Assembly (NCBI RefSeq): GCF_027942865.1
Contig: NC_134515.1
Span: forward strand, 3,728,839-3,792,838
Direction of reading: 5' to 3'
DNA length: 64,000 nucleotides
Source of the DNA: Odontesthes bonariensis
Lineage: Eukaryota > Chordata > Actinopteri > Atheriniformes > Atherinopsidae
The notes under the pieces were generated by a model. That model had not been told where the DNA came from and searched no databases. It was given only the letters and a program-made list of their open reading frames with translations. Every line of letters starts with the position of its first letter. Positions within the stretch are counted from its first letter, which is position 1. Position numbers and translations under genes: made by a program. Below, one piece after another: positions 1-64,000 of this stretch.

Positions 1-2050
1 ACGAGTTGATCACAAAGGATATTGAATCAGTGTTACAATTAGAGTCATATTAAAGAAAATCAATACTATCTAATCACATGTGTATTAACACTGTGGTCCA
101 AACGTCACCGGCCTCGTCTCCCAACAGCTATAAAGTGAACTTTATTCTAAATGGTGTATTTGGATTTTTTCAGGATTCGATTGGTTGATTATTGATTCAA
201 TATATATTGAATTTAAAGCATGAATTTGATGATGTCATCTTCTTTTCGGTGATGTCCTCAAATGGCAGGAGCTGCAAAAGACCAGGTAAAAACTGAATTT
301 CAGTCAGAAGAAATCAGCACCAAAATGTGGCAGAAAAACCTTTTGTTAACACACTGTGAATGTGGTTTGGTGGGAATAATCATGTCTTCTGCAGCTTTTT
401 AGGAAACATGCGGAGGAATTAAATAAAAAGATATACAATGAGATAAATAACTGACAGAAATGGACTAGAATACGAAACATAAGAAAGGAACTATTAAACC
501 AACGCAGAAAAACACAGACCATGACAACCTGACATCACACTTCATGGTGTTCACTGAGTTGAGTCACATGATGAATATCTCCATCACAACTGAGCCAGTA
601 AAATTGACCAATCACGTTTAGTTTTGTCCCTAAGTCATTGCTGTCCCGGTTCAAACCCTCCATGTGGGACGCTGTGGTCACTAAACACGTATTTTCTGTG
701 CAGAAAAAGTGAACTACGCCCACTCTTGCTGCTCCATGAGCAGCATTCTCATTGAAAACTGGCGTAAGCATCCAGGTGTTGGGTTAGAAGTAATGCTGAT
801 CAGAGCCAGAGCCCATAAATACCCCCGAACACTGCAGAGTCACTTGATGCGGGACTGAATTCTGATCATGTTCCTGTAATACTCAACAACACCAGATGTT
901 AGTGGGCTTCACATTTCATCAAATCTTTCCATGACAGCTTAGCAACCATAACTAGGTTTGCAGTTCAGTCAGATTTCTTATATCCATTTGCTCAGACATG
1001 AACTGTAAATGTTAGCATGTCAAGCTGTGTAGCTCACAAAGTTATGCGGTGGAACTACAAAAGTCAAGCTAGAGCTCATATTCAGCTGTGATTGTTGCAG
1101 CTGATCCTCAGCTGTGTTGGTGTCCGAGCCTTTGGTTCAGGTTGTGGAGCAGTTAGCATCGCTCTCATTCTTTTTGTAGCTTCTCCAACTTCTATCCCAG
1201 CAGCATCTCATGTCACAGCCCCACACACATTATAAAGCAGCTTCAGTACATTGCTGCCACCTGGTGGTATAAGCATTACCACCAGTGTAACCTTAGCAGC
1301 TTGTTTAATCCCACTGTGCAGATCAACATGTGTTTGTGTGGAAGTTCAGCCATTAACGGATCCCAGATATCAGCAGAGCTCTCTGTGTTGTCAGCAGCTT
1401 TTATATCTTTACAGCAGAGTCACTTCCAAACACCAACGTGAGTCGGGGTCAATCTGAAATACCAGCTTCCAGAGAAAGTTGATTCTCATGATTGGAAACT
1501 GTTTTTGACCAATAAAGGTTAACTTGAATAGGCTTTCGTTTCTGGTTAATATAGAAAATAAATGTGACCTCATGGCTCTGTTTAACACTACCTGGTTTCA
1601 GTAAATAGTCCATAAAAGGCCTGTCGGAGCTATTTGTTATTTTGTAATATTTGGCTCACTTATTATTTAGTTACCTTTTGGGGGTTTAGTTTTGGGGAAT
1701 ACACCTTTTTTGGTTGTTTATGATATTTAGTATTTTTTGAGTTAATTTGGGTATTTAACTATGCTTTTATTTTGAAGGCACTGGTTAGCTGGGGCTCACT
1801 GGGAGAGTTTTATTAGATGGGCAGGCAGTCACAGGTGAGCAGGCACCTGGGAGGGCTAATGGTTTTTGACCAGGGCAAGAGAGGCGGCAAAGGCAAAGTT
1901 CTTTGTTCGTTTGCTTGGTTTGAAGAATAAACCTAAAGAAACAATTTTTTTTTTGCCTGGACAATGGACTCATTTATCCTGCGTAAATTCACTCCCTAGC
2001 TGTCTCAGTGGCTGTTTGATTTCATTTAGTTTATTATTGTTTTGATTTTT
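1..2050. other. RBL 3' flank; no confident gene
   Basis: This stretch lies downstream of RBL copy 1 on the minus strand. An open frame at 535-771 (minus) is conserved in all three units, and in U2 it opens further to 30223. It matches no lectin domain I recognise, and could be 3' UTR or a terminal exon. AATAAA-type signals on the minus strand occur near 2028 and 140. The 170 bp at about 1620-1790 are present in U1 and U3 but absent from U2. Confidence 0.4.
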
Positions 2051-2103
2051 TGATTATTGACACTGAGGACGAGTAGTCCATAAAAGGCCTTTAAAGTACT
2101 TAC

Positions 2104-5100
2104 ATATGCATATGTAGGTCACCTCCAGGTACTTGTATGTGCCAACACAGGGGTCTCCAAACATTGAGTTGCTTGCTTTGACAGAACAGCTGCTTTTCCC
2201 ATTGCAGCTGTGGATGAAACAGGAGCTTTAACATGGACTGAGGGAACATGGGTGCTATTAGATGGAGGATTGGAGTAAAGTAACATTCTGTACCTGGCAG
2301 CAACTTCACTCGCAGGCCTTGAGCAGAGGATATTTTGGACCTGATCGGTAGGACGCCCAAAAATGCACGTGTTCCTGTCACTGCGTCCATAATCGGCCCC
2401 GAGGACAGATATAACCTGCCCCTCACCTGACGAACAGAGAAGTTAGATACCCAGCTGGTGAAAGCAAGGAAAACACAAACATGTATATTTATGGCATCAA
2501 TCCAATGAAAATACAAGAATCTCACCACACTGAAGGTTTGCCAGAGAAAATTCACACGCTACACTTCGGACTGTTGGAGCAACAGAAATCACATGAGAAA
2601 CAGAAATCACCTCTGTTCAGCTGTTATGAGTTCAGTTTGATGCCACAGACCTGCAGGGAAGCAGCCGTAGGTGGTGTCCAGGTACTTGTAGATGCCATGG
2701 CAGGGATCAGAGGTACGAACGACGTTTGCATTGATTTCACACACTTTCTTACCGTCACATCTGCAGGAGCAAAAGGAAGGAAAAGAGCTTGTTTCCAGGT
2801 TTGAATAGAGGGATTCAAGGTAAACACAAGAAACTTGTGCTAAAGAAAAATAAATAAATAAAAAGAACCAGACTCAGTGAATAATTCCCTATACTATAGA
2901 TCAGTGAGCACCAACATATCATTGGGGTCATCAGGTGGGAACCTCCTTTCATCAGTGTTTCGTCTAGTTGGGCCCACAACACCTCCAGGAGGCTAGAGAG
3001 TGATCACTGGCGTTCCAGAGTCACTCCCCTAATGCCAGCCAACACTGCTCCTCACACCACAACAACCATCTTTTTTTTCTGGGCTTTTTATGCCTTTAAT
3101 GATAGGACAGTTGGAGAGAGACAGGAATGCAAGGGGCAGAGAGAGGGGGGAGACATGCAGCAAAGGGCCGCTCGGTGCGGGACTCGAACCGGGGCCAGCT
3201 GCAGCGAGGACTATAGCCTCTGTACATGGGGCGGCTGCTTAACCCACTACGCCACCGACCACCCCAACAACCATCTTTTACAGCCACAAGCTACCCCAGC
3301 CTCTCACCAACTGCACATCAGTCACAGCCAGGATGCAAACCCTGGTTCGGGTAGGGGGTAATGAAAATATAGAGGGTGCCAGAGGTGGAGGCAGGACAAG
3401 ACACACCAGCAGATTCAGCCGACAAACTCACCTAAACAGTCCTATAATCACTAAAAATGCCAGCAAAATCAAAGCCATACAACTCACTCAAAGCCAACTT
3501 ACCCAAAATGGCCGCCTGGTTTCAAAAGGATCACATGGGCCAAACCCTCCACTTAAATATCTTGAACTTCTTCTTTGCTTTTTCAAAAGTCTGTTTACCC
3601 TAAGTGCTCCCCCTGCTGGGCCCCCAGCTGCTATTGCTTCTTCTAATCCAAATCCACTGACTGGATTTTACTGCCTCATCTGGCACTTCCTTCACTATTT
3701 TCCTCACACTCTGTCCACTTACACCCAGCTCCCTCAACAATGAGACAACAGACTTTGCAACAAATCCTTTACATCCTACTTCCACTGGACAGATTCTAAC
3801 TTTCCATCCTCGCTGCTCTGCTTCTGCCCCCAACTCTACATATCTAAGCTTTTTCCTTTCATATGCTTCTGCTACTAATTCCTCCCAAGGAACAGTCAGC
3901 TCTATGAAATAGACTCTCATCCTACTCCTAGACCACAAGACTATATCAGGCCTTAGATTTGTAGAGGCTATCTCCTGGGGAACAACAAACGTATTTTCTA
4001 AATCTACCTGCATCTCCCAATCACAAGCATCCTCCAAGCTGCCGTGTCTCCTTATCGTCTTATAAACTTTCTCCCCCTCTTGAACAAACTGAATTGCAAC
4101 TCTCTTCACCTTAGACCTTCCTAAGTTTACCAGCCTTTGTTTATCTTCAATACCTGCAGCTAAGCTTCTTAATACTTGGTCATGTCGCCATGTATACCGG
4201 CCTTGTGACAGACTAACCTTACAACCTGACAAGATATGCCTTAGAGTTGCAGTACCTGAACATAACGAACATAACGGGTCTCCATTTACCCAGAGTTTCA
4301 GGTTCTGGGAAGTTGGTCATACATCATATGTTGCCCCTACCAAAAATCTAATACTCCTTTCCTTCATACTCCACAGTTCTTTCCAACTAAGCTTTTTCTT
4401 CTCTACACCTTCACAATTCAACCACCGTCCCTGCTTAGCCTGAGCCACTGCCTTTGCACCCCTTAACATTTCCTCCTGTCTACGAACCTGCTCAACAACT
4501 AGCTTTCTCTTCTCCTTGGGACCTGCTCTACTCCACACTGGTTTGCCTAGGCCAAGCCCCAAGCCTCCCCGGCCTATTTGCATATTACCCACAATCTCTG
4601 CATGTCTAAGAGTTGCTTCTCCCTCCTGAGCTGCCATTCTTGGATTCCACTTTCTCCCACTTTACTAACTACCACATCTTTACTTGGACCCCTTCTGTTC
4701 ACTCTATACATGCTGCCTCTGGGTCAAATTCTGAAGAACTCTAAAGACAGTGGCCACAAACAGTGGCCACATCAACCTATAGGAAACAATCCAAACCGCA
4801 GACACCACAGCTTCAACTTTCCTGGAAGCCCTGATTTATCTATTCTATCCAGTCCCTCAGCAACATCTTTCTGAAACTGCACTGCCTGCTCTCCATCATT
4901 CATGTCTGCCTGGTACCACCTGCCTAAACTCTTTACTGCCTTTTCCCTAATTATTGGAATGTTTTCTTCATCAATTACAAACTTTCTATCACTTAATTTC
5001 CCTCTACTTATTGAGATACTTCTAGACTTAGTAGGTTTGATTTTCATACCAGCCCACTTTAGATTTTTATTAAGTCTCTCAAGTATTCTCTTCATACATG

Positions 5101-8100
5101 GCACTGTTGTAGTCACCAACGTCATATCATCCATGTATGCTCTAATTGGTGTAAGGCGCATGCCATCCTGACGTCTCTCTCCACCTACAACCCACTTGGA
5201 AGCTCTAATAATTATCTCCATCGCCATTGTAAATGCTAATGGAGAAATAGTACACCCTGCCATAATGCCTATTTCTAGCCTCTGCCAACCTGTTGTGAAA
5301 CCTGCTGTACTTAGGCAGTCTAATATCCTGAAAATATGCTCTTACTAAGTTAACAACTATTACAGGCACTCCAAAATACTCAAATGCTTTCCAAATAAGG
5401 CTATGTGGCACTGAAACAAATGCATTTGCTAGATCCAGAAATATAACTTGCAAGTCTTTTTTCTCAATCTTGAATCTGATGCCAAATCATGCTAGTGTGC
5501 TTTAAACACCCTGCGAAACCTGGTATTCCTGCCTTCTGCACAGTATCTATCAAGCTATTCTTTTCTAAATAACTGGCTAATCTCTGTGCAACTAAACTAA
5601 AGAAAATCTTCCCCTCTTCATTTAGGAGAGAGATCATCCGGAACTGACTCAGGTCCGAGGCCTCTTTCTCCTTTGGAATAATAACGCCTCCTGCCCTACG
5701 CCATGCTCTAGGAATAACCTGTTTCTCCCAAACTATTTTTAATTGCCTCCACTAAAACTTGAGGACATCAGGTGCACTTTTATAAACCCGGTAGGGGACT
5801 CCATTTGACCCTGGGGCCGCCGAAGCCTTTGCACGCCTGACTACCTCCTCAACCTCCTTCCACCTAGGTGGTCTAACGTCCATCTTATGAGCTATCTCTC
5901 CTAACGGTGGCATGTCAGGTGGAAGGCCTACTACTCTACGCTGTTCAAGATCTGAATATGTATTTCTTAGATACTCTTCCACCTCTGACTTTGTTGCCTT
6001 AAGCTGCCCTCCCTTTTCCTGGTTAAACAATCCTTTTTACAAACTTGAACGGATCCCTGTAAAATGCCGTTCTTACATATTCTTTCTTCTGTCTCTTTTT
6101 CCTAATATTTTCCGCCCTTCTGAGTATTGCTAGCCTGCCTCTCGATTCTTCCTGCAAAACATTAATTCCCTCTCTCTCTTCTTCTGTATCTTTTTTCCAC
6201 TGCTTTCTTAAATTTCTTCTTTCCTTAACCAATTTCTCCATCTCTTTTTGCCGTCTAGACTTAACTAAATGTACTGTTTCAACCCTCTTTCTATCTTGCA
6301 CCCCAAATCTTTCTACACAATAGGAGTAAATTATATCTCCCATCTTCTCTAGCCTATCGCTTGCATTTCCTCCTAACCTACCCAATATTATTGACAAATC
6401 TTTATTGACTGCCTCCCATTCTTTGTTACTATTTGCCCTAGGCCACTTAACTCTAGCTTTCTGCTCCATATTTCTCTCTCTAACTGGCCTGTTCACCTCA
6501 GTATCAGCTGCATCCCTTCTTAGAACCTCCTCCTCCCCCTCCGTAGCTGTGTTATTGATATCCTTCGGACTGTGGTTTTCTACCTGCCGCTGGACTTCAT
6601 CCGGCTTACTCGACTGACTTCTTAAAAAGTACTGATCGATTCGGCCACACTGCCCTTCCTTTACCACACATCTCTTTCTTCCCTGATGCATTTTAAGGCC
6701 TCTAACTGATGTTTCTTTCTGCCAGCCACAAGGACAAACCTGAAGCTTACTTCCCTCTGGTCTACCACTTTTATTTACGCTCTCTTTCCTCTGAGAATTG
6801 TTCTGGTCAGTTCTAGCCCTAGAGAATAGGTCCGTGCCCCTATCCTTCACTGAGTCGTGTATCCACCTCATAGTCATGTTCGTTCCAGGGAAGTGAATTG
6901 ATTACAGATTGATCTCTGGTGGGCCTGTTACTGTTTAATATCAACATCATTAGGAATGTTGTCCCACCAAAATGAGCGGTTGCTCAATTTGTCTCAGACT
7001 TTTTCATCCCACCACATGTCATCCATCACTTGGCTGCTTCAGCTGTTTATTTATCGCTTTAACTTTGATTCATTTCCAACTCCGTTAGCTCCTTTTAGTC
7101 AAGTTAAACCTCTGCTGCTTGTCAAATTCAAACATTTTCAATGAGTGTGCGACTCATCTGGTGGATTGATTCTGCGTCGTCATGGCAACTGTACCTTTTT
7201 TTCAGGACATCCACAGTGCCTTTCTGAGAGCACTTTGTGTTGGTGAGCTGCTCTGAAGGTCTGCCCTCACTGCAGGTCTCTGTGTCCAAACGTCCATACA
7301 GAGCTGACTGCACGATGATCACGCCATCCTCTGTTTCACAGAAAACACAGGAAGAAGATTTAATAATCCCAATCATCTTTATTTGATCCCAATAAAACTT
7401 CATTTTTCCATCACATAAAAAAGAAAATGAATTAAATAAATTAAAATAATTCAAATCTCTTGAAGTGAAAATGTATGTCAAGTAGATAATGGTGTAAGAC
7501 CCCTTAAATAACTTATAGAAATAATAACTGTCTATGTTTCATTTATGTTTTATCAAGAAATCCAACATCTAAGCTTCCTGGTTTTACATCAGCCTCAGTT
7601 TCTTTCAGACAGAAAGAGGCAGCTCCTGGTCCATGTGAGTTCAGCTGAGTTCTCTGCACAGACGCTGTCTTTAAGCTGCTTTAATGCTGATTCTGTGGTT
7701 ATAAAATCAGGATTTTATTAGAGCAGAGCGACAGTCTGGAAATGCTTTAAGTGAGCTGACACGTAGTCCTAATGGGCTGATTTTAGTCCAAGTTTTGAGA
7801 AAAGAAACAGAAAAATATGTGAATCGGAGCAGCTTTACTGGGAATTCAGCTGGATTAATAAACACTTTACAGTTTTTTCCTGAAAGATGCAGAAATGTTA
7901 AACTTTTTGGCCTGTATAAAGCACCAAGCACCATCAGTCTATTTATATATCTATGATTCATGTATTTTGTGTTTTGCATTTTCCTATGTTTCGGGGTTTC
8001 TTATGTTCTGATGGACAACCAGGAGGTCATCCGGGAGGTCGGCCAGAGGAGCTCCTGATGATCCAAAACCACAGTAAAAACAGTAGAAAAACAAGGCCTG

Positions 8101-10460
8101 AGACATGGACATGAAACAGTGATCCGACAGGGAATAACTGAAACCAAGGAGTTAATATACTGAGGGAGTAAATACTACAAAATAAAACAGGAAGTGAACT
8201 AAATAAGGAGTAAGAATCTATCTATCAGTCTATCTAAGATAAGATGAGAAGTAAGAATAGAATCGACTTGTTTACTTTGACTTGTTTTCCAGCAAACTTT
8301 TGAGTGTGCTGGAGCTGCTCAGTCGTACCGCAGCTCATGCGCTGGACATTGTGACTGTCATCGCAGGTGATCACTCTCTCTGTGGTTATGGCGGTCCCAG
8401 CGAAGGGAAACGGTTCTTCGGCTCCGGCAAAACCTGGAATGAAAAGCAAAATGTTTGGTGAATAGTTACTCCATAAAAGAGAAAATCTGTTGGTTATGGT
8501 GCTGAAGCAGCTCTCTCACCTACACTTTCTTTTCAGGTTGATATAAATAAATACATGTAGAAATATTTATTTCATTAAATGGTGGAGGGAGCTGCATCAA
8601 CAAAGACTGCTGACAAGATAACAGATCAAAAGGTCAGATCTCCACTTTCTGGGTTAAGAGTCGCCTCCCTCAGCATTTCATTGTAAACTATACAACTCTG
8701 AATAATATGGCATGCATTAAAGTTACTTATAGAGTCAAAACAAAGCTTGATTAAGTGTAAAAAGTTTGGATTCCCTCCTGTGCCTCACAATGGCTTGGTT
8801 TTACAGAACAGAATGAAATGTGTATTGACCTGAACACGTCAGCAAAGATGATGCTGCCAGCACTGAAAAGAGAAAAGAAACCTCAGTGTTAGTTGATTTA
8901 CTTGTCCTGTTACTTCTGTTTAAAGCTGCTTTAGCATTGGGCTTTTCCATGTCGAGTCAGACAAATTAATTCCACTTCCCCATGAATGATGATGATCATG
9001 GTGATCACACCATCAGGCTGCAGTGAAACAGTAAAGTCTGAGGGCAGAGACGAAGGAATGCAGGAACGGCTCAGATCACAGAGTCAAAACCTGGAGACAT
9101 TTCAGTAGCATGAACTACAGCTTTCATAAGGAGGGTGAGAGGGAACAGGTGGATGGATGATCAGAACATCCAGGATTTTTATGCACAAGGGTCAGTTTCA
9201 CTGTGCTCAGAGTTTGTACTGAAACATGAATGTGCATCATTTTTGCACCTTCACCATCAAACATCATGTAAAACCTTCATATCTTTAAAAATCATAAGGC
9301 TCGGTATGATTACTGGTTTTCATCGTAGACTGTATCTTTAAGGATTGAGATGACATTTGTTGTGAGTTGGCGCTCTATAGATAAAATCAAATTGAATTAT
9401 ATAATCATAAGTGAAAACAGTGCTTTGCCCTGAGAAGAGACAGAGGTCCCATCACTATCCCCACCTCAGTTCTTTCTCTTTAACTTCACAGGCAAAACCT
9501 GAAGAAACTGAAAAGACTTTCATGCTCACAGGTTAAAAATGATCATTTGGCTGATGGCAGATACAGGTTGTTTCTGTCTCTTTTAACACTCTGGGGTCTA
9601 AGAACCCGCCGGCGGGATTTTTGACACTTCTCCAAAAACACATCTGTAACTGTGAGTTTTTGTCATTCAAACATATAAGTGACACCATTAAAAACCTTGA
9701 AACTTATACTTTTCAAATATATATATATATATATTAAAATAAATGATATAGCTGGCCCTTTTTAAAGAGAGTGAAAAGAAATCTTTGGATTTTCTGTACT
9801 CTCTGACTGCATCAGCCTCCTAGGCCACACCTATCGCTATTCACATGTTAAGTACCAGGTGATTGAGTGGCTATTCACAGGTGAGAACACGCCCCATTCA
9901 GCCAGCATCAACAGACAATTATCACATGGAGAGTGACAGGGGGGTGGGGGCAATCGGGGGTGTTACACACCCATCTAATTAGGATTCAGCTAACAGAGAC
10001 ACTGCCTTGAGTTACAATGACTTTTTTACAGCTTGTGTGGAAACAACAAAACATTTCTGACTGCACTTTTTACTTTTATGCAGCCAACACTTTTGTTTAC
10101 AAGGTTCAACCTTCAAAAGTCTTGGCTAGATATATTTATAGACCTCTAAAACCTGTTTTTTGTACAGTTGTGTTTCCCCTCAATTTAAATAAAACTTGTT
10201 TGTATTACATTCACTTCACTCTCATATTGTTTTTTGTTAGGCTTTTCAGAATACAACCATATGTGTCACTTTTGCAGAGATGTTTACAGTTAGTTGAAAT
10301 ACTTGAAAATGTCAAGGTGTTGCAAACTGCCTCAAAGTCTCTGAAAGAATGTATAGAAATAATAATTTCTTCTGTCTCCTTCTATGTTTTATCAATAAAT
10401 CAAACATCTACAGTCAGCTGTGTACTTACGCAGTGAGATGCTCAGTCTGGTGCAGAACAT
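2104..10460 (-). CDS. Rhamnose-binding lectin (SUEL-type, two CRDs), copy 1, 8 coding exons
   Basis: Predicted secreted lectin binding L-rhamnose/galactose-type sugars; the family occurs in fish eggs, skin mucus and innate defence. Exons run 10430-10460, 8830-8862, 8329-8433, 7195-7330, 2651-2760, 2526-2570, 2294-2426 and 2104-2207. All joins are GT..AG and keep frame, giving about 232 residues. Exons 1-2 encode a hydrophobic signal peptide with [10 protein letters not shown] at its start. CRD1 is about residues 42-136, with YGR at 68-70, DPC at 120-122 and KYL at 127-129. CRD2 is about 141-231, with YGR at 166-168, DPC at 216-218 and KYL at 223-225. These are the family's hallmark motifs and the cysteine pattern is intact. 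Intron 4 is over 4.4 kb because a LINE and a SINE sit in it. The C-terminus is uncertain: a good donor follows 2104, so either a short terminal exon exists or the frame reads through to a stop at 2054-2056. Looks functional. Confidence 0.92.
3075..3264 (-). mobile_element. tRNA-derived SINE in RBL intron 4 (U1)
   Basis: Read on the minus strand, this begins with a tRNA-like head. It has an A-box-like GGCGTAGTGGG (3244-3254) and a B-box GGTTCGAGTCCC (about 3179-3190), followed by a tRNA-unrelated body ending in a poly(A) tail (poly(T) on plus). It is flanked by a target-site duplication of about 14-15 bp, CAACAACCATCTTTT, at 3060-3074 and from 3265. The element is intact and sits just downstream of the LINE remnant in the same intron. 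Confidence 0.9.
3290..6930 (-). mobile_element. RLE-type non-LTR retrotransposon (R2/Hero-like), decayed, U1
   Basis: Minus-strand fragments in order match a single-ORF LINE with a restriction-like endonuclease. The N-terminal region (6023-6877) has a zinc-finger-like [18 protein letters not shown] fragments follow at 5752-6030, 5205-5453 and 4772-5263, with the catalytic AYMDD motif. Next comes a linker with a CCHC-type CSLC..H..C motif near 4210-4262, then an endonuclease-like domain (3600-4232) with [15 protein letters not shown] and KKLRYVEL. This architecture is typical of the R2/NeSL/Hero superclade; assignment to Hero is tentative. It is inactive: multiple frameshifts, a TGA between linker and CCHC, a 2-nt deletion near 5313 shared with U3, and a 64-bp foreign patch at 4683-4746 replacing about 200 bp. 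It lies in the same orientation as RBL, inside intron 4. The element's outer ends are approximate. Confidence 0.85.
9587..10346 (+). mobile_element. piggyBac-like MITE A, right end deleted (U1)
   Basis: Begins after TTAA (9583-9586) with CACTCTGGGGTCTAAG, close to the terminus of the complete element in U3. It contains an (AT)n run near 9718-9734. The right terminus is missing: homology stops at about 10346 and joins directly to intron sequence that in U3 lies about 400 bp further on. It sits in RBL intron 1. No transposase frame is present. Confidence 0.8.
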
Positions 10461-10637
10461 GGTGTCAGGAGATGCGGTCGGAGGTGCTGAAATGAAGGAA
10501 ATGAAAAAGACTCTGGATATTTATTCTGCTGGGGTAAGAGCCATCTTACGACACACGAATACAAAGTATGGGGAAATAATCTTTTACTGACGTGTTGCAT
10601 AGATTAAATCAGAAAACAAAAATGCTGGAACTGGTCT

Positions 10638-12070
10638 AACTGGCACGTGCAAGAGGATGGTAGATTTGCATACTCCACGCCCAAAATGATACCATATAAG
10701 GCTGTGCTTCCTCTGTCCTGTGCCAGGAAGTGTTGAGTCATGAGAACGGCATCAAGGCGCATAAAGAACAACTTTACGGGCTCTGAGATTAAAGTTCTGC
10801 TTTCAGAGATCCAGAAAGGAAAATCTGTCATTTTTAGCAGTGTCAGCAGTGGAATTACGGGACCTGCTAAAGCCAAGAAATGGGAAGCAATTACGAGTGC
10901 TGTTAACTCTGTGTCACCGAAATAAAAAAGAAATGGTTTAATATGAAAATGGCTTAAAAAAAACAAAAACGTCTCGCCATGGCCAGGCGCTCGATGACTG
11001 CAACTAAAGCCGTGCAATCAGTTGTTGCCTCATCATGATGGCTCTTTGATGGGGCGGTTAATGAGGGGGGTCTTCTGGCACCACACCTTCTGGTCTGCCT
11101 GGGCTGGTTCAGGTGGAGACCCTCGTTCATGGCAATATTGTACAAATCTGGGATGACTTCTCTGGGCTATAGAGCAGTTTGCCCCCCCGCTGTATCGAGA
11201 CGCACCCACCTGGCCTTCAGCTCAGTGCGCTCCACGACAGCACGGGTGCTTTGATGCGTATATGTGTCCAGTCTATTGCTCCGATTATGTTTGGCAGTCC
11301 AGCCACGGCATGAAAGTCCCTCTTAATTTGTACTTGTTGGACAGCGGTGTATGGGAATCTGATGTACCATGGGTGATAAACTGATGAGAGCTTTGATGAC
11401 CAAGCGGAGCGCACGACTCACAGAGGACTGGGACACCCCCGATCTGTCTCCAATCTCCCTCTGAAAGGTTCCAGTGGCCAAAAATCCAAGGGTGGTGAGG
11501 ACCTGGACGTGTGGTGGAATTGGGTTTGATCGGCGTGTTTCTCTCTGGAGTTCTAGCAAGCTGCATATTTGCAGCAGCAAAGTCCTTGGGAATCTTAATC
11601 ACGATGTCAGCCATTCGTCTGTCTCCGCAAGGATATCTACACGTTCTCGGAACACACGCTCCCCTCCAAGAGCCTGGCGCGCTAATGCATCCAAAAGTAG
11701 CAAGTCAGCCGCTGGTTATACTTCCCATTGACCTTGTTACATACAGAGTCAATTAACCTTCAATTAGTGCATAATTTAAGTCAAATAGAATAATGTCAAC
11801 ATCATTATGGGGTATAATGTATATATTTATTTATGTTTGCTTCAAAGTAATTAAATATACAATCCATTAGTCAAGCTAACTTGATTGGAATGACAGCGGA
11901 CTATTTTACGAAACTCCTACGACAGGTCTGGATCACTCGTAATTCTGTTCGTAACCTGAAAGAAAACGTAAGATGCAAAAAGATTGGTGAATGCGCAAAT
12001 TTTCTTAAATCACTCGTACGCACGACTTAAGAACAAATCTGTGCGTACGAACGTTGTTGCATGAGGCCCA
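10638..12070 (-). mobile_element. PIF/Harbinger transposon, internally deleted (U1)
   Basis: Minus-strand frames between about 11713 and 11217 show a HARBI1-type transposase. The N-terminal GGERVFRERVDILAETDEWL is followed by an HTH-like region (IGDRSGVSQSSVSRAL) and then NIIGAIDWTHIRIKAP, which carries the first catalytic Asp. The frame then jumps to a C-terminal piece (VIPDLYNIAMNEG) near 11145, so the middle of the DDE domain is deleted. A plus-strand frame at 10740-10925 resembles the Myb/SANT-like second protein of Harbinger elements (NFTGSEIKVLLSEIQKGKS). The right end reads TTGCATGAGGCCCA; the left end is not clear. It starts about 180 bp upstream of the RBL start codon. Confidence 0.82.
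10740..10925 (+). pseudogene. Harbinger Myb/SANT-like ORF fragment (U1)
   Basis: 61 residues beginning MRTASRRIKNNFTGSEIKVL. Harbinger elements encode a Myb-like DNA-binding partner of the transposase; the Trp/Phe spacing and the KKWEAITSAVN segment fit. A stop after SVSPK truncates it. The U2 copy (40061-40246) differs by one residue. This assignment rests on pattern recognition only. Confidence 0.6.
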
Positions 12071-12672
12071 ATGACTGCGAGGTGCCCAGGTCCTGTGGCT
12101 GCAGAACCAGCCCAGATCATCAGCCCTCCACCACCATGCTTGACAGCTGGTGTGAGGTGTTTGTGCTGATATGATGTGTTTGGTTTCCTTCAAACGTGCT
12201 GCTGTGCATTATCAGCAAACATCTCCACTTTGGTCTGCTCTGTCCAAAGGACATTGTTCCAGAAGTCTTGTGGTTTGTTCAGATGCAGCTTTGCAAACCT
12301 AAGCTGTGCTGCCATGTTCTTTTTAGAGAGAAGAGGCTTTCTCCTGCAGCCCTTCCACACAAGCCATACCTGTTCAGTCTGTTTCTAACTGTGCTGGCAT
12401 GACCTTTAACCTTCAACATACTAACTGAGGCCTGCAGAGTCTGAGATGTAGCTCTTGGGTTTCTGACCTTGGGGTGACCTTTAACCTTTAACATACTAAC
12501 TGGGGCCTGCAGAGTCTGAGATGCAGCTCTTGGGTTTCTGACCTTGGGGTGACCTTTAACCTTTAACATGCTAACTGAGGCCTGCAGAGACTGAGATGTA
12601 GCTCTTGGGTTTCTGACCTTGGGGTGACCTTGCTGGGACGTCCACTCCTGGGAAGATTGACAGCTGGAACTG
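12071..12672 (-). mobile_element. Tc1-like transposase remnant with internal tandem expansion (U1)
   Basis: Minus strand, N- to C-terminal (high to low coordinate). LPRSGRPSKVTPR near 12620-12660 is the end of the Tc1 HTH region. The 75-bp tandem repeats follow (12400-12624), then TVRNRLNRYGLCGRAA and LTPAVKHGGGGLMIWAGSA near 12110, which leads toward the catalytic core. Frameshifts are present and the second half of the transposase is lost at the Harbinger border. Confidence 0.8.
12400..12624 (-). repeat. 75-bp minisatellite, block a (U1), 3 units
   Basis: Units start with TGACCTTTAACCTT at 12400, 12475 and 12550. On the minus strand each unit reads as 25 codons, including KVRNPRATSQTLQASVSML, so the array remains open. 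The motif is a segment of the Tc1 transposase DNA-binding region, repeated in frame. Confidence 0.93.
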
Positions 12673-12755
12673 GACAGGCAGGAAGAAACTGATTGAATGC
12701 TTTCTAACTTCCTTTAGAAGTTAGATAACATTTAACCAGTTTCTTCCTGCCTGTC
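12673..12755. repeat. Strong hairpin (inverted repeat), U1 first copy
   Basis: The arms GACAGGCAGGAAGAAACTG and CAGTTTCTTCCTGCCTGTC are perfect inverted repeats. An inner imperfect pair (TTTCTAACTTC/GAAGTTAGATAAC) leaves a very small loop. It lies just beyond the Tc1 N-terminal remnant. Confidence 0.9.
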
Positions 12756-12849
12756 ACGTTATAATCGTATCTGCTTGACCTGGGTTACCCTGACATAAAA
12801 AAACAAAAGGCCTTATGTAAGTTCTGCTCTGTATTAGAATTAAGAGTAA

Positions 12850-13245
12850 AAAAAATATGAAAACTAACAACCAGAAAGTTACTGTAGTTTCTGAATGACT
12901 TCAGTGTTCAGATCTGAGTATTTAACTTAAAAACAGAGCTTAAACACAATCAGATGAGTAATGATCCATATAAAAAAATCCTCTTTTATTTTTAAACCTG
13001 TTGTGTTTTTGTGATATTGATGAATATCTGAGTAATGAGCGCATGTAAAACAAATTATTAATTATTTCTGTTGAACCTAACCCATGTTTTTTTCTGGATA
13101 TGTGCTGCAGGAAGTATTTAAAACATTGAGTGGACGTGAACACAGCCACTTGTTTTCCAGTAAGGCGATCTGTACTCAAGGAAGTAAACAGCATTTTGTG
13201 TCAAAGCCTCATCAGGAAGAAAACTTTAATCTGTGAGGCTCATTC
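12850..13245. other. AT-rich stretch, no feature recognised (U1)
   Basis: Lies between the Tc1 end and the retroviral integrase fragment. Repeated at 42246-42641. The minus-strand frame 12940-13194 is conserved only because the copies are recent. It could be part of the degraded retrovirus. Confidence 0.3.
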
Positions 13246-13249
13246 CAAA

Positions 13250-13442
13250 AATTCCTCTTCAGGTGCGCCGCAGGGGAGGAGTCGTCTGTTAACTCAGGAC
13301 CTTCCTGCAAACGCTGGCACGGCACCAGGTGGTTATCACAGCAACCTTCCCTGCAGCCTGGGTGGTGAGCAGCACTTGGAAAGGTTCTGACCACTTCTGA
13401 TGGTTCCCCTTCTTGGTCCTCATCACAACCCCGTCACCAGGC
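13250..13442 (-). pseudogene. Endogenous retrovirus pol fragment: integrase C-terminal region (U1)
   Basis: A minus-strand frame contains KPGDGVVMRTKK, WSEPFQVLLTTQAA and TTWCRAS. This has the form of the basic, SH3-like C-terminal part of a retroviral integrase. It is followed by stop codons and has no LTR or intact gene around it. A piggyBac-like MITE interrupts it upstream. Old and non-functional; copy in U2 at 42646-42838. Confidence 0.6.
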
Positions 13443-13446
13443 TTAT

Positions 13447-14245
13447 CACTCTGGAGTCTAAGAATCCGCCGGCGGGATTTTTGACACTTCTCCAAAAACA
13501 AATCTCTAACTCTGTGAGTTTTTGTCATTCAAACATATAAGTGACACCATTAAAAACCTTGAAACTTATACTTTTCAAATATATATATATTAAAATAAAT
13601 TATATAGCTGGCCCTTTTTAAAGAGAGTGAAAAGAAATCTTTGGATTTTCTGTACTCTCAGACTGCATCAGCCTCCTAGGCCACACCTATCGCTATTCAC
13701 ATGTTAAGTACCAGGTGGCTGAGTGGCTATTCACAGGTGAGAACACGCCCCATTCAGCCAGCATCAACAGACAATTATCACATGGAGAGTGACAGGGGTG
13801 TGGGGGCAATCAGGGGTGTTACACACCCATCTAATTAGGATTCAACTAACAGAGACACTGCCTTGAGTTACAATGACTTTTTTACAGCTTGTGTGGAAAC
13901 AACAAAACATTTCTGACTGCACTTTTTACTTTTATGCAGCCAACACTTTTGTTTACAAGGTTCAACCTTCAAAAGTCTTGGCTAGATATATTTATAGTGT
14001 GTTTTCTTGCACTGTTTGAAGACCTCTAAAACCTGTTTTTTGTACAGTTGTGTTTACCCTCAATTTAAATAAAACTTGTTTGTATTACATTCACTTTACT
14101 CTCATATTATTTTTTGTTAGGCTTTTCAGAATACAACCATATGTGTCACTTTTGCAGAGATGTTTACAGTTAGTTGAAATACTTGAAAATGTCAAGGTGT
14201 TGCAAACTGTATCAAAGTCTCTGAAAGGCCTTACACTCCAGAGGC
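13447..14245 (+). mobile_element. piggyBac-like MITE B (U1)
   Basis: Same family as MITE A, with termini CACTCTGGAGTCTAAG and, inverted, GCCTCTGGAGTGTAAGG. The right flank is TTAA and the left flank TTAT, so the target duplication is slightly degraded. It lies inside retroviral pol-derived sequence. No transposase. Confidence 0.8.
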
Positions 14246-14305
14246 TTAAAGAGATGCAGCACACCGGCTGCTGGATCAGGGAGAGATGCTTTCACCTGTG
14301 AATGA

Positions 14306-14953
14306 GGCCCCATCCACACGTAGCCGGGTATCTGCTAAAACGAATATATTTTTCTACGTTTGGACCTTTCATCCACATGAAAACGCATAAAAACGCACCG
14401 TAAACGAATGTTTTTAAAAACTCCGGGCAAAGTGAAGATTTTTGAAAACTCCGTTTATGCAGCTGCGTGTAGACAGAGATAACCGGAGATTTGCGTTTTC
14501 GAACGTCACAATATGCGCCAAAACAACAACAAATCTGCTTAAAAGTCTAAAGTGCGACCTTTGTTTACTGAAGAAGCATGGATGTCTTGAGAACTGTGGT
14601 GGTTATTATTGTGCAGGCGCTGTTTACTGCCTTGATTTTACACGCCCAAGTCGTACTCCTCACTCCTGTCGCTGTCGGAATTATTACGTCCTCATATCGA
14701 GGGGCAGTCATGCGATCACCTGTCCGTGTGCTCAAAAAAGTGGCGTGCACACTTTATTATTTAGCTTACGAGGGCAGATTACGCAAAACAGCAAATGCAT
14801 TTGGGTTGTCAAGACAGGTGAAAACGCAGATGTTTGGTTATGTGTGGAAGGTGTTTTTTTCAAAAACGAGGTAATGTGGATACAGATTTTTTTATAAACG
14901 GAGGGGGGGAAACATTCGGTTTTAAAAATACCCGGCTACGTGTGGACAAGGCC
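14306..14953 (+). mobile_element. hAT-like MITE, direct arm of inverted pair (U1)
   Basis: Termini GGCCCCATCCACACGTAGCC and, inverted, GGCCTTGTCCACACGTAGCC; about 650 bp. The inner region shows CGTTTTC/GAAAACG-rich subterminal repeats. The open frames inside (14442-14897, 14578-14874) are on overlapping frames, match nothing recognised and look incidental. hAT assignment is tentative, because the flanking duplication is only partly visible (TGAAT). Confidence 0.7.
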
Positions 14954-15440
14954 TGAATATCTGATCGAAGACAAGACAGCAGAGCGCCTGCAGAGCGGGG
15001 CGTGGTTTAACATTTGGCAGGGTTAAAGGTTAACTGCGACTGGTGCTTGCCAGGTTTGAGGATTTTCAAAAAGTACCGTGGTCCAGATCAGGTCTGGGAG
15101 AACAAACGTCAGAGAGAGCAGGTTCACAATCATGGTCCTCCCCTCGCCATCCTCACAAGGTGTAGAAAGAAGCTTAGCGGGACTCAAAACTCTGCCACAT
15201 GTCTCAGCCTGTCACCATGTTGCTGCAAAGGGACAGAAGTCATGCAGCCCTCTATTCTTCAACAGTCTGTGTAAATGGTTTGCAAGGATCAGGGAGGCGC
15301 CAGAGTGGGTGGAGACACAAGTCCTGGTCTCAGTGTGGACAAAGTTTGTTAAGTTTCAGGGCTTCGTGTGATGATGTCTTTTGGTCCCAAACCCGATCAA
15401 TGCACACCAGCAGACAGAGGTGCTTCAATGACTGAACATT
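14954..15440. other. Unassigned, possibly retroviral flank (U1)
   Basis: About 490 bp between the MITE and the reverse-transcriptase scrap, copied at 44350-44836. Overlapping plus-strand frames (15014-15274, 15078-15371) do not resemble a known protein. Because it lies between two pol fragments it may be more of the same degraded provirus. Confidence 0.3.
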
Positions 15441-15469
15441 AAGGAATAAAAGAACAACAATATATACTC

Positions 15470-15640
15470 ACTCCCAAAAAGGACATGACTTTTTCTTTAT
15501 TATTTGGCTTAGGAATCTGCTGGATAGCCTGAATGCATTTTGGAAGGAGTTCTATAGCTTCGGTGATAAGAGATTTCCCAGAAAGGTCACCTGCTGCTGC
15601 ACAAGCTGAAGCTCTGACACACTGGCTTTGTGTCCTCCAG
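15470..15640 (-). pseudogene. Endogenous retrovirus/LTR element pol fragment: reverse transcriptase end (U1)
   Basis: The minus-strand peptide AIQQIPKPNNKEKVMSFLG is the connection that follows the catalytic region of retroviral and Gypsy-type reverse transcriptases. The preceding LQLVQQQVTFLG-like stretch is in a neighbouring frame, so a frameshift is present. About 170 bp only; non-functional. Together with 13250-13442 it suggests one degraded minus-strand provirus broken by later insertions. Confidence 0.6.
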
Positions 15641-15699
15641 CTGCAGGATGTTAGAGGAGTTTTAACAGTCAATAGTCAAAGAATGGTCCAGTCCACCTC

Positions 15700-16862
15700 A
15701 ACTGGTGGACTCATACTCCTCATACTTGGAGGAGCGGAGTTATTTTGTGACCATTGGAAGTTATCAATCTGATCGAGTGGCTATGACATGTGGAGTTCCT
15801 CAGGGGTCAGTTCTTGGACCCCTTCTGTTCACCCTATACATGCTGCCTCTGGGTCAAATTCTGAAGAACTCTAAAGTCAACCTCCACAGCTATGCAGATG
15901 ACACACAGATATATCTCGCACTGTCTCCAGATGACTGCAGTCCGATGGAGTCATTGTGCGACTGCTTAGAGCAAGTCAAAAAGTGGATGAACCTAAATTT
16001 CCTTCAGTTAAATCAAGAAAAAAACTGAGGTCATTGTGTTTGGCAACAAAGAGAAGAGGTTTGCTGTCAGTAAACATCTTGAGTCACTGTCTCTAGAAAC
16101 TAAAGACCAAGTCCGGAACCTCGGCGTGCTGATAGACTCAGACCTGACCTTCAACAATCATATCAAATCAGTCACCAAATCAGCCTTTTATCAACTTAAG
16201 AACATATCCAGAATTAAGGGTTTCATGTCCCAAACAGATCAGGGGAAGCTGATTCATGCTACATGCTAATGCTAACGGTCTCTGACTGGACTCCCCCAAA
16301 AGAGTCTCAAACAGCTGCAGCTCATTCAGAACGCTGCAGCCCGAGTTTTAACCAGAACAAAGAGATCACATCACATCACCCCAGTTCTCAAGTCTTTACG
16401 TCGGCTCCCGGTCAGATACAGAATAGATTTTAAAGTTCTGCTACTCGTCTACAAATCACAGAATGGTTTAGGTCCAGAACACATGAATGACATGCTAGCA
16501 GAGTATAAACCCAGCAGAGCTCTGAGATCTGCTGACTCAGGTCAGATAGTGGAGCCCAGAGTTCAAACTAGACCCGGTGAAGCAGCTTTTAGCTGTTATG
16601 CTGCACACAACTGGAACAAACTACCAGCAGAACTGAAATCAGCCCCAAATGTAAGCACTTTTAAATCCAGGTTAAAAACATTTCTCTTTCCGTGTGCTTA
16701 TGGTTGAGTTTATATCTTTCTTTTTCCCCTCTTCTTTGATTGCTTTTAACTGTGTTTTTAATTTTTTCTCTTTAAATTGCTTGTTTTTATGCTGCTTTAT
16801 GCTGTTCTTTTAAATGCCTTGTCTTTATGTAAAGCACATTGAGTTGCCTGTGGTATGAAATG
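15700..16862 (+). mobile_element. L2/CR1-group LINE, 5'-truncated (U1)
   Basis: The RT domain has [20 protein letters not shown] and the catalytic YADDTQ near 15893. RNLGVLIDSDLTFNNHIKS follows, then the usual C-terminal AAHNWNKLPAELKSA and STFKSRLKTFLF. A one-base insertion in an A-run at about 16018-16024 stops the first frame, and a deletion near 16265 removes the DYCNAL-type segment. The 3' end has AATAAAG and a short TTGCC repeat, after which the minisatellite begins. Non-autonomous now. Confidence 0.9.
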
Positions 16863-16888
16863 CGCTGTATAAATAAAGATGCCTTGCC

Positions 16889-17065
16889 TTGCCTTTAACA
16901 TGCTGACTGAGGCCTGCAGAGTCTGAGATGCAGCTCTTGGGTTTCTGACCTTTAACCTTTAACATGCTAACTGAGGCCTGCAGAGTATGAGATCTAGCTC
17001 TTGGGTTTCTGACCTTGGGGGGACCTTTAACCTTTAACATGCTAACTGAGGCCTGCAGAGTCTGA
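16889..17065 (-). repeat. 75-bp minisatellite, block b (U1)
   Basis: Two to three imperfect units, one lacking about 16 bp (the TTGGGGTGACC step). It starts directly after the 3' end of the L2 LINE and is interrupted on the right by an inverted hAT-like MITE inserted inside a unit. Confidence 0.88.
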
Positions 17066-17757
17066 GGCTATGTACACACATAGCCGGGTATTTTTAAAAC
17101 CGAATATTTCCCCCCCTCCGTTTATAAAATAATTTGTATCCACATTACCTCGTTTTCGAAAAAAACACCTTCCACACATAACCGAACATCTGCGTTTTCA
17201 CCTGTCTTGACAACCCAAATGCATTTGCTGTTTTGCGCAATCTGCCCTCGTCAGCTAAATAATAAAGTGTGCACGCAACTTTTTTGAGCACACTGACAGG
17301 TGATCGCATGACAGTGGACTGCCCCTCGATATGAGGACGTAATAATTCTGACAGCGACAGGAGTGAGGACCGGGACATGCGAAATTGTCACGCCATTCCT
17401 CTGGGAGTACGACTTGGGCGTGTAAAATCAAGGCTGTAAACAGCGCCTGCACAATAATAACCACCACAGTTCTCAAGGCATCCATGCTTCTTCAGTAAAC
17501 AAAGGTCGCACTTTAGACTTTTAAGCAGATTTGTTGTTGTTTTGGCGCATATTGTGATGTTCGAAAACGCAAAACTCCGGTTATCTCTGTCTACACGCAG
17601 CTGCATAAACGGAGTTTTCAAAAATCTTCACTTTGCCCGGAGTTTTTAAAAACATTCGTTTACGGTGCGTTTTTATGCGTTTTCATGTGGATGACAGGTC
17701 CAAACGTAGAAAAATATATTTGTTTTAGCAGATACCCGGCTACGTGTGGATGGGGCC
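17066..17757 (-). mobile_element. hAT-like MITE, inverted arm (U1)
   Basis: Reverse-complement relative of 14306-14953, about 690 bp, inserted inside a 75-bp minisatellite unit. Left flank ...GTCTGAG and right flank CTGAGATG share CTGAG as probable target duplication. Ends with TACCCGGCTACGTGTGGATG. Confidence 0.75.
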
Positions 17758-18105
17758 TGAGATGCAGCTCTTGGGTTTCTGACCTTGGGGTGACCTTTAA
17801 CCTTTAACATGCTAACTGAGGCCTGCAGAGTCTGAGATGTAGCTCTTGGGTTTCTGACCTTGGGGTGACCTTTAACCTTTAACATGCTGACTGAGGCCTG
17901 CAGAGTCTGAGATGCAGCTCTTGGGTTTCTGACCTTGGGGTGACCTTTAACCTTTAACATGCTAACTGAGGCCTGCAGAGTCTGAGATGCAGCTCTTTGG
18001 GTTTCTGACCTTGGAGTGACCTTTAACCTTTAACATACTAACTGAGGCCTGCAGAGTCTGAGATGTAGCTCTTGGGTTTCTGACCTTGGGGTGACCTTGG
18101 GGTGA
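17758..18105 (-). repeat. 75-bp minisatellite, block c (U1)
   Basis: About four and a half units that resume after the MITE. They are followed by a Tc1 SGRPSK-type stretch and the hairpin, repeating the layout seen at 12625-12755. Confidence 0.9.
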
Positions 18106-18150
18106 CCTTGCTGGGACGTCCACTCCTGGGAAGGTTGACAGCTGGAACTG

Positions 18151-18233
18151 GACAGGCAGGAAGAAACTGATTGAATGTTATCTAACTTCCTTTAGAAGTT
18201 AGATAACATTTAACCAGTTTCTTCCTGCCTGTC
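18151..18233. repeat. Strong hairpin (inverted repeat), U1 second copy
   Basis: Same hairpin as at 12673, but the inner arms are perfect here (GTTATCTAACTTC/GAAGTTAGATAAC), so the stem is nearly continuous. Confidence 0.9.
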
Positions 18234-18309
18234 ACGCTATGATCGTATCTGCTTGACCTGGGTTACCCTGACATAAAAAAAAAAGCCTTATGTAAGTTCT
18301 GCTCTGTAT

Positions 18310-19020
18310 TAGAATTAAGAATAGACTGCAGGATATCTTTTTCCAGGGGGTTTGTTGGTTTCAGATTTCACTTTATTTCCGGTGCAGCCTGTGCCGATGA
18401 TGGTGCAGCAAAAAGATGTCATTAAGTCAATGAGCATCAGGACAAGAACTGCAAACAACGGTCCAGTTGAATAGTCTAGTTATTAATATTATTATATTAT
18501 AATATTATTATTATTAATCTGTATTTAATCAACACCCAGGATGAGAGCTGTTTGAATTCTCCAAATGCTGAGGAAAGGAGCTCCAGTGTCTCCTTTATTA
18601 TCTCCTTTAGCAAAGGATACACCGGCCATTGTTTATGGGAGAAAGGAGATAATTCTGTCCCATAATTCCTTGCGGCCTCAGCTTTCAGAAAGACGATCAA
18701 ATATTTATTTCCAGTCATTTTTTCATTCATGTCGACAAATTCAACTTCAGTACAGCAGTGCTTGGAGCTAAGAGTGAATGTCAGACTGTTGTTCACCACT
18801 TAAAACGTTTGGAAATGTGATAATTGGCATTAAAAGGACAGAAAATATTTTGGTTTGTTTTTCACAAAACTTTTTGGCAGTCATTTCTGCTTAATAAAAA
18901 AAGTGGGAATGTTCAGCTGTGACAAAGAGGAATAAACAAATGTTTCCTCATTCCAGGACAAAACACCTGACAGTGGTGCCGGTAATCTGTGAAAAGATTA
19001 AACGATTGAAACATTTTGAG
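18310..19020. other. 5' flank of the C-type lectin gene
   Basis: Single-copy in this window, with no counterpart in U2 or U3. Contains an AT-rich ATTATTATA stretch near 18480-18520 but no recognisable coding sequence. The opposing frames at 18497-18799 and 18565-18771 are not credible genes. Presumably holds the upstream regulatory region of the lectin. Confidence 0.4.
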
Positions 19021-19024
19021 AAAC

Positions 19025-19032
19025 TATATAAA
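19025..19032 (+). promoter_or_regulatory. TATA box of the C-type lectin gene
   Basis: TATATAAA, about 90 bp upstream of the splice donor of a probable non-coding first exon (about 19055-19113, donor AAG|GTAACA). Position relative to the gene fits an RNA polymerase II core promoter. Confidence 0.75.
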
Positions 19033-19524
19033 GATCCATCCTCTCAGAGGTTTTGTACATCCTCTCTTCGTTTCAGAGGGTAGACTCGACTCACTGGACT
19101 GACTGCTGCAAAGGTAACACTTTAATGTTTCTATTCTTACAGATTTTTAACCACGTTTAATTTTTTATTGATGTAAATCTGAAACTAACAGAAATTGTAT
19201 GAATCGAGTTTCTCAAAACCAGACTAACAACCAGATAAGGTGGTTGGCGTTTGAATCGTTCCAGCATGTATTCACTCAAAAGGGCCTCGGGGGTTTGTTC
19301 ATGCTCTAAAGTTCAGTCTGTGTTCAATATGTCTGATGAAATCCCACAGAGAAAGTTAGAAGCATCAGAATATCTTTAACATTTTCTCACACAGTCCACA
19401 CCGTTGAACAGGCTTCATTCCACAACTGGATTCTCCTCCCATGCGTGTGCAGTGGGACAAAGTCAGTGATTGTCCGTGTAACCGTGTAGATGTAACTTCA
19501 TTTAATTTCTTTGTCTCTTCTCAG

Positions 19525-22500
19525 ATGGCTTCAGGTTTTAACTTGGTTTTCTTCGGCTTCATCAGCAGCCTCTTGATTGTTCAGTGTGTGAGTATAATTA
19601 ACTCTGTGTCACTTTCATGGCCATGTTAGCTTACCGAGGTAAAGACGGAAGCATTGATGTATATGTGCTCAGAAATGATTGACTTCATTGAAATTAAATG
19701 TGTATTCACAAAGTAATTTATTCAGATGAGTTTTATTTGTGCCACCAGTGAAAGGAATGCTACAGAACCGTAGCGTCCGCTCCATGATAGTATTAGCTTT
19801 GAATCACAGATCCTGCTCCAACAGATGACGTCAGCTTCATAACTGCAGCTTTTTTAGCCTAAATATGGGAGAATATGATAGTTTTGAAAAGTACAAAGTC
19901 TTTACTGGTTTCAACCGGCTTTTGTGTTCACAGAGATCTGTCCAGAATGAAGTTGATGAGCCAGGTTGGTAGTTATAATTTATTTACTGTTGAACAGCTG
20001 TTGGGCGATTTTTGTTCATATTTATGAAAAATAAAATATTTTTATGACAGTTATGACAGTAAAAAGTGCAGCTTTAATCATGGGTCAAATTTTTCACTTA
20101 TTATCTTCTGTCTAATACAACAACTGTGGCAGTTCCTCCTGGCTGTTCCCCTGGCTGTCCTCCTGGTTGGACGCAGTTCGGCTCTCGCTGTTTCATTTTC
20201 TACGGCACAGGAAAGACTTGGATTGATGCAGAGGTATGTAACAGAGTGATATCTTATTTATTTTTATATAAAGTTTATCTCTACTCAAAGTTCACCACAA
20301 AAAATACACTTTTTGAATGAACTCTTCTCACTCTTGTCAGTGACGATGAGAGATTCTTGAAACAGTCTGAGATAAATAATTTTGTTTTCACTGTTAGAAA
20401 TTGTTCAAAAACACTAAAGAATAAGTGATGGAGTATTAAGGCCTCTTGATGAACTATAAGTCATGGCTCACTGTAATGGCTGAATTGTGTTCTGCAGTAC
20501 AATCATCAAGGTATTTCAACATCAGATCAGTAACAAGATTAAAATGATAAAAAAAAAAATTCAAAATATGCTTTAGCACACAGTTGACTGATCATGAACA
20601 ACAACATGTGGGCTATGAGCAAACACCTGGGAATGCTGGTGGATCAGTTTGTGGTTTGGTTCACTGCCATAAACTACGAGCAAAAGCTTTGATTCTGACC
20701 CAGGAAGACAAAAACATGACAGAGGATGCAGTGATCAGCAACTCTGATCTGATGAAAGAAAAAGGAAATTCCAAAGACAAACTTTAAACATTGCTGTATA
20801 TTACACAGACTGGATTTTACACTTTGCACATTTACAATGAAATTAGGAAGAAACCTTTAACATAACAAGGTTTTTCTCATCATGGTAACAAAGTGCTGCC
20901 TAAATTAGATTAACTAGCAAGTTATGTCCATGATGTTCCTCTAACTTGAAGGCACTTCTCCCTAAAATCTCTTTTTCCCCCACTCTGTTTTGATTGTTAG
21001 CATTTTTGCATGTCTATTGGTGGGAATCTGGCTTCAATCCACTCTCATGATGAGAACCTCTTCCTCAGTGACCTGGTTAAGAGAGTGACCGGCGTTCATC
21101 ACCTTTTCTGGGTTGGAGGTTTTGACGCAGTCGCAGTAAGTTAAACAGTGCAGTTTATCAAATTAAGTTTTTACATAATGTGTGAGAGTATCTAACATTA
21201 AAGGGGAAGTTCGTTTTTTTTTAATTTAAAACCTGGACCTTATTTCTGGCATAAAATACGTTCATCTACTCAACAATAACAGTTTGGCGAAAGTCGGCGA
21301 AGGACAATATTTAGATCCCTCAGATCGGTGTATATCCATATAACGGGAGAGAACAGGGCAGAGACAATACAGCCTCTGAATAAGGCATTATCTGTCTGTA
21401 TTTCACCAATACTTTAAGACAGAGGTCTTCAACAGGGGGTCCGCGGAGGTACTGCGGGGGGTCGCGAAATCTTTGGTTGATTAGACGATTTTTAACTTTT
21501 TTTTTTTTCAAACAGTTTTTTCTCACAAATTGTGTGCAAACATGTGCCATCCACAGATGGTTTGAGGATTCATTGTCCCATCTACATGCATGTTTAAAGT
21601 TAAAATCTGTGGATTATTTGAATAGCTCAGTGTTGTACGCAAGATGTTTGTTTATAAATGGCAGTGGCATGGCCACCCTGTACCTTGCACATGTTTAAAA
21701 TAAAAACATGAATATATTAACCTGTGTATTATTTGAATAGCTTAGTATTGAATGTACAATAACAGAGTAGCTATGTTTATACATGGCACTAGGCCCCGTT
21801 AAATATAAAACACAATTGTATGCTATATAAATAGTAGGGGGGTCCCTGCTCCAACTCTCCATCAGTTTGGGGGTCCCTGGCCTGAAAAACGTTGAAGACC
21901 CCTGCTTTAAGACCAATGAATGAATGAACGCGTACTATTGCACTGTTAGCTCAGAGCTGCCGTGTTGTTGTTATCGGGGGCTATCGGGGCTTTCTACATA
22001 CGCATCTACTGGGATGATGTCATCGACGCGCGCCGCTGCAGCACAGCTCATTCACTCCGGTAAAGACGTCCATCGTAATCAAAGTCGTCGTCCACGTCGT
22101 CAAAATCTGATAAATATCCTGCCATGTTGCACAAAACTAGCAGCAGCAAACTCTGTGTGAAGTTAGCCGACCGTCACAGAGCACGGAGTGAATGAGCTTT
22201 GCTGCAGCGACGCCTCGATGATGTCATCCCACTGGACGTGTGCGTAGAAAGCTTCCTATAAGCCCCCCAATAGCCCCCGATAACAACAACATGGCAGCTC
22301 TGAGCTAACAGTGCAACAGTACGCGTTCATTCATTCATTGGTCTTAAAGTATTGGTGAAATAAAGACAGATAATACGCCGATCTCCAGTGATCTAAATAT
22401 CTTCCGAAGGACGCCGACTTTCACCAAACTGTTATCGGTGAGGATATGGACGTATTTTATGCCAGAAATAAGGTCCAGGTTTAAAAAAAACAAACTCTTT

Positions 22501-23905
22501 TAATAAAATACAATTATTCATTTGTAATGTTTTATTGACACATAACTCATCAAACACACACTTAATAAATGGTCTTTTATGAGGCAGCAGGTTGCAGCTT
22601 TGTTAAATATGATTATATAATACTGTCATACATTTCTCCATACTACACATTGTATTTCCTCTTTCAGGAGGGAAGGTGGCAGTGGACTGATGGATCAGAC
22701 TTTAACTACAGCAACTGGCTTAGTGGGCAGCCTAACAACGCTGGAGGAAAAGAGCACTGTATTGATATCAATTATGGAGGTACAAACAGAGGTTCCACTA
22801 CACTTTTATGGACAACATATGGACACTGACAGTGTTCTCACTTTTTATGTCAACATCACATGAAGTCGCAGTGACAGCAGAATGTTTAAACATCAACACT
22901 TCATTTTCACTGATATGTGAACAAACTATTTACAGGAAATAACATGAAACTAACTCATTCAACCTGCTGTAGGCTTCGATGAACCCAGAGCACCATCATG
23001 GTTGGCCTGGACTTAAAATGGGTGCTGGCTTGAGCATAGTCAAACAAAGGAGGCTGCAGCAGAAGCAGGTGTCATTAGGCTTTGTGTTTTTGCCTCAGAA
23101 AGACAACTTTACATGTATTCATTTTGCTCCAAAGGCTGATCTCAGTTACCTGCTCTGTATAAAAAACACGTATTTGAGGGATTGGATCTGAATGAGTCCT
23201 AAATCCATCTCAACTGTGTTCACACCTGTTTTTAGAACTGTGAACCTGTGATTGGATCATGACGATCACATGTTAGCACCAAGTCTGAACAGGCCCACAG
23301 ATGAGCTGCAGGCCAGCAGTCCGTAGCTCTGCAGTGTGCTGTAGCATCCGGATAGCAAGTTATATGAAGTACAGTTTCAAGCTCATAGATGATGAGCACA
23401 TGAGCCTGTAGAACAGCTAATTAATAACACACTCTCACCCCAAACTGGACAGGAGGTCTACTGCATGTGGTTTAGAGACGTGTTGCTATGAACTACTTAA
23501 GATTCTGGTGCTCGTTCTCATGTTTAAATCTGTTAAAATGACAGACATCTTTCACATTTTTCCATTTTTCAATGATGGAAAATATTTGCCTAACAAGACA
23601 CTTGGCACAAATATAAGTATTTGTTTTAAGATGTTTGATTTTTATTGAGATATTTGGAGACATCCCAAGCCGCTTTGTGCTGTAGGGTCACAGTGTCGTG
23701 TTTAAGAAGCATTTGAAAATGTTCACAGACAGAGATATTCAACACACTCTTATGCACTGGAACAGTAACAAGCTTGTGTAAAAACCTAAATTAATGCATG
23801 TTTCTGCATGTTTGTTTTTTCCAAAAAAATCCCTAAACAGGAACGTTCTGGAACGATATACCATGTGACCATGGAAGATCTTTCATTTGTGGCAAGAAGC
23901 TGTGA
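19525..23905 (+). CDS. Secreted C-type lectin (nattectin/ladderlectin-like), complete, 6 coding exons
   Basis: Predicted secreted single-domain C-type lectin of 168 residues. Coding exons: 19525-19587, 19934-19964, 20133-20233, 21001-21135, 22668-22779 and 23841-23905, all GT..AG and in frame. Exon 1 is the signal peptide ([21 protein letters not shown]). The CTLD starts at the paired-cysteine segment CSPGCPPGW and has [26 protein letters not shown] and WND (151-153). The likely disulfides are C40-C51, C68-C164 and C141-C156. The primary sugar-binding triplet is QPN (131-133), between the galactose-type QPD and mannose-type EPN of the family. The fold is shared with fish ladderlectins, nattectins and type II antifreeze proteins; which of these it is cannot be decided here. 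Head-to-head with RBL copy 1. Intron 4 carries a foldback transposon. Confidence 0.92.
21202..22499. mobile_element. TTAA-flanked foldback MITE in C-type lectin intron 4
   Basis: TTAA occurs on both sides (21198-21201 and 22500-22503), and the U2 gene lacks the element at the same place. The two halves are long inverted repeats of about 350 bp. For example, CTGGACCTTATTTCTGGCAT near 21234 reappears inverted near 22460, and the GATGATGTCATC segment near 22011 reappears near 22217. The whole element is thus almost a palindrome. No transposase. A separate hAT element is nested in the left arm. Confidence 0.85.
21420..21904. mobile_element. Non-autonomous hAT element nested in the foldback MITE
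   Basis: 485 bp with terminal inverted repeats CAGAGGTCTTCAAC and GTTGAAGACCCCTG. It is flanked by a perfect 8-bp duplication CTTTAAGA (21412-21419 and 21905-21912), the hAT hallmark. No transposase frame. Confidence 0.93.
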
Positions 23906-24085
23906 TGCATCCGGCCATGTCAGCAACAAGGATAATCTCAGGCCTCATCACTCTTTTCTGTTCTAATCAAAAACTTCCAGATTAACACAGAGCAACAGAG
24001 CTCTTATGATTATGATTTATGATTTTTTTCATCATATATTAACTCTGCATTTATTAATTCGACTGTAGACTTTATCTGCACGTTC

Positions 24086-24091
24086 AATAAA
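24086..24091 (+). terminator. Poly(A) signal of the C-type lectin gene
   Basis: AATAAA about 180 bp after the stop codon at 23903-23905. Conserved in the U2 copy at about 50894-50899. Confidence 0.75.
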
Positions 24092-24099
24092 AATCCTCC

Positions 24100-24679
24100 A
24101 AATGCTGTTCTGAATCACTCTGTGTTGTGTGATTTCTTGTGTCCTTTCTATGGTTTTATGTTTTTGGTGCAGCTGACTGAAGGCTTCTGTGTGAAGATGT
24201 GGGCCTACATTAGGGGCTTCTTCTCTGCCCACAGCGTGCACGTTTACATGAAACATGAGGGAAACAAACTATTGTGTTAGTCCAACCAAAGTTGAACAGA
24301 ATCAAGCTTCTCAGATCTGGACTAACACTCCCAGATGATGCAGTTGTGGATGGAACCACTCTGTCAGGCTTGGACTTAAGAGGAGACTCAGATGCAGAGA
24401 GTTGGCGGAAGGGCAGACTTTATTAACTCCAAAGAGAAAATCACTCCCAGGGAGGCAACATAAAGGACTATGAAACTTTACTCGAATAAGAAAACTAAAC
24501 TATGAAAATTACAAACCAAAATTAACTCGTAATGAGGCTATAGAATTGTGACTAGACAAAAGCGAAATATGCAGGATAAATGTTGTAGTGGATTTTTTTA
24601 TCAAAGTGGATAACAACTTACTCAATAACAAGAGAAAATCTAGATTTGTCTTTCTTTAAGTTTTATTCAAAGGCACATT
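24100..24679. other. C-type lectin 3' flank, no gene seen
   Basis: Repeated at about 50905-51229 in U2 up to GACTTTATTAA, where the units diverge. No coding exon recognised. Confidence 0.4.
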
Positions 24680-25138
24680 GGCCCTCATTTATCAAGCCGT
24701 CGTAGAAAGCATCGTAGATATGAGCGGAGAACTCGTCGTACGCAGAGGCTCAAGTGAGATTTACAGAACATGCGTACCACACCAATCCCATCGTAAGACC
24801 GAGCGGCTGTTGATAAATCCGGCGGCTGAAATCCATCGTAATGATCCTAACCACGCCTTCTACAAAAGGCTGCACCTCTAGAATTTGCGACAGGATAGAC
24901 GAAAGGCGGCAAAGAAACGCTGTCAGCTGTCAACAGCGTTGGCGATGTAAATCGCAGACCGGACGAGTTATGTATTTTCCCCTACTGTGATGGTCAATAT
25001 AATGTGATAAACTCCAGATTAAATGAAATCTAAAATTGAACGATGTTTTACTTTTTCTCCAATAAGATCAGGAAGAAGTGGTCCGATATGAAATTTGCCA
25101 CCAAAGAAGGTCGCAGCTCTCCGACGCAGCATGTCACA

Positions 25139-25178
<40 letters not shown>

Positions 25179-25819
25179 GCTCCGATCCAGGTTTGGATTT
25201 GAGTGCCTTGGAGGAGAGGGTGGCTGGCCTGATCGGAGCTACGTCTTTGCGTATGCGCAGTGTTAAAGCGCCTCTCCTGTACGGCTCATAAGCCACTCAT
25301 CATTTTCCCGAAAGAAATCCTGCCGGTCCCGGAACACTCTCTCGCGCCTGATGCGCGCGTTCAGGTCCTCTAACAAAGCCAGATCTGCCATCGTTTCGCC
25401 ATTACCGCGCCGCTAGAATCACCTCTTAAATAGGCGGTTGAATAATGAGCCATCACTCTTCCAATTACGGAGTTGTACTTGTTTAATTTTTTTATTTATT
25501 TAATTTGCGTTTATGTTTATATTTATGTTGAAGTCAAATAAAACATGGGCCTTCTTTGAAGTGATAAGTCTGTCATTTTAACCAAGGGATTTGTTGCGAC
25601 TCATAAGGCACGCACTAGTGACGCTGCTGTTTATGTATGCTATTGCAGTCACCGCAAGTCAAAATGGAAAAGTGCGTACACGGCCTCAGACCTGTCGTGG
25701 CGATTTCATCTTTCCTGCGCTCACGATGGATTTGATAAATGCCAACCTTTGCGCAGAAAAGAACGTACACACGACCTACGCATGTTTTTCGTCTTATGCA
25801 AGTTTGATAAATGAGGGCC
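24680..25819 (-). mobile_element. Harbinger-like element with long terminal inverted repeats (U1 spacer)
   Basis: Termini GGCCCTCATTTATCAAG and, inverted, GGCCCTCATTTATCAAAC. A minus-strand frame from about 25393 shows ARIRRERVFRDRQDFFRE and NDEWLMS, the N-terminal signature of HARBI1-type transposases, and then breaks off. Repeated CGTA(C/G) motifs occur near both ends. It contains a 35-base G run. Different subfamily from the element at 10638. Confidence 0.75.
25143..25177. repeat. Poly(G) tract, 35 consecutive G
   Basis: Uninterrupted G35 inside the Harbinger-like element; length may be affected by sequencing or assembly. Confidence 0.9.
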
Positions 25820-26690
25820 TTAGTGTTTGAATAGTCTCCTGTCTGGGCTCTGCCAGACAGTGAGCGAAGAGGAGAAATACACACATCCCTTTTATACTCC
25901 AATCAGGTAGGGCCATCTTCAAATAACAAATAAGGCCCCCTCGCTCTGTGCTCTGTTCTATATCTGAGATGACACAGTTTGCGAGGTAGCCTCTTTACGA
26001 CCCCCTTGAGCTAACCTCCCCAGAAAGTATCAACCATAAACCTTTCCCCCGATGGAGTAAAAATCTGTTTTCCCTCACTGACCATACAGAAGGGGTCACA
26101 GGTTGAATAGGTCAGAGGGAAAGCAACAGACTTTGGATCAAATGAGACAACTAATACAACTAGTACTTACTACTAAAAGACTACAACTAAGAATTTTCCC
26201 ATCACAATATCAAGACTGTGACTATGGTTGCAAAGATGACACACTGGCACAAGACAAAAGGAGAGGCAGACTGTATGAACACAGGGGGAAAGGGAACGGG
26301 TGGAAACCATTAGGAATCAGGGAGACTCAGACCAGACACATGAGGAAGGGCAAGTGACCTGAGACTAGAGGACAGTTACTTATCAAAATAAAACAGGAAA
26401 TGACGAGGCCAAAACACCAAAATAAAACAAAACCTCACCACGGTGTGACTCCAGCATGTTTACACTCAACTGGTATCAAATGGGCCTTAGAGCTCTGTAA
26501 ATGCTTCAAACCTCAATGTGTTCGCATCGTTTATTAAAACCTGTAAAGCTTAAATGTATATTAATACAGCTGAATTTCCAATAAAGCTGCTCTCATTCAC
26601 ATAATGTTCTTCTTCTTTTGACACAAAATGGGACTGTAAAGCACCTCATTAAGACGATGTGTCATCTCTGAGTTACTGAAAGCGTTTCTA
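25820..26690. other. U1 spacer, no feature assigned
   Basis: Absent from U2. Short AG-rich frames (26103-26357) do not resemble any known protein. The two flanks of the Harbinger element (24360-24670 and 25820-26440) may be one older interrupted repeat that I cannot name. Confidence 0.3.
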
Positions 26691-26699
26691 AACTGTTGC

Positions 26700-27960
26700 T
26701 CTGCTCCAATAAAAATAAAATCTTTAAGATATGATGGAACTCAGTCATTAAGAGCTTTAGATGTGAAGAGAAGAATTTTAAAATCTATTCTGAATTTAAC
26801 AGGGAGCCAATGAAGAGAAGCTAAAACTGGAGAAATATGATCTCTGCTGTTAGATCTCATCAGAACTCTGGCTGCAGCATTTTACATTACAAAGGTGAAA
26901 GAAGGCAGCGCCAGAAACCTGTTTTATGTGTGAGTCAAAGGACAGGTCCTGGTCAAAAATAACTCCAAGGTTCCTCACTGTAGTACAAGAAGCCAAGAAA
27001 ATTCAATCTAAAGTCAGAATACACAACTAGACGGTTTCTCCCTGAAGAGCTCAGGGCCAGAATCAACTTCAGTTTTTTCTTAGTTCAGAAGCAGAAAATT
27101 CAGAGTCATCCAGCTCTTTATGTGTTGTGGTCTAACCCAGGGGTTCCCAAACTTTTCCATGCCAAGGCCCCCAAACAGTGTTAGCTTCTGGCCCCCTTTG
27201 CAAACCACACACAATGCTACAAAATATGTAAAGAAACATCAACTTTTAGAACGTATTTTCTTTCTTTTCTTCACGGACAGCAGCTCGCTGTGTGAATGCA
27301 GCCTGACTAAATGCTCTTCTTTACGTCTGAAGAAGTCGACCGTTTTTTCAGACTCTGACGGATGTTTTTGTAAGTGACGCCGAAGTTGATACTAATTTGA
27401 GAGGGTCTCCAGACAGAGGACGCATTTTGGGCAATTGTGGCCATTTTTCTGTACGGCTGTAAAGCCAAACTTAATGTATGCTCCATCATACTTTCTGATT
27501 TTAGTCGGCCAGTTCTTTCGGTCTCTTCCAAGTCAAAAATCTGTCCATTTTGGCTAAGCTAGCTACACGCTAGCTTGAGGAGCAGAGCAGCTTCAGAACA
27601 GACGCAAACCGCCAGGTCAACGATGTTTTGACTGGCAGCCAATCAGAAAGACAAGCATGGCAAATAACATTTCCATATGATATTTTATTATAAATTGTAT
27701 TTTACAATACCGATTAAAAAAGTGTGACAATTTTTTATAATGATGTTTAAAAAAAATTTAATTATATTTTTTTATTTTTGCATTTTTTTCTAATCTACAC
27801 CAATTTTCGGAGGCCCCCCTAGCGCCCCCTGGCGTCCCCCACTTTGAAAACCACTGGTCTAACCAACTGATTGGTTTCATAGATAAGTACAGCTGAGTAT
27901 CATCTGCAAAGCATTGAAAATGTAAAGAGGGTTCAGGCTGTGTTTGAGAATAAAGGAGCT
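26700..27960 (-). mobile_element. L2/Rex-like LINE fragment, split by a hAT element (U1)
   Basis: The minus strand shows HFQCFADDTQLYLSMKPI (about 27870-27930; catalytic ADD with Phe for Tyr). After the hAT insertion, SWMTLNFLLLN.EKTEV follows near 27080-27110, then a degraded GTLELFLTRTCPLTHT-like segment (about 26930-26980). Many stops; 5'-truncated. Confidence 0.8.
27138..27856. mobile_element. Non-autonomous hAT element inside the LINE (U1)
   Basis: Termini CAGGGGTTCCCAAACTTTT and, inverted, CAGTGGTTTTCAAAGTGGG, flanked by a perfect 8-bp duplication GTCTAACC (27130-27137 and 27857-27864). A 74-residue minus-strand frame (27307-27531) is not a recognisable transposase. Confidence 0.92.
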
Positions 27961-28519
27961 CAGAGCAGATATTCACTTTAAAGCTGCTCAGAACTGAACA
28001 AACTAAACCCGGATTTTGTTTTAAATTACACGTTTTAGTGTTCATTACTTTTTCTATTATGTTTTGTAAAAATCTATGTAATTACTAAATCAAATTAGTT
28101 CTTTGGATTCGAATTTTGAAAATATACACTGCAATGATCATGTTAAGCACAGATTACATATAAAGTTATGTTCTGTGAGGGAGGGGCGGAGCCTATTTGA
28201 AGTTAAACTGAGAGTCAAGACCTGTCCTGTGTGAGAGCGTGACCTACTCGATTTTTGGAGAAAACTGAATTGTGTATTTAAAAATAAACTGCGGATGTTT
28301 TAAAGTAGTTACACTAAGTATACGGAAGAGCGTGTAAAGCAATTATTAAGATCGGTCTGGTTGCTAAACGTTTGCTAAAGGTTAGCCTAAGACTGCACCA
28401 GTCCTAATTCATTATTGCTGCAGTGAATTATTTGTGTTAATTGTTATTTGTTAATTTCAGTGTTTTCTGAAATAAAATAACTTGAACAATTTAAATGTAT
28501 TTCTTTTTAAACAATATAT

Positions 28520-28861
28520 TGTGGCGTGCTGTGGGTGTGTTGCCGCATTGCATTATGGGTGCTCTCTGTTCCCCATTTATGTGCTGTATTTAGTGCTGTG
28601 GTAGAGTTTGTATGTGTTTATGTTTATGTTCTGTATGCAGTGACAGTGTAGTACAAGGTTTTTGTTCGTGTTGCATTTGAACTAAATCTGCACCATAACT
28701 GAAAGTGGTGAGACAGAAAGTTACCACCACTTGTTCCAATATATGTGAAGTGATTGTAATTCACTATTGTACCTGTGAATTGCCTGGCAAAATAAAAGTG
28801 TTTGCTGCACAAGAAATTCTGGACTGAGACTTTTCCTGTCTCCACCTCTACCATTGCTACA
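28520..28861 (+). mobile_element. Solo LTR
   Basis: 342 bp starting TGTGGCGTGC and ending TTGCTACA (TG..CA), flanked by a 4-bp duplication ATAT (28516-28519 and 28862-28865). An AATAAAA poly(A)-type signal lies near 28790. No internal retroviral region is adjacent, so it is most simply a solo LTR. Absent from U2. Confidence 0.75.
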
Positions 28862-28869
28862 ATATTTAA

Positions 28870-29395
28870 GGCAACGGGTTTCCACGCGATTTTCTAGTAA
28901 ACTCAACTAGTTCGGGTTAAGAGTTTATGTTTATGTTCATGTTTACACGGTTCAGCTATCTACAGGTATCAACAAGGGTTGGCTTAAGACTCCTGCAGTG
29001 TGCTGATACTTAAGTATTGTTTAATCTAGTTTAAAGTGGAACTCTATGGTAAGGAGGAGGCACCTGTCACCTGTTTGCATGGATGCATGTTTCCCTCCCA
29101 GTAATGCTGCATTCAACTACAGAACTCCAAGTTTCACATCTCTGACCAGAAACATGTTCATGAACACGGAGCATGAAAGCTGATTTTATGAAGCCTAAAC
29201 ATGTTGCTTTTCAAGCAGTTAAACCACTTTATCTCTTTGACATCAGATCAATCTGTTTGCACCTCAGTCTGGCTTCAGTGTTTAACAAGTCAGATAATGA
29301 TATAATACCACGAGACTGCAAGCTGTAAACGAAAGGAAAGTTTATTCATGTAGCTCAAAGAAAACTGACGCAGAATAACAGAACAAAAGAAAAAG
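28870..29395. other. U1/U2 spacer
   Basis: Homologous to about 51925-52390 from TTTATGTTCATGTTTACACG onward. Contains no gene I can see; it leads directly into the conserved unit start. Confidence 0.5.
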
Positions 29396-31250
29396 ACGAG
29401 TTGATCACAAAGGATATTGAATCAGTGTTACAATTAGAGTCATATTAAAGAAAATCAATACTATCTAATCACATGTGTATTAACACTGTGGTCCAAACGT
29501 CACCGGCCTCGTCTCCCAACAGCTACAAAGTGAACTTTATTCTAAATGGTGTATTTGGATTTCTTCAGGATTCGATTGGTTGATTATTGATTCAATATAT
29601 ATTGAATTTAAAGCATGAATTTGATGATGTCATCTTCTTTTCGGTGATGTCCTCAAATGGCAGGAGCTGCAAAAGACCAGGTAAAAACTGAATTTCAGTC
29701 AGAAGAAATCAGCACCAAAATGTGGCAGAAAAACCTTTTGTTAACACAGTGTGAATGTGGTTTGATGGGAATAATCATGTCTTCTGCAGCTTTTTAGGAA
29801 ACATGCGGAGGAATTAAATAAAATGATATAAAATGAAATAAATAACTGACAGAAATGGACTAGAATACGAAACATAAGAAAGGAACTATTAAACCAACGC
29901 AGAAAAACACAGACCATGACAACCTGTCATCACACTTCATGGTGTTCACTGAGTTGAGTCACATGATGAATATCTCCATCACAACTGAGCCAGTAAAATT
30001 GACCAATCACGTTTCCTTTTGTCCCAAAGTCATTGCTGTCCCGGTTCAAACCCTCCATGTGGGACGCTGTGGTCACTAAACATGTCTTTTCTGTGCAGAA
30101 AAAGTGAACTACGCCCACTCTTGCTTTCTCATTGAAAACTGGCGTAAGCATCCAGGTGTTGGGTTGGAAGTAATGCTGATCAGAGCCAGAGCCCATAAAT
30201 ACCCCCGAACACTGCAGAGTCACTTGATGCGGGACTGAATTCTGATCATTTTCCTGTAATACTCAACAACACCAGATGTTAGTGGGCTTCACATTTCATC
30301 AAATCTTTCCATGACAGCTTAGCAACCATAACTAGGTTTGCAGTTCAGTCAGATTTCTTATATCCATTTGCTCAGACATGAACTGTAAATGTTAGCATGT
30401 CAAGCTGTGTAGCTCACAAAGTTATGCGGTGGAACTACGAAAGTCAAGCTAGAGCTCATATTCAGCTGTGATTGTTGCAGCTGATCCTCAGCTGTGTTGG
30501 TGTCCGAGCCTTTGGTTCAGGTTGTGGAGCAGTTCTACCCCAGCAGCATCTCATGTTACAGCCCCACACACATTTTAAAGCAGCTTCAGTACATTGCTGC
30601 CACCTGGTGGTATAAGCATTACCACCAGTGTAAACTTAGCAGCTTGTTTAATCACACTGTGCAGATCAACATGTGTTTGTGTGGAAGTTCAGCCACTAAC
30701 GGATCCCAGAAATCAGCAGAGCTCTCTGTGTTGTCAGCAGCTTTTATATCTTTACAGCAGAGTCACTTCCAAACACCAACGTGAGTCGGGGTCAATCTGA
30801 AATACCAGCTTCCAGAGAAAGTTGATTCTCATGATTGGAAATAAAGGTTCACTTGAATAGTCTTTCGTTTCTGGTTAATATAGAAAATAAATGTGACCTC
30901 ATGGCTCTGTTTAACACTACCTGGTTTCAGTAAATAGTCCATAAAAGAGTTTTATTAGATTAGGGGTGGCAGTCACAGGTGAGCAGGCACCTGGGAGGGC
31001 TAATGGTTTTTGACCAGGGCAAGAGAGGCGGCAAAGGCAAAGTTCTTTGTTTGTTTGCTTGGTTTGAAGAATAAACCTAAAGAAACAATTTTTTTTTTGC
31101 CTGGACAATGGACTCATTTATCCTGCGTAAATTCACTCCCTAGCTGTCTCAGTGGCTGTTTGATTTGATTTAGTTTATTATTGTTTTGTTTTTTGATTTT
31201 TTGATTATTGACACCGAGGACGAATAGTCCATAAAAGGCCTTTAAAGTAC
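29396..31250. other. RBL 3' flank in U2
   Basis: Equivalent to 1-2100 with three deletions: 12 bp near 30125, about 36 bp near 30534 and about 170 bp near 30945. A stop codon present in U1 and U3 (TAA) is CAA at about 30166, which lengthens the minus-strand frame ending at 29930. Confidence 0.45.
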
Positions 31251-31254
31251 TTAC

Positions 31255-34200
31255 ATATGCATATGTAGGTAACCTCCAGGTACTTGTATGTGCCAACACA
31301 GGGGTCTCCAAACATTGAGTTGCTTGCTTTGACAGAACAGCTGCTTTTCCCATTGCAGCTGTGGATGAAACAGGAGCTTTAACATGGACTGAGGGAACAT
31401 GGGTGCCATTAGATGGAGGATTGGAGTAAAGTAACATTCTGTACCTGGCAGCAACTTCACTTGCAGGCCTTGAGCAGAGGATATTTTGGACCTGATCGGT
31501 AGGACGCCCAAAAATGCACGTGTTTCTGTCACTGCGTCCATAATCGGCCCCGAGGACAGATATAACCTGCCCCTCACCTGACGAACAGAGAAGTTAGATA
31601 CCAGGCTGGTGAAAGCAAGGAAAACACAAACATGTATATTTATGGCATCAATCCAATGCAAATACAAGAATCTCACCACACTGAAGGTTTGCCAGAGAAA
31701 ATTCACATGCTACACTTCGGACTGTTGGAGCAACAGAAATCACATGAGAAACAGAAATCATCTCTGTTCAGCTGTTATGAGTTCAGTTTGATGCCACAGA
31801 CCTGCAGGGAAGCAGCCGTAGGTGGTGTCCAGGTACTTGTAGATGCCATGGCAGGGATCAGAGGTACGAACGACGTTTGCATTGATTTCACACACTTTCT
31901 TACCGTCACATCTGCAGGAGCAAAAGGAAGGAAAAGAGCTTGTTTCCAGATTTGAATAGAGGGATTCAAGGTAAACACAAGAAACTTGTGCTAAAGAAAA
32001 ATAAATAAATAAATAGAAAGGACCAGGACTCAGTGAATAATTCCCAATACTCCCTATAATATAGATCAGTGAGCAGTGCTGACCAACATGTCATTGGGGT
32101 CATCAGGTGGGAACCTCCTTTCATCAGTGTTTCGTCTAGTTGGGCCCACGACACCTCCAGGAGGCTAGAGAGTGATCACTGGCGTTCCAGAGTCACTCCC
32201 CTAATGCCAGCCATCACTGCTCCTCACACCACAACCACCATCTTTTTTTTTTTTTTCTTTTTTTTTTCTGGGCTTTTTATGCCTTTAATGATAGGACAGT
32301 TGGAGAGAGACAGGAATGCAAGGGGCAGAGAGAGGGGGGAGACATGCAGCAAAGGGCCGCTTGGTGCGGGACTCGAACCGGGGCCAGCTGCAGCGAGGAC
32401 TATAACCTCTGTACATGGGGCGGCTGCTTAACCCACTATGCCACCGACCGCCCCAACAACCATCTTTTACAGCCACAAGCTACCCCAGTCTCTCACCAAT
32501 TGCACACCAGTCACAGCAGGGAGGAGAACCCTGGTTCGGGTAGGGGGTAATGAAAATATAGAGGATGCCAGAGGTGGAGGCAGGACAAGACACACCAGCA
32601 GATTCAGCCGACAAACTCACCTAAACAGTCCTATAATCACTAAAAATGCCAGCAAAATCAAATCCATACAACTCACTCAAAGCCAACTCACCCAAAATGG
32701 CCGCCTGGTTTCAAAAGGATCACATGGGCCAAACCCTCCACTTAAATATCTTGAACTTCTTCTTTGCTTTTTCAAAAGTCTGTTTACCCTAAGAGCTGCC
32801 CCTGCTGGGCCCCAGCTGCTATTGCTTCTTCTAATCCAAATCCACTGACTGGATTTTACTGCTTCATCTGACACTTCCTTCACTATTTTCCTCACACTCT
32901 GTCCACTTACACCCAGCTCCCTCAACAACGAAACAACAGACTTTGCAACAAATCCTCTACATCCTACTTCCACTGGACAGATTCTTACCTTCCATCCTCG
33001 CTGCTCTGCTTCTGCCCCCAACTCCACATATCTAAGCTTTTTCCTTTCATATGCTTCCTCTACTAATTCCTCCCAAGGAACAGTCAGCTCTATGAAATAG
33101 ACTCTCATCCTACTCCAAGACCACAAGACTATATCAGGCCTTAGATTTGTAGAGGCTATTTCCTGGGGAACAACAAGCGTATTTCCTAAATCTACCTGCA
33201 TCTCCCAATCACAAGCATCCTCCAAGCTGCCGTGCCTCCTTATCGTCTTTTTAACTTGCTCCCCCTCTTGAACAAACTGAATTGCAACTCTCTTCACCTT
33301 AGACCCTCTTAAGTTTACCTGCCTTCGTTTTTCTTCAATACCTGCAGCTAAACTTCTTAATACTTGGTTATGTCGCCATGGATACCGGCCTTGTGACAGA
33401 CTAACCTTACAACCTGACAAAATATGCCTTAGAGTTGCAGTACCTGAACATAACAAACATAACGGGTCTCCATTTACCCAGAGTTTTAGGTTCTAGGGAG
33501 TTGGCAATACATCATATGTTGCCCCTATCAAAAATCTAATACTCCTTTCCTCCATACTCCACAGTTCTTTCCAACTAAGCTTTTTCTTCTCTACACGTTC
33601 CCAATTCAACCACCGTCCCTGCTTAGCCTGAGCCACTGCCTTTGCACCCCTTAACATTTCCTCCTGTCCACGAACCTGCTCAACAACTAGCTTTCTCTTC
33701 TCCTTGGGACCTGCTCTACTCCACACCGGTTTACCTGGGCCAGGCCCCAAGCCTCCCCGGCCTATTTGCACATTACCCACAATCTCTGCATGTCTAAGAG
33801 TTGCTTCTCCCTCCTGAGCTGCCATTCTTGGATTCCATTTCCTCCCCTTGGTTGGGTTTGGAACCACCTTACTAACTACCACATCTTTACTCCCAGCTAA
33901 CAGGAACTCTGGCCTAACTTTAGTACATTTAAACTCCTCTACTAGACTAGATACTGGGAGCTGGAGTATGCCTTTCCCATACAGTGCCACAGTACTTAAG
34001 CATCTAGGAACACCTAGCCACTTCCTAATATAAAAGCTAACTAATCTTTCCATTTTTTCTACAACAGATAATGGAATCTCATACACAGAAAGTGGCCACA
34101 TCAACCTAGGAAACAATCCAAACTGCAGACACCACAGCTTCTACTCTCCTGGAAGCTCTGATTTATCTATTCTATCCAGTCCCTCAGCAACATCTTCCCG

Positions 34201-37200
34201 AAACTGCACTGCCTGCTTTCCATCATTCATATCTGCCTGGTACCACCTGCCTAAACTCTTTACTGCCTTTTCCCTTATTATTGGAATGCTTTCTTCATCT
34301 ATTACAAACTTTCTATCACTTAATTTCCCTCTACTTATTGAGATACTTCTAGACGTAGTAGGTTTGATTTTCATACCAGCCCACTTTAGATTTTTATTAA
34401 GTCTCTCCAGTATTCTCTTCATACATGGCACTGTTGTAGTCACTGACGTCATATCATCCATGTATGCTCTAATTGGTGTAAGGCGCATGCCATCCTGACG
34501 TCTCTCTCCACCTACAACCCACTTGGAAGCTCTAATAACTATCTCCATCGCCATTGTAAATGCTAATGGAGAAATAGTACACCCTGCCATAATGCCTATT
34601 TCTAGCCTCTGCCAACCTGTTGTGAAACCTGCTGTACTTAGGCACAGTCTAATATCCTGAAAATATGCTCTTACTAAGTTAACAACTATTACAGGCACTC
34701 TAAAATACTCAAATGCTTTCCAAATAGGGCTATGTGGCACTGAAACAAATGCATTTGCTAGATCCAGAAATATAACTTGCAAGTCTTTTTTCTCAATCTT
34801 GAATCTGATGCCAAATCATGCGAGTGTGCTCTAAACACCCTGCGAAACCTGGTATTCCTGCATTCTGCACAGTAGTATCTATTAAGCTATTATTTTCTAA
34901 ATAACTGGCTAATCTCTGTGCAACCAAACTAAAGAAAATCTTCCCCTCTACATTTAGGAGAGAGATCATCCGGAACTGACTCAGGTCCGAGGACTCTTTC
35001 TCCTTTGGAATAAGAACACCTCCTGCCCTACGCCATGCTCTAGGAATAACCTGTTTCTCCCAAACTATTTTTAATTGCCTCCACTAAAACTTGAGGACAT
35101 CAGGTGCACTTTTATAAACCCGGTAGGGGACTCCATTTGACCCTGGGGCCGCCGAAGCCTTTGCACGCCTGACTACCTCCTCAACCTCCTTCCACCTAGG
35201 TGGTCTAACGTCCATCTTATGAGCTATCTCTCCTAACGGTGGCATGTCAGGTGGAAGGCCTACTACTCTACGCTGTTCAAGATCTGAATATGTATTTCTT
35301 AGATACTCTTCCACCTCTGACTTTGTTGCCTTAAGCTGCCCTCCCTTTTCCTGGTTAAACAATCCTTTTTACAAACTTGAACGGATCCCTGTAAAATGCC
35401 GTTCTTACATATTCTTTCTTCTGTCTCTTTTTCCTAATATTTTCCGCCCTTCTGAGTATTGCTAGCCTGCCTCTCGATTCTTCCTGCAAAACATTAATTC
35501 CCTCTCTCTCTTCTTCTGTATCTTTTTTCCACTGCTTTCTTAAATTTCTTCTTTCCTTAACCAATTTCTCCATCTCTTTTTGCCGTCTAGACTTAACTAA
35601 ATGTACTGTTTCAACCCTCTTTCTATCTTGCACCCCAAATCTCTCTACACCATAGGAATAAATTATATCTCCCATCTTCTCTAGCCTATCGCTTGCATTT
35701 CCTCCTAACCTACCCAATATTATTGACAAATCTTTATTGACTGCCTCCCATTCTTTGTTACTATTTGCCCTAGGCCACTTAACTCTAGCTTTCTGCTCCA
35801 TATTTCTCTCTCTAACTGGCCTGTTCACCTCAGTATCAGCTGCATCCCTTCTTAGAACCTCCTCCTCCCCCTCCGTAGCTGTGTTATTGATATCCTTCGG
35901 ACTGTGGTTTTCTACCTGCCGCTGGACTTCATCCGGCTTACTCGACTGACTTCTTAAAAAGTACTGATCGATTCGGCCACACTGCCCTTCCTTTACCACA
36001 CATCTCTTTCTTCCCTGATGCATTTTAAGGCCTCTAACTGATGTTACTTTCTGCCAGCCACAAGGACAAACCTGAAGCTTACTTCCCTCTAGTCTACCAC
36101 TTTTATTTACGCTCTCTTTCCTCTGAGAACTATTCTGGTCAGTTCTAGCCCTAGAGAATAGGTCCGTGCCCCTATCCTTCACTGAGTCGTGTATCCACCT
36201 CATAGTCATGTTCGTTCCAGGGAAGTGAATTGATTACAGATTGATCTCTGGTGGGCCTGTTACTGTTTAATATCAACATCATTAGGAATGTTGTCCCACC
36301 AAAATGAGCGGTTGCTCAATTTGTCTCAGACTTTTTCATCCCACCACATGTCATCCATCACTTGGCTGCTTCAGCTGTTTATTTATCGCTTTAACTTTGA
36401 TTCATTTCCAACTCCGTTAGCTCCTTTTAGTCAAGTTAAACCTCTGCTGCTTGTCAAATTCAAACATTTTCAATGAGTGTGCGACTCATCTGGTGGATTG
36501 ATTCTGCGTCGTCATGGCAACTGTACCTTTTTTTCAGGACATCCACAGTGCCTTTCTGAGAGCACTTTGTGTTGGTGAGCTGCTCTGAAGGTCTGCCCTC
36601 ACTGCAGGTCTCTGTGTCCAAACGTCCATACAGAGCTGACTGCACGATGATCACGCCATCCTCTGTTTCACAGAAAACACAGGAAGAAGATTTAATAATC
36701 CCAATCATCTTTATTTGATCCCAATAAAACTTCATTTTTCCATCACATAAAAAAGAAAATGAATTAAATAAATTAAAATAATTCAAATCTCTTGAAGTGA
36801 AAATGTATGTCAAGTAGATAATGGTGTAAGACCCCTTAAATAACTTATAGAAATAATAACTGTCTATGTTTCATTTATGTTTTATCAAGAAATCCAACAT
36901 CTAAGCTTCCTGGTTTTACATCAGCCTCAGTTTCTTTCAGACAGACAGAGGCAGCTCCTGGTCCATGTGAGTTCAGCTGAGTTCTCTGCACAGACGCTGT
37001 CTTTAAGCTGCTTTAATGCTGATTCTGTGGTTATAAAATCAGGATTTTATTAGAGCAGAGCGACAGTCTGGAAATGCTTTAAGTGAGCTGACACGTAGTC
37101 CTAATGGGCTGATTTTAGTCCAAGTTTTGAGAAAAGAAACAGAAAAATATGTGAATCGGAGCAGCTTTACTGGGAATTCAGCTGGATTAATAAACACTTT

Positions 37201-39781
37201 ACTGTTTTTTCCGGAAAGATGCAGAAATATTAAACTTTTTGGCCTGTATAAAGCACCAAGCACCATCAGTCTATTTATATATCTATGATTCATGTATTTT
37301 GTGTTTTGCATTTTCCTATGTTTCGGGGTTTCTTATGTTCTGATGGACAACCAGGAGGTCATCCGGGAGGTCGGCCAGAGGAGCTCCTGATGATCCAAAA
37401 CCACAGTAAAAACAGTAGAAAAACAAGGCCTGAGACATGGACATGAAACAATGATCCGACAGGGAATAACTGAAACCAAGGAGTTAATATACTGAGGGAG
37501 TAAATACTACAAAATAAAACAGGAAGTGAGCTAAATAAGGAGTAAGAATCTATCTATCAGTCTATCTAAGATAAGATGAGAAGTAAGAATAGAATCGACT
37601 TGTTTACTTTGACTTGTTTTCCAGCAAACTTTTGAGTCTGTGCTGGAGTCGTACCGCAGCTCATGCGCTGGACATTGTGACTGTCATCGCAGGTGATCAC
37701 TCTCTCTGTGGTTATGGCGGTCCCAGCGAAGGGAAACGGTTCTTCGGCTCCGGCAAAACCTGGAATGAAAAGCAAAATGTTTGGTGAATAGTTACTCCAT
37801 AAAAGAGAAAATATGTTGGTTATGGTGCTGAAGCAGCTCTCTCACCTACACTTTCTTTTCAGGTTGATATAAATAAATACATGTAGAAATATTTATTTCA
37901 TTAAATGGTGGAGGGAGCTGCATCAACAAAGACTGCTGACAAGATAACAGATCAAAAGGTCAGATCTCCACTTTCTGGGTTAAGAGTCGCCTCCCTCAGC
38001 ATTGTAAACTATACAACTCTGAATAATATGGCATGCATTAAAGTTACTTATAGAGTCAAAACAAAGCTTGATTAAGTGTAAAAAGTTTGGATTCCCTCCT
38101 GTGCCTCACAATGGCTTGGTTTTACAGAACAGAATGAAATGTGTATTGACCTGAACACGTCAGCAAAGATGATGCTGCCAGCACTGAAAAGAGAAAAGAA
38201 ACCTCAGTGTTAGTTGATTTACTTGTCCTGTTACTTCTGTTTAAAGCTGCTTTAGCATTGGGCTTTTCCATGTCGAGTCAGACAAATTTATTCCACTTCC
38301 CCATGAATGATGATGATCATGGTGATCACACCATCAGGCTGCAGTGAAACAGTAAAGTCTGAGGGCAGAGACGAAGGAATGCAGGAACGGCTCAGATCAC
38401 AGAGTCAAAACCTGGAGACATTTCAGTAGCATGAACTACAGCTTTCATAAGGAGGGTGAGAGGGAACAGGTGGATGGATGATCAGAACATCCAGGATTTT
38501 TATGCACAAGGGTCAGTTTCACTGTGCTCAGAGTTTGTACTGAAACATGAATGTGCATCATTTTTGCACCTTCACCATCAAACATCATGTAAAACCTTCA
38601 TATCTTTAAAAATCATAAGGCTCGGTATGATTACTGGTTTTCATCGTAGACTGTATCTTTAAGGATTGAGATGACATTTGTTGTGAGTTGGCGCTCTATA
38701 GATAAAATCAAATTGAATTATATAATCATAAGTGAAAACAGTGCTTTGCCCTGAGAAGAGACAGAGGTCCCATCACTATCCCCACCTCAGTTCTTTCTCT
38801 TTAACTTCACAGGCAAAACCTGAAGAAACTGAAAAGACTTTCATGCTCACAGGTTAAAAATGATCATTTGGCTGATGGCAGATACAGGTTGTTTCTGTCT
38901 CTTTTAACACTCTGGGGTCTAAGAACCCGCCGGCGGGATTTTTGACACTTCTCCAAAAACACATCTGTAACTGTGAGTTTTTGTCATTCAAACATATAAG
39001 TGACACCATTAAAAACCTTGAAACTTATACTTTTCAAATATATATATATATATATTAAAATAAATGATATAGCTGGCCCTTTTTAAAGAGAGTGAAAAGA
39101 AATCTTTGGATTTTCTGTACTCTCTGACTGCATCAGCCTCCTAGGCCACACCTATCGCTATTCACATGTTAAGTACCAGGTGACTGAGTGGCTATTCACA
39201 GGTGAGAACACGCCCCATTCAGCCAGCATAAACAGACAATTATCACATGGAGAGTGACAGGGGGGTGGGGGCAATCGGGGGTGTTACACACCCATCTAAT
39301 TAGGATTCAGCTAACAGAGACACTGCCTTGAGTTACAATGACTTTTTTACAGCTTGTGTGGAAACAACAAAACATTTCTGACTGCACTTTTTACTTTTAT
39401 GCAGCCAACACTTTTGTTTACAAGGTTCAACCTTCAAAAGTCTTGGCTAGATATATTTATAGACCTCTAAAACCTGTTTTTTGTACAGTTGTGTTTCCCC
39501 TCAATTTAAATAAAACTTGTTTGTATTACATTCACTTTACTCTCATATTATTTTTTGTTAGGCTTTTCAGAATACAACCATATGTGTCACTTTTGCAGAG
39601 ATGTTTACAGTTAGTTGAAATACTTGAAAATGTCAAGGTGTTGCAAACTGCCTCAAAGTCTCTGAAAGAATGTATAGAAATAATAATTTCTTCTGTCTCC
39701 TTCTATGTTTTATCAATAAATCAAACATCTACAGTCAGCTGTGTACTTACGCAGTGAGATGCTCAGTCTGGTGCAGAACAT
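31255..39781 (-). CDS. Rhamnose-binding lectin (SUEL-type, two CRDs), copy 2
   Basis: Same eight-exon structure: 39751-39781, 38151-38183, 37655-37759, 36527-36662, 31802-31911, 31677-31721, 31445-31577 and 31255-31358. Exon lengths (31, 33, 105, 136, 110, 45, 133, 104 nt) are identical to the other copies and every splice dinucleotide is kept. The predicted protein appears identical to copy 1; the exon differences I found are silent (for example in exons 6, 7 and 8). Signal peptide, both YGR/DPC/KYL motif sets and all cysteines are intact. Just inside intron 3, downstream of exon 3, a few bases differ from copies 1 and 3. The Harbinger insertion begins about 180 bp upstream of the start codon, as in U1. 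Confidence 0.92.
32242..32454 (-). mobile_element. tRNA-derived SINE in RBL intron 4 (U2)
   Basis: Orthologous to the U1 SINE and duplicated with the unit, with the same A-box and B-box. The 3' homopolymer (poly(T) on plus) is much longer and interrupted by a C, showing tail-length change after duplication. The left target duplication has one substitution (AACCACCATC). Confidence 0.88.
32480..36260 (-). mobile_element. RLE-type non-LTR retrotransposon (R2/Hero-like), best-preserved copy, U2
   Basis: Orthologue of the U1 element. Here the RT core is one open frame (34141-34782, with AYMDD), the thumb/linker (33493-34116) is uninterrupted, and the CCHC plus endonuclease region is open (32677-33456). 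The N-terminal zinc-finger region is 35355-36209. It lacks the foreign patch and the 2-nt deletion of U1 and U3, but carries its own stop: a CAG-to-TAG change just upstream of the CCHC motif. It is the best template for classifying the family. Confidence 0.85.
38908..39667 (+). mobile_element. piggyBac-like MITE A, right end deleted (U2)
   Basis: Same insertion and same right-end deletion as U1, including an internal loss of about 24 bp near the middle. It therefore shares the U1 lesion by descent or conversion. Confidence 0.8.
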
Positions 39782-39957
39782 GGTGTCAGGAGATGCGGTC
39801 GGAGGTGCTGAAATGAAGGAAATGAAAAAGACTCTGGATATTTGTTCTGCTGGGGTAAGAGCCATCTTACGACACACGAATACAAAGTATGGGGAAATAA
39901 TCTTTTACTGACGTGTTGCATAGATTAAATCAGAAAACAAAAATGCTGGAACTGGTC

Positions 39958-41391
39958 TAACTGGCACGTGCAAGAGGATGGTAGATTTGCATACTCCACG
40001 CCCAAAATGATACCATATAAGGCTGTGCTTCCTCTGTCCTGTGCCAGGAAGTGTTGAGTCATGAGAACGGCATCAAGGCGCATAAAGAACAACTTTACGG
40101 GCTCTGAGATTAAAGTTCTGCTTTCAGAGATCCAGAAAGGAAAATCTGTCCTTTTTAGCAGTGTCAGCAGTGGAATTACGGGACCTGCTAAAGCCAAGAA
40201 ATGGGAAGCAATTACGAGTGCTGTTAACTCTGTGTCACCGAAATAAAAAAGAAATGGTTTAATATGAAAATGGCTTAAAAAAAACAAAAACGTCTCGCCA
40301 TGGCCAGGCGCTCGATGACTGCAACTAAAGCCGTGCAATCAGTTGTTGCCTCATCATGATGGCTCTTTGATGGGGCGGTTAATGAGGGGGGTCTTCTGGC
40401 ACCACACCTTCTGGTCTGCCTGGGCTGGTTCAGGTGGAGACCCTCGTTCATGGCAATATTGTACAAATCTGGGATGACTTCTCTGGGCTATAGAGCAGTT
40501 TGCCCCCCCGCTGTATCGAGACGCACCCACCTGGCCTTCAGCTCAGTGCGCTCCACGACAGCACGGGTGCTTTGATGCGTATATGTGTCCAGTCTATTGC
40601 TCCGATTATGTTTGGCAGTCCAGCCACGGCATGAAAGTCCCTCTTAATTTGTACTTGTTGGACAGCGGTGTATGGGAATATGATGTACCATGGGTGATAA
40701 ACTGATGAGAGCTTTGATGACCAAGCGGAGCGCACGACTCACAGAGGACTGGGACACCCCCGATCTGTCTCCAATCTCCCTCTGAAAGGTTCCAGTGGCC
40801 AAAAATCCAAGGGTGGTGAGGACCTGGACGTGTGGTGGAATTGGGTTTGATCGGCGTGTTTCTCTCTGGAGTTCTAGCAAGCTGCATATTTGCAGCAGCA
40901 AAGTCCTTGGGAATCTTAATCACGATGTCAGCCATTCGTCTGTCTCCGCAAGGATATCTACACGTTCTCGGAACACACGCTCCCCTCCAAGAGCCTGGCG
41001 CGCTAATGCATCCAAAAGTAGCAAGTCAGCCGCTGGTTATACTTCCCATTGACCTTGTTACATACAGAGTCAATTAACCTTCAATTAGTGCATAATTTAA
41101 GTCAAATAGAATAATGTCAACATCATTATGGGGTATAATGTATATATTTATTTATGTTTGCTTCAAAGTAATTAAATATACAATCCATTAGTCAAGCTAA
41201 CTTGATTGGAATGACAGCGGACTATTTTACGAAACTCCTACGACAGGTCTGGATCACTCGTAATTCTGTTCGTAACCTGAAAGAAAACGTAAGATGCAAA
41301 AAGATTGGTGAATGCGCAAATTTTCTTAAATCACTCGTACGCACGACTTAAGAACAAATCTGTGCGTACGAACGTTGTTGCATGAGGCCCA
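39958..41391 (-). mobile_element. PIF/Harbinger transposon, internally deleted (U2, first copy)
   Basis: Orthologue of the U1 element, with transposase fragments at 40606-41034 and the C-terminal piece at 40275-40466. The Myb/SANT-like frame is at 40061-40246. Only a few substitutions separate it from U1, and the deletion of the catalytic core is the same. Confidence 0.82.
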
Positions 41392-42068
41392 ATGACTGCG
41401 AGGTGCCCAGGTCCTGTGGCTGCAGAACCAGCCCAGATCATCAGCCCTCCACCACCATGCTTGACAGCTGGTGTGAGGTGTTTGTGCTGATATGATGTGT
41501 TTGGTTTCCTTCAAACGTGCTGCTGTGCATTATGAGCAAACATCTCCACTTTGGTCTGCTCTGTCCAAAGGACATTGTTCCAGAAGTCTTGTGGTTTGTT
41601 CAGATGCAGCTTTGCAAACCTAAGCTGTGCTGCCATGTTCTTTTTAGAGAGAAGAGGCTTTCTCCTGCAGCCCTTCCACACAAGCCATACCTGTTCAGTC
41701 TGTTTCTAACTGTGCTGGCATGACCTTTAACCTTCAACATACTAACTGAGGCCTGCAGAGTCTGAGATGTAGCTCTTGGGTTTCTGACCTTGGGGTGACC
41801 TTTAACCTTTAACATACTAACTGAGGCCTGCAGAGTCTGAGATGTAGCTCTTGGGTTTCTGACCTTGGGGTGACCTTTAACCTTTAACATGCTGACTGAG
41901 GCCTGCAGAGTCTGAGATGCAGCTCTTGGGTTTCTGACCTTGGGGTGACCTTTAACCTTTAACATACTAACTGAGGCCTGCAGAGTCTGAGATGCAGCTC
42001 TTGGGTTTCTGACCTTGGGGTGACCTTGCTGGGACGTCCACTCCTGGGAAGATTGACAGCTGGAACTG
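41392..42068 (-). mobile_element. Tc1-like transposase remnant with internal tandem expansion (U2)
   Basis: Orthologue of the U1 remnant, with the same fragment order but four 75-bp units instead of three. That accounts exactly for the 75-bp offset change between U1 and U2 on either side of it. Confidence 0.8.
41721..42020 (-). repeat. 75-bp minisatellite, block a (U2), 4 units
   Basis: Same unit as U1 block a with exactly one extra 75-bp copy. The minus-strand frame is open over 121 residues (41600-41965). Confidence 0.93.
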
Positions 42069-42151
42069 GACAGGCAGGAAGAAACTGGTTGAATGCTTTC
42101 TAACTTCCTTTAGAAGTTAGATAACATTTAACCAGTTTCTTCCTGCCTGTC
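42069..42151. repeat. Strong hairpin (inverted repeat), U2 first copy
   Basis: Orthologue of the hairpin at 12673, with the arms intact. Confidence 0.9.
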
Positions 42152-42645
42152 ACGTTATAATCGTATCTGCTTGACCTGTGTTACCCTGACATAAAAAAAC
42201 AAAAGGCCTTGTGTAAGTTCTGCTCTGTATTAGAATTAAGAGTAAAAAAAATATGAAAACTAACAACCAGAAAGTTACTGTAGTTTCTGAATGACTTCAG
42301 TGTTCAGATCTGAGTATTTAACTTAAAAACAGAGCTTAAACACAATCAGATGAGTAATGATCCATATAAAAAAATCCTCTTTTATTTTTAAACCTGTTGT
42401 GTTTTTGTGATATTGATGAATATCTGAGTAATGAGCGCATGTAAAACAAATTATTAATTATTTCTGTTGAACCTAACCCATGTTTTTTTCTGGATATGTG
42501 CTGCAGGAAGTATTTAAAACATTGAGTGGATGTGAACACAGCCACTTGTTTTCCAGTAAGACGATCTGTACTCAAGGAAGTAAACAGCATTTTGTGTCAA
42601 AGCGTCATCAGGAACAAAACTTTAATTTGTGAGGCTCATGCCAAA

Positions 42646-42838
42646 AATTCCTCTTCAGGTGCGCCGCAGGGGAGGAGTCGTCTGTTAACTCAGGACCTTC
42701 CTGCAAACGCTGGCACGGCACCAGGTGGTTATCACAGCAACCTTCCCTGCAGCCTGGGTGGTGAGCAGCACTTGGAAAGGTTCTGACCACTTCTGATGGT
42801 TCCCCTTCTTGGTCCTCATCACAACCCCGTCACCAGGC
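42646..42838 (-). pseudogene. Endogenous retrovirus pol fragment: integrase C-terminal region (U2)
   Basis: Orthologous to the U1 fragment, with a few substitutions (for example LEMCKKSRRRV upstream). Non-functional. Confidence 0.6.
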
Positions 42839-42842
42839 TTAT

Positions 42843-43641
42843 CACTCTGGAGTCTAAGAACCCGCCGGCGGGATTTTTTACACATCTCCAAAAACAAATC
42901 TCTAACTCTGTGAGTTTTTGTCATTCAAACATATAAGTGACACCATTAAAAACCTTGAAACTTATACTTTTCAAATATATATATATTAAAATAAATTATA
43001 TAGCTGGCCCTTTTTAAAGACAGTGAAAAGAAATCTTTGGATTTTCTGTACTCTCAGACTGCATCAGCCTCCTAGGCCACACCTATCGCTATTCACATGT
43101 TAAGTACCAGGTGATTGAGTGGCTATTCACAGGTGAGAACACGCCCCATTCAGCCAGCATCAACAGACAATTATCACATGGAGAGTGACAGGGGTGTGGG
43201 GGCAATCAGGGGTGTTACACACCCATCTAATTAGGATTCAACTAACAGAGACACTGCCTTGAGTTACAATGACTTTTTTACAGCTTGTGTGGAAACAACA
43301 AAACATTTCTGACTGCACTTTTTACTTTTATGCAGCCAACACTTTTGTTTACAAGGTTCAACCTTCAAAAGTCTTGGCTAGATATATTTATAGTGTGTTT
43401 TCTTGCACTGTTTGAAGACCTCTAAAACCTGTTTTTTGTACAGTTGTGTTTCCCCTCAATTTAAATAAAACTTGTTTGTATTACATTCACTTTACTCTCA
43501 TATTATTTTTTGTTAGGCTTTTCAGAATACAACCATATGTGTCACTTTTGCATAGATGTTTACAGTTAGTTGAAATACTTGAAAATGTCAAGGTGTTGCA
43601 AACTGTATCAAAGTCTCTGAAAGGCCTTAGACTCCAGAGGC
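42843..43641 (+). mobile_element. piggyBac-like MITE B (U2)
   Basis: Orthologue of 13447-14245, with intact termini and no coding capacity. Confidence 0.8.
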
Positions 43642-43701
43642 TTAAAGAGATGCAGCACACCGGCTGCTGGATCAGGGAGAGATGCTTTCACCTGTGAATG
43701 A

Positions 43702-44349
43702 GGCCCCATCCACACGTAGCCGGGTATCTGCTAAAACGAATATATTTTTCTACGTTTGGACCTGTCATCCACATGAAAACGCATAAAAACGCACCGTAAA
43801 CGAATGTTTTTAAAAACTCCGGGCAAAGTGAAGATTTTTGAAAACTCCGTTTATGCAGCTGCGTGTAGACAGAGATAACCGGAGATTTGCGTTTTCGAAC
43901 GTCACAATATGCGCCAAAACAACAACAAATCTGCTTAAAAGTCTAAAGTGCGACCTTTGTTTACTGAAGAAGCATGGATGTCTTGAGAACTGTGGTGGTT
44001 ATTATTGTGCAGGCGCTGTTTACTGCCTTGATTTTACACGCCCAAGTCGTACTCCTCACTCCTGTCGCTGTCGGAATTATTACGTCCTCATATCGAGGGG
44101 CAGTCATGCGATCACCTGTCCGTGTGCTCAAAAAAGTGGCGTGCACACTTTATTATTTAGCTTACGAGGGCAGATTACGCAAAACAGCAAATGCATTTGG
44201 GTTGTCAAGACAGGTGAAAACGCAGATGTTTGGTTATGTGTGGAAGGTGTTTTTTTCAAAAACGAGGTAATGTGGATACAGATTTTTTTATAAACGGAGG
44301 GGGGGAAACATTCGGTTTTAAAAATACCCGGCTACGTGTGGACAAGGCC
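43702..44349 (+). mobile_element. hAT-like MITE, direct arm (U2)
   Basis: Orthologue of 14306-14953, nearly identical. Confidence 0.7.
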
Positions 44350-44865
44350 TGAATATCTGATCGAAGACAAGACAGCAGAGCGCCTGCAGAACGGGGCGTG
44401 GTTTAACATTTGGCAGGGTTAAAGGTTAACTGCGACTGGTGCTTGCCAGGTTTGAGGATTTTCAAAAAGTACCGTGGTCCAGATCAGGTCTGGGAGAACA
44501 AACGTCAGAGAGAGCAGGTTCACAATCATGGTCCTCCCCTCGCCATCCTCACAAGGTGTAGAAAGAAGCTTAGCGGGACTCAAAACTCTGCCACATGTCT
44601 CAGCCTGTCACCATGTTGCTGCAAAGGGACAGAAGTCATGCAGCCCTCTATTCTTCAACAGTCTGTGTAAATGGTTTGCAAGGATCAGGGAGGCGCCAGA
44701 GTGGGTGGAGACACAAGTCCTGGTCTCAGTGTGGACAAAGTTTGTTAAGTTTCAGGGCTTCGTGTGATGATGTCTTTTGGTCCCAAACCCGATCAATGCA
44801 CACCAGCAGACAGAGGTGCTTCAATGACTGAACATTAAGGAATAAAAGAACAACAATATATACTC

Positions 44866-45036
44866 ACTCCCAAAAAGGACATGACTTTTTCTTTATTATT
44901 TGGCTTAGGAATCTGCTGGATAGCCTGAATGCATTTTGGAAGGAGTTCTATAGCTTCGGTGATAAGAGATTTCCCAGAAAGGTCACCTGCTGCTGCACAA
45001 GCTGAAGCTCTGACACACTGGCTTTGTGTCCTCCAG
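44866..45036 (-). pseudogene. Endogenous retrovirus/LTR element pol fragment: reverse transcriptase end (U2)
   Basis: Orthologue of the fragment at 15470-15640, with the same frameshift and non-functional. Confidence 0.6.
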
Positions 45037-45095
45037 CTGCAGGATGTTAGAGGAGTTTTAACAGTCAATGGTCAAAGAATGGTCCAGTCCACCTC

Positions 45096-46258
45096 AACTG
45101 GTGGACTCATACTCCTCATACTTGGAGGAGCGGAGTTATTTTGTGACCATTGGAAGTTATCAATCTGATCGAGTGGCTATGACATGTGGAGTTCCTCAGG
45201 GGTCAGTTCTTGGACCCCTTCTGTTCACCCTATACATGCTGCCTCTGGGTCAAATTCTGAAGAACTCTAAAGTCAACCTCCACAGCTATGCAGATGACAC
45301 ACAGATATATCTCGCACTGTCTCCAGATGACTGCAGTCCGATGGAGTCATTGTGCGACTGCTTAGAGCAAGTCAAAAAGTGGATGAACCTAAATTTCCTT
45401 CAGTTAAATCAAGAAAAAAACTGAGGTCATTGTGTTTGGCAACAAAGAGAAGAGGTTTGCTGTCAGTAAACATCTTGAGTCACTGTCTCTAGAAACTAAA
45501 GACGAAGTCCGGAACCTCGGCGTGCTGATAGACTCAGACCTGACCTTCAACAATCATATCAAATCAGTCACCAAATCAGCCTTTTATCAACTTAAGAACA
45601 TATCCAGAATTAAGGGTTTCATGTCCCAAACAGATCAGGGGAAGCTGATTCATGCTACATGCTAATGCTAACGGTCTCTGACTGGACTCCCCCAAAAGAG
45701 TCTCAAACAGCTGCAGCTCATTCAGAACGCTGCAGCCCGAGTTTTAACCAGAACAAAGAGATCACATCACATCACCCCAGTTCTCAAGTCTTTACGTCGG
45801 CTCCCGGTCAGATACAGAATAGATTTTAAAGTTCTGCTACTCGTCTACAAATCACAGAATGGTTTAGGTCCAGAACACATGAATGACATGCTAGCAGAGT
45901 ATAAACCCAGCAGAGCTCTGAGATCTGCTGACTCAGGTCAGATAGTGGAGCCCAGAGTTCAAACTAGACCCGGTGAAGCAGCTTTTAGCTGTTATGCTGC
46001 ACACAACTGGAACAAACTACCAGCAGAACTGAAATCAGCCACAACTGTGAGCACTTTTAAATCCAGGTTAAAAACATTTCTCTTTCCGTGTGCTTATGGT
46101 TGAGTTTATATCTTTCTTTTTCCCCTCTTCTTTGATTGCTTTTAACTGTGTTTTTAATTTTTTCTCTTTAAATTGCTTGTTTTTATGCTGCTTTATGCTG
46201 TTCTTTTAAATGCCTTGTCTTTATGTAAAGCACATTGAGTTGCCTGTGGTATGAAATG
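45096..46258 (+). mobile_element. L2/CR1-group LINE, 5'-truncated (U2)
   Basis: Orthologue of the U1 LINE with the same A-run frameshift and 3' deletion. Minor substitutions (for example Gln to Glu in KDEVRNLG). Confidence 0.9.
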
Positions 46259-46284
46259 CGCTGTATAAATAAAGATGCCTTGCC

Positions 46285-46461
46285 TTGCCTTTAACATGCT
46301 GACTGAGGCCTGCAGAGTCTGAGATGCAGCTCTTGGGTTTCTGACCTTTAACCTTTAACATGCTAACTGAGGCCTGCAGAGTATGAGATCTAGCTCTTGG
46401 GTTTCTGACCTTGGGGGGACCTTTAACCTTTAACATGCTAACTGAGGCCTGCAGAGTCTGA
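46285..46461 (-). repeat. 75-bp minisatellite, block b (U2)
   Basis: Orthologue of U1 block b with the same irregular unit. Confidence 0.88.
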
Positions 46462-47153
46462 GGCTATGTACACACATAGCCGGGTATTTTTAAAACCGAA
46501 TATTTCCCCCCCTCCGTTTATAAAATAATTTGTATCCACATTACCTCGTTTTCGAAAAAAACACCTTCCACACATAACCGAACATCTGCGTTTTCACCTG
46601 TCTTGACAACCCAAATGCATTTGCTGTTTTGCGCAATCTGCCCTCGTCAGCTAAATAATAAAGTGTGCACGCAACTTTTTTGAGCACACTGACAGGTGAT
46701 CGCATGACAGTGGACTGCCCCTCGATATGAGGACGTAATAATTCTGACAGCGACAGGAGTGAGGACCGGGACATGCGAAATTGTCACGCCATTCCTCTGG
46801 GAGTACGACTTGGGCGTGTAAAATCAAGGCTGTAAACAGCGCCTGCACAATAATAACCACCACAGTTCTCAAGGCATCCATGCTTCTTCAGTAAACAAAG
46901 GTCGCACTTTAGACTTTTAAGCAGATTTGTTGTTGTTTTGGCGCATATTGTGATGTTCGAAAACGCAAAACTCCGGTTATCTCTGTCTACACGCAGCTGC
47001 ATAAACGGAGTTTTCAAAAATCTTCACTTTGCCCGGAGTTTTTAAAAACATTCGTTTACGGTGCGTTTTTATGCGTTTTCATGTGGATGACAGGTCCAAA
47101 CGTAGAAAAATATATTTGTTTTAGCAGATACCCGGCTACGTGTGGATGGGGCC
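46462..47153 (-). mobile_element. hAT-like MITE, inverted arm (U2)
   Basis: Orthologue of 17066-17757, again inside a minisatellite unit. Confidence 0.75.
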
Positions 47154-47570
47154 TGAGATGCAGCTCTTGGGTTTCTGACCTTGGGGTGACCTTTAACCTT
47201 TAACATGCTAACTGAGGCCTGCAGAGTCTGAGATGTAGCTCTTGGGTTTCTGACCTTGGGGTGACCTTTAACCTTTAACATGCTGACTGAGGCCTGCAGA
47301 GTCTGAGATGCAGCTCTTGGGTTTCTGACCTTGGGGTGACCTTTAACCTTTAACATGCTAACTGAGGCCTGTAGAGTCTGAGATGCAGCTCTTGGGTTTC
47401 TGACCTTGGAGTGACCTTTAACCTTTAACATGCTAACTGAGGCCTGCAGAGTCTGAGATGCAGCTCTTTGGGTTTCTGACCTTGGGGTGACCTTTAACCT
47501 TTAACATGCTAACTGAGGCCTGTAGAGTCTGAGATGCAGCTCTTGGGTTTCTGACCTTGGGGTGACCTTG
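47154..47570 (-). repeat. 75-bp minisatellite, block c (U2)
   Basis: Five to six units, one or more longer than U1. The minus-strand open frame 47069-47431 is exactly 75 bp longer than its U1 counterpart. Some units carry the variant TGTAGAGTC, showing unit-level homogenisation. Confidence 0.9.
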
Positions 47571-47610
47571 CTGGGACGTCCACTCCTGGGAAGGTTGACA
47601 GCTGGAACTG

Positions 47611-47660
47611 GACAGGCAGGAAGAAACTGATTGAATGTTATCTAACTTCCTTTAGAAGTT
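47611..47660. repeat. Half hairpin at rearrangement junction (U2)
   Basis: Orthologue of 18151-18233, but only the left arm and the loop tip remain. Sequence changes to Harbinger after TTTAGAAGTT. Confidence 0.9.
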
Positions 47661-48707
47661 AATATGAAAATGGCTTAAAAAAAACAAAAACGTCTCGCCA
47701 TGGCCAGGCGCTCGATGACTGCAACTAAAGCCGTGCAATCAGTTGTTGCCTCATCATGATGGCTCTTTGATGGGGCGGTTAATGAGGGGGGTCTTCTGGC
47801 ACCACACCTTCTGGTCTGCCTGGGCTGGTTCAGGTGGAGACCCTCGTTCATGGCAATATTGTACAAATCTGGGATGACTTCTCTGGGCTATAGAGCAGTT
47901 TGCCCCCCCGCTGTATCGAGACGCACCCACCTGGCCTTCAGCTCAGTGCGCTCCACGACAGCACGGGTGCTTTGATGCGTATATGTGTCCAGTCTATTGC
48001 TCCGATTATGTTTGGCAGTCCAGCCACGGCATGAAAGTCCCTCTTAATTTGTACTTGTTGGACAGCGGTGTATGGGAATATGATGTACCATGGGTGATAA
48101 ACTGATGAGAGCTTTGATGACCAAGGGGAGTGCACGACTCACAGAGGACTGGGACACCCCCGATCTGTCTCCAAACTCCCTCTGAAAGGTTCCAGTGGCC
48201 AAAAATCCAAGGGTGGTGAGGACCTGGACGTATGGAGGAATTGGGTTTGATCGGCGTGTTTCTCTCTGGAGTTCTAGCAAGCTGCATATTTGCAGCAGCA
48301 CAGTCCTTGGCAATCTAAATCACGATGTCAGCCATTCGTCTGTCTCCACATGGGTATCTACACGTTCTCGAAACACACGCTCCCCTCCAAGAGCCTGGCG
48401 CGCTAATGCATCCAAAAGTAGTAAATCAGCGGCTGGTTACACTTCCAATGTAATGTATATATTTATTTATGTTTGCTTCAAAGTAATTAAATGTACAATC
48501 CATTAGTAAAGCAAACTTGATTGGAATAACAGCGGACTATTTTACAAAACTCCTACGACAGGTCTGGATCACTCGTTATTCTGTTTGTAACCTGAAAGAA
48601 AACGTAAAATACGAAAAGATTGGTGAATGCGCAAATTCTCTTAAATCACTCGTACGCACGTATTAAGAACAAATCTGTGCGTATGAACGGTTTTTGCATG
48701 AGGCCCA
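47661..48707 (-). mobile_element. Second Harbinger fragment at the U2 rearrangement junction
   Basis: Corresponds to U1 10938-12070 but is more diverged than the U1/U2 pair. It has several substitutions and lacks about 65 bp equivalent to U1 11740-11805. Its left end joins exactly at the tip of a truncated hairpin (47611-47660). Its right end (TTGCATGAGGCCCA) abuts sequence leading into the truncated C-type lectin. The Myb-like frame is absent. Confidence 0.85.
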
Positions 48708-49111
48708 ATGTGTTCATGTTGCAGTGGAGCTCTGAATGCTCAGCACATATTACACTCTTCATCTTTTAAATATGTCTACTCAAAGTTCACCACAAAAAAT
48801 ACACTTTTTGACTGAACTCTTCTCACTCTTGTCAGTGACGATGGAATCACGATCTTTAAACAGTCTGAAATAAATAATCTTGTTTTCACTGTTAGAGATT
48901 GTTAAAAAACACTAACGAATTAAACTAAATTGAACTAAAGAATAAGTGATGGAGTATTAAAAAACCTTTAACATAACAAGGTTTTTCTCATCATGATCAC
49001 AAAGTGCTGCCTAAATTAGATTAACTAGCAAGTTATGTCCATGATGTTCCTCTAACTTGAAGGCACTTCTCCCTAAAATCTCTTTTTCCCCCACCCTGTT
49101 TTGATTGTTAG

Positions 49112-50713
49112 CATTTTTGCATATCTATTGGTGGGAATCTGGCTTCAGTCCACTCTGCTGATGAGAACATCTTCCTCAGTGAACTGGTTAAGAAAGTGAC
49201 CGGCGCTCATCACCACGTCTGGGTTGGAGGTTTTGACATAGTTGCAGTAAGTTACACGGTGCAATTTATCAAATTAAGTTTTTACTGAATGTGTGAGACT
49301 ATTTTACATGAATAAAATACAATTATTCATTTGTAATGTTTTGTTGACACATAACTCATCAATCACACACTTAATAAATGGTCTTTTATGAGGCAGCAGG
49401 TTGCAGCTTTGGTAAATCTGATTTATTATACTGCTGTGTATTTCTCCATACTACACAATGTATTTCCTCTTTCAGGACAAAAAGTGGCTGTGGACTGATG
49501 GATCAGACTTTAACTACAGGCGCTGGCATACTGGGCTGCCTGACAACCAGGGAGGAATTGAGCACTGTCTTGAGATCAATTATGGAGGTACAAACAGAGG
49601 TTCCACTACACTTTTATGGACAGCATATGGACACTGACAGTGTTCTCACTTTTTATGTCAACATCACATGAAGTCGCAGTGACAGCAGAATGTTTAAACA
49701 TCAACACTTCATTTTAACTGATATGTGAACAAACTATTTACAGGAAATAACATGAAACTAACTCATTCAACCTGCTGTAGGCTACGATGAACCCAGAGCA
49801 CCATCATGGTTGGCCTGGACTTAAAATGGGTGCTGGCTTGAGCATAGTCAAACAAAGGAGGCTGCAGCAGAAGCAGGTGTCATTAGGCTTTGTGTTTTTG
49901 CCTCAGAAAGACAACTTTACATGTATTCATTTTGCTCCAAAGGCTGATCTCAGTTACCTGCTCTGTATAAAAAACACCTATTTGAGGGATTGGATCTGAA
50001 TGAGTCCTAAATCCATCTAAACTGTGTTCACACCTGTTTTTAGAACTGTGAACCTGTGATTGGATCATGACGATCACATGTTCGCACCGAGTCTGAGCAG
50101 GCCCACAGATGAGCTGCAGGCCAGCAGTCCGTAGCTCTGCAGTGTGCTGTAGCATCCGGATAGCAAGTTATATGAAGTACAGTTTCAAGCTCATAGATGA
50201 TGAGCACATGAGCCTGTAGAACAGCTAATTAATAACACACTCTCACCCCAAACTGGACAGGAGGTCTACTGCATGTGGTTTAGAGACAGTGTTGCTATGA
50301 ACTACTTAAGTTTCTGGTGCTTGTTCTCATGTTTAAATCTGTTAAAATGACAGACGTCTTTCCCGTTTTTCCATTTTTCAATGATGGAAAATATTTGCCT
50401 AACAAGACACTTGGCACAAATATAAGTATTTGTTTTAAGATGTTTGATTTTTATTGAGATATTTGGAGACATCCCAGCCCGCTTTGTGCTGTAGGGTCAC
50501 AGTGTCGTGTTTAAGAAGCATTTGAAAATGTTCACAGACAGAGATATTCAACACACTCTTATGCACTGGAACAGGAACAAGCTTGTGTAAAAACCTAAAT
50601 TAATGCATGTTTCTCCATGTTTGTTTTTTCTAAAAAATCTCCAAACAGCAACCTACTGGAACGATGCACCATGTGACCATGGAAGATATTTCATTTGTGG
50701 AAAGAATCTGTGA
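49112..50713 (+). pseudogene. C-type lectin copy 2, lacking 5' exons
   Basis: Three exons match the last three of the complete gene: 49112-49246, 49476-49587 and 50649-50713, with identical lengths, phases and splice sites. They encode [15 protein letters not shown] to FICGKNL, with WND retained and LPD instead of QPN in the sugar-binding loop. Homology to the full gene begins only at about 48775, inside the intron upstream of the first retained exon. The signal peptide, linker and first CTLD exon are absent and replaced by Harbinger sequence. There is no in-frame stop within the retained exons. Likely a 5'-truncated pseudogene, although usage of a distant 5' exon cannot be excluded. Confidence 0.85.
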
Positions 50714-51229
50714 TGCATCCGGCCATGTCAGCAACAAGGATAATCTCAGGCCTCATCACTCTTTTCTGTTCTAATCAAACACTTCCAGATTAACACAGAG
50801 CAACAGAGCTCTTATGATTATGATTTCTGATTTTTTTCATCATATATTAACTCTGCATTTATTAATTCGACTGTAGATTTTATCTGCACGTTCAATAAAA
50901 ATCCTCCAAATGCTGTTCTGAATCACTCTGTTCTGTGGTTTCTTGTGTCCTTTCTATGGTTTTATGTTTTTGGTGCAGCTGGCTGAAGGCTTCTGTGTGA
51001 AGATGTGGGCCTACATTAGAGGCTTCTTCTCTGCTCACAGCGTGCACGTTTACATGAAACATGAGGGAAACAAACTATTGTGTTAGTCCAACCAAAGTTG
51101 AACAGAATCAAGCTTCTCAGATCTGGACTAACACTCCCAGATGATGCAGTTGTGGATGGAACCACTCTGTCAGGCTTGGACTAAAGAGGAGACTCAGATG
51201 CAGAGAGTTGGCGGAAGGGCAGACTTTAT

Positions 51230-51690
51230 TAAAAGGGAACTGCGGTATTTTCAACATTAAGCCTCTTTTCTGAGTCGTCTGCAATGTTTCAGAACCCCCC
51301 TCACCACTTTTTTGATGTTTACTGCTGTCTCCGGTATTTGCCTAATTTTGATTCTTCTCAACCTGCTTCAGAATGGCAAGTCATGTGCATGTCTAGAAAG
51401 GTCCGTAAAAGCACAATAAACGTTCGTTTTCAAAAGCATCAACTCACCGGAGTGGTTACTGGTGTGCACTGGTAATCCAGATCAAATTTCGTTGCGAAAA
51501 GTTGCTTCTGTCGTGTTTTATTTGACATTTTGTAAATCCCATTGAGTTCTATGGAAGACTGGATGTTCGTTGATATTACTCCGCCATCAAGTGGTGTGGA
51601 GTATAGCAAGTCAGATTCAACTGCTGAGCAGAAGTTTATCCACGGCTGTGAGGTGGCTAAGAAAATAGTGCGAGCATGAACGAGCTGCCA
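51230..51690. mobile_element. Unidentified TTAA-bordered insertion in U2 spacer
   Basis: Starts TTAAAAGGGAACTGCGG at the point where U2 leaves U1 homology and runs into a truncated hAT fragment. No inverted right end is visible, so it appears truncated. TTAA at the left border hints at a piggyBac-type MITE; family unknown. Confidence 0.4.
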
Positions 51691-51755
51691 GTTTTTCCAA
51701 TTTTCTGAGGCCCCCCTAGCGCTCCCTGGCGGCCCCCACTTTGAAAACCACTGGT
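51691..51755. mobile_element. Right-end remnant of the hAT element (U2)
   Basis: Matches the last ~65 bp of the U1 element (27792-27856), ending CACTG followed by GTCTAACC. Only the right terminus survives. Confidence 0.85.
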
Positions 51756-51763
51756 CTAACCAA

Positions 51764-51900
51764 CTGATTGGTTTCATAGATAAGTACAGCTGAGTATCAT
51801 CTGCAAAGCATTGAAAATGTAGAGAGGGTTCAGGCTGTGTTGGAGAATAAAGGAGCTCAGAGCAGATATTCACTTTAAAGCTGCTTAGAACTGAACAAAC
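51764..51900 (-). mobile_element. L2/Rex-like LINE fragment (U2 remnant)
   Basis: Carries the same FADDTQLYLSMKPI-encoding segment as U1 27870-27960. The remainder of the LINE was deleted together with most of the spacer. Confidence 0.75.
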
Positions 51901-52390
51901 TCTGTTTCTGTCTCAGATTCTATGTTTATGTTCATGTTTACACGGTTCAGTTATCTACAGGTATCAACAAGGGTTGGCTTAAGACTCCTGCAGTGTGCTG
52001 ATACTTAAGTATTGTTTAATCTTGTTTAAAGTGGAACTCTATGGTAAGGAGGAGGCACCTGTCACCTGTTTGCATGGATGCATGTTTCCCTCCCAGTAAT
52101 GCTGCATTCAACAACAGAACTCCAAGTTTCACATCTCTGACCAGAAACATGTTCATGAACACGGAGCATGAAAGCTGATTTTATGAAGCCTAAACATGTT
52201 GCTTTTCAAGCAGTTAAACCACTTTATCTCTTTGAGATCAGATCAATCTGTTTGCACCTCAGTCTGGCTTCAGTGTTTAACAAGTCAGAAAATAATATAA
52301 TACCACGAGACTGCAAGCTGTAAATGAAAGGAAAGTTTATTCATGTAGCTCAAAGAAAACTGACGCAGAATAACAGAACAAAAGAAAAAG

Positions 52391-54490
52391 ACGAGTTGAT
52401 CACAAAGGATATTGAATCAGTGTTACAATTAGAGTCATATTAAAGAAAATCAATACTATCTAATCACATGTGTATTAACACTGTGGTCCAAACGTCACCG
52501 GCCTCGTCTCCCAACAGCTACAAAGTGAACTTTATTCTAAATGGTGTATTTGGATTTTTTCAGGATTCGATTGGTTGATTATTGATTCAATATATATTGA
52601 ATTTAAAGCATGAATTTGATGATGTCATCTTCTTTTCGGTGATGTCCTCAAATGGCAGGAGCTGCAAAAGACCAGGTAAAAACTGAATTTCAGTCAGAAG
52701 AAATCAGCACCAAAATGTGGCAGAAAAACCTTTTGTTAACACAGTGTGAATGTGGTTTGGTGGGAATAATCATGTCTTCTGCAGCTTTTTAGGAAACATG
52801 CGGAGGAATTAAATAAAAAGATATACAATGAGATAAATAACTGACAGAAATGGACTAGAATACGAAACATAAGAAAGGAACTATTAAACCAACGCAGAAA
52901 AACACAGACCATGACAACCTGACATCACACTTCATGGTGTTCACTGAGTTGAGTCACATGATGAATATCTCCATCACAACTGAGCCAGTAAAATTGACCA
53001 ATCACGTTTAGTTTTGTCCCTAAGTCATTGCTGTCCCGGTTCAAACCCTCCATGTGGGACGCTGTGGTCACTAAACACGTCTTTTCTGTGCAGAAAAAGT
53101 GAACTACGCCCACTCTTGCTGCTCCATGTGCAGCATTCTCATTGAAAACTGGCGTAAGCATCCAGGTGTTGGGTTAGAAGTAATGCTGATCAGAGCCAGA
53201 GCCCATAAATACCCCCGAACACTGCAGAGTCACTTGATGCGGGACTGAATTCTGATAATTTTCCTGTAATACTCAACAACACCAGATGTTAGTGGGCTTC
53301 ACATTTCATCAAATCTTTCCATGACAGCTTAGCAACCATAACTAGGTTTGCAGTTCAGTCAGATTTCTTATATCCATTTGCTCAGACATGAACTGTAAAT
53401 GTTAGCATGTCAAGCTGTGTAGCTCACAAAGTTATGCGGTGGAACTACAAAAGTCAAGCTAGAGCTCATATTCAGCTGTGATTGTTGCAGCTGATCCTCA
53501 GCTGTGTTGGTGTCTGAGCCTTTGGTTCAGGTTGTGGAGCAGTTAGCATCGCTCTCATTCTTTTTGTAGCTTCTCCAACTTCTACCCCAGCAGCATCTCA
53601 TGTCACAGCCCCACACACATTATAAAGCAGCTTCAGTACATTGCTGCCACCTGGTGGTATAAGCATTACCACCAGTGTAAACTTAGCAGCTTGTTTAATC
53701 ACACTGTGCAGATCAACATGTGTTTGTGTGGAAGTTCAGCCATTAACGGATCCCAGAAATCAGCAGAGCTCTCTGTGTTGTCAGCAGCTTTTATATCTTT
53801 ACAGCAGAGTCACTTCCAAACACCAACGTGAGTCGGGGTCAATCTGAAATACCAGCTTCCAGAGAAAGTTGATTCTCATGATTGGAAACTGTTTTTGACC
53901 AATAAAGGTTAACTTGAATAGTCTTTCGTTTCTGGTTAATATAGAAAATAAATGTGACCTCATGGCTCTGTTTAACACTACCTGGTTTCAGTAAATAGTC
54001 CATAAAAGGCCTGTCGGAGCTATTTGTTATTTTGTAATATTTGGCTCACTTATTATTTAGTTACCTTTTGGGGGTTTAGTTTTGGGGAATACACCTTTTT
54101 TGGTTGTTTATGATATTTAGTATTTTTTGAGTTAATTTGGGTATTTAACTATGCTTTTATTTTGAAGGCACTGGTTAGCTGGGGCTCACTGGGAGAGTTT
54201 TATTAGATGGGCAGGCAGTCACAGGTGAGCAGGCACCTGGGAGGGCTAATGGTTTTTGACCAGGGCAAGAGAGGCGGCAAAGGCAAAGTTCTTTGTTCGT
54301 TTGCTTGGTTTGAAGAATAAACCTAAAGAAACAATTTTTTTTTTGCCTGGACAATGGACTCATTTATCCTGCGTAAATTCACTCCCTAGCTGTCTCAGTG
54401 GCTGTTTGATTTCATTTAGTTTATTATTGTTTTGATTTTTTGATTATTGACACTGAGGACGAGTAGTCCATAAAAGGCCTTTAAAGTACT
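52391..54490. other. RBL 3' flank in U3
   Basis: Equivalent to 1-2100, with only scattered substitutions (for example at 53117 and 53257). No independent gene seen. Confidence 0.4.
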
Positions 54491-54493
54491 TAC

Positions 54494-57400
54494 ATATGCA
54501 TATGTAGGTCACCTCCAGGTACTTGTATGTGCCAACACAGGGGTCTCCAAACATTGAGTTGCTTGCTTTGACAGAACAGCTGCTTTTCCCATTGCAGCTG
54601 TGGATGAAACAGGAGCTTTAACATGGACTGAGGGAACATGGGTGCTATTAGATGGAGGATTGGAGTAAAGTAACATTCTGTACCTGGCAGCAACTTCACT
54701 CGCAGGCCTTGAGCAGAGGATATTTTGGACCTGACCGGTAGGACGCCCAAAAATGCACGTGTTCCTGTCACTGCGTCCATAATCGGCCCCGAGGACAGAT
54801 ATAACTTGCCCCTCACCTGACGAACAGAGAAGTTAGATACCCAGCTGGTGAAAGCAAGGAAAACACAAACATGTATATTTATGGCATCAATCCAATGAAA
54901 ATACAAGAATCTCACCACACTGAAGGTTTGCCAGAGAAAATTCACACGCTACACTTCGGACTGTTGGAGCAACAGAAATCACATGAGAAACAGAAATCAC
55001 CTCTGTTCAGCTGTTATGAGTTCAGTTTGATGCCACAGACCTGCAGGGAAGCAGCCGTAGGTGGTGTCCAGGTACTTGTAGATGCCATGGCAGGGATCAG
55101 AGGTACGAACGACGTTTGCATTGATTTCACACACTTTCTTACCGTCACATCTGCAGGAGCAAAAGGAAGGAAAAGAGCTTGTTTCCAGGTTTGAATAGAG
55201 GGATTCAAGGTAAACACAAGAAACTTGTGCTAAAGAAAAATAAATAAATAAAAAGAACCAGACTCAGTGAATAATTCCCTATACTATAGATCAGTGAGCA
55301 GTGCTGACCAACATATCATTGGGGTCATCAGGTGGGAACCTCCTTTCATCAGTGTTTCGTCTAGTTGGGCCCACAACACCTCCAGGAGGCTAGAGAGTGA
55401 TCACTGGCGTTCCAGAGTCACTCCCCTAATGCCAGCCAACACTGCTCCTCACACCACAACAACCATCTTTTTTTTCTGGGCTTTTTATGCCTTTAATGAT
55501 AGGACAGTTGGAGAGAGACAGGAATGCAAGGGGCAGAGAGAGGGGGGAGACATGCAGCAAAGGGCCGCTCGGTGCGGGACTCGAACCGGGGCCAGCTGCA
55601 GCGAGGACTATAGCCTCTGTACATGGGGCGGCTGCTTAACCCACTACGCCACCGACCACCCCAACAACCATCTTTTACAGCCACAAGCTACCCCAGCCTC
55701 TCACCAACTGCACACCAGTCACAGCGAGGATGCAAACCCTGGTTCGGGTAGGGGGTAATGAAAATATAGAGGGTGCCAGAGGTGGAGGCAGGACAAGACA
55801 CACCAGCAGATTCAGCCGACAAACTCACCTAAACAGTCCTATAATCACTAAAAATGCCAGCAAAATCAAAGCCATACAACTCACTCAAAGCCAACTTACC
55901 CAAAATGGCCGCCTGGTTTCAAAAGGATCACATGGGCCAAACCCTCCACTTAAATATCTTGAACTTCTTCTTTGCTTTTTCAAAAGTCTGTTTACCCTAA
56001 GTGCTCCCCCTGCTGGGCCCCCAGCTGCTATTGCTTCTTCTAATCCAAATCCACTGACTGGATTTTACTGCCTCATCTGGCACTTCCTTCACTATTTTCC
56101 TCACACTCTGTCCACTTACACCCAGCTCCCTCAACAATGAGACAACAGACTTTGCAACAAATCCTTTACATCCTACTTCCACTGGACAGATTCTAACTTT
56201 CCATCCTCGCTGCTCTGCTTCTGCCCCCAACTCTACATATCTAAGCTTTTTCCTTTCATATGCTTCTGCTACTAATTCCTCCCAAGGAACAGTCAGCTCT
56301 ATGAAATAGACTCTCATCCTACTCCTAGACCACAAGACTATATCAGGCCTTAGATTTGTAGAGGCTATCTCCTGGGGAACAACAAACGTATTTTCTAAAT
56401 CTACCTGCATCTCCCAATCACAAGCATCCTCCAAGCTGCCGTGTCTCCTTATTGTCTTATAAACTTTCTCCCCCTCTTGAACAAACTGAATTGCAACTCT
56501 CTTCACCTTAGACCTTCCTAAGTTTACCAGCCTTTGTTTATCTTCAATACCTGCAGCTAAGCTTCTTAATACTTGGTCATGTCGCCATGTATACCGGCCT
56601 TGTGACAGACTAACCTTACAACCTGACAAGATATGCCTTAGAGTTGCAGTACCTGAACATAACGAACATAACGGGTCTCCATTTACCCAGAGTTTCAGGT
56701 TCTGGGAAGTTGGTCATACATCATATGTTGCCCCTACCAAAAATCTAATACTCCTTTCCTTCATACTCCACAGTTCTTTCCAACTAAGCTTTTTCTTCTC
56801 TACACCTTCACAATTCAACCACCGTCCCTGCTTAGCCTGAGCCACTGCCTTTGCACCCCTTAACATTTCCTCCTGTCTACGAACCTGCTCAACAACTAGC
56901 TTTCTCTTCTCCTTGGGACCTGCTCTACTCCACACTGGTTTGCCTAGGCCAAGCCCCAAGCCTCCCCGGCCTATTTGCATATTACCCACAATCTCTGCAT
57001 GTCTAAGAGTTGCTTCTCCCTCCTGAGCTGCCATTCTTGGATTCCACTTTCTCCCACTTTACTAACTACCACATCTTTACTTGGACCCCTTCTGTTCACT
57101 CTATACATGCTGCCTCTGGGTCAAATTCTGAAGAACTCTAAAGACAGTGGCCACAAACAGTGGCCACATCAACCTATAGGAAACAATCCAAACCGCAGAC
57201 ACCACAGCTTCAACTTTCCTGGAAGCCCTGATTTATCTATTCTATCCAGTCCCTCAGCAACATCTTTCTGAAACTGCACTGCCTGCTCTCCATCATTCAT
57301 GTCTGCCTGGTACCACCTGCCTAAACTCTTTACTGCCTTTTCCCTAATTATTGGAATGTTTTCTTCATCAATTACAAACTTTCTATCACTTAATTTCCCT

Positions 57401-60400
57401 CTACTTATTGAGATACTTCTAGACTTAGTAGGTTTGATTTTCATACCAGCCCACTTTAGATTTTTATTAAGTCTCTCAAGTATTCTCTTCATACATGGCA
57501 CTGTTGTAGTCACCAACGTCATATCATCCATGTATGCTCTAATTGGTGTAAGGCGCATGCCATCCTGACGTCTCTCTCCACCTACAACCCACTTGGAAGC
57601 TCTAATAATTATCTCCATCGCCATTGTAAATGCTAATGGAGAAATAGTACACCCTGCCATAATGCCTATTTCTAGCCTCTGCCAACCTGTTGTGAAACCT
57701 GCTGTACTTAGGCAGTCTAATATCCTGAAAATATGCTCTTACTAAGTTAACAACTATTACAGGCACTCCAAAATACTCAAATGCTTTCCAAATAAGGCTA
57801 TGTGGCACTGAAACAAATGCATTTGCTAGATCCAGAAATATAACTTGCAAGTCTTTTTTCTCAATCTTGAATCTGATGCCAAATCATGCTAGTGTGCTTT
57901 AAACACCCTGCGAAACCTGGTATTCCTGCCTTCTGCACAGTATCTATCAAGCTATTCTTTTCTAAATAACTGGCTAATCTCTGTGCAACTAAACTAAAGA
58001 AAATCTTCCCCTCTTCATTTAGGAGAGAGATCATCCGGAACTGACTCAGGTCCGAGGCCTCTTTCTCCTTTGGAATAATAACGCCTCCTGCCCTACGCCA
58101 TGCTCTAGGAATAACCTGTTTCTCCCAAACTATTTTTAATTGCCTCCACTAAAACTTGAGGACATCAGGTGCACTTTTATAAACCCGGTAGGGGACTCCA
58201 TTTGACCCTGGGGCCGCCGAAGCCTTTGCACGCCTGACTACCTCCTCAACCTCCTTCCACCTAGGTGGTCTAACGTCCATCTTATGAGCTATCTCTCCTA
58301 ACGGTGGCATGTCAGGTGGAAGGCCTACTACTCTACGCTGTTCAAGATCTGAATATGTATTTCTTAGATACTCTTCCACCTCTGACTTTGTTGCCTTAAG
58401 CTGCCCTCCCTTTTCCTGGTTAAACAATCCTTTTTACAAACTTGAACGGATCCCTGTAAAATGCCGTTCTTACATATTCTTTCTTCTGTCTCTTTTTCCT
58501 AATATTTTCCGCCCTTCTGAGTATTGCTAGCCTGCCTCTCAATTCTTCCTGCAAAACATTAATTCCCTCTCTCTCTTCTTCTGTATCTTTTTTCCACTGC
58601 TTTCTTAAATTTCTTCTTTCCTTAACCAATTTCTCCATCTCTTTTTGCCGTCTAGACTTAACTAAATGTACTGTTTCAACCCTCTTTCTATCTTGCACCC
58701 CAAATCTTTCTACACAATAGGAGTAAATTATATCTCCCATCTTCTCTAGCCTATCGCTTGCATTTCCTCCTAACCTACCCAATATTATTGACAAATCTTT
58801 ATTGACTGCCTCCCATTCTTTGTTACTATTTGCCCTAGGCCACTTAACTCTAGCTTTCTGCTCCATATTTCTCTCTCTAACTGGCCTGTTCACCTCAGTA
58901 TCAGCTGCATCCCTTCTTAGAACCTCCTCCTCCCCCTCCGTAGCTGTGTTATTGATATCCTTCGGACTGTGGTTTTCTACCTGCCGCTGGACTTCATCCG
59001 GCTTACTCGACTGACTTCTTAAAAAGTACTGATCGATTCGGCCACACTGCCCTTCCTTTACCACACATCTCTTTCTTCCCTGATGCATTTTAAGGCCTCT
59101 AACTGATGTTACTTTCTGCCAGCCACAAGGACAAACCTGAAGCTTACTTCCCTCTGGTCTACCACTTTTATTTACGCTCTCTTTCCTCTGAGAATTGTTC
59201 TGGTCAGTTCTAGCCCTAGAGAATAGGTCCGTGCCCCTATCCTTCACTGAGTCGTGTATCCACCTCATAGTCATGTTCGTTCCAGGGAAGTGAATTGATT
59301 ACAGATTGATCTCTGGTGGGCCTGTTACTGTTTAATATCAACATCATTAGGAATGTTGTCCCACCAAAATGAGCGGTTGCTCAATTTGTCTCAGACTTTT
59401 TCATCCCACCATATGTCATCCATCACTTGGCTGCTTCAGCTGTTTATTTATCGCTTTAACTTTGATTCATTTCCAACTCCGTTAGCTCCTTTTAGTCAAG
59501 TTAAACCTCTGCTGCTTGTCAAATTCAAACATTTTCAATGAGTGTGCGACTCATCTGGTGGATTGATTCTGCGTCGTCATGGCAACTGTACCTTTTTTTC
59601 AGGACATCCACAGTGCCTTTCTGAGAGCACTTTGTGTTGGTGAGCTGCTCTGAAGGTCTGCCCTCACTGCAGGTCTCTGTGTCCAAACGTCCATACAGAG
59701 CTGACTGCACGATGATCACGCCATCCTCTGTTTCACAGAAAACACAGGAAGAAGATTTAATAATCCCAATCATCTTTATTTGATCCCAATAAAACTTCAT
59801 TTTTCCATCACATAAAAAAGAAAATGAATTAAATAAATTAAAATAATTCAAATCTCTTGAAGTGAAAATGTATGTCAAGTAGATAATGGTGTAAGACCCC
59901 TTAAATAACTTATAGAAATAATAACTGTCTATGTTTCATTTATGTTTTATCAAGAAATCCAACATCTAAGCTTCCTGGTTTTACATCAGCCTCAGTTTCT
60001 TTCAGACAGACAGAGGCAGCTCCTGGTCCATGTGAGTTCAGCTGAGTTCTCTGCACAGACGCTGTCTTTAAGCTGCTTTAATGCTGATTCTGTGGTTATA
60101 AAATCAGGATTTTATTAGAGCAGAGCGACAGTCTGGAAATGCTTTAAGTGAGCTGACACGTAGTCCTAATGGGCTGATTTTAGTCCAAGTTTTGAGAAAA
60201 GAAACAGAAAAATATGTGAATCGGAGCAGCTTTACTGGGAATTCAGCTGGATTAATAAACACTTTACAGTTTTTTCCTGAAAGATGCAGAAATGTTAAAC
60301 TTTTTGGCCTGTATAAAGCACCAAGCACCATCAGTCTATTTATATATCTATGATTCATGTATTTTGTGTTTTGCATTTTCCTATGTTTCGGGGTTTCTTA

Positions 60401-63260
60401 TGTTCTGATGGACAACCAGGAGGTCATCCGGGAGGTCGGCCAGAGGAGCTCCTGATGATCCAAAACCACAGTAAAAACAGTAGAAAAACAAGGCCTGAGA
60501 CATGGACATGAAACAGTGATCCGACAGGGAATAACTGAAACCAAGGAGTTAATATACTGAGGGAGTAAATACTACAAAATAAAACAGGAAGTGAACTAAA
60601 TAAGGAGTAAGAATCTATCTATCAGTCTATCTAAGATAAGATGAGAAGTAAGAATAGAATCGACTTGTTTACTTTGACTTGTTTTCCAGCAAACTTTTGA
60701 GTGTGCTGGAGCTGCTCAGTCGTACCGCAGCTCATGCGCTGGACATTGTGACTGTCATCGCAGGTGATCACTCTCTCTGTGGTTATGGCGGTCCCAGCGA
60801 AGGGAAACGGTTCTTCGGCTCCGGCAAAACCTGGAATGAAAAGCAAAATGTTTGGTGAATAGTTACTCCATAAAAGAGAAAATATGTTGGTTATGGTGCT
60901 GAAGCAGCTCTCTCACCTACACTTTCTTTTCAGGTTGATATAAATAAATACATGTAGAAATATTTATTTCATTAAATGGTGGAGGGAGCTGCATCAACAA
61001 AGACTGCTGACAAGATAACAAATCAAAAGGTCAGATCTCCACTTTCTGGGTTAAGAGTCGCCTCCCTCAGCATTTCATTGTAAACTATACAACTCTGAAT
61101 AATATGGCATGCATTAAAGTTACTTATAGAGTCAAAACAAAGCTTGATTAAGTGTAAAAAGTTTGGATTCCCTCCTGTGCCTCACAATGGCTTGGTTTTA
61201 CAGAACAGAATGAAATGTGTATTGACCTGAACACGTCAGCAAAGATGATGCTGCCAGCACTGAAAAGAGAAAAGAAACCTCAGTGTTAGTTGATTCACTT
61301 GTCCTGTTACTTCTGTTTAAAGCTGCTTTAGCATTGGGCTTTTCCATGTCGAGTCAGACAAATTAATTCCACTTCCCCATGAATGATGATGATCATGGTG
61401 ATCACACCATCAGGCTGCAGTGAAACAGTAAAGTCTGAGGGCAGAGACGAAGGAATGCAGGAACGGCTCAGATCACAGAGTCAAAACCTGGAGACATTTC
61501 AGTAGCATGAACTACAGCTTTCATAAGGAGGGTGAGAGGGAACAGGTGGATGGATGATCAGAACATCCAGGATTTTTATGCACAAGGGTCAGTTTCACTG
61601 TGCTCAGAGTTTGTACTGAAACATGAATGTGCATCATGTTTGCACCTTCACCATCAAACATCATGTAAAATCTTCATATCTTTAAAAATCATAAGGCTCG
61701 GTATGATTACTGGTTTTCATCGTAGACTGTATCTTTAAGGATTGAGATGACATTTGCTGTGAGTTGGCGCTCTATAGATAAAATCAAATTGAATTATATA
61801 ATCACAAGTGAAAACAGTGCTTTGCCCTGAGAAGAGACAGAGGTCCCATCACTATCCCCACCTCAGTTCTTTCTCTTTAACTTCACAGGCAAAACCTGAA
61901 GAAACTGAAAAGACTTTCATGCTCACAGGTTAAAAATGATCATTTGGCTGATGGCAGATACAGGTTGTTTTTGTCTCTTTTAACACTCTGGAGTCTAAGA
62001 ACCCGCCGGCGGGATTTTTGACACTTCTCCAAAAACACATCTGTAACTCTGTGAGTTTTTGTCATTCAAACATATAAGTGACACCATTAAAAACCTTGAA
62101 ACTTATACTTTTCAAATATATATATATTAAAATAAATTATATAGCTGGCCCTTTTTAAAGAGAGTGAAAAGAAATCTTTGGATTTTCTGTACTCTCTGAC
62201 TGCAGCAGCCTCCTAGGCCACACCTACCGCTATTCACATGTTAAGTACCAGGTGATTGAGTGGCTATTCACAGGTGAGAACACGCCCCATTCAGCCAGCA
62301 TCAACAGACAATTATCACATGGAGAGTGACAGGGGGGTGGGGGCAATCAGGGGTGTTACACACCCATCTAATTAGTATTCAACTAACAGAGACACTGCCT
62401 TGAGTTACAATGACTTTTTTACAGTTTGCGTGGAAACAACAAAACATTTCTGACTGCACTTTTTACTTTTATGCAGCCAACACTTTTCTTTACAAGGTTC
62501 AACCTTCAAAAGTCTTGGCTGGATATATTTATAGTGTGTTTTCTTGCACTGTTTGAAGACCTCTAAAACTTGTTATTTGTACAGTTGTGTTTCCCCTCAA
62601 TTTAAATAAAACTTGTTTGTATTACATTCACTTTACTCTTATATTATCTTTTGTTAGGCTTTTCAGAATACAACCATATGTGTCACTTTTGCAGAGATGT
62701 TTACAGTTAGTTTAAATACTTGAAAATGTCAAGGTGTTGCAAACTGTCTCTGAAAGGCCTCAGACTCCAGAGGGTTAAAGCTGTGAAATAATTAAATATG
62801 CCTCATAAACACAAGTATAAGCATTTCATCCCCGACTAAACTTTTATTCATTCATTCATTTATTCAATCATTCATTCATTCATTCATTCATTCATTCATT
62901 CATTCATTCATTCATTCATTCACACAATGTATCAACAGACCTTTCACATAGAAGAATCCTCTGTGTAAATGAATAAGTTTCTGAATACCTTTTAGCTTTC
63001 ATGGCTGAGATTTTTTTCAATGATGTGACGTTAAAACTTTTTTCCATCGCAGAAAAAAAGAAAAATGAATCAAGTGATTTAAAATAAGTCAAATCTCTTA
63101 AAGTGTAAACACATGTCAGGTAGATGATGGTGTAAGACCCATTAAAGAACGTATAGAAATAATAATTTCCTCTGTCTCCTTCTATGTTTTATCAATAAAT
63201 CAAACATCTACAGTCAGCTGTGTACTTACGCAGTGAGATGCTCAGTCTGGTGCAGAACAT
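54494..63260 (-). CDS. Rhamnose-binding lectin (SUEL-type, two CRDs), copy 3
   Basis: Exons lie at 63230-63260, 61227-61259, 60726-60830, 59592-59727, 55041-55150, 54916-54960, 54684-54816 and 54494-54597, with the same lengths and phases as copies 1 and 2. One amino-acid difference is visible: the Asp in the PTDQ stretch of CRD2 (about residue 181) is Gly here. One silent change lies in the GQV codons. Intron 1 is longer than in copies 1 and 2, because it holds a complete piggyBac-like MITE and a TTCA-type microsatellite. The 5' flank differs from the other copies beyond about 180 bp upstream, so this copy may be controlled differently. Confidence 0.92.
55472..55661 (-). mobile_element. tRNA-derived SINE in RBL intron 4 (U3)
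   Basis: Third copy of the same SINE insertion with the same flanking duplication, almost base-identical to U1. The SINE therefore inserted before the tandem duplication. Confidence 0.88.
55690..59330 (-). mobile_element. RLE-type non-LTR retrotransposon (R2/Hero-like), decayed, U3
   Basis: Nearly identical to the U1 copy, including the 2-nt RT deletion and the foreign 64-bp patch (57080-57143). Fragments are 58420-59274 (N-terminal finger), 58149-58427, 57602-57850, 57169-57660 (AYMDD), 56714-57034 and 55997-56629 (endonuclease-like). Inactive. Confidence 0.85.
61984..62774 (+). mobile_element. piggyBac-like MITE A, complete (U3)
   Basis: Both ends are present. TTAA occurs on both sides (61980-61983 and 62775-62778), and the terminal inverted repeats CACTCTGGAGTCTAAG and CCCTCTGGAGTCTGAG match at 14 of 16 positions. 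Length is 791 bp with no open transposase frame. TTAA target duplication is the hallmark of piggyBac-type transposition; family assignment rests on that alone. Lies in RBL intron 1. Confidence 0.85.
62845..62922. repeat. (TTCA)n microsatellite
   Basis: A run of about 78 bp of TTCA/ATTC tetramers with two interruptions, in RBL intron 1 of U3, in the segment deleted from U1 and U2. Confidence 0.95.
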
Positions 63261-63916
63261 GGTGTCAGGAGATGTGGTCGGAGGTGCTGAAATGAAGGGG
63301 ATGAAAAAGACTCCGGCTATTTATTCTGCTGGGGTTAGAGCCATCTTACGACACACGAATACAAAGTATGGGGAAATAATCTTTTACTGACGTGTTGCAT
63401 AGATTAAATCAGAAAACCAAAATGCTGTAACTGGTCCAAGAAAACCAAAATGCCATGAAGTGAACATCAGTTACACAACAAAAACATCACCTGAACAAAT
63501 GTGCAAAAAAAGGAAGATATTTCTGCATGTTTCGAAAGAGGGACAATTGATCAACAGCACTTTTTTAATTGGACATTTTTAACAACTGCAGCTGTTATTT
63601 AGAATAAATTAATTTAATAAAGCGAACATATTCCATGGTTCAGTTTCCTCTCTTATACGTCTCCACAAGTTCCCAAAGAATGACCAGGAACTACAAAACG
63701 ATATGTTGAAAAAGGTTCATGAGGGAAGGCGGTTGGACGGTGGCGTTACTCTGAACTGTCGTGTTCAGAGAACAGAGTCTGAGACCCATCTGACCCAATC
63801 TGTTAAAGGTCAGGCAAAAAAAATACAGGGTTTAGGTTAGTTATGGTTACAGGCTGGTATCATATCACCTGACTCTAGAATACTTTGGTATCCAGAAGAG
63901 TTCATGGTGGACTCAA
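63261..63916. other. RBL copy 3 upstream region
   Basis: The first ~175 bp match U1 and U2; beyond about 63438 the sequence is unique in this window. No gene seen. It may show the pre-insertion RBL promoter region without the Harbinger element. Confidence 0.5.
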
Positions 63917-64000
63917 TGGGCCTCATGCAAGAACATTTTCGTATTTTTATTCTAAATTTCTCTCACTTTTTTCGTACGAAAGTCTCGTACGAACACGCCA
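63917..64000. mobile_element. Left end of a Harbinger-like element (U3), cut by window edge
   Basis: Starts TGGGCCTCATGCAAGAAC, the inverted equivalent of the right terminus of the Harbinger elements in U1 and U2 (TTGCATGAGGCCCA). Short CGTACGA-type motifs follow, also seen in those elements. The rest lies outside the window. Confidence 0.65.

Follow-up and report, generated by a model that had tools for sequence, protein, structure and literature searches.

Why do the exons of two lectin loci in one fish genome differ far more than the intron that lies between the last two of them? The question is raised by a 64,000-nt stretch of Odontesthes bonariensis DNA (C15:3728839-3792838), which we call the window; its internal numbering is used below for all coordinates not prefixed C15 or C16. 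It carries two C-type lectin loci, copy 1 and copy 2. The original prediction was that exons outpace introns between them, and its counts are confirmed. The three shared exons (135, 112, and 65 bp, 312 bp together) show 41 differences over the 309 bp without the stop codon, with 29 codons replaced and 3 changed silently, whereas the intron between the last two, intron 5, is 1061 bp long in both copies and shows 20 differences at 1060 sites plus two gaps (1.9%). Copy 1 has QPN and SNWLSG where copy 2 has LPD and RRWHTG, and the cysteines and the WND motif are kept, as had been stated. As a general rule, however, the contrast fails: intron 4, which the prediction had omitted, differs at 20 of 229 aligned sites (8.7%). 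Below, we ask what combination of selection, gene conversion, and gene truncation could have produced this pattern.

Gene structures and protein identity

Copy 1 is a complete six-exon gene on the forward strand (19525-23905) that encodes 168 residues. Exon 1 (19525-19587) holds the start codon and a predicted signal peptide; it is hydrophobic, and the structural model of P0002, an O. bonariensis protein, has a helix at residues 6-23 at low confidence. Exon 2 (19934-19964), which has AG/GT splice sites, is followed by exon 3 (20133-20233), exon 4 (21001-21135; 14 of 135 bases differ from copy 2), exon 5 (22668-22779; 19 of 112), which encodes the long loop with the QPN motif, and exon 6 (23841-23905; 8 of 65), which encodes WND and ends with the stop codon. 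Intron 5 lies at 22780-23840. Intron 4 (21136-22667) owes its large size to a ~1.3-kb insert (about 21202-22503) with inverted repeats near both ends; the 20 differences given above were counted without this insert, and in two parts of the intron they amount to 9/66 and 11/165.

Copy 2, also on the forward strand, comprises only exon 4 (49112-49246), intron 4 (49247-49475, 229 bp), exon 5 with the LPD motif (49476-49587), intron 5 (49588-50648, 1061 bp), and exon 6 with WND and the stop codon (50649-50713); no match to exons 1-3 was found beside it. Differences between the two copies are densest at 49123-49574, a stretch that runs from exon 4 across intron 4 into exon 5; a second dense stretch, 50615-50707, begins about 30 bp before the end of intron 5 and continues through exon 6.

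Copy 1 encodes a complete C-type lectin domain (PF00059, E = 9e-21, residues 58-165, profile positions 2-106 of 107). Among the best 120 of 143 database matches, the top one is an O. bonariensis galactose-specific lectin nattectin-like (88%), and many others bear this or a similar lectin name; the closest relatives belong to atheriniform fish. The predicted fold of P0002 matches the galactose-specific lectin 1jzn and the herring type II antifreeze protein 2py2; the sequence match to 2py2 (E = 3.6e-28) is little above that to ordinary lectin domains, e.g., langerin 5m62 (3e-24).

The window consists of tandem units: 1-10333 matches 52391-62750 (99.2%), 4755-12631 matches 34084-41952 (99.0%), and 12400-18098 matches 41796-47494 (99.4%). 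LINE-like reverse-transcriptase open frames lie on the minus strand at 4772-5263 and 34141-34782, both matching RVT_1, and at 57169-57660, in the third unit. A run of 35 G occupies 25143-25177.

The paralogue family

A DNA search of the same genome gave at least 38 matches, of which at least 29 fall in at least 16 lectin loci; the nine lowest-scoring ones, short intron pieces with 67 bits or less, were not considered further. Eleven of these loci are on C15 and five, the D copies, on C16. Four C15 loci are B copies (copy 2 of the window and those at 3725, 3697, and 3631 kb), and two are A copies (copy 1 and A_3658 at 3658-3661 kb, which encodes protein P0001). The others are at 3597, 3677 (minus strand), 3803, 3810, and 3815 kb (minus strand). 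Exon 1 is invariant over 945 pair-sites in six of the seven distinct C15 genes; the seventh, at 3815 kb, and the 3810-kb locus use a different exon 1.

The five near-alike D lectins are spread over 24.4-33.0 Mb of C16 (8.6 Mb) and are not in tandem. The 3810-kb locus (C15:3808554-3812700) has exons 1, 3, and 4, and its exons 5 and 6 were not recognised; the tail of a database model, P0021, matches DNA near C15 3812.6 kb and not exons 5-6 of this locus. Further C-type lectin domain matches were seen at C6:34.87-35.19 Mb and on C50 (150 of 406 candidates were scored); several of those on C50 score the same as those on C6, and C50 is possibly an unplaced haplotype.

Origin of copy 2

Copy 2 belongs to a set of very similar genes. 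Compared with the B copies at 3725, 3697, and 3631 kb (B_3725, B_3697, and B_3631), it differs by 0, 1, and 1 coding bases over exons 4-6 and by 4, 2, and 3 bases in intron 5; exon 4 is identical in all four, and its three exons encode 103 of 103 residues of P0002. The original prediction held that a third paralogue with exons and adjacent introns equally close to copy 2 would point to simple conversion. Three such paralogues are present, and the reason is that copy 2 arose from them as a recent, truncated duplicate and not that one patch was converted. Exons 1-3 are present in B_3725 and B_3697, and also in B_3631, which is 99.93% identical to B_3725 over the 1407 bp that hold them; therefore, copy 2 is the sole truncated member of the four.

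The break itself can be located. Homology of copy 2 to B_3725 and B_3697 begins at 47715, inside their intron 3, and continues at 99.2-99.3% identity to 53000, the end of the compared stretch, whereas on the upstream side 44000-47494 matches the 5' side of the copy 1 unit at 99.7% identity. The junction (47661-47715) thus joins a copy 1-like 5' flank to the interior of a copy-2-type intron 3, and an array of a 75-bp minisatellite (47153-47569) lies immediately upstream. Recombination beside this minisatellite would have joined two units, removing the promoter side and exons 1-3, and we infer that copy 2 is a pseudogene born in this way. Insertion of a transposon was rejected as the cause of truncation: the element from 47715 on is also found in intron 3 of the full-length relatives.

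The start codon and a complete C-type lectin domain are absent from copy 2, and the DNA just before its exon 4 contains in-frame stops. Judged by the P0002 model, the truncation takes away strands 44-46 and 49-58 together with half of helix 60-69, and copy 2 is therefore likely non-functional. Could its exon differences then be no more than the drift of a decaying pseudogene? As decay would have it, the 5' flank and exons 1-3 seen in its relatives are missing, and with them the predicted signal peptide and the N-terminal portion of the domain. Its coding bases in exons 4-6, however, are those of full-length B_3725, with no difference private to copy 2, no stop, and no frameshift within them, 103 of 103 residues of P0002 are encoded, and drift predicts an omega near 1 and not an excess of replacements; this explanation is barely credible. 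The differences would instead have arisen in full-length relatives, before the truncation. It is also very unlikely that the truncation or the near-identical copies are artefacts of assembly. The other B copies do differ from copy 2 by only 2-4 bases in the 1061 bp of intron 5, but they lie on one 40-Mb contig at unequal spacing, and the upstream flank of copy 2 is different. Because B_3725 is full length, the comparison of A and B genes is independent of the truncated copy.

Divergence along the gene

We compared copy 1 with B_3725, the full-length relative of copy 2, by aligning both to one reference; a multiple alignment of whole introns was set aside because large inserts produce false divergence peaks. 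The result is a mosaic. From the 5' side on, divergence is 0.6% in the 5' sequence, 0 in exon 1, 1.2% in intron 1, 7.1% in exon 2, 6.0% in intron 2, 6.9% in exon 3, 4.9% in intron 3, 10.4% in exon 4, 8.7% in intron 4, 17.0% in exon 5, 1.9% in intron 5, 12.3% in exon 6, and 1.9% in the 3' sequence. Values of 2% or less are confined to the 5' end, the signal exon, introns 1 and 5, and the 3' untranslated region (3'UTR). Introns 2-4, the local introns of the exon block, differ at 47 of 746 sites (6.3%), whereas introns 1 and 5 and the 3'UTR differ at 33 of 1736 (1.9%), a 3.3-fold difference (p=7e-8). Silent sites of exons 3-6 (6.0/93, 6.4%) agree with the local introns (p=1), and intron 4 of copy 2, taken by itself, resembles silent sites in its divergence from copy 1.

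Relative to the five C16 copies, local introns and outer parts are both 6.6-6.8% diverged when the same columns are compared, the version of the between-chromosome test used here; therefore, a regional mutation rate is an unlikely cause. The ratio of within-pair to between-chromosome divergence in these columns is 0.93 for the local introns and 0.30 for the outer parts, and none of 5000 bootstraps reverses this order. By these distances, the outer gene parts are younger than the block from exon 2 to exon 5. The outer parts are likewise younger between A_3658 and B_3725; between copy 1 and A_3658 the difference (local 0.51, outer 0.37) is not significant (bootstrap 0.10).

Intron 5, the neutral control of the original prediction, was consequently rejected in this role, as introns 2-4 disagree with it. 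The apparent excess of replacements is 8-fold against intron 5 and 2-fold against the local introns, because the introns of this one gene differ in age. A neutral clock based on a single intron thus overstates selection about four-fold here.

The division into outer and local parts does not account for everything. In three comparisons, the pooled 4-fold silent sites of the exons are 2.3-3.4 times as diverged as intron 5; between chromosomes the values are 17.4% and 7.5%, and within C16 they are 5.2% and 1.5%, with intron 4 of the C16 genes at 1.4%. Since the excess is also present between chromosomes and within C16, part of it is unexplained by the outer/local split. Exon lineages of greater age could be the cause, as could faster silent change in exons or noise. 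Exchange through mRNA copies was also considered and is not favoured, because intron 4 is as old as the exon block in the window pair.

Probable selection on the mature domain

For the window pair alone, the method NG86 gives dN of 0.166-0.177 and dS of 0.065-0.079, a ratio of 2.1-2.7, with a one-sided Fisher p of 0.02-0.08 that varies with kappa. The excess of nonsynonymous change has p=0.046 against silent sites alone and p=0.06 against intron 4 alone. When copy 1 is compared with B_3725, and silent sites are combined with the local introns, the excess is about 2-fold (39/291 vs 53/839, p=2e-4). Across the C15 cluster such an excess is found in 19 of 21 pairs at p<0.05, uncorrected and with pairs that are not independent, and is absent in two. 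Omega exceeds 1 in 20 of 21 C15 pairs, 34 of 35 C15-C16 pairs, and 7 of 10 C16 pairs.

Codon site models, custom-written in Python, were fitted to exons 3-6 (26 codons of exon 3) of 12 sequences with a separate tree for each exon. These sequences represent 15 of the 16 loci, with the four B copies entered as one (B_3725) and the 3810-kb locus, whose exons 5 and 6 were not recognised, left out. Model M0 gives an omega of 1.47. M2a is preferred over M1a (2dlnL 34.75, p=3e-8), with 44% of sites at an omega of 3.4, and 40 null simulations under M1a reached a 2dlnL of at most 3.23. M8 is preferred over M8a (p=2e-9), the M7/M8 comparison agrees, and a single exon tree and a noncoding tree give agreeing results. 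The seven C15 genes (p=1.5e-8) and the five C16 genes (p=0.005) each show the signal as well. A site class with omega above 1 thus fits better than the neutral model, which supports diversifying selection. The strong diversifying selection that had been proposed is supported by the codon models of these 12 paralogues, but its effect size is about 2-fold with the local control and not 8-fold; the possibility raised with it, that dN/dS would not be above 1, did not materialise.

Changes were also said to cluster around the sugar-binding loop. In the window pair 8 of 14 loop residues are changed, compared with 21 of 89 elsewhere (p=0.014, with loop limits set post hoc). The codon models single out 15 sites with a posterior above 0.95, mapped by hand to P0002 residues 55, 57, 61, 96, 99, 107, 112, 114, 124, 127, 128, 134, 137, 153, and 156. 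They include 5 of the 14 residues from 124 to 137 around the xPx tripeptide and 10 of 115 elsewhere (p=0.012, limits again post hoc). Clustering is thus visible, and yet 10 of the 15 best-supported sites fall outside the loop.

The tripeptide itself is highly variable. It is LPD in the B genes, QPN in copy 1 and the 3803-kb gene, QPT in A_3658, EPN at 3597 kb, QPD at 3815 kb, and EPS at 3677 kb; the five D copies all have EPN. Six different tripeptides thus occur in the seven distinct C15 genes, with one QPD and one EPN among them; both canonical forms are absent from the window copies, which keep WND. EPN is the mannose type and QPD the galactose type, and EPS, QPN, and QPT are among the variants described in shrimp, according to the available part of a report on them (PMC8402412). 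On sequence grounds, the selected trait would be ligand specificity.

Could selection alone, with exons evolving faster than introns and no conversion, explain the whole pattern? The C16 group looks like such a case, with whole introns diverged by 1.3-2.3%, exons 3-6 by 5-9%, and M2a preferred, as given above; the last 115 bp of intron 3 in this group are 4.6% diverged. In the window pair, however, the 3.3-fold difference between introns 2-4 and introns 1 and 5 with the 3'UTR is left unexplained, the comparison with C16 shows no such difference in rate, and the trees conflict, as described below. Selection alone is unlikely and already disfavoured.

Conflicting trees and shared tracts

Different parts of these genes have different histories. 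In AU tests the exon data reject the tree of intron 5 and the 3'UTR (p=6e-4), and the converse also holds (p=0.0015). Rejection is also mutual between exon 5 and exon 6, and the intron 4 tree is rejected by exons 4 and 5; the exon 5 tree is not rejected by exon 4 (p=0.17). In the exon 5 tree the 3597-kb and 3677-kb genes group with the C16 copies (ultrafast bootstrap 94). The distance of exon 5 of the 3597-kb gene is 0.146 to the C16 copies and 0.243 to copy 1 (bootstrap 0.995). It is also nearer to C16 than to A_3658 (0.98) and the 3815-kb gene (0.995) and, less surely, than to B (0.92) and the 3803-kb gene (0.84). Exons 4 and 6 of the same gene point the opposite way, and its intron 5 and 3'UTR are nearer to the C15 genes, strongly so for most comparators. 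For the 3677-kb gene the exon 5 result is weaker (0.50-0.91). An exon-5 lineage, WSDGS...EP, would be common to two chromosomes, and the surrounding introns are not shared. WSDGS occurs in all 8 Leuresthes and Menidia proteins compared, so the sharing of exon 5 may be a retained ancestral state.

We also searched for shared tracts with a run test on polymorphic columns of six of the seven C15 genes (15 pairs), which was repeated with four genes. Two of the 15 pairs remain after Bonferroni correction when all columns are used: copy 1 and A_3658 have an exon 4-exon 5 tract in common (p=0.0005, corrected 0.0075), and B and A_3658 have one in intron 5 (p=0.0015, corrected 0.02). With noncoding columns one of 15 remains, as the B-A_3658 pair is borderline (0.003, corrected 0.045) and the copy 1-A_3658 tract is not significant (p=0.13). 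The window pair itself is not significant after correction (p=0.07 for all columns, 0.036 for noncoding columns). With four genes only the copy 1-A_3658 tract remains, and no B-A tract is found.

Taken together, we consider it probable, from sequence comparison, that the mature domain is under diversifying selection while the 5' end, signal exon, intron 5, and 3'UTR are homogenised between neighbours by conversion. Selection would favour new sugar-binding surfaces in this nattectin-like lectin cluster, and gene conversion between neighbours would keep the outer parts alike. As to the exon-targeted conversion proposed originally, a conversion component is likely, but we read it as homogenisation of outer gene parts and not as targeting of exons; the two are hard to separate.

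The opposite reading takes the youth of the outer parts as the real age of the duplicates; conversion from an older paralogue would have brought the block from exon 2 to exon 5 (and exon 6) into one of them, and selection would then have kept this import. The exon 4-exon 5 tract common to copy 1 and A_3658 fits an import, as do the conflicts of several exon trees among themselves and the fact that intron 5 of copy 1 is, by a nominal and small margin, nearer to the copy-2 type (20/1060) than to A_3658 (26/1060). On the other hand, dN/dS exceeds 1 within the block even with a tree for each exon, and import alone is thus insufficient; moreover, outer distances are 1.9-4.3% among six of the seven distinct C15 genes, as cluster-wide homogenisation predicts (those of the 3815-kb gene from the other C15 genes are 4.5-7.2%). 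We regard import as possible but rather doubtful and favour rejuvenation of the outer parts by conversion.

A broader idea, to which we give about as little credence as to import, sees in the cluster a germline library for sugar specificity, in which swappable exon blocks of older, selected lineages would sit inside a homogenised frame made up of the promoter side, signal exon, intron 5, and 3'UTR.

Comparison with known systems

The window genes resemble the nattectin-like and ladderlectin-like lectins of fish (PF00059) in their single lectin domain, in the name of the best match, and in the predicted fold of P0002. They differ in that most C15 genes carry LPD, QPN (two genes), QPT, or EPS and in that the domain of copy 2 is N-terminally incomplete. 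A parallel for diverse exons in homogenised introns is found in the MHC genes, where old selected exon lineages sit in younger recombined surroundings. There, the variants are alleles in populations, whereas here they are paralogues in one assembly.

Three further systems share single features with this cluster. The type II antifreeze proteins of herring and smelt are lectin-like, and their genes have five introns; the introns and 3'UTR are unusually conserved, and an anomalous pattern of silent and non-silent change was reported in the portion of that work at hand (PMC3499448). In that portion, species are compared and lateral transfer is invoked as the explanation, whereas our comparison concerns paralogues in one genome (PMC3499448). 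The small serum proteins of snakes form a tandem array in which, according to the available sections of the report, two recent pairs have KA/KS values of 1.54 and 1.74, with intron divergence of 0.049 and 0.065 and intronic transposon fragments (PMC6609765). They are not lectins, and we found no split into homogenised and old introns in those sections (PMC6609765). The conger eel galectins congerin I and II show accelerated amino-acid substitution tied to altered sugar specificity, as stated in the accessible part of the source (PMC3269628); they are two genes of the galectin family whose binding was studied experimentally, and introns are not treated in that part (PMC3269628).

Among the open-licence papers listed by our searches, we found no account of selection or conversion in this lectin cluster. 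Accelerated change in fish galectins, and low intron divergence along with it in snake serum proteins, were already known, as far as the available parts of those sources go. What is new is the case itself, with the introns of one gene split into two ages and with its variety of motifs. Because most gene lineages of this compact fish lectin cluster have their own sugar motif, the link between selection and ligand is directly testable here.
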